From positions 949,001 through 1,013,000 of the forward strand of contig WPIO01000031.1 in NCBI GenBank assembly GCA_009760855.2: a DNA stretch of 64,000 bases, read 5' to 3'. The position numbers and the translations under genes were made by a program. This stretch comes from Cristatella mucedo (lineage: Eukaryota > Bryozoa > Phylactolaemata > Cristatellidae). Every line of letters begins with the position of its first letter. Position 1 is the stretch's first letter. A model generated the notes under the pieces. The model was not told the origin of the DNA. It saw nothing but the letters and a program-made list of their open reading frames with translations, and did no database searches. This document shows positions 1 to 64,000 of this stretch, one piece after another.

Positions 1-21
1 CCTTCAATCGCATGCTTGCAG

Positions 22-122
22 GTGAACTATAAGAGCGCATTCATGAAGCCCACCGGCAGAAAGGCGATCCTTCCTCAGATCGTAGAGCGATGTGGAATGG
101 CCACCTTACTAGACTTCTGCGA
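22..122 (+). CDS. KNTC1: KNTC1 exon a
   Basis: Begins after acceptor ...cttgcag and ends at donor GA|gtgagt. It reads [14 protein letters not shown] to LLDFC (33 codons) and leaves two bases (phase 2). The joined codon with the next exon is GAC. This is the first exon visible; earlier exons lie upstream of the window. Confidence 0.8.
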
Positions 123-2965
123 GTGAGTCGCCCGATGCCCATGCTCACTTATTGCTTGATTGGCTATTGAACATGCGTTTGAGTGCCTGCTTTAGTGAGT
201 TTTGAGTGCCGGTTGAGTGTCTCGGTACGTAGTGTGCGAAGCTCTCTCCTCATACACAGTGTGCACAGCTTAGTTACAGCAGCCTGTGCTCATCACGTGT
301 GGTCGCAAAGCCGGTGCATGGGCATGCACATTTTTATACTGTCCATTTGTGCGTGCACACTTTCCAAATTCAAGTTGGATATCAGTCTGACAGACATTGT
401 CTTTGTAGAGTCAGTTCTCTGTTTTCTTTCCTCTGCAGCTCACACAATGCTGACGTCGACATCGACGACGTGCTCCAGCGAAAGCTAGAGAAACTTGTCA
501 TGACTCATAATTCTGTCGTTGCTTCCCTTACGAATGTCACTCGCTGTGATGGCCAGCAAATCAGCGTCCTAGACGACATCGAGCTTCTGCTGTCGCGTGT
601 GTCTACCGAAAGCAGTCGGAGACAGTTGCTGGGCATGCTCATAAGCAAGGCAGGTCAAATGGTTTAGTTGCAGAAAAGTTGCGTGTTGTTGGCAAGTGCG
701 ATCAGTGCTTTACTTTTACTCAGCTGGCTGGTGACATGTTTGAGGCACCGCCGAAACTGTGGCATGCCTGGCTGGGCAGCGTTAAAGAAAGCTTTGTGAA
801 AGGATAAGAGCAGCCTTTCAAAAAAATGCAAATAGAGTTGAATAATGCAGAAAACTGGCAACTGCTCTGCCACCAAGAGGGTAATTTACATTCTCTCTTC
901 ACTGCCTTGATATAACACCGAAGGCAGTTCAGTAGGGGTGTCGAAAGCTCTCAGCTCATCAAGCCTATCACAGCACTTTCGTTTATCGAAAACTCAGAGT
1001 TGCAGTGAAATTGCACAAAATAGCGGGTGTAGACATGCACTCTCTCCATGTAAAGCTCTCTCTAAACTCTCTGTCGTCAATTCACTGCTCACTTTCTCAG
1101 TCACTCTCCAACCCTTCCGATTCTCTCCTCATCGCATTCGTGCGTGCACACACCCACCATATTCAATCGTTGTCTGACTTGTGTGCCAAAACTTGAAACA
1201 GTGGAGAACATCATGATCTTCACCAATCTTGCTCTGCTGCTGAGTAAAAAGTTCTGAAGGTTATATGACCTGTACTAAACTACGTGTTTTTGAGTCATTT
1301 TGCCTGATGAGTGAGGCATGTTTATCGTTCGAAGCTCAGAAGCTTTGCACCTAGTGAGGTCACAGTCCATGCGCTGACAGCTGTCGGCAGCAGAGAAAAG
1401 ATGTCTATCTGTAGGGCGATCACTGACCCATAATATGCTGAGGTTTCTCAGTGGTGTGGAAATCAGTGTTTGTAGGTCATATCAAGGCAAACTAGCATAA
1501 TTTCGTAGTTCGTTCCTTCGTGGACATCCCCGCTTGCTAGCTCACCTAGGCTTTGGCATCGGAACTTCGGCTTAGAAACGTGATTGTGATCATTGTGCGG
1601 CAGTATGTTTTCGTTAGCTAGCTGAAGCTTGCTAAACATTGCCATAACCAGAGTGTGCAAGTCGGAAATGAAATTACAAGTGCTGCTTTCGATGCCGGCG
1701 AACAACCCTAACCTCAAACCAGCTGCTGAAGATTCCCTGGGCCTCAAGATCCCTAGATTCCTCGATGGTGGCGTATTCAGGGTCATTTTTTCGGTAAAGC
1801 AGCCTCAGTTTCAATGTTTACCTTTTACAAATATACGGTTGCCAGTTCACTTTTAGTCTTTTCTTCAGAATTACTTCTGTGTCACTTTTTGCAATTATAA
1901 GTGGTCATGTTACCTTTAATTGAGGGAAACGATTAGGTTTTATGTTGCTTGTATATTCTAATGTGATGTGCAGTGGTTAAGGTTACACGCAATGCATGGC
2001 CTCTGTTTTCCGGTTTGTTGAATTACACGTATGCCTAGACACCGTTGTGGCATGCTTTGCTTTCTTGCTGCCTCACGCTCAGTAAAGCGTGAAAGCGGTC
2101 ATTTCATGCAATGATTGCATTAGACTTTGTTTTGGATCAGCCTTTTTTATTTGTTGCAAGTGGTTCCAGCTGGATCTTGTTTGCATTTTAGGCAAGCCCT
2201 TATAACTATGAGTTACTGCTCTTTGCATACGAGCGCCTACTAACCTTGGATAGTGAAGATGCTGCGCTGCGCAAGGTAAGGGTGTCACTGAACCATAGGC
2301 TGCTCTTCTTCCGCGACTCAGCCAGTGACGTGGTGTCGGCTGAGTGACAGACTTGCTGTCACTCTTTATGGGTGGTGCACAGTTGATGCGATTGCAAAGA
2401 GCTCTCGCTATGCAGCATCAGCATGTCCACCTTGCTGTGACAGCAGGATGAGGTCGCGAGCGAAATACATCTGGTTTAACTGATTTAGTCATCCACAAAA
2501 GATCGGATGATTCGTCATTCATCGTGTCATGCCATGTCATGTGATCATGCTTTATATAGGGTCTTAGTTGCAGTATACAGCTTTGCACAGAGCTATATCT
2601 ATAGCTGCGAGGGAGTCGCTGCCGATGGATTCACTCTTTCTGCTTTAGGGCATGCGGCTCCTCGTCTGTCTTCTTCCTTATGAACGTCTGTCGCCACATA
2701 GTGAGTTTGAAGCCGATCTTGTAGAGACTAAGAACAGCTCGGTAAGTGATGCTGTCTCAGCCAATGTTCTTTTTGTGCAGTACAACAGGCAAAGCATTAT
2801 CTATCGGGTTATTCTTGTTTCTGTACCCATCTCTTTCTCTCTCCATATCTTTCTCTCTTTCTATCTCTATCTTTCTATCTCTGTCTTTTATCTATCTCTG
2901 TTTATTCAATCTGTTTCTATCTATTTACACCACATCTATCTATCTCATCGGCTTGTGCTTATCTT

Positions 2966-3024
<59 letters not shown>

Positions 3025-6000
3025 GTGCTCGCTTTCTCTGAATACTTCCTAACGCGCTTGATCAATATGTTTTTTTGCTTTATAATAAATTTTTTTTCGT
3101 TAGCACGTCGTGTAATCAATAATGTTGGAAATGTTTTAGACTCATAATGCTGACCTGTTGATAGACCGTCGTCTGCCTTTTCATGCTTTGCTTGGTGGGA
3201 ACAGTTGGAAAATCTTAAGTGAGTGGCATAGCTCAGCATAATTTTTGCATGTGTCTTTGTACGCCTTTCTTCCACAACTTGATTTCCTTATTCAATGATC
3301 ATTTTGTGCTCTCCCCAGGATGCGCCACTGACGAGCACATTAGTGTATGTGCAGACAAGTTGTCTTAGTGAATGTGTGTGTGTGTGTGTCTGAGTGTGTG
3401 CGTGTGTTTGCATGCGTGCGTGTGCGTTCTTCTGTGTGTGCTTGCCGGCGTTTGTTTGTGAGAGACAGCCGACTCAGGGGTCCTAGAACAATTAGCCTTA
3501 CCCTTTGAGACATCCATCTTCCTTGGCAGCCTGCTTTGGTCAAGCGTTTTGGGGCGCTGAGAATGGCTCACGGCTGATGACCCAGCTTCGGAGCAGTAAA
3601 TCAACGGTGTGTGCAGCGTCGTCAGCAGAATAATCCATCGATCTGCCTCAGTCTGATCTGCATTGAGCTGCTAGCTGTCAAGTGGTTTCGGCACTGACAG
3701 TGGCTCGGCAGTGCAAAACAATACTTGTGCCTGTAATAAATAGGCTGGAGAGTGTACGAGTGATGGTGAATCCCTCTGTACAAATAGGTCGGTAGAATCC
3801 CTTTAAAGCCACGCTTCACTGTGAGGGCTGCTTCCATTCTGTTTCAGTCTTGGGTGCTTATGTCACGAAAACTAGGGGGCTGTCCTAGACTTAAGCAAGA
3901 CTGAACGAAGACTCGGATGCTGAGCGCGGTTCTAGTTCTTGGACAAGACTTGGGCAAGATCCGAGTAAGGTGGCCTCAGACACACAGCCACCAGCAAAGG
4001 GTGTCGTTTATGTCGGTTTATACTCTCCCTCTTGCTGATGTGATTGCCAAGCACAATCTAGGTTTTCACTTCTATGCGGATGACACTCAGTTGTACCTTT
4101 GCTTTGATCCCTCCCAGCCTTCGAGCACCTCGAATTCTCTCAACTCACTTGCTACACGTATTCATGACATCCGCACATGGATGGCAGCAAATTTTCTAAA
4201 ACTAAACGATGATAAAACAAACTTACTAGTTACGGGCAAACACAGTGTGATTCACAAATTGGAAAGGCTGACGCTCAAAATTGGCTCGGCCAGCATATCT
4301 CCTGTTGAATCAGCTCGAAATCTTGGTGTCATGTTCCAAAGTGACCTCTCGTTAGACGACCACGTCAGCTCCACAGTCAAATCTGCCTACTTTCAGCCAC
4401 ACAACATTGCTAAAATTCGGGCTTGTTTAGATAAGGATACCACGTCTTAATTGGTCCATGCATTTGTGACATCCCGACTTGATTTCTGTAACTCGCTGCT
4501 TACTGGCCTACCGGCGTGTGCAATCAGGCGATTACAGCTTGTGCAAAACTCTGCAGCTAGGCTTGTCTGTCGTGAACGTCACAGTTGCCAGATCACACCA
4601 CTTCTCAACGACCTGCACTGGCTACCAGTCAAGCAACGGATCGACTTCAGTCGCTCACTTTTAGGTCACTTCATTCTTTGGCTCCAGCTTGTCTCTCAGA
4701 TCTACTTCCCCATCAGGCCAGACATCGTACCACCCGCTTTTCGGAATCCAGCAGTTTACCAATACCGTGTACAAACCTCAGATCCTTTGGAGACCGTGCA
4801 TTTAGTTCGTATGCTCCCAAAGCCTGGAACTCACTCCCGACTTGCGTCAGAACATCCCCTGACTTGACCACATTTAAAAGAACTTAAAAACACACCTATT
4901 TAGGACAGCATTTAGTGCTTCCCTGTGATTCGTCCTTCATGTGCTTATGCGTGCTGACACTGCATGCTGCCACTAACCACACTTGCATGGTGACCCTGTG
5001 CATGTCACCCCTAACTATGTTATTCACGTTGTTTATCAAGCATGATATTACTCACCATTCAATCGTGTTTCACTTTGCAGCAAATGTAAAGCACCTAGAA
5101 AGAGATTGAGTTCTCTGAGGGCGCTTTATCAAGAGCATTATTATTATTATTATTATGTCTCGATCAGCAGAACTACATCTAGCCATCAATGCATCTAGAA
5201 ATGCATCGCCAGGAATCCATTTCATATAAGAATGAGATTGAGATTGTGAAGACGGCAATACGGGACAATGGTGGAAGATTAAAATTCACCGGAAGGTGCT
5301 GAGGGCCATTTCCTGCCTCACTAATAAAAGCAGTTTACCCATGATCACTCTGGGTTGGAGCTAGTAGGGAGCAAGACTTGGAGGAAAACTGACCTTGTAA
5401 ACCTCCTTCTCGGATGAAGACCGAAGCAGAACAGAAACAAGACTCATTGAGCAAATGTGGCTTAAGCTGAGCTAGCAAGCAATGGAAAGTCTACAATGCA
5501 AAGACTGAAATGGGCTAGATCGAGCTGGCGTCTTAGTGAATAAAGTGCTTGACACCAGAGACAGGGAAATTTTGCTTGGTTACACTACTCAGCCTCCAAC
5601 AGTGAGTGCGCATAAAAGTGTGCAGACTCTTTTGCCTATGAGTGTGTATGCACGCGGTGGTTTTCAGGTGCACCTTGCTTCAAGGTTCATTGCTTTGTGC
5701 GCTCCTGCAAGAAGCTGCTCTCTGCCTTTGCCTGAAGTTGATCCAAACCGGTCGTGTCCATGCAAGCTTGATTAGTGACCGTTCTTAAAATCACCAGCTA
5801 CTTTGCTGTTGGCTGCCGGTCACCGATGCCACCCCGATAGCATCGAGACCAGCTCTCATGATGAACAATCTATGCCGGCCGAGTTCGTCGGTGGAAGGGG
5901 CTTCTGTTAATCTGCTGACCTTCGGCCCCAGCTAGCTGCCCGAGTTCGACTCTCTGGACCGGCGCACAAGGCATATCCCGTGCTTTCTTTCTCAGAGGAG

Positions 6001-9000
6001 CACTCGGCTCAAGTAGCTCCGCTGGCTCTGTGTGCCACTGCGGCCGCTGGTTTAGGATTAGCTGCAGTTGCATGCGATCTCTAGCGTTTGCTGGATGGCT
6101 TGAGTTTAGCGTAGCTTGCAGCGAGACACCGCTGTAACTAACGGTGCCGCCATATGCAAACTTCCTGCCATAGCCGGTCGATTCGAATAAAATAAAGTCC
6201 GTCTCGCTTCTGGTCCTTGCCTGGCAATTCCACCAGAAGCGGCGATCTGCCACTGGCCCTTTGTAGATTGTTCGGTCAGTCATCCACCTTTGCTAGGCTT
6301 CCTGCCTGACAATGCTTTCCTCGACCGACCTGCTATCAAGCTGCTGCAGCAGCTGTGATTTGCTCGCATTTTAGCTGAGTAGTTGTGTGCACTGTAACTG
6401 TCTGGGTTGGGGCGACGAATCCAAGCAATCAGAGAGCCACTCGAGAAGTCCTCTCAGTGCTTTACAGTGTAGCGTGACGTACACGGCGCTGAATTTCTGC
6501 TCAGCCTGTTAGCTCCTGTTTGCTGGTGCAAGTGGCCAGTCCACATCAGCGCTATCGCTCGGCCGCGCTGCCAGACAGGTTACGTTTGGCGGCCCTTGAG
6601 CGTAGAGGTCATTGGTGCTGCGCACCGCGCTGCCCTCGTCGGAGACGATTTGCGGCCCTGCGATAATGCGGTTCCTTCTTTTTTCCACCTGTGCCGCAGC
6701 CGCGGAGCTGAGCGAACAGACCGTCGAGCCTCTGCTGGCCGTCACCTCACTGCTTAAGGTGAGGAACGCGAATCTCTCTACACTTTCAGGCCGGCACGTG
6801 TCCCTCCCTCTCTTTCCCCACTTTTTCTTTCTTGTCGAAATCGGCCGGCAGCTGACCTATTGGACACGATGCAGCAGCCTCGTCGTTGCAGCTATCTCCA
6901 GACCACTTATATGTGACCGCCGTTCGAAACATGGCGACGGCTCACATGAAGCGCTGCACCGGCACCAATGGAGCAGCCGAGACTTTGCTGAGCTGCGGTC
7001 CGAACCCTTTCCTAGAAAAGGCTGAGAGGCTTCTTCGCCACGTCAAGGTAGGCGTCGTTGTTTCCTGCCGCTTCTTTGCCTTGCCTTGGTCCTTTCACTG
7101 GCTGGCATGAGTGCTTCGGAGCCCTGGCAAATCTGCTGCGATAGACGTTCCCTAGTCTGGCGTTCATTCTCGTTTCTGAAATCCATTCACGTTGTGCTGT
7201 CGTCCGAGTTACCTGGCACCAACCGACTGGCGGCATCTTTTGCAAATCAAATGTGCTGCTCTCTCATTGCGAATTCGCCTATCTTTCCTTCTGCTGTAAG
7301 CAACGGCTAAGGAAATTCGTGGCTGTTTTGATGCTTAACTCGAGACTAGTAGCTGTGGGGTTTTATCTTTTTATGCATTAGACTTCTAAAACTTTTTTCT
7401 AGTAGTTCTCATAGTTTTGTACCCTTCTTTTCCAGCCACGGGCCGTGGACATTGAAAAAGAAATTAAAAACGCATCTATTTATCACAGCATTTAGTGGGT
7501 CCCTGTGATTCGTCCTTTATGTGTGTATGCGTGCTGACACTGTGCATGCTGCCACTAACCACACTTGCATGCTGACCCTGTGGATGTCACCCCTAACCAT
7601 GATATTCTTGTTTTTTACTGAGCATGCTACTACTAACCATCCGATCGTGCTTCCTTTGCAGCAAATGTAAAGTGCCTAGAAAGAGATTGAGTTCTCTGAG
7701 GGCGCTTTATTCAGTGTTATTGTTATTATTATTATGGAGTGAGCATACCCGAGTTCAATGGAAGGGGCTTCGTAATGGTCGTTGGTAGAACTGCTGCTTT
7801 AGCAGTATGCATGCCCCTCGGTTTTTTCCAAAAGCATTGCATTTGGCTTCATGTAGCTTAGGTGGAATGCAGATAGCACATGGGGGCCACGCTGTAGCAA
7901 CCTTCTTATGTGCACACATTCCTGTAGATGAGTTTCGCTGGCTTTAAATTCAAACCATTTCGATCAGAATAAGTAGCTGCTACAGAATAGTGCTGCTTCT
8001 TAGCAGAATACAACCGAATCTGTTTGCATCTTGCCTTGTTTACAATCGGTATGGTGCACGCTGTCTCGTCTCAGACGGAGCCGTCGTATTTTTCAGGACA
8101 AGGAGATGACGGTCGCCTGCATGCAGTGGATTGCACAAGGTATGCCGGAAGGCACCAGTGAGCAAGTGCAAGCTCTGCAGACGTCTGTCACCCTCGCTCA
8201 GGATTGGTGCAGCTGTGAAAAGGTATGTGCGAGCAGTGTGCCCAATAACGTCATTCTAAAGTTGTGCTATGTCCCGGTTCAGAATTCTTGCTGTACTGAA
8301 CTGATGTGTTGTCGAGCTAACCCATCTTACTAAGCTTCGTTTGCAAGGCCAGTCTCTCTTTTTAACGTTGCCAACTTTGACTTTATGAGAGGTGGTTGTC
8401 ATTGCTAAATCATCAAAAGGTCGAAGCTCTGCTGTGAAGTTCATGTTCAATGTTTGGACTCATTGCAACTTTTGTGGTTGGAAATTCTATCCCCAAAAAA
8501 CAGCTGCTGCCACCTACACATCGCCATCGTTGCTGTCGTAAACGATTCCTGCTTGTACTGTGTATAGCATGTCACCTTCTTGCCTAGATTCGTTGCCAAT
8601 TACAGACATTTTATCCCCACCGATGCAGAAATCCCAATTAATGATTGACCCCTGAACGATATGTTGTGCAGCATAGGATCTTGAGGAGCTTGTAGCTCTT
8701 TAGTGAGAGAAGTGGAGCTGAGAAAACGATATGTTGCATAATGACTTGCCGGCCATCAAAGGGCTGCTGAATCTTGGCTTTCTGAATTGTATCGACTGCA
8801 TTTGGGGGTCGCTGAAGGAATTGTGCTAGTGTAAGCACGACACCTTTAGTTTAGTTCTAGTAACCCACTTTGACATGTATATGTAAAAATGCTTCAGCAG
8901 TTCCCCTGTAACCTGTGCATCACAGTATTAAAGCGACTCGTATCAGGCAATGCATTGTCTATGGACAGCTGCTGCATGAATCTGCATGGATCCGGTCTAG

Positions 9001-12000
9001 CTATATTTTTTGCTGCTGCTTGACTTGGTAACTAGCGCTGTTAGCGAAAGAGTCGCTGCATTCTCCATTCTGTCTGTCAAGTGATTCAAAACAAAACTGA
9101 TGTGGGCATCCCTAATCTCAAGTTTGCATCATTTGTATGGATCTCCATGCACACCCGTGTCAAGACGGATGTTGTACCACCACGGCCAGTGTGTGTTGCC
9201 TATCGTATAATCCATAGCAAGAGAATTCTGCTAGAGCTGTGACACATGCGACTCAGGTCGCGACTCGGTTGCATGGACAGACTTAGCTGCTGTAGTAAAG
9301 GCAACCTTTGAACAGGACAAATATAACACAGTGATTCATACTGTTTATGTCACCGGATTTCTCTTACAGAACAAAATAATTTTCACACTTGGCCTCAAAG
9401 GGTGGCTTTGTAGTGGTAGCTGCTGACACGCAGTGGCGACGGTAGCTTGCACCGGTAAGCCTGAAAGCTCTGTTGAGAGTTCACATGAACAACTTGGCCT
9501 TCTCGGGTAGGAATCAAATTCGCACATGTCGTCCAAGCAGATTTCAACTGGTCTTCTGAAAAGCTCAGCTTTTTAACTGGGATGATTGCGTAATGTTTTG
9601 CAGACATCTTTATAACGTATGGCCTTGAGTTCGGACTTATGTCTTTCAGCTGTATGAGCTGCACTTGGATAATAAATTTCCTTACTGAGATTTTAAAGAT
9701 TTTTGTGACCCATGATTTTGCTTTTCAAGTTCAACTTTAGTGGTTACGTCTAAAACTTGTACAGAGCATTGCTATCTTCTTTCATTCGGGATCATTCGAT
9801 ACTGCTGTGCTTCTAAACTCCTCAATTCACCTCCCCATACACAAGTGCATGACATGAAGGCTATTGACTACCGATTGTATGCCAATAGCTAATTAGGTTC
9901 GATAATTGGATGTGCCAAAGAAAACTCTCACACATAATAACTCTGTATGTAAACAGCCTATATAAATTCCCTAGAGACTAAGTTTACTGATGGTGCTAAT
10001 CAAATGTATTATTATGGCTCTCAGCTTATTTGATTGCAATAAAATAAAACAGGTGTGTGTTCATTTGTGCAGTTAGGTGCCTCTGCAGTGGCTCGTAGCT
10101 TAAAATGGTTAGCCTATTGAGCCACTTCTAACCGCAAAGTGTATGCTATGACCAAAGGCTTATTGGAGTGGGCTTGTTGTGAGTGTTGGAGTGCACTCGT
10201 GGTTATGCATATGCATAAATGTGGTTTCTGCTCAGAACTTAACGAAGTGACACCCGGTAGCCCTGGGAAGGAATTTGACAAAATTAGCTGCTGTTGGATG
10301 AATGGAGTCTGTTTTCGGTGGTATGATCTTCCTATAGCTTTGTCAAAAGTAGTATTGGAAAATTGCATCTTAGTTTAGATCGTATCTAGCACCTCTTTGC
10401 TGTTTCTTTGTTGGCCAAGATGTTGACAGCTGTTAGACCTTATGACTGCGAGACCTTTAACTAGTCCACTAACTTTGATTTTTGTCATAGTTGAGAATGG
10501 CAGTAATGGAGAGTGACCCTGCTGTCATCTGTGGCCCGTCGAACCTGTCGGAAAGTAGACTTGAGCTGCCCGAATGTTGTCTCTAGTAAAGCACGTGTCG
10601 TTGCAGAAACCTGATCTAGCCATCAAAGCTCAGGATGCACTTAACCGGCTGACCGCTTCGTATCAGGAGGCAGCCGTATCTCGCTTGCTAGGCTGGCACG
10701 GCCTGAAGCCGACAGCGTATGTGCACCTCGCTTCGGACCCCGAAGCTCTCATCGAGTCCCTCTATTCAGACGTTGATCTTTCACAGTGGGCCAGCTCGAG
10801 CTGCAGTGCACTGACCTACGTCGGGAGCACTTTTGCGAGACCCGGTGAGTGGCGGCATTCTGCACATTCCCCGGCAGGTGTTAAGTGGCCTTGGCTGTGC
10901 ATGCTAGCAGTCTCTTTTTAATAGCGCATGCTTCACAGAAACCCATGCACACCCCGTGTGTGAGAGTATTTCGAAATGAATCCCCAACTGCCTGTTAGTA
11001 GAAGTCCTGCTGCCCTGTCGTGCTGTCAGAAGCCGTGGTAACAAACGGCCGAAACGCATGTGCTCAAAAGTGCAAGCTACCCAAGTAATGTAATGTAATT
11101 TATATCCGTCTGTAACTCCACAAAGCTACAAAAACTAAGTGGGTGTTATGCAGGAGAGTTTCTATAGTGTACTCAAAGCCTATGCATGCTCTAGCTAACA
11201 GACTTCATCCCACGCAACAAACAGAAAGTCGTGAGCATAGCTGAGTCAGGAGGGCAGTTGATATAGTGAGTAGTATGGAAGTAGCAGCTCAGGACCGCTG
11301 AAAAGGATGTGCCATAGTCGGCAGTAGGAGAGTAGTTGTCTTTGCGTAAGAATTGTGGAAGCGAGTTCCACAGTCTAGGACCTGCAGAGCTAAAGCTTCT
11401 GTCCAACCGTCTTTAAGCAGAGGAATGGGACAGCTAATTTATTGTCCACTCAGGACCTATAGGCTCGAGGAGGCTGAAACTGGTGCAGCAGTTCAGCTAG
11501 GTATGAAGGAGCCAAGCCGTGGCAGGCCTTGTGGGTCAGAACTTAGCTCTGTATGATTTATGCTTGTTGACTTTGAGCTTGCTACCACCAACCATTCGAT
11601 CATGCTTCCTTTAGAGCATGTACAAAGTGCCCAGAAAGAGATTTGCCTAGAAAGAGATTAAGTTTTCTGAAGGCACTAGACAATTATTAAAATATTATTA
11701 TTGTTATTATAACTGTTGATGAACTGGAAGCCATCGAAGCTCCTTCAGCAAAAGAGACACGTAGTCAAGCTTTTGGGACTTATTAAAAACCTTGCAGCCA
11801 TATTTATCACCAGACAGTGGTCTAGTGGCTTTTTTGGTAGCTTGGAGGCGTCCTGTCACTCGGCACTTTCCTTCCGGCTAGCGATGTGCAGACCGAGCAG
11901 CTGACCTATGGATCGAGTTGACCGGGCAGCTGGCGATGTGTCTAGTAAAGGGGAGACATCCTATTAATTGTCAAGCCTGTGCAGCACGTTTTGCAGCATG

Positions 12001-15000
12001 GGGCATTTAGGGTATTATGGCCCTAAAATGAGAGATTTCCAGAGCAGAGAATGTGGATTTTGCTGTCGCGAGTGCAAGGCTTGTCAAAAAGGTACTATAT
12101 TTTGTGCGAAGGCTCTTCTTAAAACTGCTCAGTATGTAGCTGGGTAGCTCAGTTTAGCGTGTTACTGTTCCCTGTAAAATTGTACTTTCCACTCGTGGTT
12201 GGGTCCAACAGATTACCGAAATAATACAAAAAACGGCCCAGTTCCAAAATACAAGAATGCAACCTAAAGTGAAACTGAAAAGACGCACTATTTCGATAGC
12301 ATATATTTTGTAAGCAATGACATTAACAGATGGGAAATAGTTAAGCAGGCAGCTGTGTATCTTGTAAGATGTAATTACTGATTAGCCCTTGTAGCTATAT
12401 TAGATCCCTGCAATAATGAGGAAGTTTTCTTTATCATGTAAGCTTTTATCCGTGATTGTAGATTGTGCCGTTGCTTCACTGGTAGAAACTCACCGAACCT
12501 TATTTCAGAGGTGCCAGTTTTCCCTAGGTAGTTGGACAATGTGGTCTACCCATTTTCAGCAAAAAATGACATTCTATGACCAACTTGTCTCAAGCAATCA
12601 ATGTGCTTGTCGCTTTGCACAACTAATAATCTCTGGAATGTTAACTGTGTGCTACTTTTTATTTCACTGTGAATTATCGGTTGTGAGCACTGTTTGGTTA
12701 CTCGATATGAATTAAACACTTGAAATGAGCGGCATGAGCTCATTTTTATGTTGCTGTTTTGCATAGCTTAACAGCATGATTCATTTTATAGACATATTTG
12801 TAATCGTGGAAGAAGTGGCCAAGATATTCGGCATCAGCATGGACAAACTTTCAAAAGCTTTAGCAAAAAGTTGGCTCGGTTCTGCAGAAGACTCTCAGAC
12901 TCCAGTGCTTGATGACCTCAACAGCAGCATGGTACGCTCTTGCTTGTGAAATTAGGGAGTATTTGACTAATTCTTCTCGATTCGCCGCAGCTGATGCAGC
13001 GTGTTTCTTTGCTCGCACAAACCCCTGCTCATTCGGGCACTGTGCCTCTGGCCTGTTGACCGACCTACCAAAGACCTGCCAAAGGTTTCTGCAAATATTT
13101 TTCGGAAACCTTCGAGCCTCAGCATGCGTTAATTGTGTGCACATCTCATCATGCTGTTCTTTACTTTCTGTTTTCATCTTGCAACGTTTCTTTGTTTACA
13201 TTAATGGTTTGGTGGCTGCAGAATATCGCTACTTTAGCTTGTGGTGAACCTTATAATATTTTTGACTGCATCATCAGGGCTTGTTGCCTTGCACTACTTG
13301 GTTGGATGCATTCATATCATTCCCTTGGTGGTCTGTCTGCCGAACACCTGCCAGACGGGTCAGCTGTGGTAATTATGATTGAGATGCCTGTTTGTACTTG
13401 CTATACTTTTCCATGTTGTCAGACCGTCATCGGAAACATTAACATCTCTCTTAGCCCGAATACTCGTACCAGCAAGGTCGACGCGGTCGACGAAGATGGA
13501 TCCGTGGTTGTTAGCAAGTGAGTGGCTTGCCTCAGTTAAAAATACCTGCCATATGGCTTACGGAATCCATTTTACCCCTACAGCTCATAATTCTTGCTGC
13601 ATGCAATTAAACTCGTGTATGTGAGCTCATCATGAACCCGTGTAGAGTGTAGCTCATTATGAACCCATGTAGAGTGTGCAGGCATGCAGCCTGTTATTGC
13701 ATTGGCTGGCAAGTGAATCGCCAGCTACGAGTTCTCAGTTTCTGTGCTGAAAATCCCCTTACACTGTTAATAGGGTCGCGTGCTTACACAGAGAAAGCAT
13801 CTCACCAGCTCCCGACTTCAGTCCCTCGACGTCTGTAATATGCCAGTGTCAGAACTGTTTGACTGCTGTAGCAAAAGCTAGAGCAAACAGCTGTTGATAC
13901 CTCTGGCAGCTGCAGCGTTTGCTGGTGCAAACGTTAAGGATAGATCGAGAAAGCATGGATATGATCCAGCTTTTGTGTTTTCTTTACGTACTTAAGGGGT
14001 AGCTGATTTACCAGCCTCATTTATAAAGCAGCAAAAGAGCCTTAATCTCTATCAGCACTGCTTGTACTTGAAATGGTCGGCAACCAATAATAATAATACG
14101 TTCGATAAAGTACCCTCAGAGAACCCAATCTCTTTCTAGGCACTTTACATTAGCTGCAAAGGAAGAACGATTGAATGGTTAGTCTAACCATGCTCAATAA
14201 ACAACAGGAATAACATAGCTGATATGCACAGGGTCAGCATGCAAGTATGGTTAGTGGCAGCATGCACAGTGTAAGCATGCATAACCACATAAAGGACTTA
14301 ACACAGGGACCCACGAAATTATTTGATAAATACGTGCGTTTTTAGTTTCTTTTTAAATGTGGTCAAGTCAGGAGATGTAGTGACGCAAGTCGGGAGTCAG
14401 TTTCATGCTTTGGGACCATACGAACTAAAGGCACAGTCTCCAAAGGATTTGAGGTTTGTATGAGCTGTAGGTAAACATTTAGATTCCGAAAAGAGGGTGG
14501 TACGATGCTTGGCCTGGTGTGGAAGTAGATCTGATCGGTAGGTTGGAGCCAAAGAAGAAAGGGACCTAAACGTTAGTGACAAAACCTTGAAATTGATGTG
14601 TTGCTTGTCTGAAAGCCGCTGCAGGTCGGCAAGAAGTGGTTAGGTGTGGCTACTGCGCCACTCACAACAGACCAGCCTAGCTGCAGAGTTGTGAACCAGC
14701 TGCAAACACCTGATTGCACAGACCGGTAGACAAGTAAGCCCTAAGTAAGTCAAGAGGAAATTTCACAAAGGCATGGACCAATATAGATGTTGTATCCCTG
14801 TCTACAAAAGCCCGAATTTTAGCAATGTAGCTGAAAGTAGGCAGACCTTACTATGGAGCTGATGTGGTCGTCTAATGAAAGGTCACTTTGGAACATGACA
14901 CCTAGATTTCGTGCAGGTTCAACAGGAGATGTGCTAGCAGAGCCGATTTTGAGCATTAGCCTTTCCAATTTCTGAATCACACTCGGTTTGCCCATAACTA

Positions 15001-17635
15001 GTATGTTAAATTTATCATCATTCAATTTAAGAAAATTTGCTGTCATCCATGTGCAGATGTCATCAATACATGCAGCAAGGGAGTTGGGAGAATTCGACGT
15101 GCTGGAGGGCTGGAAGGGTTCGAAGCAAATGTACAACTGGGTGTCATCTGCGTAGAAGTGAAAGCCTAGATTGTGCCTGGCAATCACATCAGCAAGAGCG
15201 AGGGGGACCAAGCACAGAGCCTTGAGGTACCCCATATTTCAGAAGTTCCTCGGATGATAGGTATCCATTCACATCATTACTCTGGAGTCTCTCACTGAGA
15301 TAGGACCTGAAGTGCAGTGCAGTGTCAGTGATGCCCAGGCGAGATGAGAGATGCTCGAGAAGGACTTGGTGATCGATAGTTCAAAAGCTGTCGAGATATC
15401 GAACAAAACCAGCAGAGATACTCTACCTATGTCTGCATTCCTAAGTAGGTCGTTGTACACCCGACGTGATGCTGACTCTGTAGAGTGATTAGCTCTAAAG
15501 CCAGACGAGTTTACTAACAGGGTTTGAATTTCGATATATGAGTTCAGTTGGTCTGCCACGACTCATTTCAGTGTCTTTGATAGGAATGGTAGAAAGGAAA
15601 CTGGGCAGAAGTTGCTCAAGTTCTCTTGTACTAGTGTTGCTTTCTTGAGTAGTGAATGGCCCGACTACAGCCTTTTTGACAGGTGCTGAGGCATTACCTG
15701 AGGCCAGTGACATTTTTATGGTGTTAATTATGCATGGCGGCAGCAGATGAATGCATCGTAGAAGCAGGACGGTGGGGATAGGGTCCAAAGAACCAAGTTC
15801 TCTCATCATTTGATGATGCCGACTCGCATGCTGTTCAGTTGAATTCTCATTGTCACTGTCGTCATAGTAACTCGGTCTTGCCTCCTCTGGCTTTCAGTCG
15901 ACTTCGTCCACGGGATGGACTCGGCAGAGTGGTTGTTGTGGGCCAATTGCTTACCTGATTGTCGGTTCAGTGGAGGGGCAGGGCCTCAGGCAGCAGTCCC
16001 CTGTTGCATCTTGACGTATTCGTTGTACTCTAGGACTTAGGGCTTTCATCCATTCCTCATAAGCAAATCGGTTGTAAGATTGCTAATATTTAAAAAACTG
16101 CCTGCCATCATTGTAATTGACCAAGGATTTTTATAGTGATTTAAGCCAAATGTGGGTTGTCAGTGCTAACTTAATCTGTATTTTTTTCTGTGTTGCCATC
16201 ACAGGCAATTACATGAGGGCTGTGCAATTTGTCTTTCAAAAATATCTAATGACTAGTGCCTTAGATTCCATGTCCGAGATCGTGACCAACTGCTATACGG
16301 TTACCATTACCTTCATTCTTTTCTGCTTTGCGACATTTCCGTATTGCTCCAATGCTATGCACGTTAGCACATAAGATATCAACTCTTTGTGTGCGATGAC
16401 TGGTAGGCATTCGAACAAAGACCGAATGCTTGCAATGAAATGACGTTTTCAGGCATTGATGTTTCACAGTGGCGTTTTCATAAATCGGTGTATTTGATAG
16501 AAAAATATTTAGAAAAAGTGTTTGTGAAACTTAAAAATTGGCAATGTCCCTATTGATAGTACCTTAAAAGCAACTGCATTGACTATTTTTGTAGATACTT
16601 TTTGTAGATACTAGACATGCCGGGTATACGAAAATTCTAAGCATTGTCTATGCTGATTTCTTAATTTCCAATCCATAGCCAATCGGCATGCCGTCTGACC
16701 ATCCAGTTGACTGCATTTACTACAGCCCAAATGTGGGCTTGGCACCAACTGGGACTTAGCAGCATTCAATTGCTAGGCAATTGCGTATGGTGAGACTTTT
16801 GTGCATTGGAACCTGTGGAAGATGGTTGGTTCAAATATTATGGATAACACTAAGATACCCGGTCGGCTACGTGTTCCTGCACCCACAAGGGCAAGCTGAT
16901 TTCAGAATGAATCCTCATCGGTTTACCCCTGCCTGGGTTCATGCTCAAAGCCTGCTGCTGGCTGCTACTGAGGAGCCATTAGGCAACGATATGAACAGGT
17001 ATCGACTAGGTGAACAAGGTGTGTTTGCCCAAAACATGTAAAAGAAACCGCTTTTGTCTGTCAAGCATCAAGTCGCTTGTTTTCAGTGTGCTAGGATGAA
17101 AGCACATTTACCTATAAAGACTAGAGCAAAGTCGAAGGGTGTCATATCACATCTGTATGCTAGCTTTTTTCAAGTTTACATGACGTGAGGAGACCGATAC
17201 TGCCAGATGCTTGGGACTGCTTAATTGCCTCTATGTCCAAGTGGCAGATGATTGCTAATCGTGGTAGTGCAACGTCACTATAACTTATTTAAGTTGTTCT
17301 GAAACTTTGCTTGTACCCTATGTAATCAAATTTTATATACTTTGCATGATTACAGTAGATTGCAATAACTTTTTTTTTATACCAGAAGCAGAACTTTTGG
17401 TGCTGTGGCTATTTTAGGCAGCCTCGTCAATACTTTTGCGCACTCGAGTGGAAATTTGGCTGTCGGTTCAGTCACATTTGCCAAATTTGTAATTGTGTTT
17501 TAGGGTCATAGCTATTCTTCGACATGTCTCAATCGATTCATCAGTTGCATTCCTGTTTAACATGGCATTCCGGGTAAGCTTGCATTACATTTTATTTCAG
17601 TTGCTGTTGGTTGCTGTTGATGTCTCCTCTCTTTC

Positions 17636-17688
<53 letters not shown>

Positions 17689-20600
17689 GCGTGTATGTGT
17701 GTGCGTATGCGTGTATGTGTGCTCACGGCACATGAATGTGCGCAACTCCTGTTTACTGTGAAGGTTGCATTGTTCCAGTCAGCATTTTTTCTACATCAGC
17801 AAATGGTTGCCAGGGGGACGAGTTGATCCTAACGAGAAACATACAATTGGAGCAAAACTATGCGGCTCGGCATATCTTTCGTAAACGTCACGACTTCGAC
17901 ATTACACTGCTCTTCATTAATCTTCACTGGCGGCCTGTCAAGCATCGTAACTTCTTCGATATTCTTTCACTCACCAATGATCTCTCTGTTCTCTTCCTCT
18001 GGCCTACCTATTTGAATTAGTTTCAGATCGGGCCTACCATCTCACTCTCGATGTTCTTTCTTTAGTCGATTGGTTGTGCTACCATTTAGCACCGAGGGTC
18101 CTTTGCCACGTGCTTCCCCCCCCCTGCGTAGTGCTGTCAGCGTACTTGGAACAACGTCGCTTTGTTCCGTGCACGTTGCACGGCCGTGTGTGCCTCCGAT
18201 CATACCTTGCGCCACCGAACGTTTGTGAGTGAATCAGAACGAGTTCTGCCGATGCAGCATGCAGAGCACTGCAAAGTGGTGTCGGCAACGTCTGCGCGTT
18301 GAGCCAGCGTTAAAAGCCGTGCCCTGTGGCCTGCCCAGCATCGGTCTTTCAGGGGTAAGCTGTGATGGCACTCTATGTAAGGTGGTTACTCTTTACGACC
18401 TCGGTCCCGAGGTTGAGGGTTCGGATCCTGCTGTGTGTGATTCTTTATTGCCACTGCAAGTGGTGGTGATAGCCTTTAAGGCTCTTCTGCCGCAAAGCAA
18501 AAAGAGGCTGTTAAATCAGCTGGTAGATTTTCTTTACTTCGTACGATGGCATCTCTGTCTGTCCTGCCGGCTCACACATCATCATCGCCGCATTTTCGGC
18601 TGGCCTCACTCAGCTACCGTGCCACGTTCTTCCTGCCACGTTCATCGTGCCCCAGCCGTCCACATGCTTCCGGAGGCCTGCACACACTCCATCGTTCTGG
18701 CACTGTGCAGGAGACCAAAGCAGGAATGGCCAGCGCCTAGTCCGTGCGCCTCCTCCCACCGCCATAGTGGCCCCTCCCATCTGTAGGACCAGCTGGTGGA
18801 CGAGAGTGTGCGCTTCCGAGCGCTGAACTGTCTGCTCACCATGTGCAAGATGGAAGACCTCGAGAAGCTAACTGGGATGTGTGCACCCGACTATCGGTAC
18901 GTACCATCTCTTTCTCATTTGCTTCAATGATGTGAGTGCCTTGCTGCAGCAGATATCTAGCGAGGCCCGACCTCTTCCTTTGCCACGAGAGTGGGCTGAA
19001 ATGTTAAGCCTGCCGCCCTTCCGTCTGAGGCGTCGGCCACGGGTGCTCTGTAGGCGGGAGCAGGGTCGCGCCGGCTCGCTTGCAGCGCTCAGCCAATCAC
19101 TGCTGCCTAGACTGGCCGTGCCGCCAAGAGGAAAGCTGCCTCGATTTTTTCTCCCTCCATTTTTGCCAGCAAGAAATACGAAGACTTCGACCTGCTGCTG
19201 AAGCTGAGGGCCTTTCGGATGACTTATAGTTTGGGCAGCATGGCTCAGTGTGGCAAGGACACCATCATCCGAAACCTCTGGCAGAGGCACCGTTCCGAGC
19301 CGCAGGTACAGCTCCTGCTCATGGGGCAGCGCTGCCTCTTACTCCACCCCCTGCACTGGCGCCCGGAAAGAGGCCCTTGGTAATCGTGCGATCTTGAACC
19401 TAACGGCAAGCTTGGGTTGTTTATGAAGTTGCCGCTGAAAGTCCAGACTCACTACATGGGAGGGCATGCTTAGTCTATTCTTAGTCATGGGAGGGCATAC
19501 TTGGTGGCGTGCTTTTCCCTATTCTGGTCTTGAGTATTCGTTGTCTTGCAGAAGAAAGGACAGCCCCTTCATTCGACTCCAGCCTACCTATCAGATCTAA
19601 CTCCCCCACCAGGCTAAGCACCTTACCACTCACTTTTCGGAATCTAACTGTTTACCCATCCTCGTATTGCTCGCTAGATAAGGCGGTTGCTTTTCACGAT
19701 ATTGGCCCCGAGGTCGTGGGTTCGAATCCTGCGGTGGGCGATCCTTTATCGTCACTGTAAGCGGTGGTGATAGCCGTAAAGGCTCTTTCGTTGCTATACA
19801 AAACGAGGCTGTTAAATCAGCTAACATTTTTTTATAAACCTCAAATCCTTTGGAGATCGTGCCTTTATTTTGTGTGCTCCCAAAGCCTGGAACTCACTTT
19901 TGACTGGCGTCACGACATCCCCTGACTTGACCACATTTATAAAGAAACTAAAAATGCATTTACTTATCACAGCATTTAGTGGGTACCTGTGATTCGTCCT
20001 TTATGTGGTTATGCGTACTGACACTGTGCATAATGCCACTAACCATACTTGCATGCTGACCCTGTGCATGTCACTCCTTACCATGTTATTCTTGTTGTTT
20101 GTTGAGCTGGTTACCTGTAGCCATTCGATTGAGCTTCCTTTGCAGCTGATGTAAAGTGCTTAGAAAGAAATTGAGTTATGAGGGCACTATATTGAATGTA
20201 TAATTATTATTATTATTGCCTGTCGTGACACCTTGCACGATGCCCGAGCAGCTGCTGCTGCAATCACGTTTCTCTTTTGCCTACATGCCACATACCCAGC
20301 ATCTGAAAGAAACCGGACAGCCGTACCGTCAACTTTCTGTTAAGCCAACATAATGTCTATAGCCTATGCACCCAGTTTGGGTGTCCCTTCTCCGAAGTGA
20401 CCTCTTGCCAAATGACCCCTTCAGCTCCATAGTTAAGCCTGCCTACTTCACGCTGCCTAATATTGGAAAAACTAGGTACGTGCTGTCACTTGGCATCTCT
20501 GTAAATGGGTCCATCTGAAAATCTCTTCGTGCAGGCCTTTCTGCCTGTGCATAGAGATACTTGCAATTGGCGTCTGTCGTGAGTGTCCTATATGGCGCGT

Positions 20601-21301
20601 CACATCACTTCTCCCCGACCAGCCTTGACTATCCATCAAGTTGTACATCGATTGCAAGGTCCTTTCAACTAGCTTTTAGGTCCCTGCATTCACTTGCTCC
20701 GGCTCACCTATTTGCAATACTTACTCCTCGTGCCTCCTAGCGCACCATCTGGTCTTCTGACTCTGGTCGTTTAAGTATACCTCTAACCAACCTAAATTCT
20801 TTCGAGACCGTGCCTTCAGTTCCAAGCACCTAAAAATTGGAACTTTACCATCTGACGTAGCAACCCCCCCCCCGACTTAAGGATGAGACCGATGTTTACT
20901 GTGATGACGTAAACGTTGTCATCACGGCAGGTTGTGAACCTCCTTGGCTCGAGAAAGGCTTTATGCTACGTACAATGCAAATAAGACTATAACCATCCAT
21001 GTGATGGCAAATGATATTGTGAATATCAAGGGTGTGCCTGGTTAGCTTAATTATGTGCTATCTACCGTGAGCTTCAGTGTGCCATTTTGGTTTGCTTGCT
21101 CGTAGTGGACGTTCAATTACGACTGTCTATCTAAATGTTACCTAAATTTCATCAACTCATTTACTAAATGATGTGCATCCACTAGATCTTTTGTGAATAG
21201 ATATTGGACTCAATTGTAGCACATTTGGACTAGAACACGATTAAAAGTTCCAACGTGCGAATGAGTTTAAAAGGTATACACAACTCAGCCATGCTCATGT
21301 G

Positions 21302-21351
<50 letters not shown>

Positions 21352-21749
21352 AGTGGCCACCGACGTTGTTGTGCAATAGTATGGTTGAAGTAAGTGTTTG
21401 ACAACGAAGTACTGATGGTAAAGAGGCCCTCAAACGTGCACGTAGGGTATAGGGTCATTACTGATCTGAGACGAGCGATTTATTATTTCAAATGGTAAAA
21501 TCTAGAAAAGTGGCTATGAAATGCCACTATTCAGACTCGGTTCACTTGCAATATGAAGGAATACCAGAGTTGAATTGCACTACCAGCGAGCTAGATCTAG
21601 ACACGGGATAATTCGTAGGCTTTAAGAACCGATACTGACTTTTAACAATTGTCGTATTTTAGAAGTCGTTAGTAAAAGAACCGGTTTGTATTTTTTTCTG
21701 TTAATGTTCTTTGCTTTGCTCTTATGCCGAGGTAGGGCGGTGACGATTG

Positions 21750-21785
<36 letters not shown>

Positions 21786-24700
21786 GTATATGTATTACAT
21801 ATATATATATCGGGTATACGATTGTATGAACCTCCAATTGCATGCTAAATCTAGATTGACATGAGCGAACACGGAACACGATGACATACCAAGCGACCCT
21901 AGTTACCTCACCAGGCTTCGGCTACAGTTTGAAATGTCTTTCTGCAGTCACAGCCACCGTGCCACCGTGTTTGTTCAATGTGTCACAAATAAATGGATGC
22001 TCCAATTAACCTCAGGCTTGCTTAACCGAAAGCTACCCAAACAGAACATGTTATAGTCGGCATGTTCAGTCCTCTTGGAGTTTTTCCGGGGAAGGGTGTA
22101 GCAGGACTCGGTGGTGTATGCACATATTTCCGAATAAATGAATAATTTTGGCCGGAATCGTCACTGTGCTTCTAGGAACAGAGGGATGCCAATTTCGTTC
22201 GCATGCCTATCGATATGTAGCAAGCTTGTGAATTTCATGTGAGAGTTGTCATTCGTTTGAAATTAAAGCATCTTCATTTGCACGTGACGATTGCCATTTA
22301 GGTTAGAGCTTAGGCTTCATGCATTGATACATGGCAAACAAAATAGGCGACGTGCGTATTTTCAAGGGTCTCTTCCAGTACCGCCAGGTGTCGTTCCGGT
22401 GGAGCCAGAATTCGTGCATCGTTAATTGGAGATTCTGGGTGTTGTGGAACTTTGACCTTCAAGCACTGCTCATCTTAATTTATTCACAGATGCCTTGCAG
22501 CATTCTTATTGTCGCTGATTATTGTACAAATGGTAGCTGCTTTTGCTGTGCTATTCTAAATATCCTGGCAGCAGTGATCGACGATTAAAATCTTCAGTTG
22601 ATGCTAATTAGCTGTGTAATAATAAATTATTATTTATCTGAAGGAACATTTCACGGCAACTGAACGTGTGCATTTAGATTTTATTAACTGTGTAGAGCCA
22701 ACTGTGCAGTACTTTGTAAGATAGACAATAGACATAAAAATTAACCCCGTGTTGTGCAGCATAGAAAAGACCTAGCACGATCAAGCAAAGCATAGTGCTA
22801 TGCCAAAGGCAGGGCACGGGGGAAGGCCATGTTGCTTTCTTTAGCACCGCCTTTGCACTGCATTTCTGTGACCTAGCACGCGCGAGACGGAGCTTTTTGC
22901 TTGCAGAAGGTGTATGGGGATTGGCCTGCCCTGACATCTCTTCTTCCGGAACTTGCAATGCTGCTGCACAAAGCCCATGTATAGCTTGCCGAGAATCTGA
23001 TTCGATGGAACCCCATGCAACTAGTGGGTGTACATATTTTAGATGTGGCGATGTTTCTGATGTGTAACGGTCCCAAAATTGAATCAGAAATTGCTTAGTA
23101 TCCGAACTGAAGAACGATCATCATATCACCTCAACGTATTCTCACCCTCTATAGATCCTATATAAGCTGTCGAATTTTAGAATGGCCCTGCTCGAAAAAC
23201 GAGCACGTAGGCAAAATTCCAGTATACACAGCAAGTAAGTTCATGCAATGGTGTGGTTAGAAAAGTCAGTTGTTGTAATAGAAGGCAGTCATTGTGTGTC
23301 CCTAAGCTACATTTTGGTAGCTCGTGACCACAGCTGCTGCACCAATCCTTTGGGAAGCTCGAAACTTGACTCGCTAAAATTGTGCAAGCAAATTATTTTC
23401 TAGTTTACTGAGTTTAAATTATTTTCTAGTTTACTGAGTTTTTTGTACATTCGAAGAAGGCAAGAAATATGGAAAAAATTTAGAATCTTCTTAATTTTGG
23501 TTCCAGAGAATTCTGAAAAAAGACAATGCCTAAGTAATTGTACGATATCCACAACTCAGTTTATGGAGGTCACAAGTTACCCGATCGCTTTGGTTTGGAT
23601 TGAGAAAGTGTTCGTCCTTGCTCTTTGTATGTTTGATGGACCTTTGTACATTCGGTTGTGCAAAAATCGTCTGGAAATCGTCAAATCCAGGGTTTGTGCT
23701 CACTTATGAATGGTGGTGTATGTATACATACCTAGCACAAACACATATACATATTTTTTAGTGGAGGAGCACTAGTAATTACAGCTGAACCACAGAATCG
23801 TGATTAGATTGATGAATATAATATCGGATAGTGTTGCAGAAGTATTTTCAGGACCAGCATGCAATAAAGTATCCACTATCACGGTACTGTGGGCTGATCT
23901 TTGTTGTCATACGTTACAGGCATTGAAGCTTATCTGTGACCTATGCATAAAATACAAGTTTACTGATCTGGTCTTTATTGGTGGACTGTTACATCAGCTA
24001 GTGGAGGTCAAGCAGGTAAGGAAAGCACTTTGCTATCAGTTGGCTTTAGCTCCCAAAGTAACCACGTTTTGCTCCGTGATGGTCAATCCCATTTCGGGTT
24101 GATCGGAAGAGACTACGCTTTTGTGGATAATGCATTGGCTGGCTAAGCCGGCCCCTTGCTGTTCTTCTCTCGGTTGTGTATATCTGTTATCAACGCTAGC
24201 CCGTAGGGGTGCTGTGAGCTTCGAGATAGGTACACACCTGACTGGTACTAAATCAAGTTATTCTGTACTTGTTTGGTCCTCATCTAAGTATGCCTAGTGA
24301 TGTGTATATTTCGGCAAACTCATACTGTTTGTGAATCCCATGTGAGCTTAGCCATATGTCTGTGGGGCGCAGAGTAGAAGTACTCACGAAGACCGTGAGA
24401 GCTACATAGCTCTACCAAACTGCATGCTAAAGATAGGTGTGGATATTTAAGGTGCTCGCTTTTCACGGCCCAGGTCGTCGGTTTGAGTTGTGCAGTGGGC
24501 GATTATTTATTGCCCACTGCAAGTAGTGGTGGTAGCCGGTAAAATCTTGTCTGCTGGTATAAAAATGAGGCTGTTAAATCAGCTAACCTGATTGTTGCTA
24601 CTTTTTTTTTTACCTATAGACTGCCATCTTTCCTGCTCTCTCGATCTCTCGTTTGTTCGACGATGAAAACCCAGTGGCTTTCTTTGCATATGCAAAGTCC

Positions 24701-27629
24701 TATCGAAGGAGATTTAGTTCTCTTAGTGTGCTATGCAAGTGCATTATTATTATTATTATTAATGGCCGGTGGTGCCACATCCTGTGCATGCCGGCCTAGT
24801 TTGGATATTAGATTCAATATAGAGTGAAGACACGGGCCACACGAGAATATCGGCCCATTTGTATCGCAAGTGGAGTGACACTGCCTTTGAACGCCACGCA
24901 CCCTCTTTCGAGAAGCCTCGAAAGTTGTTCGGCGGCACCTGGGTAGTCGCATCTGCACCCTTTTCTTTCTTTTGCACAGCCCCGATGCGTACCCTTCGCC
25001 TGCCCTGCCCGTGTCCTCGTTGCAGCTCGAGTGTCTGCAAAGATTGCTGCCCTGGTGCCCCGCGGTGCAGCCCGACCTGATGCAGCAGGCTGTGTTCCGA
25101 TCTGCCTGGAATCTCCTGCTCCTCGCAGCATTCGAGCGCTGCTCGGGAGCAGAAGACGGTGGCTGCCTCGACTATGCCGACTTCCTCGGCCTCCTCGTCA
25201 GGTGCGGTACGCTCGCTTTGTGTGCAGGTCTAGCTCTGTGCGCTGCCTTTTTCTTTCGCCCGGTGACGTGACCAGTGCGCTTATCTTTCCACAGCTGCCC
25301 CATAATCGATCAAATAAATTTGCGAAAGTTCCACAACGCCTTCAAGTCGCCTGGCTTCGAGGCATGCTCGTTTCTGCTCGGCCACCTGTGCCCTGGCACG
25401 AGTGAAAACAAACTGGTAAGGCCAGCTGTAGCACTTTTGGCCTGTGATGCCTGCTCGAATGTATCTGCAATCTGGGCGGAGACTGGTGCACATGGCCGGC
25501 TAGTATCGGCGGCTGGTTTTTCGGATAATGTGCTGGGATTCTTTGCTCTGCATAAGTTTTAGTCGGAGATCGGTGTTTAATTTTAGGGCACGTCTACTAG
25601 TAGGGATGCAATATTGCAGCAGTGCCAGCAGTGGAAGCCCTTGTACCCCTCGCTGGCCAGTCAGGTGAGTGACCCATGAAAGCCACCGGCGGTGAACGTG
25701 CCGGCAAAACGAAGCCACCGTGGAGGGGCATCAGTTCAGCCTGCTTTTACGAAGGGAGTTAGCTAAAGCGCACGAGCTGTTTGCAAAAAACCTCACGGCT
25801 ACCACAGTGGTATGCTTGCTATGGTTGCTATACCATGCTGCTAATCCAGGCGCCCACCACCAGCATTGGTTGTCACTCGCGTCCTCGTCTGTCGATTGCT
25901 GCCGGCGCCGAGCCTCCAGCTGCACGTGACCATGGGATGTGCTGGCTAATGAGCTTGCCACCACTTGGGATGACCTGCTTTGTCCACTGAACCCACTGCC
26001 ACACGTGGGCCTATCTCGCCGGCCCATCCATCATTAATCGCCCTTTGGGTCAAGCCCCTCCCCCAGAATCCACTCCCGTGTCAATGTGCAGCTATCACTG
26101 GTGCCTTGTAGCCGGTACATGTATTGTTCTTTTTGTGCTTTTGCATGAGACATTGCATGCTATCTCTCACCAATTGATATGCTTTCTGTACATCATATGT
26201 AATATGCCTTAAAAGCGATATAATTTTCTTAGGGCGTCGTGGAAATATCTACTTATTAACATAACCGAAGTCGGGGTACCATTATCAAAATAATCATCTG
26301 AAAAGCAGCTGGTAGCTTACAGTGAGCCGTAGTAGAGTCTAATATTAGCTTACGTAACAGCCTCATTTTTATAGCGGCAGATGACCCAGACTGCTATCAC
26401 CACTGCTTGCAGTTGGCAATAAAGGATCACCCACTGCAGGATTCGAATCCACGACCTCGGTCGTTAAGAACAAGCACCTTACTTCCTGGGCTATCACGGC
26501 CCCTTTTGGTCAGAAACATTTGGTTTATGTGCTGCCACCTCGTAGTGCAGTCAAAGGCCACCACAAAACCACCACACCAGATTCCTGCTGAAGTCAAATG
26601 TTCACATGCCTTTAGTGAAGTGCCATCTGGATCTCTGCATCTCCAACTGCCAACCCCTACTCAATGGTGCCAAGGTGCATTCCCTCTCAATCGTACCCAG
26701 CAGCCCTTCTTACGCTGCTGCTGTCGGCAGGTGGGGGGCCCAAGGCATTGCCACCCAGCTGGCCCCCCACCCAGCTGGCCCCCCACCCAGCTGCCTCCCC
26801 ACCCAGCTGCCCCCCACCCAGCTGCCCCCCACCTAGCTGCCCACCCTCCCAGCAACATCTGCGACCAGCTTACCTTACCGTCTACCCACACCTGGCTGCA
26901 CTAGCAGCTTTATCTCTCGGGCCACGATTTACTGTGCTGATTGTCTGTTGCTGGCATGATCCACCGGCCGATATTTTTGTCGTCGTGGCACGAGCGGCTC
27001 TGCCTGCAAGCTACCTGATCGTACCACCTGGACCATTCCTGCTACTTGGACTGCTGCTGGTAGCAGCGCTAGCGGCCGAGGCATGTGGGTTGGGAAGGAC
27101 CTGTGAACTGCTTAGACTGACTGGCTGGTTTGCAGAGATTTCGAGATTACGAAATTTTGCAGAGACACATCAATAAAGCCGAACTTTTCAAATCGAGCTT
27201 CGGCTCACGGTTGCACTACATAGTGGCTGAGCCGAGTTTAGTTATGCTCATGCCTGTGTGCAAGCCTGCATACACAAGCCCGTGTGCTCGCTTTGCAGCA
27301 TGCCAGCTACCTTTGAGGGGGTGGGAGTTAAACATCACTAATAGCCCATGTGACTCTTCACTTGAGGAAACTGTGCCTAAAGCAAGCTGAAGACCATACC
27401 TTTGTGTGAATTGTGCTCGGCTGAATTGCGGTTTTCAATTTGACCTGAGCGGCACGACATTCTTATCTCGGACAAGCGATCTTGATTTATAGTCTTTGTA
27501 TGAGTGCCTCTGCAGCAGCTGCTTTTGACCTTCTCCTCTTTCTCCTCCACAGTACAGTTCGACCGTATCATGGCTAATTATTCCATTTTTCCATTTCAGG
27601 TCGAATTTCTTGTAAACCGCACTTGCTGA
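22..27629 (+). CDS. KNTC1: KNTC1/ROD kinetochore-associated protein, C-terminal third (spliced, 5' end outside window)
   Basis: Large spliced gene. Known role of the family: the Rod subunit of the Rod-Zw10-Zwilch complex, which sits at unattached kinetochores and recruits dynein and Mad1/Mad2 in the spindle checkpoint. Joining the exons listed separately gives roughly 700 codons that follow, in order, the C-terminal region of vertebrate KNTC1 as I remember it. Landmarks are an alpha-helical block containing [15 protein letters not shown], then [66 protein letters not shown] and [12 protein letters not shown]. All introns are GT-AG and phases agree except at 13517/16205. The last two exons are weak. 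NBAS, a related Sec39-type protein, is the main alternative and fits the C-terminal landmarks less well. Identification is from remembered family sequence, not from a search. Confidence 0.87.
439..653 (+). CDS. KNTC1: KNTC1 exon b
   Basis: Acceptor ctctgcag, donor gcag|gtcaaa. The open frame reads [20 protein letters not shown] and ends ...LLGMLISKA, leaving one base (phase 1). The acidic and leucine pattern is typical of the helical-repeat body of Rod. The donor is followed in frame by a TAG at 664, so splicing is required. Confidence 0.85.
654..2820. other. Intron sequence, nothing identified
   Basis: Large intron of KNTC1 between exons b and c. No recognised repeat family or exon with matching phase. 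An open frame at 1463-1786 on the - strand (107 codons) is unrecognised, with no motif that I can name. Confidence 0.4.
2836..3022. repeat. Polypyrimidine (TC/TATC) microsatellite
   Basis: Mixed TCTA/TCTC run that becomes pure (TC)n at about 2960-3020. It lies in KNTC1 intron b-c. Open frames across it are low-complexity Ser/Leu or Arg/Glu artefacts. Confidence 0.95.
3371..3435. repeat. (GT)n-rich microsatellite
   Basis: Interrupted tgtg run with tgcg variants inside the same KNTC1 intron. Confidence 0.9.
4003..5157 (+). mobile_element. LINE family A (L2/CR1-like), 5'-truncated copy
   Basis: Encodes the 3' half of a non-LTR retrotransposon ORF2. The palm is [14 protein letters not shown] (the YADD catalytic motif), followed by [54 protein letters not shown] and [12 protein letters not shown]. 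In the other frame it ends [14 protein letters not shown]. It has one in-frame stop (TAA at 4448) and a frameshift near 4650, so it is dead. The 3' end is the conserved hairpin agagattgagttctct and an (ATT)n tail at 5137-5155. It sits sense to KNTC1 within an intron. Confidence 0.9.
5158..6699. other. Intron sequence, nothing identified
   Basis: Rest of the KNTC1 intron up to exon c. A 137-codon open frame on the - strand (5870-6283) lacks any motif I recognise and has no splice or start context to recommend it. Confidence 0.4.
6700..6758 (+). CDS. KNTC1: KNTC1 exon c
   Basis: Short 59-nt exon with a strong polypyrimidine tract and acceptor gtgccgcag, and donor AAG|gtgagg. It reads [19 protein letters not shown]. 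The incoming two bases CC complete the G left by exon b to give GCC, so the phase is exact. A 6-kb intron with repeats precedes it. Confidence 0.82.
6892..7047 (+). CDS. KNTC1: KNTC1 exon d
   Basis: Acceptor gtcgttgcag, donor AAG|gtaggc, 52 codons, phase 0 at both ends. It starts [20 protein letters not shown] and ends [13 protein letters not shown]. Only 133 bp separate it from exon c. Confidence 0.85.
7452..7736 (+). mobile_element. LINE family A, 3'-end fragment
   Basis: Starts at the degenerate 'KKKLK' end of ORF2 (aaaaagaaattaaaaacgc) and runs through the 3' UTR to the hairpin agagattgagttctct and an (ATT)n tail. Closely similar to the end of the copy at 4003-5157. Confidence 0.88.
8097..8222 (+). 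CDS. KNTC1: KNTC1 exon e
   Basis: Acceptor tttttcag, donor AAG|gtatgt, 42 codons, phase 0/0. It reads [19 protein letters not shown] to AQDWCSCEK. The helical character and its phase with exons d and f support membership of the same transcript. Confidence 0.85.
8223..10606. other. Intron sequence, nothing identified
   Basis: KNTC1 intron e-f. Low CpG, no long frame, no recognised repeat. Confidence 0.4.
10607..10844 (+). CDS. KNTC1: KNTC1 exon f
   Basis: The longest exon here (238 nt): acceptor cgttgcag, donor CCCG|gtgagt. It starts [20 protein letters not shown], and [20 protein letters not shown] is followed by ALIESLYSD. The pattern 'L...HGL.P..Y..L...PE.LI..LY' matches a conserved stretch of KNTC1 that I recall. 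It leaves one base, G. Confidence 0.88.
11078..11765 (-). mobile_element. LINE family B, 3' part, split by a family A insertion
   Basis: On the - strand it encodes [20 protein letters not shown], the typical C-terminal motif of L2/CR1-like ORF2. Its 3' end is a TTACA-type pentamer tail (seen as tgtaatgtaat on +, 11089). Sequence from 11713 onward resumes the same element (compare 40560-40620), so 11556-11705 interrupts it. Confidence 0.82.
11556..11705 (+). mobile_element. LINE family A 3' tail nested in LINE B
   Basis: Carries the family A 3' end (gcatgtacaaagtgcccag, an agaga/tctct hairpin partly duplicated, an (ATT)n tail) in the opposite orientation to the surrounding LINE B. It is therefore the younger insertion. 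Confidence 0.75.
12792..12931 (+). CDS. KNTC1: KNTC1 exon g
   Basis: Acceptor ttttatag, donor ATG|gtacgc. The incoming AC completes G to GAC. It reads [19 protein letters not shown], then [14 protein letters not shown], and ends DDLNSSM. The segment 'I......N/GI.L.KL...L...WL' is a recognisable KNTC1 landmark. It ends in phase 0. Confidence 0.87.
13423..13517 (+). CDS. KNTC1: KNTC1 exon h (outgoing phase does not match next exon)
   Basis: Acceptor catgttgtcag, donor AGCAA|gtgagt, a near-ideal donor. It reads [20 protein letters not shown] then [11 protein letters not shown]. The acidic linker precedes the 'R.I.YLLQ'-like block in vertebrate KNTC1, so its position in the protein is sensible. 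It leaves two bases (AA), while the next recognised exon needs one base; see findings. Confidence 0.72.
13620..13682. repeat. About 30-bp tandem duplication
   Basis: Two adjacent near-identical units of the type agctcatcatgaacccgtgt followed by agagtgt, in the intron between exons h and i. Confidence 0.8.
14084..15840 (-). mobile_element. LINE family A, longest copy (antisense to KNTC1)
   Basis: Read on -, the order is [20 protein letters not shown] (fingers), [33 protein letters not shown] (degenerate first Asp block), [14 protein letters not shown] (catalytic YADD), [28 protein letters not shown], then a decayed C-terminus, the 3' UTR, hairpin and (ATT)n tail at 14084-14100. Several frameshifts make it inactive. 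It lies in the intron whose flanking exons have mismatched phases. Confidence 0.9.
16205..16299 (+). CDS. KNTC1: KNTC1 exon i
   Basis: Acceptor tgttgccatcacag. The frame reads [20 protein letters not shown] then [11 protein letters not shown], resembling the 'RVIYLLQ..P.D.S' block of KNTC1. The donor is uncertain: ACG|gttacc at 16300 or ATC|gtgacc at 16282, both phase 0 and both compatible with the next exon. The preceding junction is out of phase by one base. Confidence 0.68.
17493..17640. other. Unidentified intron sequence before GT repeat
   Basis: KNTC1 intron i-j. Short open frames only; nothing recognised. Confidence 0.3.
17638..17722. repeat. (GT)n microsatellite
   Basis: About 45 bp of perfect (GT)n followed by GTGCGT/GTATGC variants. 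Confidence 0.95.
17836..18075 (+). mobile_element. LINE fragment (family A-like)
   Basis: Reads [20 protein letters not shown] and [16 protein letters not shown], the 'QNAARL...HI.PLL..LHWLPV..RI.FK' segment of L2/CR1-like ORF2, then decays. Confidence 0.75.
18364..18522 (+). mobile_element. SINE family 1 (tRNA-derived)
   Basis: tRNA-like head with A-box region taaggtggttactc and B box gagggttcggatcctg. It is followed by the family body ending aagaggctgttaaatcagct. It is in the intron just upstream of KNTC1 exon j. Confidence 0.85.
18787..18896 (+). CDS. KNTC1: KNTC1 exon j
   Basis: Acceptor catctgtag, donor TATCG|gtacgt. It reads [20 protein letters not shown] then [16 protein letters not shown]. 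The run 'R.RAL.CL......E.LE.L' is a strong KNTC1 landmark. It leaves two bases, CG. Confidence 0.88.
19170..19305 (+). CDS. KNTC1: KNTC1 exon k
   Basis: Acceptor tttttgccag, donor CCGCAG|gtacag. The incoming C completes CGC. It reads [20 protein letters not shown] and ends [17 protein letters not shown]. The 'I...LW..H..E' end is a KNTC1 landmark. Phase 0 out. Confidence 0.88.
19575..20216 (+). mobile_element. LINE family A 3' end, split by a SINE
   Basis: ORF2 C-terminal sequence (compare 4690-4860) runs to tttacccatcctcg at about 19661, is interrupted, and resumes at aaacctcaaatcctttggag (19836). It continues through KAWNS-type sequence, the 3' UTR, the hairpin and (ATT)n at 20200-20216. 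Confidence 0.85.
19662..19834 (+). mobile_element. SINE family 1 nested in LINE A
   Basis: Complete copy: A-box tagataaggcggttgc, B box gtgggttcgaatcctgc, body, and gctgttaaatcagcta then a T run. The flanking LINE A text is continuous when the SINE is removed, by comparison with 4741-4800. Confidence 0.88.
20360..20870 (+). mobile_element. Decayed LINE family A copy
   Basis: Recognisable by aligned phrases such as gggtgtcccttctccgaagtgacctc (from position 20378) and aagcctgcctacttca, which parallel the LGV..SDLS...AY block of the copy at 4003-5157. It ends in a C run at 20863-20871 without a tail. Confidence 0.6.
21301..21350. repeat. (CA)n microsatellite
   Basis: About 22 perfect CA units. 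Confidence 0.95.
21751..21811. repeat. (TA)n microsatellite
   Basis: Perfect TA run to 21784, then a second short TA run after a cgtatatgtattaca break. Confidence 0.95.
23390..23442. repeat. 28-bp tandem duplication
   Basis: The unit ttattttctagtttactgag is repeated with a 28-bp period. Confidence 0.85.
23920..24015 (+). CDS. KNTC1: KNTC1 exon l
   Basis: Acceptor catacgttacag, donor AAGCAG|gtaagg, 32 codons, phase 0/0. It reads [20 protein letters not shown] then [12 protein letters not shown]. The 'A..L...LC..Y...DL....LL..L' spacing matches vertebrate KNTC1 directly after the exon k landmark. Confidence 0.9.
24430..24590 (+). mobile_element. SINE family 1
   Basis: Diverged tRNA-like head (B box region gtcggtttgagttgtgc), a body with a duplicated gccc, and the end gaggctgttaaatcagctaa. 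Confidence 0.78.
24640..24764 (+). mobile_element. LINE A-type 3' tail remnant
   Basis: Contains the degenerate hairpin ggagatttagttctctt and gtgctatgcaagtgc, followed by (ATT)n at 24743-24762. The body upstream is not recognisable. Confidence 0.55.
25026..25201 (+). CDS. KNTC1: KNTC1 exon m
   Basis: Acceptor tcctcgttgcag, chosen over the upstream gcacag at about 24979 because only this one is phase 0 like the incoming exon. Donor GTCAG|gtgcgg. It starts [20 protein letters not shown], then [17 protein letters not shown], and ends [10 protein letters not shown]. The 'AW' helix and the leucine-rich end match KNTC1. It leaves AG. Confidence 0.85.
25295..25415 (+). CDS. KNTC1: KNTC1 exon n
   Basis: Acceptor tttccacag, donor AAACTG|gtaagg. 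C completes AGC (Ser). It reads [20 protein letters not shown] then [20 protein letters not shown]. The 'CP....D......F....L.AFA..LL' region is conserved in KNTC1. The intron before it is only 93 bp. Confidence 0.87.
25587..25664 (+). CDS. KNTC1: KNTC1 exon o
   Basis: Acceptor tttaattttag, donor AGTCAG|gtgagt, 26 codons, phase 0/0. It reads [20 protein letters not shown] then PSLASQ. It corresponds in position to the weakly conserved segment after exon n in KNTC1. The strong donor and matching phases support it. Confidence 0.75.
25735..25809 (+). CDS. KNTC1: KNTC1 exon p
   Basis: Acceptor ggggcatcag (phase 0; the alternative cag three bases downstream of FS is out of phase), donor ACAGTG|gtatgc. 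It reads [20 protein letters not shown] then TATTV. It fits the basic helical segment near the C-terminus of KNTC1. The short acceptor tract is not very pyrimidine-rich. Confidence 0.62.
26346..26503 (-). mobile_element. SINE family 1 (reverse)
   Basis: Reverse complement of the family: starts with the end motif aacagcctcatttttatagc and continues to B box aggattcgaatccacgacc and the A-box region caccttacttcctgggct. It is in the last large KNTC1 intron. Confidence 0.85.
26748..26845. repeat. 17-bp minisatellite
   Basis: Five to six units of the type ccccacccagctggccc/ctgcccc in tandem, C-rich on +. The proline-rich open frames through it are artefacts of the repeat. Confidence 0.9.
27136..27222 (+). 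CDS. KNTC1: Candidate KNTC1 exon q
   Basis: Acceptor ctggtttgcag. The frame reads [20 protein letters not shown], which resembles the 'Y..L..H..N' helix near the KNTC1 C-terminus. No good donor is visible: ATA|gtggct (used here, phase 0) or CACG|gttgca at 27210 are both weak. The frame stays open to 27390, so a retained intron or alternative end is possible. Confidence 0.4.
27600..27629 (+). CDS. KNTC1: Candidate KNTC1 terminal exon with early stop
   Basis: Good acceptor tttttccatttcag. In phase 0 it reads VEFLVNRTC and then stops at TGA (27627-27629). VEFLVN resembles the 'ELV.YL' motif close to the C-terminus of vertebrate KNTC1, whose reading frame continues for several tens of residues more. 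A one-base shift after VEFLVNRT would open a further stretch ending at TAG near 27717. Either the protein is shorter here, or there is a frameshift or sequence error, or the call is wrong. Confidence 0.33.
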   Translation, partial: VEFLVNRTC

Positions 27630-27737
27630 TGACCTCTTGAACCTTCCAGTGCCTGGTGGACGGAAGTTGCAGCTACCACCGTGTCATGTTACAAACGATG
27701 ACTGGTGGCTTGCTTAGGAGGACATACTTCATTTGCA

Positions 27738-27815
27738 TCAACTCTCTCTCACTCTCTCACTCTCTCTCACTCTCTCTCACTCTCTCTCTCTCTCTCTCTC
27801 TCACTCTCTCACTCC
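27738..27815. repeat. (TC)n/CTCACT microsatellite
   Basis: Repeated ctctcactctct units. It lies just past the candidate end of KNTC1. Confidence 0.95.
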
Positions 27816-28479
27816 TCGGACCGAGCAGCCTGCTTGGTTTGTCGGTGAAGCTCCCGGGATTACTGCTGCACTGTCTTCGATCAGCCCTAAAGATTGACGC
27901 TCTGATGCCTAACACTTTGACAGCAAGCAAAATCACTCCGAACGATATGGAAGCGATGCGTTTGCCTCCTCTTTTTTAAATCTCGCCGATCTTGATCCAT
28001 GTGACTATGCTCTTGCCTGCAAGAATATCAATGCAAACGTTTCTGGTAGTGAAGTGAATGCCTGTGCCGTGCTGTGGAGCTGGCATGCATACGGCTAAGT
28101 CCACTTTGTCTGGTCTCGTTTTGTTGACCAATCGCACCAGCATAGGCCAAGGTGAGTTGTGCTGACGATGGCATCGACCAGGATCTACTTCTTGCCTGCA
28201 CTGACGGACGTGCTACCTGCTACTAAGTGCTAACTACTGACGGTGCCGCAAAACTAGAGACTAATGCTTGCTCTTCAAAAGGCAACGTGATCCACAACCG
28301 GTGACCATGTATTACAGTGGCTCTATCCTCAACTTGCAAGCTCCTCTTAGTGCACAGAATTTGGCTAAGCAATTTGTCCTCGATGAACAAGTTTGTCTCT
28401 GTCGCTTTTGCGGACTGGACAAAACCTGCCCAGCCCCTTGCTCTGAAGGTTGCAAGGGCTAGAGGTAGTAATATGTGCA

Positions 28480-30090
28480 TTTAAGCATGACGAAACGTCT
28501 CGAAACTAGGTGCTTGTAAACTGTGAGCCGTTGCCACTCACTTATTTGTCTGGGATCCCTAAATTTGCAGATAGTGTCGAGGACTTGCTTCATGTCCACT
28601 GCGTGTACTGCATTGAGCTTGTATGCAGTAAACAATTTGCTATAATAATCGATAGTAAATAAGTAGTAACTTCCATCGATAGCAGGTCCACTCCCTGCTT
28701 CAGGTGTTTGTATTTCGGAGAACCTGGACCACATGGTGATGGTGATGAATAGTTCAGTTGTCTTTTTGAATTCTTTAGATATGCTAAGAAATGGGCCGTG
28801 ATAGCACCGGATGTAAGGTGCTTGCTCTTCACGACCGAGGTCGTGGGTTCGAATCCTACTGTTGGGCGATCCTTTATTGCCAACTACAAGCAGTGGTGAT
28901 AGCCGATAAGGCTCTTCTGCCGCTATCCAAATGAGGCTGTTAAATAAGCTAAGACTATTTTTGTGTGCTGCCGCCAAGAATTCAGTGCCGTTGATGTAGC
29001 TAGGTCAATTGACCTAGTGTTTTAGTAGGATGATAGTTTTTACAATACCAAAGTGCACACAGGCGGTGCGATGCCTGCTGTCGAATTGACTGAGGGACGA
29101 CCACGTGTTCGCCTTTGAAGATCAAGTCTGTTCTGGAAAATCTTGCCGAAATCCTCAGGAAGGCCTCAAATGAGCAGGTAAGTGTCGATATCTATCTGTA
29201 CAGCCTGTCACTAAGTATGTTAGTTCGGCTTGAAGTGCTGTATATCAGTTGCTGTTGCTCGTCGTCAGGCTTCTCATCGTAGGGCCGGTAGGGTTCGGCG
29301 GTGTCTAGCTACTCGTGGGCCTTGTACAGACGATTTCATGGGCTCTGCTGAGTGAGTACATCTGCTATGACCAACTCATTTCCATGCTTACGGACTACTA
29401 AGACGAACGGGTAGCGCCTCCTTAAGACACCAAGTAGTGGAACATGGTCATTTTCTGTTGGCCGACTCTGCCCAAAGACATAATGGTGAAATCATCCGAG
29501 GCATCATATGAACAGCCCTCGTCTTCTTTCGAACATCATTTCTGAAGTGGGGTCAAAATTTGAGAAGCATATATGGATTGAAAGGCCCCAGGTTTTCCAT
29601 CAGTTGTGCTCCAAGGCATTTGCTGTCCTACAAGCACGAAGTCTCTGTATGCGTTGAGTGTCGTGAAGATGCACATTTATCTAACTTTATCTTCATCTAA
29701 CTTTAGGCAAACTGGATTAAGTAATCAGCCATCTCTAGTAACTGAAAGACGTCGTTTGACGAGGGTAAGTTAAATTTCTGATGGCATTCCCCTTGATCGA
29801 ATGCAGCCTGACATCCCCTCGCCCGACAAGACACGGCTCAAGTAGAGAATTATCTATGTTAAGGTCTAGATGAGTGTCACTGCATTTTGCCAAAAACATA
29901 CCTCTGGTTCGTGAACAATACCTCATTGCGGACCCGTTTACGAATATGTCATCAATGTATGTATATAAATACCGGGGAAGTCCGCTAAACGAATCGAAAT
30001 AATGTGTGTAAGACCTCAGCGGCTGAAGTATAACCGAATGGCGATCGCAAAAATTAAATACTTTCGAAAAGTGTGGCAATCGTCGTTAAA
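28480..30090 (-). mobile_element. Decayed Ty3/Gypsy pol (RT, RNase H end, integrase)
   Basis: Read on -, from high to low coordinates. RT palm: SGLPRYLYTYIDDIFVNGS, with the YIDD catalytic motif at 29949-29960. Near 29340-29430 is FVLVVRKHGNELVIADVLT, matching the end of RNase H. Near 29100 is GEHVVVPQSIRQQ, the lead into the zinc-binding H2C2 module. At 28640-28680 is YYLFTIDYYSKLFTAYKL, the integrase core. Many stops and shifts show it is a fossil. A SINE interrupts it at 28793-28953. Domain order (RT, RH, IN) is that of Gypsy, not Copia. Confidence 0.75.
28793..28953 (+). mobile_element. SINE family 1 nested in Gypsy pol
   Basis: Complete + copy: head gtaaggtgcttgctcttcac, B box gtgggttcgaatcctac, end atgaggctgttaaataagct. 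It lies between the H2C2 lead and the integrase core of the - strand Gypsy fragment. Confidence 0.86.
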
Positions 30091-30429
30091 AGACTGCTGG
30101 CCTTATCAAAGCCCACCTACACAGTGGTGCAGGTTGGCCTTGATGGTGGGCACACCTTGATGGCAGGTGGGCACACACCCACCACACACAATCAGGTTCT
30201 GTGCACAGTGGATCGAGCTTCTTGGAGCCCACTCGATCTTGGAAAGATCCCAGTCGTCCGGAGCTGCCGGTTTTGTAATCCCGGTTTCGCAACTAACCCT
30301 GGTAATTGTGTTACACATACTGTGGATTCGATGACTTATACAAATATCTTGACGTACGCCACAAAAGAGATTATTAGCTCGATGCTTGTTAATAAGTGGG
30401 CGTTTTTATCGACTAACAAGAAAACTTAA

Positions 30430-32000
30430 TGCATCCCTAAGCACTGCATCTGCTAGGGAATCGCTATCCAAGGGTTAGGTGTCATGTCTGCAGCTACGGT
30501 ACCAAGCTTGCACACCGGAAAAGCTTTAACCCAGCTAGGGGCCATTTCTGTACTATTTGAACTATCGCGTTAGCCGCGAGGCTACCTAAAACTTGCCTGG
30601 ACGATGTGAAAGCGGACTAGGTAAAATTCTTGTGTGAGTTCCAATATTTACATTCAAAACATGCTGGTAGCAGTGCATTTATTGCGACCGCCAGAGCGGA
30701 CTAAGTAGAATGTAAAAGCTAATTCAATTATTCACGTTTACCTACCGTGACTACATGTGCGGGTATGAATTTATCAAATGAATTGACAAAAGTGGTACAT
30801 AAGCAGCAGTGCTCCCAAGACCGCTTGTTTTTAGCGGACCAGATAGAATGCATGGATTAATTCTAGGAATACCTAAATTTGTATATATATACTGAGATAC
30901 TGATCGCTAAAAGTCCAAGCGATCATCACACGCGAACAGGGTGCTTGAGAACAAAACAACGGGTCGACTGGTGCGTGGCTTCGAGACTCGAGTGGATTTG
31001 CCATACGTTAAATTCCAGGCGGTATGCAAAAGCAAATGTGTCATCCTTCGGGTTCTAAAGCAAACATGACACCACAGTCCAATGCCTATTAAAACTGTAG
31101 GGGCTCGCCTACGCGGACGAAGAAGCACGATCAATCAACGACCCCCCCCCCCCCCAGACGATTTATGGGCGTGGCAACTGCAGCATTATAGGCAGGCGGG
31201 ACGCACATGCTGACGTAGTGGCCGAGGAGAGAAGGAAGAGAAGAGAACATTGATTGTGCGTGCAAGCTGACGCACAAGTAGAAGCAAGTCGAAGCAGCGC
31301 TAGTGGGGTCACACGACCGGGCTGGCCCTACGCAATTGCAGGCGTAGATAGCTTGCATACAGGACGAAGCAGAAAGTAGGTTGGGGTCACGTGACCCGGG
31401 CCCCGTCGAAATTAAATCTCGCATGTTCAGAGGATACGTCCTGACTGCAGTGCACAACTGGCTGACGACCAGCGCGCCCGTTGGTCGGTAGGAGTGATGG
31501 GAGTCCGGCTGCGGGCCAGAACAACATTTAGACGAAGCCACGCCCAAAATACGGCTAGTGTAATTCGCTGAATTACGCACAGGTTCGCAGGCAAAGCACA
31601 TGGGAAAAAACTATAGAGTTTAGGGGCAATGAGAAAGCGTAACGGAACGGATGTGTTAGGTTCCACAATTTAAACCGTACAAGGTCAATGCTGGCAGAGA
31701 TCGTGGCCGGGCGCAAGTTAAAAAATTTTGGTGTTTACAAGCTAATGGGCCGATCGATATTTCAATTTAGTGGAGGAATGGACTAGATGCTGAGGAGCCG
31801 GCGGTGGAAGAGCCTACTGGTAGAGGAGAGTGGATATGTATCCCAGTGCAAGATAGCGGACATGAGACAGAAGTAGTGAGTACACTGTTGACTTTCCGAG
31901 GCCAGACGAGCCTTTGTGTTCGGCCCCAGCTGCAGACGGCACCGATCTAAAGCCCTGAATAAAGGGATACCAAAAACTAGTTCATGCATTTGTTCCATCT
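30430..32000. other. Intergenic sequence, nothing identified
   Basis: Includes a C homopolymer at 31141-31156. Open frames on - are unrecognised. CpG density rises from about 31 kb. Confidence 0.4.
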
Positions 32001-32022
32001 AGCTCTTTACTGGAAAATAACT

Positions 32023-32211
32023 CTACGCGCAAAATCTAACTCCTAACTCTATCTGGATAACCGACTGTTCATCTGGGAGCAGCTTGGTTTTGTAATTGAC
32101 ATTCAGGTTGCTCAAGCAATTGAAGACATGGGGAAATTCATCCCTCGGGTTAACAACGGCATAGTATAGTGTAGAGAGCAACTGGGCCATTTCACTCGTG
32201 ATGTCGAGCAC
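32023..32211 (-). mobile_element. Possible Gypsy fragment (start of RT)
   Basis: Reads EFPHVFNCLSNLNVNYKTKL then LPDEQSVIQ, which resembles the 'FPDVF.GLG.....Y.IKL.PDA.P' stretch before the Gypsy RT. Same orientation as the pol fragment at 28480-30090, but about 2 kb further away, so it could be the same disrupted element or another copy. Confidence 0.4.
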
Positions 32212-32561
32212 TGAGGATATGTAGACCTTGGAGAGCTAGAACTTCTTCTTATACGACAGACAATTTCAGGGTCTGATGCCTGCCTTGGACGGAATAGTGG
32301 AAACAGGTGGACCCAATTGCTAACAGAGATGTGGTGGCGTGGGCATAGGACCATAATTATAGGGCCAGGCGCCTTCACCGGCTGCTTTTTACGGAGGTGT
32401 GCCAGCATGGGCATAGAGTTTACCTTTTTCGTGTGCTTTTGTGTCCCGTCGCACAGGCAGTACAATGACTCACTGCAACATGACATTGCAAGTGGCTTCA
32501 GTGCCAACTCTAAAATAACTGCCAACGGCACACCTGTAGCACACGCACAGCGACGTGATAA

Positions 32562-32615
32562 CAATAATACAGTTGCTACAGCGCCTATAGAGAACTCAAT
32601 CTCTTAGAGAAGTTT
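32562..32615 (-). mobile_element. LINE A / SINE 2 type tail remnant
   Basis: The short run gcgcctatagagaactcaat followed by ctcttagag is the reverse complement of the shared 3' hairpin, preceded by an aataat remnant. Confidence 0.45.
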
Positions 32616-32619
32616 ATTA

Positions 32620-34090
32620 ATCAAGATTCACTAGCAGCTGCAGCAAAGGCATCTGCTGCAGTGCGAAGCGCACGTCTAGGAACAGAAGTTTCCTAGCACG
32701 AAAAAGCTCGCTCGCTTAGCAAAAGCTTGAGCTTTTCATATACGCATGCTGGTTATATACTGGGTACCTTAGTAAAAATACCGATGTCGCTCTGGAACGC
32801 CGAACTGTGGATGGAGGAAGCTTGCCAAGCGGCGAACCAGACTGCGGCCGAGTGCCGGTTCGAGTGGTAAACGTGCAATGAGCAGGTCGCTTTACCTGTA
32901 ACATTGTTTATGTTATCCTAATTAAATTACATTCACCTAGGGTTCGTTCGTTGGCGTTAAATGAACCAGATACCAAGCATAAATAAGGGATTTAACCGAA
33001 CCGTATTCGCTAGCTCACATTTTCACTGCGAATCTAGCTCATCGCTACTCCCACACTCCTCGATAACACTCGTCAAGACAAACTCGCGAACCTCGCCCTA
33101 CAATACACCGAGTTCTGCTAAAGAGGAAATGACGTAGTGCCGGTTCAGGCTCAAAGTAGCTCAGCAGAAACACGCGGTTCCCGGAACGCAACTGCAACGA
33201 AGATCCGCTGCCTAAACATTAAGAAATATTTCTACTTCCGCCCCATGCTCGGAGCGGGAACAACGGACCGCTTGCACTCATATGAACGCGTTTGAAGTGC
33301 ACCATACGCCTCTCGAGGTTTCGGCCAAACACCCGACTCCTCTCGTCCTCACTCCGCTCCTGTCGTCGTCGGTAGGCGGTGAGGTGCCTGCTCCGCTCCC
33401 CGCTTGGCGAAGACTCAGCCTGGTAGTTAACAGGCTGTCGGCCGACTCGCTGTCTCGCTCCGTCGAACGCCCCGTGAATGCTCCCGGTTAGCCCCCGGCT
33501 GCTCGAGCGCTTAAGCGCACTCGGGCACTTTCACTAGCACCAGTCCTCCCGACTTCTCCCCGACTCTCTAAATCTGCCGCGGGAGCTTCGCCTTAACTAA
33601 ATATCGTGGGCTATCCGTCGCCTTTCCTTGCCCAATATAAAATCAAGGTCTACGTGCCGGAAATTGACGCCGATCCGTGATGCCTTTAATCTTAAACTTA
33701 AGCCATACACCGAAAGTTAAAGCATAAACATGCCAGAGCGCTTACCTGTTGTGAATACTGAAATCTAAACCCTAAATCTGCCAAACCGCCTGACCTTTAC
33801 TCGTCTAAAAAGCGTTCCGGTGCGTCTGTCCATTAAAGCCCTGCTTTGCAGCCGCTTGTGAAGGCCTTCGGCGAGTCGTCTAAAGTCGGTGGAGGATCTT
33901 CTGCTGGACGAGTAACAAGCCGCTGTGTTCATCGCTGAATACGAAGCAGCAGGTAGTAGTCAGGCGTTCCTACCTGAGACCGACGAATGCTCGCAGCTGT
34001 TCGGACCGAGCCTGTGTATATATATAGAGAGAGAGATTATGTTCCCTTAGGGCAGTACGAAACGACCTGCTATTAGCAGTATTTTACGCT
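32620..34090. other. CpG-rich intergenic sequence, nothing identified
   Basis: No conserved frame. A short TA/GA run at 34017-34038. Confidence 0.4.
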
Positions 34091-34099
34091 GGTCACTTT

Positions 34100-34520
34100 T
34101 TAAGAAAGAATTGGCTGGATTTCCGACAGGACAACCTGGTCGTACCCAGCTTTAGGGCTAAGTTTGCTTGGCTGTGACGCCTGTCACGTGATGTGAGGGC
34201 CAACAGCTGGGCAGGGGCTTGACCGGTAGGCGTGCCCCGATATGCGACGACGCCAGGCAACCTTGGCTTTCGGAGATCTGACGTTGGCCGGACAAGTCGG
34301 TGGTGTTTGACGCTCTTGGTCTCGCCAAGTTATACACCTGGACGGGTGTAGGGCGTTCCCCGACGATGCGGCCACGCACGGAAGTCAACGAGGGCCCGAG
34401 CGAGGCGAGAGATAAGCTAGAGATAAGCTCGCTCGCTGCTATGGCATGCATACTCCACAGGTCCTTGCAACGTCTCTTTCATAGTCCCCTCTTCCGTCAG
34501 CCGGAGCGGTTTAATATCAG
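34100..34520 (-). repeat. Unnamed GC-rich interspersed repeat, copy 1
   Basis: Its reverse complement aligns collinearly with 42890-43330. Shared anchors include gtgcgtggccgcatcg, cacccatccaggtgcataac (with changes), and caacatcacgacttagtcag against caaacaccaccgacttgtcc. No coding potential evident. Confidence 0.65.
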
Positions 34521-34639
34521 AATGCGGCAGTGACAGGGTACCCCAACACGATTTTCCGGGGTAGAGGGCTTGAAAGTGTTACGTTACTGTGTCTCCGGCG
34601 GCAGCAGCGCGAGTGGAGTCTCGCGGTGACACGAAGATA

Positions 34640-34975
34640 CGAGCGGGCGAACGCAAGTGGTGAACGAGACTCTCTTTATTCCCCAGCGGGGTACATATAC
34701 GAGCTGGGGCTGACCACAGATACGTGTGTAACGCCGAAGGCTCGGCGGAGTAAGCTTGACCTGCCGCTTCCCTAGCGGCGTAGCCTATCGCCTAATGCCG
34801 TTCGGTGCGCGCCTCCGCGCAATAAGCTGGCCGCCACGAAACGAGCGTTTCTGGCGCTGACCTGCTTACCGTTACTAAAGGGGGTCGTGAGTCCGCGGCG
34901 TGAATTAGAAAGCGAGACACACAAATTGGGGATTTTACTGAACTTTATTCGCAAGCGCACAAAGTCGCTGCGCGT
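34640..34975 (-). mobile_element. Possible LTR-like sequence
   Basis: On - there are two polyadenylation-type contexts, gcgaataaagttcagtaaa near 34945 and ggggaataaagagagtctcg near 34680. TATA-like sequence precedes the second and GC-rich text lies between. This is suggestive of U3-R-U5 organisation, but no second LTR or primer-binding site was found. Confidence 0.25.
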
Positions 34976-35022
34976 CTAGTTCAGCTTTATCTCCACTCCT
35001 CGCACGTTCTCAACTGCACCAA

Positions 35023-35520
35023 CACTCTTGCGGAAAGAATACTCCTCCACACTAAGCGCGACCCGGACCCTAAACCCTAACCGGTGAACTAGGAATCCGT
35101 TCCCACCTGTGCCGAGGGAATACCCCAAACACGCCAACGTAAACACTCTTGCGGAGGGAATACTCCTCCGCACTGAAGCGCATACCGGAGTCTAAACCCT
35201 GACCGGTGAACTAGAACTCGGTTTCCACCAGTGCGACCGGAATACTCCACACACGCCAACTCAAGCACTCTTGCGGAGGAAACACTTCTTCACACTGGGG
35301 CTGCTTACGTGTATAATGGGAAACGACCCAAATAGACGGAGCCTGAACCAGAGTCTAAACCCTGACCGGGAACTAGAACTCGGTTTCCACCAGTGCGGCA
35401 GGAATACTCCACACACGCCAACTCAAGCACTCCTGTGGAGAAGATACTTCTCCACACTGAAGCGCGAACCGGAGCCCAAACCCTACCCGGAGAACTAGGG
35501 CTCCACAGACGCCAACTACG
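35023..35520. repeat. 121-bp tandem repeat, four units
   Basis: Units start cactcttgcggagg at 35023, 35144, 35266 and 35428 (the last as cactcctgtggag). Spacing is 121, 122 and 162 bp, the third unit carrying an insert of about 40 bp. Each unit also contains gagtctaaaccctgaccgg and acacgccaactcaag. Confidence 0.9.
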
Positions 35521-36240
35521 CCTAGCTCGCACCGGCAAAACCCTATGCCGAGACCACGTGCTAGCGCGAACACACAAAACACGAAAGAACACAAAATGCC
35601 AGCCCGGGCGCGATACGACCGTTTTCGGTGGAGTTCCACCGAATCCTCTTAGAGCTGTCTCGTCCTGTCCCGTCCATCGTCGGCGGACAGCCCGCCCTCC
35701 TCCCTCGCTTTCAGAGAAACGAGTGCCCGACGGCGTCGAGGCGCAGAGCCGGACCAAAGACAAAAGACACGAGGCAAAAGACCTAGAGCGAGCGTCGCTC
35801 GACTCTTAAATACTTAGCTGAGACAATGGGGCAAGAGCTTAGTGGTATTGGGCCCGACACCAGGGCCCATCACGGTAAGGAATTAATGCCGGCATTAGGC
35901 CACTGGAATGTCCCCTCTGTCCAGCTTGAATGGCGAATGGGTTCCAGACGATTCTTTTTGGACAGAGTGATGGCGAAGGTTGACAGGCCAGCCAACATCA
36001 ATCAGCCGCTCCCGCGGGTATCGGACCAATTCTAAAGGCCGACTCGCCACCGCTGGTCAGAGAGCTTCCTGGCTTGCTCCTAAGCGCTTCCTCTCTAACC
36101 GCACTGACGCTCCTCTCTGGCTCACTGCTCCAGGACAAAGGAGTTCTAGCCCGCCTCCGAACAGCTCTTGTTCGTGCTAAAATTCAGCCAAGGCCAGCAG
36201 GGCGCTACACGTGAGTGCCTGTGGTGGGCCACATGCTGAC

Positions 36241-36405
36241 GTCAAAGGCTGCTTGGTTCCACCACCCGCCGCAGGCGGGGCATATACTAGCGGCCGGGAA
36301 GCAGCAGGCTCACGCAACATCCCTTCCCCCATAGAATGTCAAAGGCTGAACCACCCGCCGCAGACCCGGGCATACATCGCGGTCGAGAAGCCACAGGCGC
36401 ACACA
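36241..36405. repeat. 97-bp tandem duplication
   Basis: gtcaaaggctg...accacccgccgca recurs at 36338 with about 80 percent similarity through cgggaagcagcaggc / cgagaagccacaggc. Confidence 0.75.
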
Positions 36406-36617
36406 GCAAAAGTTACGCCTGTCTGCGTACTCGCACGTGCTCATATTCACCCTCGGCGCTGCTCTTGGCCGCAAAGCCGACTGCCTTGGGTCGTCCATAG
36501 AAGCAGACTAGCAGTCTACTTAGAGCAGCGTACAATGGCGCGCAGCGATTACGCTTCGAGCATTTGCGGACAAACTTCGCTCCAAGCCGAGCGTAACCAT
36601 CTCTCGAGGGTGCCCAT

Positions 36618-36750
36618 GCTTGATAAACAATATGAATAGGGGTGACATGCATAGGATCAGCGTGCAAGTGAGTTTACTGGCAGCACGCACAGTGTCAGCA
36701 CGCATAAGCACATAAAGAGCGAATCGCAGGGACCCACTAAATGCTGTCAT
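36618..36750 (-). mobile_element. LINE family A 3' UTR fragment
   Basis: Reverse complement of the 3' UTR (tgcatgtcacccctatt, gtgctgacactgtgcgtgct, agtgggtccctgcgattc), truncated before the hairpin. Confidence 0.78.
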
Positions 36751-36759
36751 TGCGGACGC

Positions 36760-39270
36760 ACATGAAATGCGGAGGGACGCGCATGGAATGGGCCGAGGAC
36801 CTGGGTCTTGACTCAGCTGGCGAAATACGTGTATCTCAAATATCCAGTTCTTTCGACGAGTGAAATGCGCCTTTCAGCTTCGTTCTGGTAGATATGGTAG
36901 ATTTGATTTAGTTTCGATTTGCTAGAGAGGAACTGTCGGCCTCCGCGACCCCGAATGTGTTGGACGTGTTGGAAACATTTTCTCCTGCAACGTGCAGCAA
37001 GAGGGCTTTCTTGCGAGCGCTGTACTGCATTTCCGGCCCAACCGCGTAGATCTCGCGACGGCGGAGCCATATCCTCCAACGGACGCCAGAGGTCAGCGGA
37101 GCCCTGTCAAATGGTGGAGGAACTCTCGTAGTTCATTTTCGTTACACTGTTGAGAAGCGGGGTTCGAATTCTCCGTCGCTACACACGCCGCCTTTGACTG
37201 TGCCGCGGGCGATAACACAACGATGCATGCAAGCGGCAAGCGAATGGTCTGAACGCCACGTCGTCAATACGTTCTTTCTCATGTAAGACGGAACGGGTTC
37301 TGTCGAGGTTCGCATGGGTCTACGAAGAGTAGCTACGCATGTCAAGGTCAACCATTCGGGAGATAACTAGGAAGCAGTTCAAAGGTTGGGCATGTAGTTA
37401 AACATCGGCTTTTTCTGCTGAGGGTGGAATATACAGTAAATCTCGTCAGTACTTTGTCAAAGTCGTCTATATCGCACGAAAAAGCACCGTATTCAAATGT
37501 TCACAAATCTCGATAGCGTCGCAACCACTTACCGCTGGCAGCGAAGCCAATTAAGTTGGTTCCATTCTCGGTCGACGTTTCAGCAGCAATTATTTAGTAG
37601 TCAAAATGATCCTTCCATTTCAGCCACGCTGACGCATCATTAGTCACTATCGGACATATGCCAGGCGGGAGCAACCACTCAGCGCTCGTGATCGCTGCAA
37701 TAGATAGTATCCTACTTATGCAATGCTGTCGATACGGCACGCCCAGCCACGCCAGTGCGCGGCCTATGCAATGCGCGCGTCTCCGGTCTGTCACTTACTG
37801 AACTAATGTGTAACGAGGAGGTTCTATTTACTTCCATCTCATGTCAAACAGTTCGCAAAGTAAAATATGCTATACAAATACGATGTTGCCGGACATCGAT
37901 TGTGCAGCCTTTTTTTCTACCGCGAATATAAAAGGCGATATATCGTCAATTTTCTCGTACTGTCTGACTCGCTGACTTAACAGAACAAGCAGCAGGCATT
38001 CTCTTTCAGGGCGGTTCCTGAAGCGTAGGACTGCTGACAGTCGAAGCTTTCGTTCCAAAGTCCCGGACGGGCGGAACTGACTTCCCTAACTCTGGTGCGC
38101 GCGAAGGCACCTTTCTGTCGTTGAATACCTTTTCAAGGGCGTTCCAGCAGTCTTTCGCTGTTAAGTCTGTTCGCGGCCTGTTATGCGCAACAAACACCTC
38201 CTGGACCATCGGAGGAAGTGTAAAACGGTCGATAGCGCCGAGCAGAAGCTGCGGCGCGAAAACCAGTGGCTTCCAAGGGCTCGAGGGCAGCCCATTCTCG
38301 ATGTTTTTGGGTAATAAGATTTATTAAGAAAACAATGGCCATTAATTGCTGCAATGTCCATTGGCCCGCGGACGCACACTCGCGAGCACGGCGCTGCCGT
38401 GCAATAAGTTACGACCGATGGTTGCGATGATGCGACTTTTGCTCGAAGGTGGTGACGACTACGCCGCAGAATGTGCTACCGCAGCCGACGGACACGACCG
38501 TCGCTAGCACCGCCGCACTTCTGGCAATCACGGAGCAGGCTCGGCCGCGACGCCACAGCCTCAGAGCGTGGCGGCGGCGGCGGTGTAAGAGGCAGGTTGA
38601 GGCGACTGCGCGCGCAGCAGCTCGACGGACGCGGCTTGCGCGTCGGCGCGGAGGAGTCCGCGTCTGCGGAGCCGGCTCTTCCGCACGATTCGAAATGGGC
38701 GAGATGGGGCGGAGCTGACCCGAGAGGCTAGGCGCTTCGTTGAGCGCCGGCCGCGACTTGGGCGGCGGCGCGTCGGAGGCTGCCGCCCACGTCACAGCCA
38801 ATGGCCGGTCGCCGCTGCAGTAGCGGTCGCTCTTAGACGAAGCCTCTTCGCTGACGGAGGCAGAGGTCGTTGGGATCGCTCGCCAGAGCACGATGGTCGC
38901 CGTCGAATGTAGTTACTTCTCGAAACAGTTCAACCCAATTAGTGGAGAAAGCGTGTAAACTGGCGAGTGACAATTGCATGCACGATTTCCGCACACATAG
39001 AGCAGCCGAACGCGACCGCCGATTCATTCGGGTGGTTAATTAGTTTGAGGAATCGATCCGCTTTATATGTAGCCAAGGCTAACGGGAAGTCAAACCTGCC
39101 ATAGGCGCTCAGGAACATAGTGTGCGGCCATCGAAGGGTTTCAGATTGGTCGAACGACGAAATGCTGAGCAGCCAGAATGATAAGTACACTAGTGATTCG
39201 TTTACTTAGCGCCTTAAGAAAATGTAATCTCTATCAAGGCGGCGCTTTGCAAATAATCACACAACACCTT
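36760..39270. other. CpG-rich intergenic sequence, no gene supported
   Basis: A - strand frame at 38006-38209 contains DLTAKDCWNALEKVFNDRKV, weakly reminiscent of a retrotransposon gag helix; I do not assign it. Overlapping Arg/Ala-rich frames at 38410-38890 on both strands are typical of GC-rich non-coding DNA. Confidence 0.35.
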
Positions 39271-39272
39271 GC

Positions 39273-39347
39273 CCACTAGAATTAGTGGCGATAGCCAGTT
39301 AAGGCTCTTCTGTCTATAAATTAAATGAAGCAACTCAATATGCTGAC
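39273..39347 (+). mobile_element. Partial SINE family 1 remnant
   Basis: Only the 3' body is visible: agtggcgatagccagttaag then gctcttctgtctata and a degraded end. The tRNA-like head is missing. Confidence 0.5.
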
Positions 39348-39794
39348 ATCTTGTAGTCCATCGTGTAAACCACCTTGCAGCGCCTTCCACTTTGATCGAA
39401 ATCATCGCCCGCTCCAGACGATCGCTGCCGCCGTCGTCGAATCGCGCGACGCTCCGTTTTACATAGCAACCTTCGACTTCCTCCTCTGCCGGTCGGGAAA
39501 CTATCGACGATTCTTCGGCCAGCATGACGCACCGGCGCTCCGCCGAGTGAGCCGGTCGTTCCTTTCGCCGTCGCCCGGAGCTACTTCGCCTTCGATCTGA
39601 ATAGCGAAATAGGCTTGCATTTTTGGCCGGAAGCTGCCGTCAGGACGATCGCGGAGCGGTGAGACGCAATGCGGCGAGCGGCTGTGTCTGGCGTGCTCGT
39701 GGCCGTCTTGCTCCGTCCGCCGGTTTGCCACGCAGCGGTGGGCAATCGGCAGTTCTTCAGAGGCTTGCGTTCGTCGTCTGACGCATGACGTACA

Positions 39795-40158
39795 AAGTGA
39801 CAGTGCATTTAGTTCGTTTTCTCCCAAAGCCTGGAACTAACTCCCAACTTGCGTCACGACATCCCTGACTTATCCACATTTAAAAAGAAATTAAAAACGC
39901 ACCTGTTTATCACAGCATTAAGTGGATCCCTGGGATTCGACTTCTATATGTTTATGCGTGCTGACACTGCGAAAGCTGCCACTAACCACGCTTGCACGCT
40001 AACCCTTCGCGTCACCTCTAACCATGTTATTCTTGTTGTTTATTGAGCATGCTGTCATTAACCATTAGAACGTGTTTCCTTTGCAGCAAATGCAAAGCGC
40101 CCAGAAAGAGATTTAGTTCTCCGAGGGCGCTTTAGCAAGTGTGCTATTCTTATTATAT
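39795..40158 (+). mobile_element. LINE family A 3' end
   Basis: Starts at KAWN-type sequence (cccaaagcctggaactaac), continues with ccacatttaaaaagaaatt, the 3' UTR, hairpin and tattcttattata. It retains CpGs such as cacgcttgcacgct where intronic copies have cacttgcatgct. Confidence 0.86.
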
Positions 40159-40184
40159 AGTGGCGTTCTGTGCGCATGCGGTAA

Positions 40185-41350
40185 CAACCTCTGACCTCGT
40201 GTCACGCAGCAAAGAGAAAATGGAAAGCATGGCTGAGTCAAGAGGGCAGTCGAAGGAGCGACTCGCATGCAGTTTGTGCTGGCTGGAAAGGATTCGCCAA
40301 AGTCGGCAGCAGGAAAGTTGACCGCTGCGTAAGAATCCGTTGCGTAAGAATCGCGGAAGTGGTGTTCACAGTCTTGGACCTGCGGAGCCAAGGCTTCTGT
40401 CGCCAACAGTCCTTACAATCCTTGAATAAAGAAATGGAACGGCTAGGTTATTGTCGGTGGAGAGCTTGAGTGCACGAGGAGGCTGAAACTGGTGCAACAG
40501 CTGCGCTACGTAGGAAGGAGCCAAGCCAAGGCGGGCCTTGAGGGTCAGAGTAAGAATTATCTATCGATCAATTGGGAGCCATCGTGGCTCTTTCTGTGAA
40601 AAAGACACATGGCGGAACCTCTCTGATTATTTAGTCAACCCGGCATTCGCATTCGTCGCCGTCTTAAAAGGATTAATGGTTTGCTTCAGTAACCCAGCCA
40701 AAACGAAATATTAGTCATTCAGCCTAGACAAAACCGAGGAGCTGATAAGCCGATAGATATTCCGATAAAATATAAGATAAGCTGATAAATATTCTAATCT
40801 GTTTAGGATCGAACGCGATTTCTAGGTGCAGAATAGCTGGTCTTCCTTATGAAGCTTTTTAATGGCAAGCAATTATCAAGAGAATGCATAAATTCCGAGC
40901 ACACGACAGTTGCACTATATCATCGCCAATTTGTAGAGTCAACTCTCCTAGTCCAGCCGCAAACTTGGAGTGTCCTGTGATTAGGAGTCTGGCGTTATCA
41001 GTAGTTAGCTTAAGAAAATGAGCCAACATCTTGAATGGAATGTCTGATTAGAGGGCTTTATCAGACCCTGCGGCTGATTCCGATGGCTCAAATGGTAATA
41101 CAGCTTTGTATTGGGAAAATAGATGAGATAGCCAGTCCCACGGGCCCGAATCACTTTTCCGAGAGGCTCAATATAAATCGAGAATAAAAAAGGATGGATA
41201 ATTGATCCTTGCGGAACTTCACAGGTGGCTGATCTGCTTGACGAGACGCGAGCGGCGGCACATGGTGAGGACTGAAAACGATCGCACAAGTACGATTCCA
41301 ACCATGCTAGAGGCGCATCCAGCAGACCGGTCGGTGTTCTCAATCTTTCG
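40185..41350 (-). mobile_element. LINE family B copy
   Basis: On - from high to low: PLAWLESYLCDRFQSS, EVPQGSIIHPFLFSIYIEPL (thumb/fingers block VPQGS), a degraded YxDD region (YFPNTKLYYHL, catalytic Asp pair lost), HFLKLTTDNA-type sequence, and the C-terminal segment shared with 11191-11550. Inactive. Confidence 0.72.
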
Positions 41351-41924
41351 ACTAGGATTGTAATCGGAACAAGTGGCGTATGCTATATCCCGATCGACGT
41401 TTCCTGCCCCAATTTTGGCGGCCCCCAGCCACGTGACCGTCGCTGGTATAGCGCCAGTAGAACAACCATTTGATTAATCTGTTAATAATAAAATCGCGGG
41501 CGTCAAAAATAACAGGTGAACTAAGCAATATCACAGGGGAACCCGAAATACACTGAAATCGTGGCGTGCTAAATCAGCCAGATTATTAGGGATATTAATT
41601 ATTAATATTTATATTAATTATTCGCGGCTCCTAAATTTAAACTTCTATGAACCGTAAATGCAACGCACTATTGACTAGGCCGCATAAAAGCAGAAGACGT
41701 GTAGAGAGCCTTGAGTGTTGTGCTTCCGGAGTTGGCATTGGTATTTGAGCTGATTTTTACTATAGACAATTGAGCCGCTGGTGCACGTTATGACCGCTGC
41801 GGAATGCCTGTAACCCTTCATTGCTGTCGATAGACTAGTCTAAGCTACAGATGTGGACTTGTTATGCTAAGTTATGGGCGCTCTGCGTCGCTGCCGTGTT
41901 CTGCTACTTCGGAATATCTGCTTG

Positions 41925-42080
41925 GGCATGCACATGCTTACACTGTGCCTGCTGCTTTCGGATGCTACCACCAAAAATTTGGCAATGCTTTATACACAGC
42001 ATCTGTAAAGTGCCTCGAGAGAGAGATTCATTTCTCTGCGGGCTCTATACAAATCTATTATTATTAGTAGTAGTAGTATT
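41925..42080 (+). mobile_element. LINE A / SINE 2 type 3' tail
   Basis: Contains gcatctgtaaagtgcctcga, the hairpin gagagattcatttctctg, and ggctctatacaaatctatta followed by ttattagtagtagtag. The 'ctatacaaat' ending is the SINE 2 variant of the tail. Confidence 0.65.
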
Positions 42081-42889
42081 GGTGTTGAACCTACAACTAG
42101 CTAGCCGCGATACAAAGTTCAGGCGTCACTAGTATTCGTCGCAAGTCAGCCGAGACTTTCGCCGCCGCCGCTACTAGCGCTGCGTTAGTGGCCTAGTTCT
42201 GTCGTGGCGTGGCAGCAACGCGCCACATTAGTAACCACAACCAGACTATCGGGGAATACGGAATAGCCATACGCAAGCGATCGCTATCCGCTAAATTTGA
42301 ACCATCGGCTCCAGAGATTCTCGACGGCAGCATTGTCCCGGCATGCCCTCACTCTAGTCCAATTCGCGAGTGGCTGGGTAACGGGACTCATGCACGACGC
42401 CACGCGTGCTAATAACTTCCGTCCTGGGGCCCTACGAACGTCGCAGTACGTGGAGGCGCAGAATAGTTCAGGCGTTAACTTTGCCGCTTTCGCTTTTTCG
42501 CTGGACGCGGCGTTCGTCTTCTTTATTGGTATCGGCCGCGGTTGGTTGTATCGTAATAAATCCAGGGCAGCCGATATCTCGCGCTCTCCGGTCGCCGGAG
42601 GTACTGTAGCTGAGTTCCGGGGGTCAGAGGCTAATTCTCGCCTAGCCCCGCCATGCTCTGGCCACGACGCCGCTCGCCATGCCGCTGAGCTAGGGTAAGG
42701 CGAGCGGTCGTCAGGTTAGACCTCTTTATAATATCGCATGCACCAACAAAAACAGGGGAACTAAACAATTCTACAGGAAGGGTCCTACACACAGTACACT
42801 ATAGGGGCGGCAAGCGCGAACAAACGTATTAGTCGGTCAGTCGGCTTCGGCAGTCCCGCCGTTGTACCGACTCCCTTCCAACAGTACGA

Positions 42890-43330
42890 GCGTACGCCAT
42901 TAAAGATCCGGCAAGCCGAGTAACTGCTTGGCTAGTCGGAGTCGACGTCTACCACAATCGAGAGCTTCTGCCGAAAGACGCCTACTCACGGAGGGGGGCA
43001 CGAACACGCTACACGGGGAACTCGGAGTATACAAGTCCCAACAACGAGCGTGCTATCCAGCTCCGCTCGGGCCTTGCGTGCGTGGCCGCATCGCCAGAGC
43101 ACGCCTGCACCCATCCAGGTGCATAACTCGGTGAGAGTGGGAGCCTCCAACATCACGACTTAGTCAGTCAACTTCTGCTACCCAAGAGCCCCGGTGACCT
43201 CTCGCCACCGCACATTCGGCCGTACCCATAGGTCAGACCCCGGCCTAGCCGATGACCCTTACTAAATTACAGCCGTCGTGTCCCAGCCAACCGAACCCAA
43301 CCTGGGCACAGTAGTATCCCGGTAAGGCCG
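42890..43330 (+). repeat. Unnamed GC-rich interspersed repeat, copy 2
   Basis: Collinear with the reverse complement of 34100-34520; the best-conserved part is about 43060-43180. No frame is conserved between the copies. Confidence 0.65.
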
Positions 43331-44229
43331 GCGCACTCCGCCGTTGGCGACGAGCGAACGCTAAGCGACGAGGACGGCTCCGTGCCAAAGTCAAACTTCA
43401 AACCTTTCGAGAGTCCTTAAAAACTGCCTTGGCCACCCAAGCCTACACCAAGGCAAAGGGCAGGCTTGGTCCAGCCGGTTGATCTCCAGCGGGCTTTATC
43501 ACTTATAAGCCGCCCGAGGCTACGTGAATCTCGCAGAGTACAAGGGTGTCTTGTGATCAAGAAATAGTGCCAAACGCAGCTAATAGATCGGACAGGACCT
43601 GGTTTGTGACGTTAAATCATAGTCATAAATCAGAATGTCGTTGGTCGCACGGTGGGTAGCAGAGTCAGTGGAGTCGCTCTGCTTGAACCCCAGCTGAAAA
43701 ATATGAGTGACAATTCAATCTTGTCCATGCGCTCCCACTAGCTTCTTAGCAACAATCGCTGCACCTTAAAGTCTATGCTGAGAAGCCACGTGAGTCTTAA
43801 GCGTCGGATTAAACGCGCTCTCAAAGATGACTCTACCGCGAAACGTGCTGAATGCTACATCGGACTGATTGTTATGACAGCCCTAGCGATTATTAGCAGC
43901 TCCTGAATTAATACTATTGCCAACCGGTATGATGGGTAGCAATGAGTCACTCTTGCTTTGGGCTTCGAACGAGGCGATTGTACTTCGGGTTTTGATCCAG
44001 AGCATTGTATACTAAGGCAGGCGCAGTGCACTCCCACCTCTCTCTGGCTATGAAATGGGTGTAAAATAGGAAAGGGAAATTGCAGCCCACTGGGGGCTAC
44101 TTGGTCTACAAGGGCGCATAAAAAGGCCTACCGTGCCCAGTGCTGTATCCGTATCTGTATCCGTGCCCAGTGCTATATTGCTTTGGCATGATGACCTCAC
44201 AGGAGGCTGCTGCAGAAGTGCAAATGTGA

Positions 44230-44750
44230 TGCTGCAAACTCTCGGACAAACTTGACTGTGGTTAAGCACGACTACATTGCTACGCTGTGGTTTGAATTAA
44301 AAGCAGGCAAACTTGACAGCAGCGGCGATGTGGTCATCCAACAATGGTCAGTGTGGAGCACGGCGAGCACAGGCTACAGCTGCTTCGTATTTATTGGCTG
44401 AGCCAACGTAGAGCTCTTGGCTGTCAAACGTTTTGAGTTACGATAGTTTGGCCCCGATAACCGTTGCGGTTGTCTTGAGACTGTTTAATTGGAGGAGGAG
44501 GTCAAAAACCGTCAGTGTGACAATGTCAGCAATACGACATGCGATTAATTTGAGAGAATCCGAGGCGCTGGAAGGCCGCTGCGATCGATAAAAGCACAGA
44601 TGCGACTGCGTCATCTGCACAGAGAATCCGGAGAGCGGATATTGCTACATGAAATCGACCTTGAGCCTATTCCCCAGTTACCCATTGGCGTGTCTACAGG
44701 ACGGAGCCAGGTCGCACTCGAGGGGACTCCCTTCAAGATGGCGGCGTTGC
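44230..44750 (-). mobile_element. LINE family B fragment (RT palm)
   Basis: On - a frame reads QMTQSHLCFY then LKLIACRIADI and LLLQLNSLKTTATVIGAKLS, matching the 'ADDTQL...L..C..DI..W...N.L.LN..KTE...IG' block with the catalytic residues decayed. Confidence 0.6.
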
Positions 44751-44782
44751 ACTAGGCAAGTTCAAACCTCAAAGGAATTATC

Positions 44783-45105
44783 GCAGCAATGTAATGTAAT
44801 GCAATGTATCTCCGTCTGTAACTCCACAAAGTCATAAAGACCATGTGGGTGTTACGCAGGAGAGTTTTGTATAGCGGACTCACAGCCTAAGCGGCTTTCT
44901 GTAAGCGTTCGGTACCCAACAGACGTCGTCTCACGAAACAAAGAGAAAGTGGGAAGCATAGAAGAGTCAGGAAAGCAGTTGAGGTAGTGAGTAGCATAGA
45001 AGTAGCAGCCAAGGACTGCTGAAAAGGATGAGCCATAGTCGGCCGTAGGAGAGTAGTTGTCGTTGCGTAAGAATTGGGGAAGCGAGTTCCACAGTCTAGC
45101 AGAAG
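44783..45105 (-). mobile_element. LINE family B 3' end
   Basis: Pentamer tail (aatgtaatgtaatgcaatgt), then ctccgtctgtaactccacaa and the 3' UTR to the FLRK..NS region (gaattggggaagcgagttcc). Very similar to 11078-11370. Confidence 0.83.
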
Positions 45106-45109
45106 AGGC

Positions 45110-46565
45110 CTCGTAACTATTATAACTAGTAAAGGAAAGAGCTTTTCTAAGCCGACAAACTGTGACGACGGGTAGTCAAAACAGAGACTGATTGAGATTC
45201 CCAAACAGAGCTCTCCATCATCGTGAAGCATGGGCGTGTGACATATAGTCGTCGTGCACTCATCGTGTGTCTGCTACGATGTCGCTTAAGGCGACGAATA
45301 GTGAGATGATAATTCGGAATCTGAAACGCTCTACAGTTCTGAGGATCAACACACCTGAAAAGCCAAGGACGACGCTTTGCATCCCAGTTCGATGCCGTGG
45401 CGGCTTTTGGTGATAAGGATGAAGACAAGACGACGATGAAGATGACTACATGAGAGCTATAGCGACAGCTACAGAGAAGATTTCTGAAAATCCTCGGTTG
45501 CAATAACTATCAGAGCGAAGGGGCAGGCCAAAAGTAAATGACACACTTATCCAAAATGGCTATGTTAGGTTCATTTCATTATCTGACGGAAGTCAAACTT
45601 AATTTGCAGAATGTTCGCCGGAACGCGTGAGCGCCAAAGTAGTTAAAGTATGACAGTGCTTGACATTATTAGCAGTCCCTTAATTAAGATGGCTGGTAAG
45701 CGGATATGTCGCAATCTATGGTCTTGACGGTATGAGAGTCCAATTCAACATACGGTTTGTAAGTAGTGCTCCGGGGCTTCGAGTCGGAGAGTTTTGATTG
45801 GGGCTTCGAGCTTGCGTCAAGTACGCGATTGGCTGTAGCGGTGAGCAGATGCCTCTCAGTGGAGTAGCCAGGTCTGCATTGGCTGCATCGAATTCTTATA
45901 CTATGGTACGGGCGCTCTTAATCGCTGCTGTTCCCATCTCCACACACGTGAGCACAAGCGTGGCATACCGTATCGAGCACCTGCTACTCGCTAGCCCTGG
46001 GTCGAGACACCGGTTCAGCCCGCCTTTATCGAGTGAAGTCTGCAGCTGCTAGCGAAGCTACGAGCGCTGCGTGTGCATGCGTGGCAGCGGACTTTAGTTA
46101 AGCAGCCGCAAGAGCCCAATCGAAAACTAGATTCGGGTTCTTAAGGAGACGTTGCCGCTGCTGCCGTGAGGGCAGCTCTCACTAAATCGCTCCATAAGGC
46201 CGAGCGGATATCCGCTGGGCATCTGCTGGGATGTCGATGCGTAGGGAATAGATTACTCTCTAGCGGAAAGTATTGAGCAGCTTGCCAAAAGAAGGTCGAC
46301 AGTTTACGAGTGGAACGGAGGCCGCCGCTCCTCCGTACGTATTTACTTAAGAGAGCAAAGTCGGATCTCTCGCGTCAAAACTCCGCTCTGCTTCGTGCAA
46401 ATTAATTCAGTGACAGCCTCGCGATTAGCTAGCGTAGCTGCAGCACGGTGCGATTTTCTCGTCGAGACGGTGGCAGCGCTTGGAACTGCGATGTCCCGCG
46501 ATTGTGAGCGTTGAGCTCGACGACGCTGAACTTTGAACTAAGGAATGCTTAGGAAATAAAAATGC
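45110..46565. other. Intergenic sequence, nothing identified
   Basis: CpG-rich, no conserved frame, no recognised repeat. Confidence 0.4.
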
Positions 46566-46570
46566 TAAAT

Positions 46571-46738
46571 GCTAGCTGATTTAAAAGCCTCTTTTTGTAT
46601 AGCGACAGAGGAGCCTTTATGGCTATCACCACCGCTTGAAGTGGCGATAAAGGATCGCCCACCGCAGGATTCGAACCCACGACCTCGGGGCCGAGGTCGT
46701 GAAAAGCAACCACCTTACCTAGTGAGCCATTATGGCTC
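46571..46738 (-). mobile_element. SINE family 1 (reverse), well preserved
   Basis: Read on -: gagccataatggctcactag (A-box region), then gtaaggtggttgcttttcac, a perfect palindrome cctcggccccgagg, B box gtgggttcgaatcctgc, and the end ggcttttaaatcagcta. One of the best copies, and useful as the family reference. Confidence 0.9.
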
Positions 46739-47259
46739 AAATAGCCGCTATGAGCGGCGGCTCACGACCAGCTCAATATATTTAATCACGAAACGGGATT
46801 TATGCTCGACTTACAACCTGGCCGGTCTATAGAAGGCTTCTGCCAACCGCGGGCTGTCGGTCGGTGAGTCATATTCGCGATCTTTGGCTGCTGCTTGCTT
46901 GTGAACGTGTCTGTCTGAAGGAGCCTGCCGTAGCAGCAATATTGACAATTGTGTGAACTTTCAAGAATTAAGTTTTGCTGATAGCGTCGCTTGCATGATT
47001 TCGAAAAGCGCTCCGTCAGAACCGGTTAGCTCACTGCGCCTGTCAGGTCTGCACACACTGCACGAGTCGTGCCGCTACCGGAACTAGGTAGCGTCACTAA
47101 GCAGACTCGACGGTACCGTGAGCGGCTAATAAAACTTTTAAGTCTGCCCTCGCTCAAAGATGCTAGCTGATGGCTATCCCGCAGAAGTGCCCCGTCGAAA
47201 TCAGTCAATGCACTTTTAATTCATTTCTCAATTTACAATCGTAGCTCCCATTTTTAATC

Positions 47260-48419
47260 CAATGCTATCTGCCTCGGTCGGCGGGGTAGGTAGCAACCAC
47301 GACCCAGACGAGTTGGACGCCGGAGGAAAGCGAGCGAAATTCCATCGCAGAAAGCACGAAGGTCTTCTAGGTTCTAAAGTGGAGCGCTGCGTGCCGCTGC
47401 GGGTCGACAGTGGAAGCTTCGCTTTCGGAGACCTGCCGTCCGCCGCGTTGTGCCAGATGTTGCAGAAGGGACTAGCTTTGAATTAAGCAAAACCACCCCT
47501 GTAACTCGACGTGCAGCCACAGGCGCAGCGCAGCAATCTGACCTAATTGCAGAGGCAGCCGAGCCGGCTGACGTGTGGCCCTCGGGGAGCGCGATCGCTG
47601 GCGACATGCCCTTTTCCGGCGGTGGTGATGAATGCGCGACCGGCGTCGTGCGCCGCTCGTCACGGCTTCCGGCCCGCGTTTTAGCCAGGGCGCGAGATTG
47701 CAGGTGCCTCGAGCCAGCCAGCCAGCAGGCAGCCAGCAGCCGTCGTCATTGCGGGCGCGTGGCCCCACCCACGAGCATTGACAGACTCATCGTTCGAGTT
47801 CTAGGGCGCCAGGGCGGGCAGGCCCATATCCGCTGCTTCCGTCGCGGTAGTCTCCTCCTGCCAAAATCGCGGGTGCGCCCCTCGCGCCGTCGGTCTCGCT
47901 GGCCGCTGGTGTCTCCCAACTACCGCGTCAACGGCATCGCGTCGCATCTCGCTGCCGCCGGCGGTACCCGAAAGCGTTCGTCAGAGCGATTGGGTTGCGA
48001 AGGCTGCGATTGAGCGGGCATACGGCAGTGCTACTACGCCTGCGTGTGACTACGCCAGCCAGGCCCGCTCCGGTCCGACCGGTCGCCAGGCTCCCGTCGT
48101 GGGGCGGACGGCGCCGGCGGCGGATTGTGCGCAATTGTTCTGGACCTTGCGGCTGTGCACAGTGCCCGACGGCCGAGGCAGCGGGAGCCGCTCGGTGGCG
48201 CCACCCGCGCACGCGCTCGCCGGCGGCGGCTGGCCTGCGGCGGCAGTCGTCGGAAGCCCCGCCGGCACTCCGAAGCTGCTACCGCGGCCGCCAAGCAGGT
48301 GGACTTGGTAGCCGCGGCCGCCAAGCAGGTGGCCTTGGTAGCCGCGGCCTCGGGCAGACTGGCCTCCGACGCTCCTATTATCCGCAGATCTCGTCATCCT
48401 GCGCTAGCGGCTTTCCATC
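47260..48419 (+). promoter_or_regulatory. CLOCK: CpG-rich promoter/5' UTR region of CLOCK
   Basis: GC- and CpG-rich stretch directly upstream of the CLOCK start codon; long frames on both strands are composition artefacts. No TATA box is placed with confidence. A 30-bp repeat occurs at 48281-48350. The transcription start and any 5' UTR intron cannot be located from sequence. Assignment rests on position and composition. Confidence 0.45.
48281..48350. repeat. 30-bp tandem repeat near CLOCK start
   Basis: ccgcggccgccaagcaggtgg then acttggta repeats with a 30-bp period, about 2.3 units. Confidence 0.9.
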
Positions 48420-48460
48420 ATGAACTACGGCAAGAGGAAACTGGCCGGCCGTGCCGACAG
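48420..48460 (+). CDS. CLOCK: CLOCK first coding exon
   Basis: ATG at 48420 with A at -3 and an in-frame TAG at 48405-48407, so this is the first usable Met. It codes MNYGKRKLAGRAD plus AG (phase 2) and ends at a perfect donor CAG|gtgagt. The AG plus G of the next exon makes AGG (Arg), continuing the basic region without a break. Confidence 0.8.
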
Positions 48461-50106
48461 GTGAGTCTCGGCGTAAACAGCGTTAGCTTGTTGCTGGGTA
48501 TTGTCTGAACGCTGGGTTGGGCTGGTTTGTGACGGAGAGAGGGGGGATGTGTTCCCGTCGGCCGGCTGGTGGGGGGGGGATGTAGTGTGCTCCTGCGGCT
48601 TCAGCTGTTGTAATTAGCGAAGCGCCTTGGACACTAATGCACATGCCTCACCTGTGGCCACTAGTTAAACCATTGACTCAACGCATCTTCAGGCCACTAA
48701 TGCGTGTTATATTTCGTGCCGTCTGCTGCGATTGATCGAGCTTTCTTATATGTGCCCGTTGAGAGTAATAAAAGGAGTGTCTATGTCTCCGGCGAGACTC
48801 CAAACAACCGCCGCCGGAGCCACAGTCAGGGGTGCATCTTTTGGCCGTGGTGCCTACTACTTTGCCTTCGCAAAGTAGCCTGCGAGCCTCAAGCCGCAAG
48901 GCTCAGACAGTACTTAAACTGTTCTGCCTGGGAGTGTGCAAAGGATCATTATCTTGCTGCAAAATGTAACGATCTCCAAGAAGCAGAGTATTTGAACTCT
49001 TTAGTTCAACTTCCTTGACCAACGATAGCTTGAGTATAGTACTTTTTTTTGACAATTCCTTGTCACGTGCTGATGCAGTGGCCCAGCTAGTTGCCTGTTT
49101 TGAACCCCATAGAATGACTGCGAAGCGACTTCGAGGCTGGATGTTCCGCCTACTCTAGGAGCCGACTTTTTTTTTTTTAATAAAACAGGCTCAGTGAAAT
49201 ATGCTTCAGCAGCACAGACGATACATAAGCTTGTGGCCTTTACGCCTAACCAGAAAAGGAGGTAATACAGAATCGTTGTGGGGCGACGTCACACAACGTT
49301 TACATACCGGCAGCATAGGTTTGTTTTTGGGCTGTGCTTTGCACTCCATAAGTATGCCTGGCATCGTAGAAAACCTTATTACCCAACCGAATGTATGACT
49401 GAGTGTTGCTGAGTGAGGAGGGCAATACAGGCAAGCCAGTGCAGGTGCTACGCTTGCTAACCTCTCTGTGCTCGTGTGCGTGCTTGGTATGCGTTATGCC
49501 GAGACAAGCCGAGACAAGCTTCTTGACCGAAGTCTCCCGTGATCGTCAGCTATGGGAAGTGTGACACTCGCGTGTCTACTGCTACAGTTGGAACTCACTC
49601 CCGACTGAAGTCACGACATCCCTGATTGATGGCATTTAAAAAGAAGCTAAAACCACACCTGTTTATCACAGCATTTAGTGGTTCCTTGTGATTCATCCGT
49701 TGCGTGCTTATTTATGCTTGGTGACACTGTGCCTGCTGCCACCAACTAAATTTTACATGGTGACACTGTGCAGGTCACCTCCAACCATGCAATGTTTGTT
49801 GAAATTGTGCATGTTACCACTAATCATTTGATCATGCTTCCGTTTCAGCATATGTAAAATGCCTAGTAAAAGCTTGTTCTCTAAATGTGCTATACAAATT
49901 TATTAATAATGTTATTATTACGGTTAGCATTGTGTGCCGCCCCATTATTGTAGGTGATGCTCCGTACAGATGTTATCTGTGTGCATCTGTCATGCGAACC
50001 ATTTTCTATGGATTCTGCTGCCTGCTCTCCTTTCCCACATCCTCTGCCTCTCTCCCTGATGTCCTCTCTCTCTCTCTCTGTGCTTCTCTCACTCTCTTCC
50101 TGCCGT

Positions 50107-50175
<69 letters not shown>

Positions 50176-50619
50176 CTCTCCCCCTGCCTTTGTCTCTCTC
50201 TGCCTCTTGCCCTGTCTCTTGCTCTATCTCCTGCTCTGTCTCTTGCTCTGCCTCTTTCTCTGCCTCTCTCTTTGCCCTCTCACTCTCTATGCCACTCATT
50301 TCTCTTTGCTTCTCTCCGTGTCTCTGTCTCTCGGCCTTTCTCCTGTCTCTCTCTGCCTTTCTCTCTCTGTCTCTCAGTATCACTCTCAGTCTCGTTCTCT
50401 GTCTTGTTCTCTCTCTGTCTCTTCCTCATTCCCTCCCTCTCCGTCTCTCTCTGTCTCTCTGTCTCTCGGTCTCTCTGTCTCTCTGTCTGTCTGTCTCTCT
50501 CTCTCTCTCTGTCTCTCGGTCTCTCTGTCTGTCTGTCTCTCTTGCTCTCTCTCTCTGTCTCTCTCTGTCTCTCTCTGTCTCTCTCTGTCTCTCCCGGTCT
50601 CTCTCGGTCTCTCTGTCTG

Positions 50620-50652
<33 letters not shown>

Positions 50653-50737
50653 GCGCCTCTCTGTGCCTCTCTCGCTCTCCATGCTTCCCTCTCTGACTCT
50701 CTATCTACTCCACCTCTACCCGTCTTTCTGTCTCTCC

Positions 50738-50771
<34 letters not shown>

Positions 50772-51105
50772 CTCTCTCTGTTTGCCCTGCTCTCTTTCTC
50801 TGCCTCTCCCTCTCCTTCTTCTCTCTCCTTCTCGACTGCCTCTTGCTCTTCCTCCCTTGCTGGTCTTTTCTTTTCTTTCACTCTTTCTTTCTTTCGTTCA
50901 CTTTCTCTGCCTGCTCACTTTTGCTTGCTCTACCGCTTTCTCTCTCCCCCACTCTCTTCTCTTGGCTGCCCAAATCATTGTCGACCCCTTTCCATTATCC
51001 CCACTCACTGTTCTCTTTCTCCCTCTCTATTTATCTCTCTGTAGGGATCTCTGTTTATTTGTCTCCTTCTGTCTCATTGCCTGCATGCCTTTCTACCTTC
51101 CCCGT

Positions 51106-51167
<62 letters not shown>

Positions 51168-54100
51168 CCCATATCTTTCGTGGCCTACTGGGTCTCTTGA
51201 ATATGCACATGAGGTTCGTTTGTACAGCTCATACAGTTTGTATGACTGCACGTACTTGCACTGTGCAGCAGCGCCTGCTTGAACGCTTGTATGCTCAGCT
51301 GCGCTTCGGATACGAACGTGTCATGCCATCGCTCAAACATAATATAATAATATATTTATTTGTATAGCACCATAAGAGAACTTAAATCTTTATCTTGGTG
51401 CTTCATATATGTCTCAGGGCTCGAGCCGACGACTTCGGTCGTCAGAGGGAAGAACCTTAACCTTGCTCGTCAAACGAGCTTACCTTAACCCCTGGGTAAA
51501 AAAAAACCAGCAAGGGGGATGCTGTGTTGGCAGTGGTGAAGCACTAGGTGCAGCAGTAGTTGAGGCAGTAGCTGTGGTATTGGCTGCAGTAGTTTTTCCA
51601 TCTACCTTCTGCCTGCTGATGTCTGTTGGGTGTAAGGGGTGGCTGTAGACAGCTGCATTGTAGGATCGGTCGCTTGTAACCTCTCATGTGACATGCAATT
51701 ATCATCCTGCCTACTCAGCAGAATTGAACACGGTCCCATGTATAGGAGCTTGCCTCGAGCTTCAGGTGCCAGATCCAGTTTAGAATTACAAGATGGCAGC
51801 TTCCTTGTTTTTAATCGAAGAGCATATGGTGCAGTGACTTGGTTAACATGTCTTGGCAGTCTTTCGGACTGCTTTCTGCCATTGGCTGTCAGCTGGCCGT
51901 ATGGCCAACCGATTGATCGGCCAGCTTCTGCTAATTACGCGATATCTTGCAACTGCTTAATGTCCTGCAATTGCACGATATAGTGCAACTACCGATATCC
52001 TGCAACTGCTGCCCGATGACCCGGGGAAGGCGCTATCGTGCCTGTCGGCACTGCTGACAGAGCAAACTGTCCTTCGAACCAGCTGTTGATGGGCAAACTA
52101 GAACCAGCCCAGTGCTCCGAGGCATTTGGGATTTGTGATGGTACTAGTAACTTGCTTAGGCCTTGCACAAATATATTAGTCAATAGATTGACCTTACAGG
52201 AATAGTGTTGCACCAAAGCCAATCAACAGCATCCGAGCATTTGCTCTGAAGCTGATCACATCACCTAGCAAATGCAGACACAAGGTGAAAGGCCAGGCGC
52301 CGGCTCCTGGAAAATTGCTGGCCGTGCCCTGGCTGAAACTGCTGTACCACCTGTACTGCTGCCCAGTTAGCTCTGCCAGGGCTTGAGAAAAATTTCGAAA
52401 GTAATTCTTTGCTTGGATTACCCCTTTGAAGCCGGTTTCCCGGCCTGGTGCACATCATACTTTGAAATGCATGCCATATTCAGATGCATAATTGTTGGCA
52501 AAGCTGATTAAACAGCCTTGTTTATGTAGTGGCGTAAGAGCCGTATCGTGGCTGTCTCTGCAGTTTGCAGTGGGCAATTAAATATGGCCCACTGCACGAC
52601 TCGAACCCACGACCTGGGTCGTGAAGAGTGGGCACCTTACCCCTGGACTGAGATCCAGTGGCCAGTAGTGCTGGGAAAAGGGGTGCCGAAAGAGGGACTG
52701 GGGGTCACAAGCCTTGACTCTCCCCCTTATCAGACCCAAAGAGAAATGCCCCACTGCATGCCAACAGGGCACACTTCTGCAGTGCTCCTGTATGATTAGC
52801 CATCCAGCAAGAGACCCTTCTAGACTCAATCCTGGTTTTACCTCTGCTAGTTAAGACATGTTTAAACGTCACTGAGTATCAGGCATCCTTTTCCTTGGCA
52901 AAGTGGCCGTCACCCATCATAGCAAACGCCGCGGCAGCCGCATGCAGTGGCAGCTTAGAAGCACAGGCAGTGGCAGCAGCAGCTGAGCTGTGTAGGCCAG
53001 TAGCAGCATTTGAGTGAGGCGCTGCTTTACTACTGCTTGTTTGAAGCTGTCCCCCCCCCAGGCCAGCCCGCATAGTCTTAGGTAGCTTAAACCCTCCTCT
53101 TAAACTTCCTCTCACTGCGTCGTGTGATCTTTCTAACAATGCACAGTAGCTTGAGTTGTCTGTGAAAAGCTCGTGGAGGCAGCAGTAGTCTAACACAGTT
53201 GGAGCGCATCTCGGTGATGTAGAACCGTCCGACTGTGTGCTATGAAAGGCCACAGACTGCTGTTGGCTTGAGATCCGGCGTTTGAATAAATATAATTCAT
53301 TTGTGGCGAGTGCCCTAAGAGAATTTGATCTCTATTCGGGTGCTTCACGTGTGCCACACGGCTTGAGCCAACGACCCCGGTCTGACCCTGGTCGGGGCGA
53401 GCACTTAACTTAACCACTGGGCCAAACCAGCACGGCAGTTGTGCCTTAGTCGTGGGCCTGAGGCTCGTGCAACATTGAGGGTGGAAGACCCAGATTTAGG
53501 CAATCGCTAGTTTTATTTTGGATTGGTGCTTTGCTTACATGCCGTCGTTCTAAATTAGCAGCGCAGGGAATGTTAGCAGCGAGCGGTTTTTATATGAAGA
53601 TACTCTCAAGAGTAGAGGGGAATTGTTGACCTTGCCTGAGGTCCTTGCATGTTTTGGCTCGTGCTCGAAGGCCACTGCCTGGCCTTGCCTGGGGTAGCCA
53701 ATCACGAGAGGGATTCAGTGGAATCAGCAGATAGCAGCTTGCCTCCTCGGCGCCACCCCATGCAGACTCGTCGTGAAAAGAAAGTAAATACGGTATTAGC
53801 CGATTCAACAGCCTCATTTTTTTAGTGGCAGAAGAGCCTTAATGGCTATCACTACCGTCACTTGCAGTGGGCAAGAAAGGATCGGCCACTTCAGGACTCA
53901 AACCGACGAACTGGGTCGTGGAGAGCAAGCAACCTTACCTCCTGCGCTCGGGCCCAGGGGCTCATTGGTGGTGAACCCATGATGCTGGAAGATAAGTTTA
54001 TCCATGCAACTCCAAGACGGTATTCGCCGTGAGAGTATGTACGTTATGCTGAATAGTTTTATATCCCACTCACAGTCCAAAAGCAAAAGGTGGCTTCAGG

Positions 54101-57100
54101 TGGTGGGCACACGGTGGCTCATGGACCTAATCGCATGCAGCAGGGAGAATGCCTGAAGCATGAGCGAGTCTCGAGGACAGCCCCCCTAATAATAATTCAC
54201 TTGATAAAGCGCCCTCAGAGAACTCAATCTCTCTCTAGGCGCTTTACATTTGCTGTAAAGTGAAATGCAATTGAATGGTATAGAATCGACGCAGGATAGC
54301 AGGAAAGGATATGCTAGAGACTGCAGTAGAAGGGATGTTGCTGCGTATAATTTTTGGACGCAAGTTCCACAGCCTAGGACCTGTACATCGATTGCCTTGG
54401 TTGCCTACTTTACTGAAGCGAAATAATGGTGCCACGGCTTATTAATTATCGTGTGAGGTCAAGGGACACGAGCAGGCTGACACTAGAAGTAGTGGTTCAG
54501 CTGTGCTATGCATGGAGGAGATGCAAAGCGGCGAAGTTCTCAGCCCTCAGTCAGATGGTGGAAGTCATCGCAGTTTATTTGGCGAAGGTGACACGTGACT
54601 TTTTCGATTTAAACACCAACCTAGCAGTCACATTTGGCACCAACTGCTCATGCCTAATGAGATTTTTGGCAGCCCTGCCTATACCGAATTACAGATGTCT
54701 ACTTTGTGGAACAACCAGTGAGCTGGTAGGATTTGTAGCCGGCTATTGTGGTGCTGATCGGTCCCTAATGTTAGCGATGGGGATCGACACAGGATGACCA
54801 GCTGCTGCAGAGTGGTCTCACAATAAAACTTGCAAATGTCGAGCAGTCCTCAGCAGGGTGCCAAAATGGCGAGCTCTTGACGACGGTCGCAGTGTGGCTC
54901 CTCCAGTTCGGAGCAGGTTATCTTATCACCCCAGTCACAAGCTTAGGAATTAACCATGAGATGGAGCTCGGTTTTTATCCGAGGTCATTTGAAGGAAATT
55001 GGCAGCTAGCCAGAATCAACTGTGTCGTTGTAGAGGCCATGGTCGATGCAGTGAGCCCGTAGTACCCTTTACTGCTAGAGGCTCCCTATCTAAATGGTGA
55101 GCACGATCGGATGGGCACGCTTCGAACTGCGCCAGACCCTTATTTTCCAGACCCGTGGTTTTTATGTGCCACGTTTGAATCTGTGCAGTTCAATGTCACG
55201 TGTCTCCTTTGCTGAAGGAGCTGCGATGGCTCCCCGTTGATCGACAGATACAGGGTGAAGTTCTTAAGCTGACCGATAAAGCTTGCCATGGCTTGTGGCT
55301 CCTTCATACCTATCTGAACTGCTGTGTCAGTTTCAGCCTCCTCTAGCCCTCGGATCCTCTGTGGAAAATAAATTAGTTGTTTCATTTCAACGCTTGAAGA
55401 CCGTTGGCGACAGAAGCTTTAGCTCCAAAGGTCTTAGAATGTGGAAATCACCCCTGGAATTCTTATGCAATGACATTTAACCATCCGATCGTGTTTCCTT
55501 TGCAACAAATGTAAAGCTCTTAGAAAGAGATTTAGTTCTCTGAGGGTGCTTTATCAAGTGTGTTATTATTATTATTATTATTCTACTGCTGCTGACTGTG
55601 GCACATTCTTTGTAAAGTGCCCAGAAAGAGATTGAGTTTTCTGAGGGCTCTATACAAATGTATTATTATTATTATTATTATTATTTTTATCCCTTCCAGC
55701 TGTCCTGAGCTGCTACTTCCATGCTTCTTACTGCTCGACTACCCTCCTGACTCATCTATGCTTCTCACTTTCTCTTGACTGTATGGGATGAAGTCACTGA
55801 ATGCTGCTTAGGCTTTGAGTGTGCCATTGAAAGCTCTCCTGCATAACAAAAACTTTATTGCTGTGGCTTTGTGGAATTATATTTGGAGTTTTGTGGAGTT
55901 ATATATATTTGCGGAGATACATTATGCTGCTTAAATGTAGGATCTTTTGGCTGTGGAAGTCATTGTTGGTAGAGGGTATGTAACCGAGGCAAGGGACCGG
56001 GGTAGCAGTAACCACCGCCTGGTGTTTCGTCACAGTTGGATCGCCTGGCATCGCTTGTTTGCAAATAAACACTAGCTGATTTAACAGCATCTTTTTTGTA
56101 TAGCGACAGAAAAGCTTTAACGGCTATCACCACTGCTTGCAGTAGCAATAAAGAACCATCTGCCACAAGATTCGAACCCACGACCTCGGGATTGAGTTCG
56201 TTAAGAGCAACCGCCTTACCTAGGGTGCCATCACGTGTAGTCCTCCTTGAAAGTTCTGAGCCATAATGGCTCACTAGGTAAGGTTGTTGCTTTTCACGAC
56301 CTTGGCCCCGAGGTCGTGGGTTCGAATCTTGTGGTGGGCGATCCTTAATCGCCACTGCAAGCAGTGGTGATAGCCGTCAAGGCTCTTCTGTCGCTATACA
56401 AAAAAAGGCTGTTAAATCAGCTAGAATTTTTTTTACTTCTTGTCCGGAGGTTTTCGAATTTAACTGTGAGTCTCCACTCGAGAGACATCGCATGTTTTCT
56501 GGTTAGGCCATTCTTGCTGGACTTGCATGTACAGCGATCGTGTGAATTGAGTGGAGCCGGCGGCTTCGGTTAAGGTACGCAAATCAGCTCGAGTGTTCAG
56601 TTCGTAAAGTGCTGCTACAGACACAGAATAGGCTCCCCATGCGTAGCTTGGATGGGTGTTTAAGTGTGCTGGCAATGCCACGAGGTCGTGAATCATTGGT
56701 GCAGTCGCTCAGCTGATGCATCAACAGCAGCAACGGCGCTATTCCGTGATCTTCCAATGAGCCCTATTATGCTTGAGCTTTGTTATGCTGCACTGATAGG
56801 TCAATTGTCGAAGCTGCTGCTGGCCTGCGAGTTTTTACAGTTCGATCCACCAGAACCGGCGGGTGGATATACTTTAATGTGCTGTTCGAACTTCTATCAT
56901 AGCGTAACGACTGCCGAATCTCCTATGCCAGGCAATGAGGGCGAAACTCAAGATACCGCCAAGAGGTGCGTGCTGGCTGCGAGGCTTGCAGTGGCGGTGG
57001 CGGTGGCAGCAGCGCCACGGCTCCAATTCGTTTCACAACGTAGCCGCCGGCGAACTCCATCGAAAGCCGCAGCTGCTGCTCCTGAGCTGCAGCCTTTGGA

Positions 57101-58870
57101 GCAGAAGCTCTCTCGCGCTCTCCACGTGGCACTGCCAGCCCTCTGCCGCAGCTTTGAGCGCAGTGCTGCTTGCTGTGTGGTCAAATGTCAAGAGAGTCGG
57201 CAGAAATGCCATTGCCTGAATCGGAGTAATCTCCAGGCAGCAGCAGCTGCAGCTGCCAATTGTCCAGTTGTATTGGCGACTCTCTGGCGGCTCAGCCGAA
57301 GGACGGCGCCTCCCGCGGGCACTGCACAGCCGAGCCTGCAGGAGCATAGCACTTTGCTTGGTCAGCCGAAGGCTGTGGCAGCTAGGGCCTGCGCATCTGC
57401 CGGTTGGGCCGGGCTCTGGACCGACCCTCTCGCGTGCTTCGTGCGCATGCACGAGCCATTGGCTCGGCTGAAAACCGTTGAGTCGTGCTTGGGGGCGGTG
57501 GGCTGCTGCAGCGCCGGCGGCACGCTTTGGTGTGGGCGGTGGCTCGCGCCTAGCTCGCTTTCTCTGCCGATGACGGATCCCATTGGGCTTGTGTGTCGTC
57601 GAGCGCAGGGTGTCGAGCCTCGTGCAGCCCCAGTAAAGAGCGATTCGCTCGCCTGCTGGGATTTTGCTGCACATCGTGGAAGTTTGACCTCCACGAGTGA
57701 CATCTTGGTTTAATCGGAAACCGTCTCCAAATCGGCTCTTATCGGTTCTGTCGTCAAGTCTGCCTTCTTTCACCTACTGTATAACATTGCCGAAACTCGG
57801 GGCTGTCTGGATGAGTACTCACTCCACAGCCGTGCTAGCTTATGCATTCCTGACATCCTGACTAGACTTAAGTAACTCACTACTCGCAAGTCTTCTTGCC
57901 CATGCGTTGAAACACGTTTGCAGTTGGCAAAAAACTCACCGGCTAGGCTTATCTGCCGTGATCGTCGGTCGAAACTGTCAACATTGTACCTGTGCTCACT
58001 AATCAGCAGTGGCTGCCTATTATGCAGAGTATCTACTTCAAGGTCCAGTCACTCACCTTTACGGCCCTCCATTCTCTAGCTTCGGCCTACCGACCTGAAT
58101 CAGTTTAACTTCAAACCTTCCATCGCCCCACCCTCTCTTCAGACTAGTTCATTGCGTGTGCCCCTTACTAACATAAATCCGTCCGAGACCGTACCTTCAG
58201 TTACTACGCCCCCAAAGCCTGGAACTTATTACCAACTGACATGATGTCATCACCTGATATAATAACATTCAAAAACAAGCCGAAAACCTACACTTTCTTC
58301 ACCCTCTTTGCCATGTTCGAGTAAATTGTGCTTCTACAAGTGGTTATGCATCATAAAACCGTGCATGTCCTGACTGAGGATAGTGCAGACATAATTTTGC
58401 AGAGCACCCTGATGGACCTTTCTTTTTTCGTGCGTGCTTTGCCTGCCTGTACATGATTGATAACGTATTGCTAGCAGTGCATACAACTAACCAGCATTCT
58501 TGAGTCTTTGTGTGCTTTTGCATACTCGTCTTAGCATGATAACTGTGCGCTAACCAGCGTTCTTGAGTCTTTTGTGTGCTTTTGCATGCTTGTCTTAGCG
58601 TGATAACTGTACGCTTTTGCATGCATGCCTAAGCTTGATACCTCACTTTTCTATAATTATTGGTTTAGCCCTGTGGTAAGGTATTCGAATCTTGCAGTGG
58701 GCGATCCTTTATTGCCAACTGATGTGGTGGTGATAGCTGTTAAGGCTCTTCTGCTGCAATGTAAACAAGGCTGTTAAATTAGCTGACAATTTTTATATTG
58801 GTTCTCTTTCGGCGAGTTGTTAAGCACCTGAAAAGAGATGCAGTTCTCGTAGGGTGCTATACAAAGGCAT

Positions 58871-58905
<35 letters not shown>

Positions 58906-61900
58906 TATATTTCCTGTAGTCAGGCTGCAGTACTCTGATCCTTGCTCTTATCAATCAAATATAATAATAATAATACACTTGATAGAGCGCCCTCAGATAA
59001 CTCAATCTCTTTCTAAGCGCTTTACATTTGCTGCAAAGGAATATCAATACTCATCCCCGGTCCCCCACCCTTGCCTGCCTATGCTAATAATTTGGCTTCA
59101 TGTGACACTGGTGACTTCGGCTCCTCCGAGCGTTGTGCAGTGACAGATACAGCTCAAGGACCTGTGATGGCTGCCCGCCAAATGCAAGATGTCGTGTAAG
59201 GTCTTGGGTATTTATGAAGGAAGGCAGGAAGTGTAGGCAAGCAAAGCATTTTCTTGTTAAATCTTTGACCTCCTCTGGAGATGCGGTCAACTAAGAGAGC
59301 TTAGCTATCCTCGGGTCTCTCGTCCTGCCCTACCTGGTTTCGCAGAAATGATTGGAGTTCCTGCGCCCACTTTGCAAACTTTGGCATCTCCGTGATCAAA
59401 CTCACTTTTTATTTTACCTTATCTGTAGAGACGATAGACTGCTTAGAAACAATGGAAGGGGAGAGAGAGAGGGTTGATGCCTAAACGTGCGCTCGGGCCT
59501 GTTGTGTGATAGCCCCCCCCCCCCCCCCCGTGCAGATACGTAAAAAGACGTCCAACAGAAGCCGGTAATAAGAAAGGCAGCACGAGTGACTCAGCTCTGC
59601 CGTTCATACATTTCCTGTAATCTGCTCCTTTGCTGCAGGAGAGTGCGTAACATGACGGAGAAGAAGCGACGTGACCAGTTCAGTCAACTGATCGGTGAGC
59701 TAGCCAATATGGTGTGCTCTGACAGCAAAAAGCCCGACAAGACCAACGTGCTGCAGATGACAATCGATTTCTTGAAGCGGCAGAAAGGTAGGCAGACTGA
59801 ACATATTTGTGAACCTGTCGCCTTGGCCATGCGCTCGCGTGCTTGCACAAGCATTAGCAGGCATGTGATTGCGCCTGCACTTGCATATCTGCATCGCCGG
59901 GCATACGCATGGCTTTTCCCACCACACTGCCGGCCAAAACTGTGCACAGCCATGTAGAGTGCATCGCTGTAAGAACTGTGGCAGCTGCTGCTGCTCCTGC
60001 TGCTGATGCTGCTGCTACGATGTGTATATGCCAGCACTGCTGCAGCCTGCATATTAGCGGCATTGTGCGCTACTGAGATCTTTGCCTCGAAGTGGTGCTG
60101 AGTGGGGCTCGACAGTTCAGCGATGTCGCTAGCTGAAATGTCACATCGTCTGCTGCATGGATGTCGGGGAGCTGTCTTCCGAGTCCGAGCGCTGCCACTG
60201 ATCTGCCGTTGCTGACTTGCCCAGAGACACAAGCCTAAGGCGTCCTCAGGTGCCACATCGTCGGCGCCCCTAGGCCAGGCTTGCTTAGTTTGCGTATGAG
60301 TGCGAAAGGGTGAAAGGAAGCCATGGCTCATGAACTGCAGCGTTTGTTCGCTTCATCGTAAAATGCAGAGCGAAAAGTTCTTAGTGCAAGTCGGGGGATG
60401 ACCAAATGTGGGGATAATATGTCAGGTGTCTGAAATACCATTCGCTAGCTGTCAACTTCGATACTGCAGTGGTCATTCGCTCGTGTCGAACTTACACTGA
60501 CTCAAGTGAGTGATGATAGGATGACGTTTGAGGGGCAGATGTGGTCTTGCAAGCCACTTCCATTGTTTGGGTAGCATGCGTGCGAGATGGTCGAATGTTC
60601 CTGAGCCTCCGTGTGTGTGTGTGTGTGCTCGTATGTGTGCGTGCGAGATGGTCGAATGTTCCTGAGCCTCCGTGTGTGTGTGTGTGTGTGTGTGCTCGTA
60701 TGTGTGCTTTCGTGCTGCCTCATTGAAAGGACCATTTTGCATTTGCTTTCTCCGTGCTGAGGACGTACGGGTGCAGCGCTTGGCATGCGATCCTATGTGT
60801 GTGCAGTTTTTTGGAGCCTTGGAATCTCTCTCATCAGCCTCGATTTTTGCTTCGGCGTGGAAGGGAGGGGAACCTCATTGCAGTCTCAAACCTCATCGGG
60901 TCGCGCACCCGTTCGGGAAGCGAGAGGGAGAGGCAGAGGCAGAGGGGCGGACCCAGTGTCCTCCTGCTAGGTGGTGTGAGCACTGGCTGAGCTAGGACAC
61001 ATTTGCTCCCGAGCAGGTATTGTCTGCACGAAGGCCGTGGCGATCAGTGAGTTGGAAGAGTGTCTGTCACGAGAGCAATTTCTGGAAAGCACGAGCGAGC
61101 AAAGGGTTCCTAATTCTGGAGTGGGGTGGAGCGGCCAGGACTTCTTTCAACCGAGTTCACTCTCGGGCGAGGCCGCTTGCCAAGTGATACTACGTTGCTG
61201 TCGATGCTTGTGACAAGTTGTTAATGATGACCAGTGACCGGCGCTTGTTTACGCTTGTTGCTGTTTCGATTGGTGCCGAGCTCTGTCGACCGTCAGGATT
61301 CAGGACCTAGTGGATAGCTGGGTCAGGTGGCAGTAGTCGGCTGGCATCGTCATTTAATGCTGATCTTCGTTGAAAGCATCAGCCAGATAAGCTGCTGTCA
61401 TTAAGCCGGCTGTGTGAAGTCCGGCCGCCTGTGTGAAGTGTGTAACTACCAGTGTACCCTCACATCCTCCTTGATAGATGGTTGAAGGGGTCGGAGGCTT
61501 ATCGGGCCAGTGTAATGGCATCACTGCAACCAATGGCAGTCGAAAGGATTCTTGGGCAGATAATCCTCCATCTATCACCCGGCCTCCTCCTGCTCAAGCT
61601 GCTCCTTCAGGTGGATAGAATAGATGCCGGCCATCTCATGGCAAGTAGTTAGACTTTGCCTTTATTAATATAATTCATTTGCATGTATAATTCATTTGTA
61701 TAGCGCCCCAAGAGAACTTAATCTCTATTCAGGCGCTTCACATATGCCTCGGGGCTCGCTCGAGCCCACGACCTCAGCCGGACCTTGGTCGGGGCAAGCA
61801 CCTTAACCGCTGGACCAAACCAGCACGGCGGTGGGGGCTCTTGTATCTGACCTAGGCTTGCAAAGATGTGGCGTGGGGCATTGGCCTGGTGCATCCTCAC

Positions 61901-63889
61901 CTGAGTGTGTGTCACTTGCTGTGCATGGCTGCATCCACCCATACTGTGTAATGAATGGATTAGTTGTCTTAAATTTGCAGTGAAAGGGGGCTTTGTTGCC
62001 ACGACTTGTGCTGGACATCAGGTTCTAGTGCAGTGGCTCTCAACCTGTGGGTCGCGACCCCTTTGGGGGTCGAACAATCCTTTCACAGGGGTCGCCTAAG
62101 ACCATCAGAAAACACATTTCCACATTTTGCATACAATATTTTTATGGCTGGGGGTCGCCTTAACAAGAACTGGAGTAAAGAGTCGCGGCTTAGGAAGGTT
62201 GAGAACCACTGTTCTAGTGGCTAAACCCTATTGTGGCCAGCAGGCAGTGGCTTTCAGCTGGCTACCTGGTAGGCGATCGATCGATCGTTGGTGATTGGCC
62301 AACAAGCTGGCTAGCTGGTAGGTAATCATCGGTGATTGAGCTAGCATTTTAGCTGATGGCTAATGATTGGCTAGGAGGTGTGGAAGTGGCATATGGGCCT
62401 TGGCAGACTTAATCTACCCCTAATGTAGTGTATCCGTGTCTGTAACTCCACAAAGCCAAATGACTATCTGGGTGTGTACCTGGATTTGTTTTGTATAGAG
62501 CACTCAAAGCCTAAGCAGCTTTTGGTATGCATTCGGTACCCAACAGACTTATAATTTATAATAAGCTGGTTTGGTTTCTTAGTTTGCCCGTCTGTGACAT
62601 CACACTTACACGCTGAGCTGGTTTGGCCCAATGGTTAAGGTGGTCACCCCACCAAGGTCAAGTTGATTGTATTTGATGACCAAGGTTGTGGGCTGGAGAC
62701 GCGTGACACATGTGAAGCGCCTGAATAGGGATTAAGTTCTCTTGAGCTGCTATACAAATGAATTATTATTATGCTAGGCCTTTCATAGTTGTATGTAGGC
62801 GTAAAACATAGTTTGAGCAATGATGAATGCCAAAAAAGGAGGGGGATAATTTAGTAATTTGCATATGTAGATGCAAATAAATGCACTCTTTTGGTTGATA
62901 TTGAACATGGTCAACTTTAAACAGTAAAATGTGAGCTTACCCATGTTGTTAAATGGCTGAAAATTAATGGCAGACCTAAAATTCACACCCAGTGCATTTT
63001 TGGATGAATACTAATCAAAATCGAGCATCAGCCTAAGCTCAAAGAAAAAGACACTTGCACTAGCAACAAGTAGTCGGGGAGATGCCAGAACGAGGCTGCA
63101 GAACCAAAGCTGGATGAAAGAGGGTTCTTGCCAGCGACAATGTGCCCGAGAGACCCAGAGGAAAAAGCAGAAGCATGACGAATTTGGGAGTCACATTTTT
63201 CCTGTCATACATGCCGACTGAAACCTAATTTCAGTATTATTGCATTATTGTAGTGCGTGCGAGGGCTTGGCCAGGTCAAGCTCTCCTGTTGTAGCTGGGT
63301 GTTGGTGGAGGTATGGGCTATTTTGCCATTGCAGGTATGTGTGCTCATGGGTGCTCGTGGGGGCGCGTACACAGTGCGCTCGTTTGTTTGTGGCAGGTTG
63401 AACGTTGTCTTCTCCACCGGTGGGAAAGGGTTGAAACTGCCCTCTCCATGTCGCTTGCTTGTGATTGCTGATTCGATTTCATTTTATCTGCTGGCAAGTT
63501 GGGCTATTTCGCTCATCAGTTTTTGCAACAGCGTGGTGTTCACTTGCAGCTTCCCTTGCTAGACGTTGCCTCAGTTAAATAGATAGTGACAGGCACAGTG
63601 CTAGTGCCGAGGATGCAGGTGGATTTCTCCCTCCTTCCCCTGTGCTAGAGAGCCGCCTGGGGGGGGGAGGTGTTGGCTTGGCGATGACAGGGTGGCCAAG
63701 CCGATGCAGCTTGCCCACGATCGCCCAGCCGCTTTGCCCCCCCCCTGCGCTCTGTGCTCGCCACGTGCCGCACTGCTACTTTTGCATCTTCCAGCTTCTC
63801 AATCTGCTATCGGTGCTGAGTCGACCAGTGACGATGGGTGGAAGCCGTCCTTTATGTCGGACGACGAGCTGCTGGCACTGCTCATGGAG
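48420..63889 (+). CDS. CLOCK: CLOCK-type bHLH-PAS transcription factor, N-terminal part (spliced, 3' end outside window)
   Basis: Three coding exons join in phase. The product starts MNYGKRKLAGRAD, then the bHLH domain with basic region RRVRNMTEKKRRDQF, helix 1 QFSQLIGELANMV, loop CSDSKKPDK and helix 2 TNVLQMTIDFLKRQK, then a linker and DGWKPSFMSDDELLALLME. KKRRDQF and the 'DWKP.FLS..E...LMLE' block that leads into PAS-A are hallmarks of CLOCK/NPAS2, not of BMAL/ARNT. Known role: partners BMAL/CYC, binds E-boxes and drives the circadian negative-feedback loop in the nucleus. PAS-A, PAS-B and the C-terminal part lie beyond the window. NPAS2 cannot be separated from CLOCK here. Confidence 0.9.
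48461..49580. other. CLOCK intron 1, 5' part, nothing identified
   Basis: GC-rich for the first 150 bp, then CpG falls. No repeat recognised. Confidence 0.4.
49585..49922 (+). mobile_element. LINE family A 3' end
   Basis: ggaactcactcccgactgaa (ORF2 end), then atttaaaaagaagctaaaac, the 3' UTR, and a degenerate hairpin ending gtgctatacaaatttattaa, with the ATT tail at 49900-49922. Confidence 0.83.
50041..51166. repeat. 1.1-kb polypyrimidine tract (CTCTGT/CT repeats)
   Basis: The + strand is almost pure C/T for more than 1 kb: (CT)n blocks at about 50110-50170 and 51108-51165, with CTCTGT/CTCGGT hexamer arrays between. The long Ser/Leu frames here (up to 442 codons) and Arg/Glu frames on - are repeat artefacts. 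Confidence 0.97.
51340..51511 (-). mobile_element. SINE family 2
   Basis: Read on -: tRNA-like head ctggt...aaggtaagctcgtttg, body, then the 3' tail aaagatttaagttctcttat and ggtgctatacaaataa. An A run interrupts the head. Confidence 0.75.
51512..52500. other. Intron sequence, nothing identified
   Basis: CLOCK intron 1; no repeat or exon recognised. Confidence 0.35.
52502..52652 (-). mobile_element. SINE family 1 (reverse)
   Basis: End motif gattaaacagccttg; B box cactgcacgactcgaaccca; A-box region caccttacccctggact. Somewhat diverged. Confidence 0.78.
53041..53065. repeat. C homopolymer
   Basis: Short run of C at 53052-53060, unreliable for any frame crossing it. Confidence 0.8.
53285..53432 (-). 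mobile_element. SINE family 2
   Basis: Reverse copy: tail ataattcatttgtggcgagt then gccctaagagaatttgatct, head ending aaccactgggccaaaccagc. Confidence 0.82.
53795..53955 (-). mobile_element. SINE family 1 (reverse)
   Basis: Starts attcaacagcctcatttttt; B box region caggactcaaaccgacgaac; A-box region aaccttacctcctgcgct. Confidence 0.82.
54187..54520 (-). mobile_element. LINE fragment with family A tail
   Basis: On - a frame reads GPRLWNLRPKIIRSNIPS, the ORF2 C-terminus, followed by the 3' hairpin and ATT tail (aataataattcacttgata at 54188). The tail is family A while the body is closer to family B. Confidence 0.75.
55185..55895 (+). mobile_element. LINE family B interrupted by two family A tails
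   Basis: ORF2 C-terminal sequence (ctgcgatggctccccgttga for LRWLPVD, then GDRSFSSKGLRMWKS in frame at 55405-55450) breaks near 55475 into a family A 3' tail ending (ATT)n at 55563-55580. A second tail ends at 55661-55686. The family B 3' UTR then resumes (ctgtcctgagctgctacttc) to about 55895. Confidence 0.75.
56071..56234 (-). mobile_element. SINE family 1, left arm of inverted pair
   Basis: Reverse copy from actagctgatttaacagcat to caccatcacg-type A-box region; B box agattcgaacccacgacct. Confidence 0.88.
56258..56434 (+). mobile_element. SINE family 1, right arm of inverted pair
   Basis: Forward copy starting gagccataatggctcactag, with palindrome, B box gtgggttcgaatcttgt, and end ggctgttaaatcagctagaa then a T run. 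It lies head-to-head with the previous copy, 23 bp apart. Confidence 0.9.
56664..57713 (+). other. GC-rich island with unrecognised 349-codon open frame
   Basis: Continuous + frame of 349 codons, MCWQCHEVVNHW to SLTSTSDILV, rich in Ala, Cys, Ser and Arg, with an overlapping - frame of 246 codons (57033-57773). No domain, signal or splice pattern is recognised. The sequence is CAG/GCN-rich (poly-Ala-like) and locally GC-rich compared with the intron around it. Best read as a GC island in CLOCK intron 1; coding is not supported. Confidence 0.3.
57715..58330 (+). mobile_element. Decayed LINE copy
   Basis: Phrases parallel the family A ORF2: gtctgccttctttcacctac (SAYFHL), gcattcctgacatcctgact (AFVTSRL), then gcagttggcaaaaaactcac and ttatctgccgtgatcg, and cccaaagcctggaacttatt (KAWNLL). 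No tail; truncated at about 58330. Confidence 0.7.
58487..58640. repeat. 63-bp tandem duplication
   Basis: Two full units starting ctaaccagc[a/g]ttcttgagtc and a third partial unit (gtacgcttttgcatgcatgc). Confidence 0.88.
58661..58790 (+). mobile_element. SINE family 1, shortened head
   Basis: A short head (ccctgtggtaaggtattcga) lacks the region between A and B boxes, then gcgatcctttattgccaact and the end aaggctgttaaattagctga. Confidence 0.78.
58800..58905 (+). mobile_element. LINE A / SINE 2 tail and (AT)n run
   Basis: gttaagcacctgaaaagaga, then tgcagttctcgtagggtgct and atacaaaggcattatt, grading into (AT)n at 58873-58902. Confidence 0.65.
58963..59060 (-). mobile_element. LINE family A 3' tail
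   Basis: Reverse tail: aataataataatacacttga, then tagagcgccctcagataact and ctttacatttgctgcaaagg. Confidence 0.72.
59512..59530. repeat. C homopolymer upstream of bHLH exon
   Basis: About 17-19 C, likely length-variable, 110 bp before the exon. Confidence 0.9.
59639..59787 (+). CDS. CLOCK: CLOCK bHLH exon
   Basis: Acceptor cctttgctgcag, donor AGAAAG|gtaggc. It contains the basic region (E and RR of the EKKRRDQF motif are the E-box-contacting type) and both helices of the bHLH. Incoming phase 2 and outgoing phase 1 fit the neighbours. Intron 1 before it is 11.2 kb. Confidence 0.93.
59960..60570. other. CLOCK intron 2, nothing identified
   Basis: A short CTG-rich run at 59980-60015; the 215-codon - frame at 59684-60331 is the antisense of the bHLH exon plus intron, and I do not support it. 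Confidence 0.4.
60578..60715. repeat. 61-bp tandem duplication with (GT)n
   Basis: tgcgagatggtcgaatgttc then ctgagcctccgtgtg is repeated at 60581 and 60642, each followed by a GT run of different length. Confidence 0.92.
60720..61660. other. CLOCK intron 2, nothing identified
   Basis: No repeat family or in-phase exon recognised. Confidence 0.35.
61660..61828 (-). mobile_element. SINE family 2, well preserved
   Basis: Read on -: head gtgctggtttggtccagcgg then ttaaggtgcttgccccgacc, B-box-like gtgggctcgagcgagc, body catatgtgaagcgcctgaat, 3' tail agagattaagttctcttggg then gcgctatacaaatgaa. The ataattcattt motif is duplicated at the tail end. Confidence 0.88.
62031..62211. mobile_element. SPIN-like hAT MITE (non-autonomous DNA transposon)
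   Basis: 181-bp element with terminal inverted repeats cagtggctctcaacct at the left and aggttgagaaccactg at the right, imperfect by one base. Internal text gtgggtcgcgacccctttgg, ggggtcgcctaagaccatc and gggggtcgcc is what I remember from SPIN (Space Invaders) hAT non-autonomous elements. It is flanked by perfect 8-bp target duplications ttctagtg at 62023-62030 and 62212-62219, the hAT hallmark. No transposase. Confidence 0.88.
62418..62560 (-). mobile_element. LINE family B 3' fragment
   Basis: taatgtagtgtatccgtgtc then tgtaactccacaaagcc, through tcggtacccaacagactta. Same order as 44783-44930, reverse orientation. Confidence 0.78.
62613..62773 (+). mobile_element. SINE family 2 (forward)
   Basis: Head gagctggtttggcccaatgg then ttaaggtggtcac, with an internal insertion (caagttgattgtatttgatg), body acatgtgaagcgcctgaata, tail gggattaagttctcttgagc and tgctatacaaatgaattatt. 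Confidence 0.85.
62780..63794. other. CLOCK intron 2, 3' part, nothing identified
   Basis: Contains G and C homopolymers (63660-63668, 63738-63746). No repeat family or exon seen before the PAS-A lead exon. Confidence 0.4.
63795..63889 (+). CDS. CLOCK: CLOCK exon leading into PAS-A
   Basis: Acceptor catcttccag, donor ATGGAG|gtgcat. Incoming CT completes G to GCT. It reads SQSAIGAESTSDDGWKPSFM then SDDELLALLME. The length between the bHLH and WKPSF equals that in vertebrate CLOCK as I recall it. The next exon should start with the 'ALDGF'-type PAS-A strand. Confidence 0.88.
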
Positions 63890-64000
63890 GTGCATTGCAT
63901 TGCGGTGTGCCTCCGGCCGGCCGGAGGCTGTCGCCCGCCCACCAGCCACGGTTTTCCAGATGGCATTCGTTCACCTGCAAGATGCGTCTTTCGATTTCTG

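Follow-up and report, generated by a model that had tools for sequence, protein, structure and literature searches.

The window analysed here, a stretch of 64 kb, carries part of a CLOCK gene, into which a short transposable element has inserted. The features are as follows (positions are those of the window):

59634..59786, + strand: exon for the CLOCK bHLH domain, 5′ of the element; its three best PDB matches are CLOCK chains
62023..62030, no strand: target site duplication TTCTAGTG, left copy, 8 bp
62031..62211, + strand: non-autonomous hAT element, most likely of SPIN type, 181 bp, read from the sequence and supported by family copies and their consensus
62031..62046, + strand: left terminal inverted repeat, 16 bp, 15/16 against the right end
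62049..62060, no strand: palindrome GGGTCGCGACCC adjoining the left end, found by reading the sequence; putative transposase binding motif
62088..62097, + strand: motif GGGGTCGCCT, copy 1 (repeat family D5)
62151..62160, + strand: motif GGGGTCGCCT, copy 2 (repeat family D5)
62196..62211, − strand: right terminal inverted repeat, 16 bp
62212..62219, no strand: target site duplication TTCTAGTG, right copy, 8 bp
63839..63889, + strand: CLOCK-like exon piece 3′ of the element, a weak match (8/17 residues, E 0.11)

The element thus lies between the bHLH exon and the weak CLOCK-like piece, in agreement with the CLOCK intron proposed in the preliminary description, and the perfect duplications reported there are borne out by its TTCTAGTG flanks, identical at 8/8 positions. 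Short inverted ends, an 8-bp duplication and the lack of coding capacity are those of a hAT MITE. Rfam and ARAGORN searches of the 64-kb window returned no match. This copy probably has no function within CLOCK.

The 181-bp element is more than a chance arrangement, being a member of a large family dispersed in the genome. The copy count called for in the preliminary description gave 155 exact genome matches to a 25-base end word (0 when the word was reversed as a control) and more than 2,000 first-look candidates (2,137) in a scan using the element as query. All of the best 40 of these 2,137 candidates, which were the ones scored, matched: the element itself at 100% and the other 39 at 84-88%. 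From 32 copies selected by word and retaining both ends, a short-form consensus of 187 bp was derived. Their flanks agree at 7-8 of 8 positions in 20/32 copies and at 8/8 in 7/32, while shuffling the right flanks among copies gave 3.7% and 0.9%, respectively. As to target choice, T4 is found in 27/32 and A5 in 29/32 of these copies, and among 30 loci, the 20 copies with 7-8/8 duplications have T4 in 19/20 and A5 in 20/20. Target duplications of the form nnnTAnnn are the pattern of Buster-type hATs, and the family shows this Buster/SPIN-type target.

To which hAT family do these copies belong? The mouse Ate1 and Il1b loci, which we take to be SPIN, offer a comparison through their PCR primers. 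Those of Ate1 match the 187-bp consensus at 19/20 and 18/20 positions and that of Il1b at 17/20, each score being reached by 0 of 2,000 shuffles. The Ate1 primers are those of PMC2837401. One of them, R2, was not selected by the end word and matches in the correct orientation at consensus positions 56-75 (18/20), so that with the Il1b primer the likeness to SPIN reaches past the end shared by many hATs into terminal and subterminal parts of the element. It is therefore not a likeness of generic hAT ends only, the case in which the preliminary description would have let its SPIN assignment fall. Moreover, the last 147 aligned bases of a long form of the element match a provisional mouse URR1 sequence at 131/147. 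This URR1 sequence also aligns with the 187-bp consensus, agreeing in 150/187 columns; both ends agree and the middle differs. In the text of the papers searched, the SPIN end word occurs in 2 mouse papers and one further word set in 1 mouse paper; the other sets of SPIN/URR1 words found no match. Pattern scans of viral and genome contigs and similarity searches of plasmids and phages yielded no independent SPIN sequence.

A native lophotrochozoan MITE of the Charlie/Buster group could share with SPIN only the widespread end CAGTGGTTCTCAACC. Its 15-16-bp end is common among hATs, another Buster-like family is abundant in the same genome, and the comparison with SPIN was made through mouse-locus primers and the provisional URR1. 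We nevertheless consider this origin unlikely, given the position and orientation of R2 and the subterminal match to the provisional URR1. Membership of the 181-bp element in the SPIN family, as the preliminary description had suggested, is well supported and the most likely reading, part of the comparison resting on provisional sequences; it draws both on the primers and on the transposase remains of longer copies.

SPIN encodes a Buster-type transposase. The genome contains a 509-bp form with an 8/8 target duplication and a decayed 3,288-bp copy, L119, which has the same ends as the short form and a 7/8 duplication. L119, the one long copy read, is badly broken; its frame aligns in pieces, in order, to a provisional sequence of Tribolium TcBuster at 29-41%, plus a piece with 11/17 identical residues. 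Pfam and PDB searches with pieces of this transposase gave no match. Of the full-length transposase source that the preliminary description asked for, L119 may supply the length and the ends; its frame is broken, and no intact SPIN transposase was found with this single long copy read.

Frames of Buster type with few stops are numerous (at least 75 matches among 883 candidates, and at least 75 among 1,024 in a second scan). Could one of these other families have mobilised the short form, SPIN being the source of its ends only? Their abundance and the broken state of the sole long SPIN-type copy read would favour such a helper. On the other hand, six copies of the abundant Buster-like family share a 2.7-kb unit (93.5-95.8% pairwise identity) that is bounded by SPIN ends in none of the six, and the right end, GGTTGGACACCCCTG in 4/6 fetched copies, is unlike that of SPIN; hAT transposases usually require their own ends. 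We regard mobilisation by such a helper as quite improbable, and this family was rejected as the source of the element. In one of the six, L073, a single stretch of 14 bases matches the SPIN end, about 600 bp away from the 2.7-kb unit. A second abundant hAT family, whose frames are 635-642 residues long, was also set aside as a source: nine of its copies, read from inside the frame onwards and so without their 5′ ends, contain no SPIN end at up to 2 mismatches.

As to age, divergence from the consensus is 8.3% for the copy in CLOCK, and for the 32 word-selected copies 6.8-18.5% (median 10.9%). At 8.3% divergence, both 8-mers would by our own arithmetic stay unchanged in about one quarter of cases. 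Intact duplications consequently do not imply the fairly recent insertion previously deduced from them; the family looks old and silent.

The host DNA is not that of a vertebrate, because the CLOCK bHLH exon is only 54% identical to a provisional human CLOCK sequence and the block of mitochondrial genes resembles that of lophotrochozoans. The mitochondrial contig is backed by nuclear inserts of mitochondrial sequence; on it, trnP lies on the strand opposite nad1-nad5. A vertebrate host is ruled out by the CLOCK exon and this contig. A search for a mollusc haemocyanin domain gave no match, a result which, as the tool itself warns, does not show absence. SPIN is commonest in tetrapods, which could suggest vertebrate DNA contaminating the assembly; yet the copy, part of a 4.56-Mb contig, has CLOCK exons of non-vertebrate kind on either side, and the flanks of 22 of the 29 other fetched copies have further repeats in common with the window, making contamination the least credible of the explanations considered.

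Vertical inheritance of SPIN from a bilaterian ancestor, without horizontal transfer, would be compatible with the distribution taken alone. No evidence in its favour was found, and we hold it to be very improbable: the copies differ from their consensus by 6.8-18.5% only, and the burst is therefore far younger than the phylum split, while the match of non-coding words to mouse loci is still 17-19/20, a likeness beyond that expected from neutral vertical descent. Judged from these sequences, the presence of SPIN is best explained by horizontal transfer, in line with the receipt of a family member by this genome proposed in the preliminary description.

It thus appears very likely that the element is a non-autonomous transposon of the SPIN family (hAT superfamily, Buster type) in a lophotrochozoan-like genome, acquired horizontally, multiplied and then silent. 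SPIN would have entered the host lineage in a form that was probably autonomous and about 3.3 kb long. The transposase of this form would have recognised the 16-bp ends observed in the copies and, through protein-DNA contacts that we infer, GGGTCGC-rich subterminal motifs, inserting elements at nTCTAGnn-like targets, a choice evident in the copies, and making 8-bp duplications. Shorter forms would have arisen by internal deletion, as the 509-bp form exemplifies, and the form of about 187 bp would have been amplified in trans to high copy number, one copy inserting in the CLOCK intron. With the decay of the transposase copies, the family would have fallen silent.

SPIN (SPACE INVADERS) hAT elements are known from tetrapods and Rhodnius, according to PMC11614815, citing Pace et al. 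2008 and Gilbert et al. 2010; small-RNA data have been used in Rhodnius to look for piRNAs against the element (PMC11614815). The present family shares with them hAT ends, 8-bp duplications, numerous short non-autonomous forms, a long form carrying remnants of a Buster-type transposase and a patchy occurrence, here far from tetrapods. It differs in its lophotrochozoan-like host and in its 187-bp length and middle, which seem to be this genome's own. Similarly, the mouse URR1/SPIN-type element at Ate1 resembles it in the primer sites, in both ends and in the subterminal region, whereas the middle of the provisional URR1 departs from the consensus. With TcBuster, it shares the ordered frame pieces of L119 and the nnnTAnnn-type duplications; the pieces are about one third identical, a comparison of the protein frame. 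In the snail Biomphalaria glabrata, a SPIN-like hAT of about 1,000 copies is described as old, with no intact transposase reported there (PMC5440852). SPIN is also known from Lymnaea. The Biomphalaria case is likewise SPIN-related, old and in a lophotrochozoan, the parallel being one of description and not of sequence; the present host is not demonstrably a snail, and has trnP opposite nad1-nad5. SPIN-like elements having been reported from Biomphalaria before, the present case adds a new host to an already known family.

The host could possibly, though we put this a little below even, belong to a lophotrochozoan phylum without prior SPIN report (e.g. brachiopod, nemertean, phoronid or entoproct, not snail) that received a full autonomous SPIN lineage and then gained thousands of short copies. 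Our search for SPIN reports covered open-licence papers, hence we do not claim that SPIN in the host phylum is unpublished.

Best known from mammals and reptiles, SPIN ranks among the foremost examples of DNA passing from one animal phylum to another; host-parasite contact has been invoked to explain the invertebrate carriers known so far. If the host lies outside molluscs, the known range of SPIN would grow by one phylum. If, moreover, this phylum is new to SPIN and received an autonomous lineage, carriers would extend past blood-feeders and freshwater snails, and free-living aquatic invertebrates would be carriers and possible relays of an element that later swept tetrapods. A many-copy carrier with a full-length relic provides material to root and date the spread of SPIN, and to test aquatic invertebrates as donors, relays or dead ends.

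The SPIN-type element lies within the CLOCK gene, as the preliminary description had placed it, between a bHLH exon and a weak CLOCK-like piece. Features of the window are as follows.

4025-5148 and 14086-15202: longest copies of a dispersed repeat, 81% identical to each other, with reverse-transcriptase-like frames
7449-7736, 19833-20217, 39799-40156 and 49589-49920: related pieces of this repeat
50064-50827: long, imperfect CT-rich array, about 0.76 kb
59634-59786: CLOCK-type bHLH exon, 54% over 52 residues against human CLOCK
62031-62211: SPIN-type element, 181 bp, TTCTAGTG at both flanks
63839-63889: weak CLOCK-like piece, 8/17 residues, E 0.11

Sequence comparisons with human CLOCK here, and with URR1 and TcBuster below, are leads, not tests; a vertebrate CLOCK is expected to be far nearer to human CLOCK than 54%. 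The bHLH exon has nine PDB matches, the best three being CLOCK chains (E 2.6e-11 to 4.1e-10) and the remaining six BMAL1/ARNT-type (E 2.3e-4 or weaker). The 8-bp duplications and inverted ends claimed initially are confirmed, with 16-bp terminal inverted repeats differing by one mismatch; the interval first proposed takes in both target duplications. GGGGTCGCCT is present twice within the element, the palindrome GGGTCGCGACCC adjoins its left end, and GGGTCGC motifs are putative transposase binding sites. The copy in CLOCK would be neutral.

The mouse genome carries SPIN/URR1 elements, and the comparison with SPIN was made through mouse-locus primers printed in full texts of papers, against a 187-bp consensus made from 30 loci of the host genome. 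Two Ate1 screening primers are published in PMC2837401. R1, which turned up via an end-word search, matches the consensus at 19/20 (positions 1-19, its first base falling outside), and R2, unselected and well inside the consensus, at 18/20 in the same orientation (positions 56-75). An Il1b promoter primer in PMC10570371, located by searching with inner words, fits the other strand at 17/20 bases. Each of these scores was attained in 0/2,000 consensus shuffles. Other SPIN word sets were absent from the open-licence papers searched. Mouse URR1 resembles the consensus at its two ends and differs from it in the middle part (150/187 aligned columns).

With the window copy as query, all 40 places scored of 2,137 first-look candidates match, itself at 100% and the other 39 at 84-88%. 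With the consensus, the best 40 of 2,328 candidates all match at 94-96%, none nearer than 4%; these should be the youngest copies, since only the best candidates get scored. The word TTCTCAACCTGTGGGTCGCGACCCC occurs 155 times in the genome (reversed control, 0), and 40 of the 100 listed matches were fetched, mostly one per contig. A right end is recognisable within about 265 bp in 32, and the other eight, one of which is a longer form, were left out of counts. By eye, three of these eight (L076, L084, L104) continue into similar sequence, ACTTAATCTC...AGGCGCTT, which may be a further repeat that has inserted in these SPIN-type copies. Outside TTCTCAACCTGTGGGTCGCGACCCC, the 32 copies have a median divergence of 10.9% from the consensus (range 6.8-18.5%), falling to 8.9% when CpG sites are left out; selection by exact word still biases this set to younger copies. 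The window copy diverges by 8.3% (7.1% without CpG sites), and at 8.3% two 8-mers would stay unchanged with a probability of about 0.25 (arithmetic). Intact duplications therefore carry no weight for a fairly recent insertion, and this earlier argument falls.

Flanks are equal at 7-8 of 8 positions in 20/30 loci (8 of 8 in 10/30), with T at base 4 in 19 of those 20 and A at base 5 in all 20. Among the 32 word-selected copies, 20 show this 7-8 of 8 match, versus 3.7% with shuffled flanks; base 4 is T in 27/32 and base 5 A in 29/32. Ends, duplications and target choice of the family are directly observed, and the last is the nnnTAnnn pattern of Buster-type hATs.

On contig C18, L080 and L118 form an element of 509 bp that shares these ends and has CTTTAGTT duplicated on either side. 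When a 353-base stretch from inside it was searched, the best 40 of 97 candidates gave 46 matching stretches, one pair lying 2.8 kb apart on contig C111, in a 3,288-bp element with short-form ends and a 7/8 duplication. The 509-bp form is a deletion derivative. In the long form, the short consensus is matched at 78 of 84 aligned bases on the 5′ side and mouse URR1 at 131 of the last 147 aligned bases, part of this 3′ stretch being missing in the short form. Pieces of its frame align in order to the TcBuster transposase (29-41% each; 11/17 residues near the start). The frame is interrupted by many stops and shifts, and this copy is a degraded element that retains parts of a transposase. The transposase of the long form would have moved the short form; alternatively, though less probably, the helper may have been a separate Buster-like family with other ends, which is numerous in the genome.

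Six copies of this second family (L068-L073, about 2.7 kb) are 93.5-95.8% identical pairwise; their frames have few stops, and the right end GGTTGGACACCCCTG is found in 4/6. In a different hAT family (e.g. L041, L042, L047, L050, L055, L057, L061, L062), 63 of 138 listed PF05699 matches score nearly alike, and for 16 of these the open frame is 635-642 residues long. One copy matches Dimer_Tnp_hAT in the part that was read. This family looks active in recent time.

That the SPIN-type copies are contamination of the assembly is contradicted by the CLOCK context of the window copy and by the flanks, which in 22 of the 29 other copies fetched have additional repeats in common with the window. The mitochondrial contig C688 (L066, L067; 21,008 bp, 20,000 bp read; 44% G+C) is the host's own, because nuclear contigs match it.

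Contig C166, 4375626-4376390 (L032): mitochondrial DNA inserted in the nuclear genome, matching C688 at 96-97% over 3.8 kb

Parts of this insert are 99.5-99.7% identical to repeated copies, and three more nuclear pieces match C688 at 75-91%. COX1 has 11 in-frame TGA in the standard code, and long frames are open in code 5, the sole code tried. By our reading of frames and ARAGORN tRNAs, one strand carries nad1, trnL, nad6, cob, trnS, nad4L, nad4, trnH, nad5 and trnF in this order, with trnP and trnT on the opposite strand. Similar blocks are described, in PMC3368773, PMC2728741 and PMC11488289, for nemerteans, brachiopods, chitons, phoronids and entoprocts. Elsewhere the contig is rearranged and in part repeated, in direct and inverted blocks, and nad2 and cox2 (named by reading) are encoded on the opposite strand from the rest of the genes read.

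Vertical descent does not explain the SPIN-type family, because its copies are young relative to the split of phyla, yet mouse loci are still matched by non-coding words. Horizontal transfer is the best explanation, and it is in this form that the initial claim of a genome having received SPIN is supported. The pond snail Lymnaea also carries SPIN, and a lophotrochozoan host is thus not new as such, given this snail and the SPIN-like hAT of Biomphalaria. The latter is present in about 1,000 copies (PMC5440852), and Rhodnius is a SPIN carrier (PMC11614815). The presence of SPIN in this species, on the other hand, may be new.
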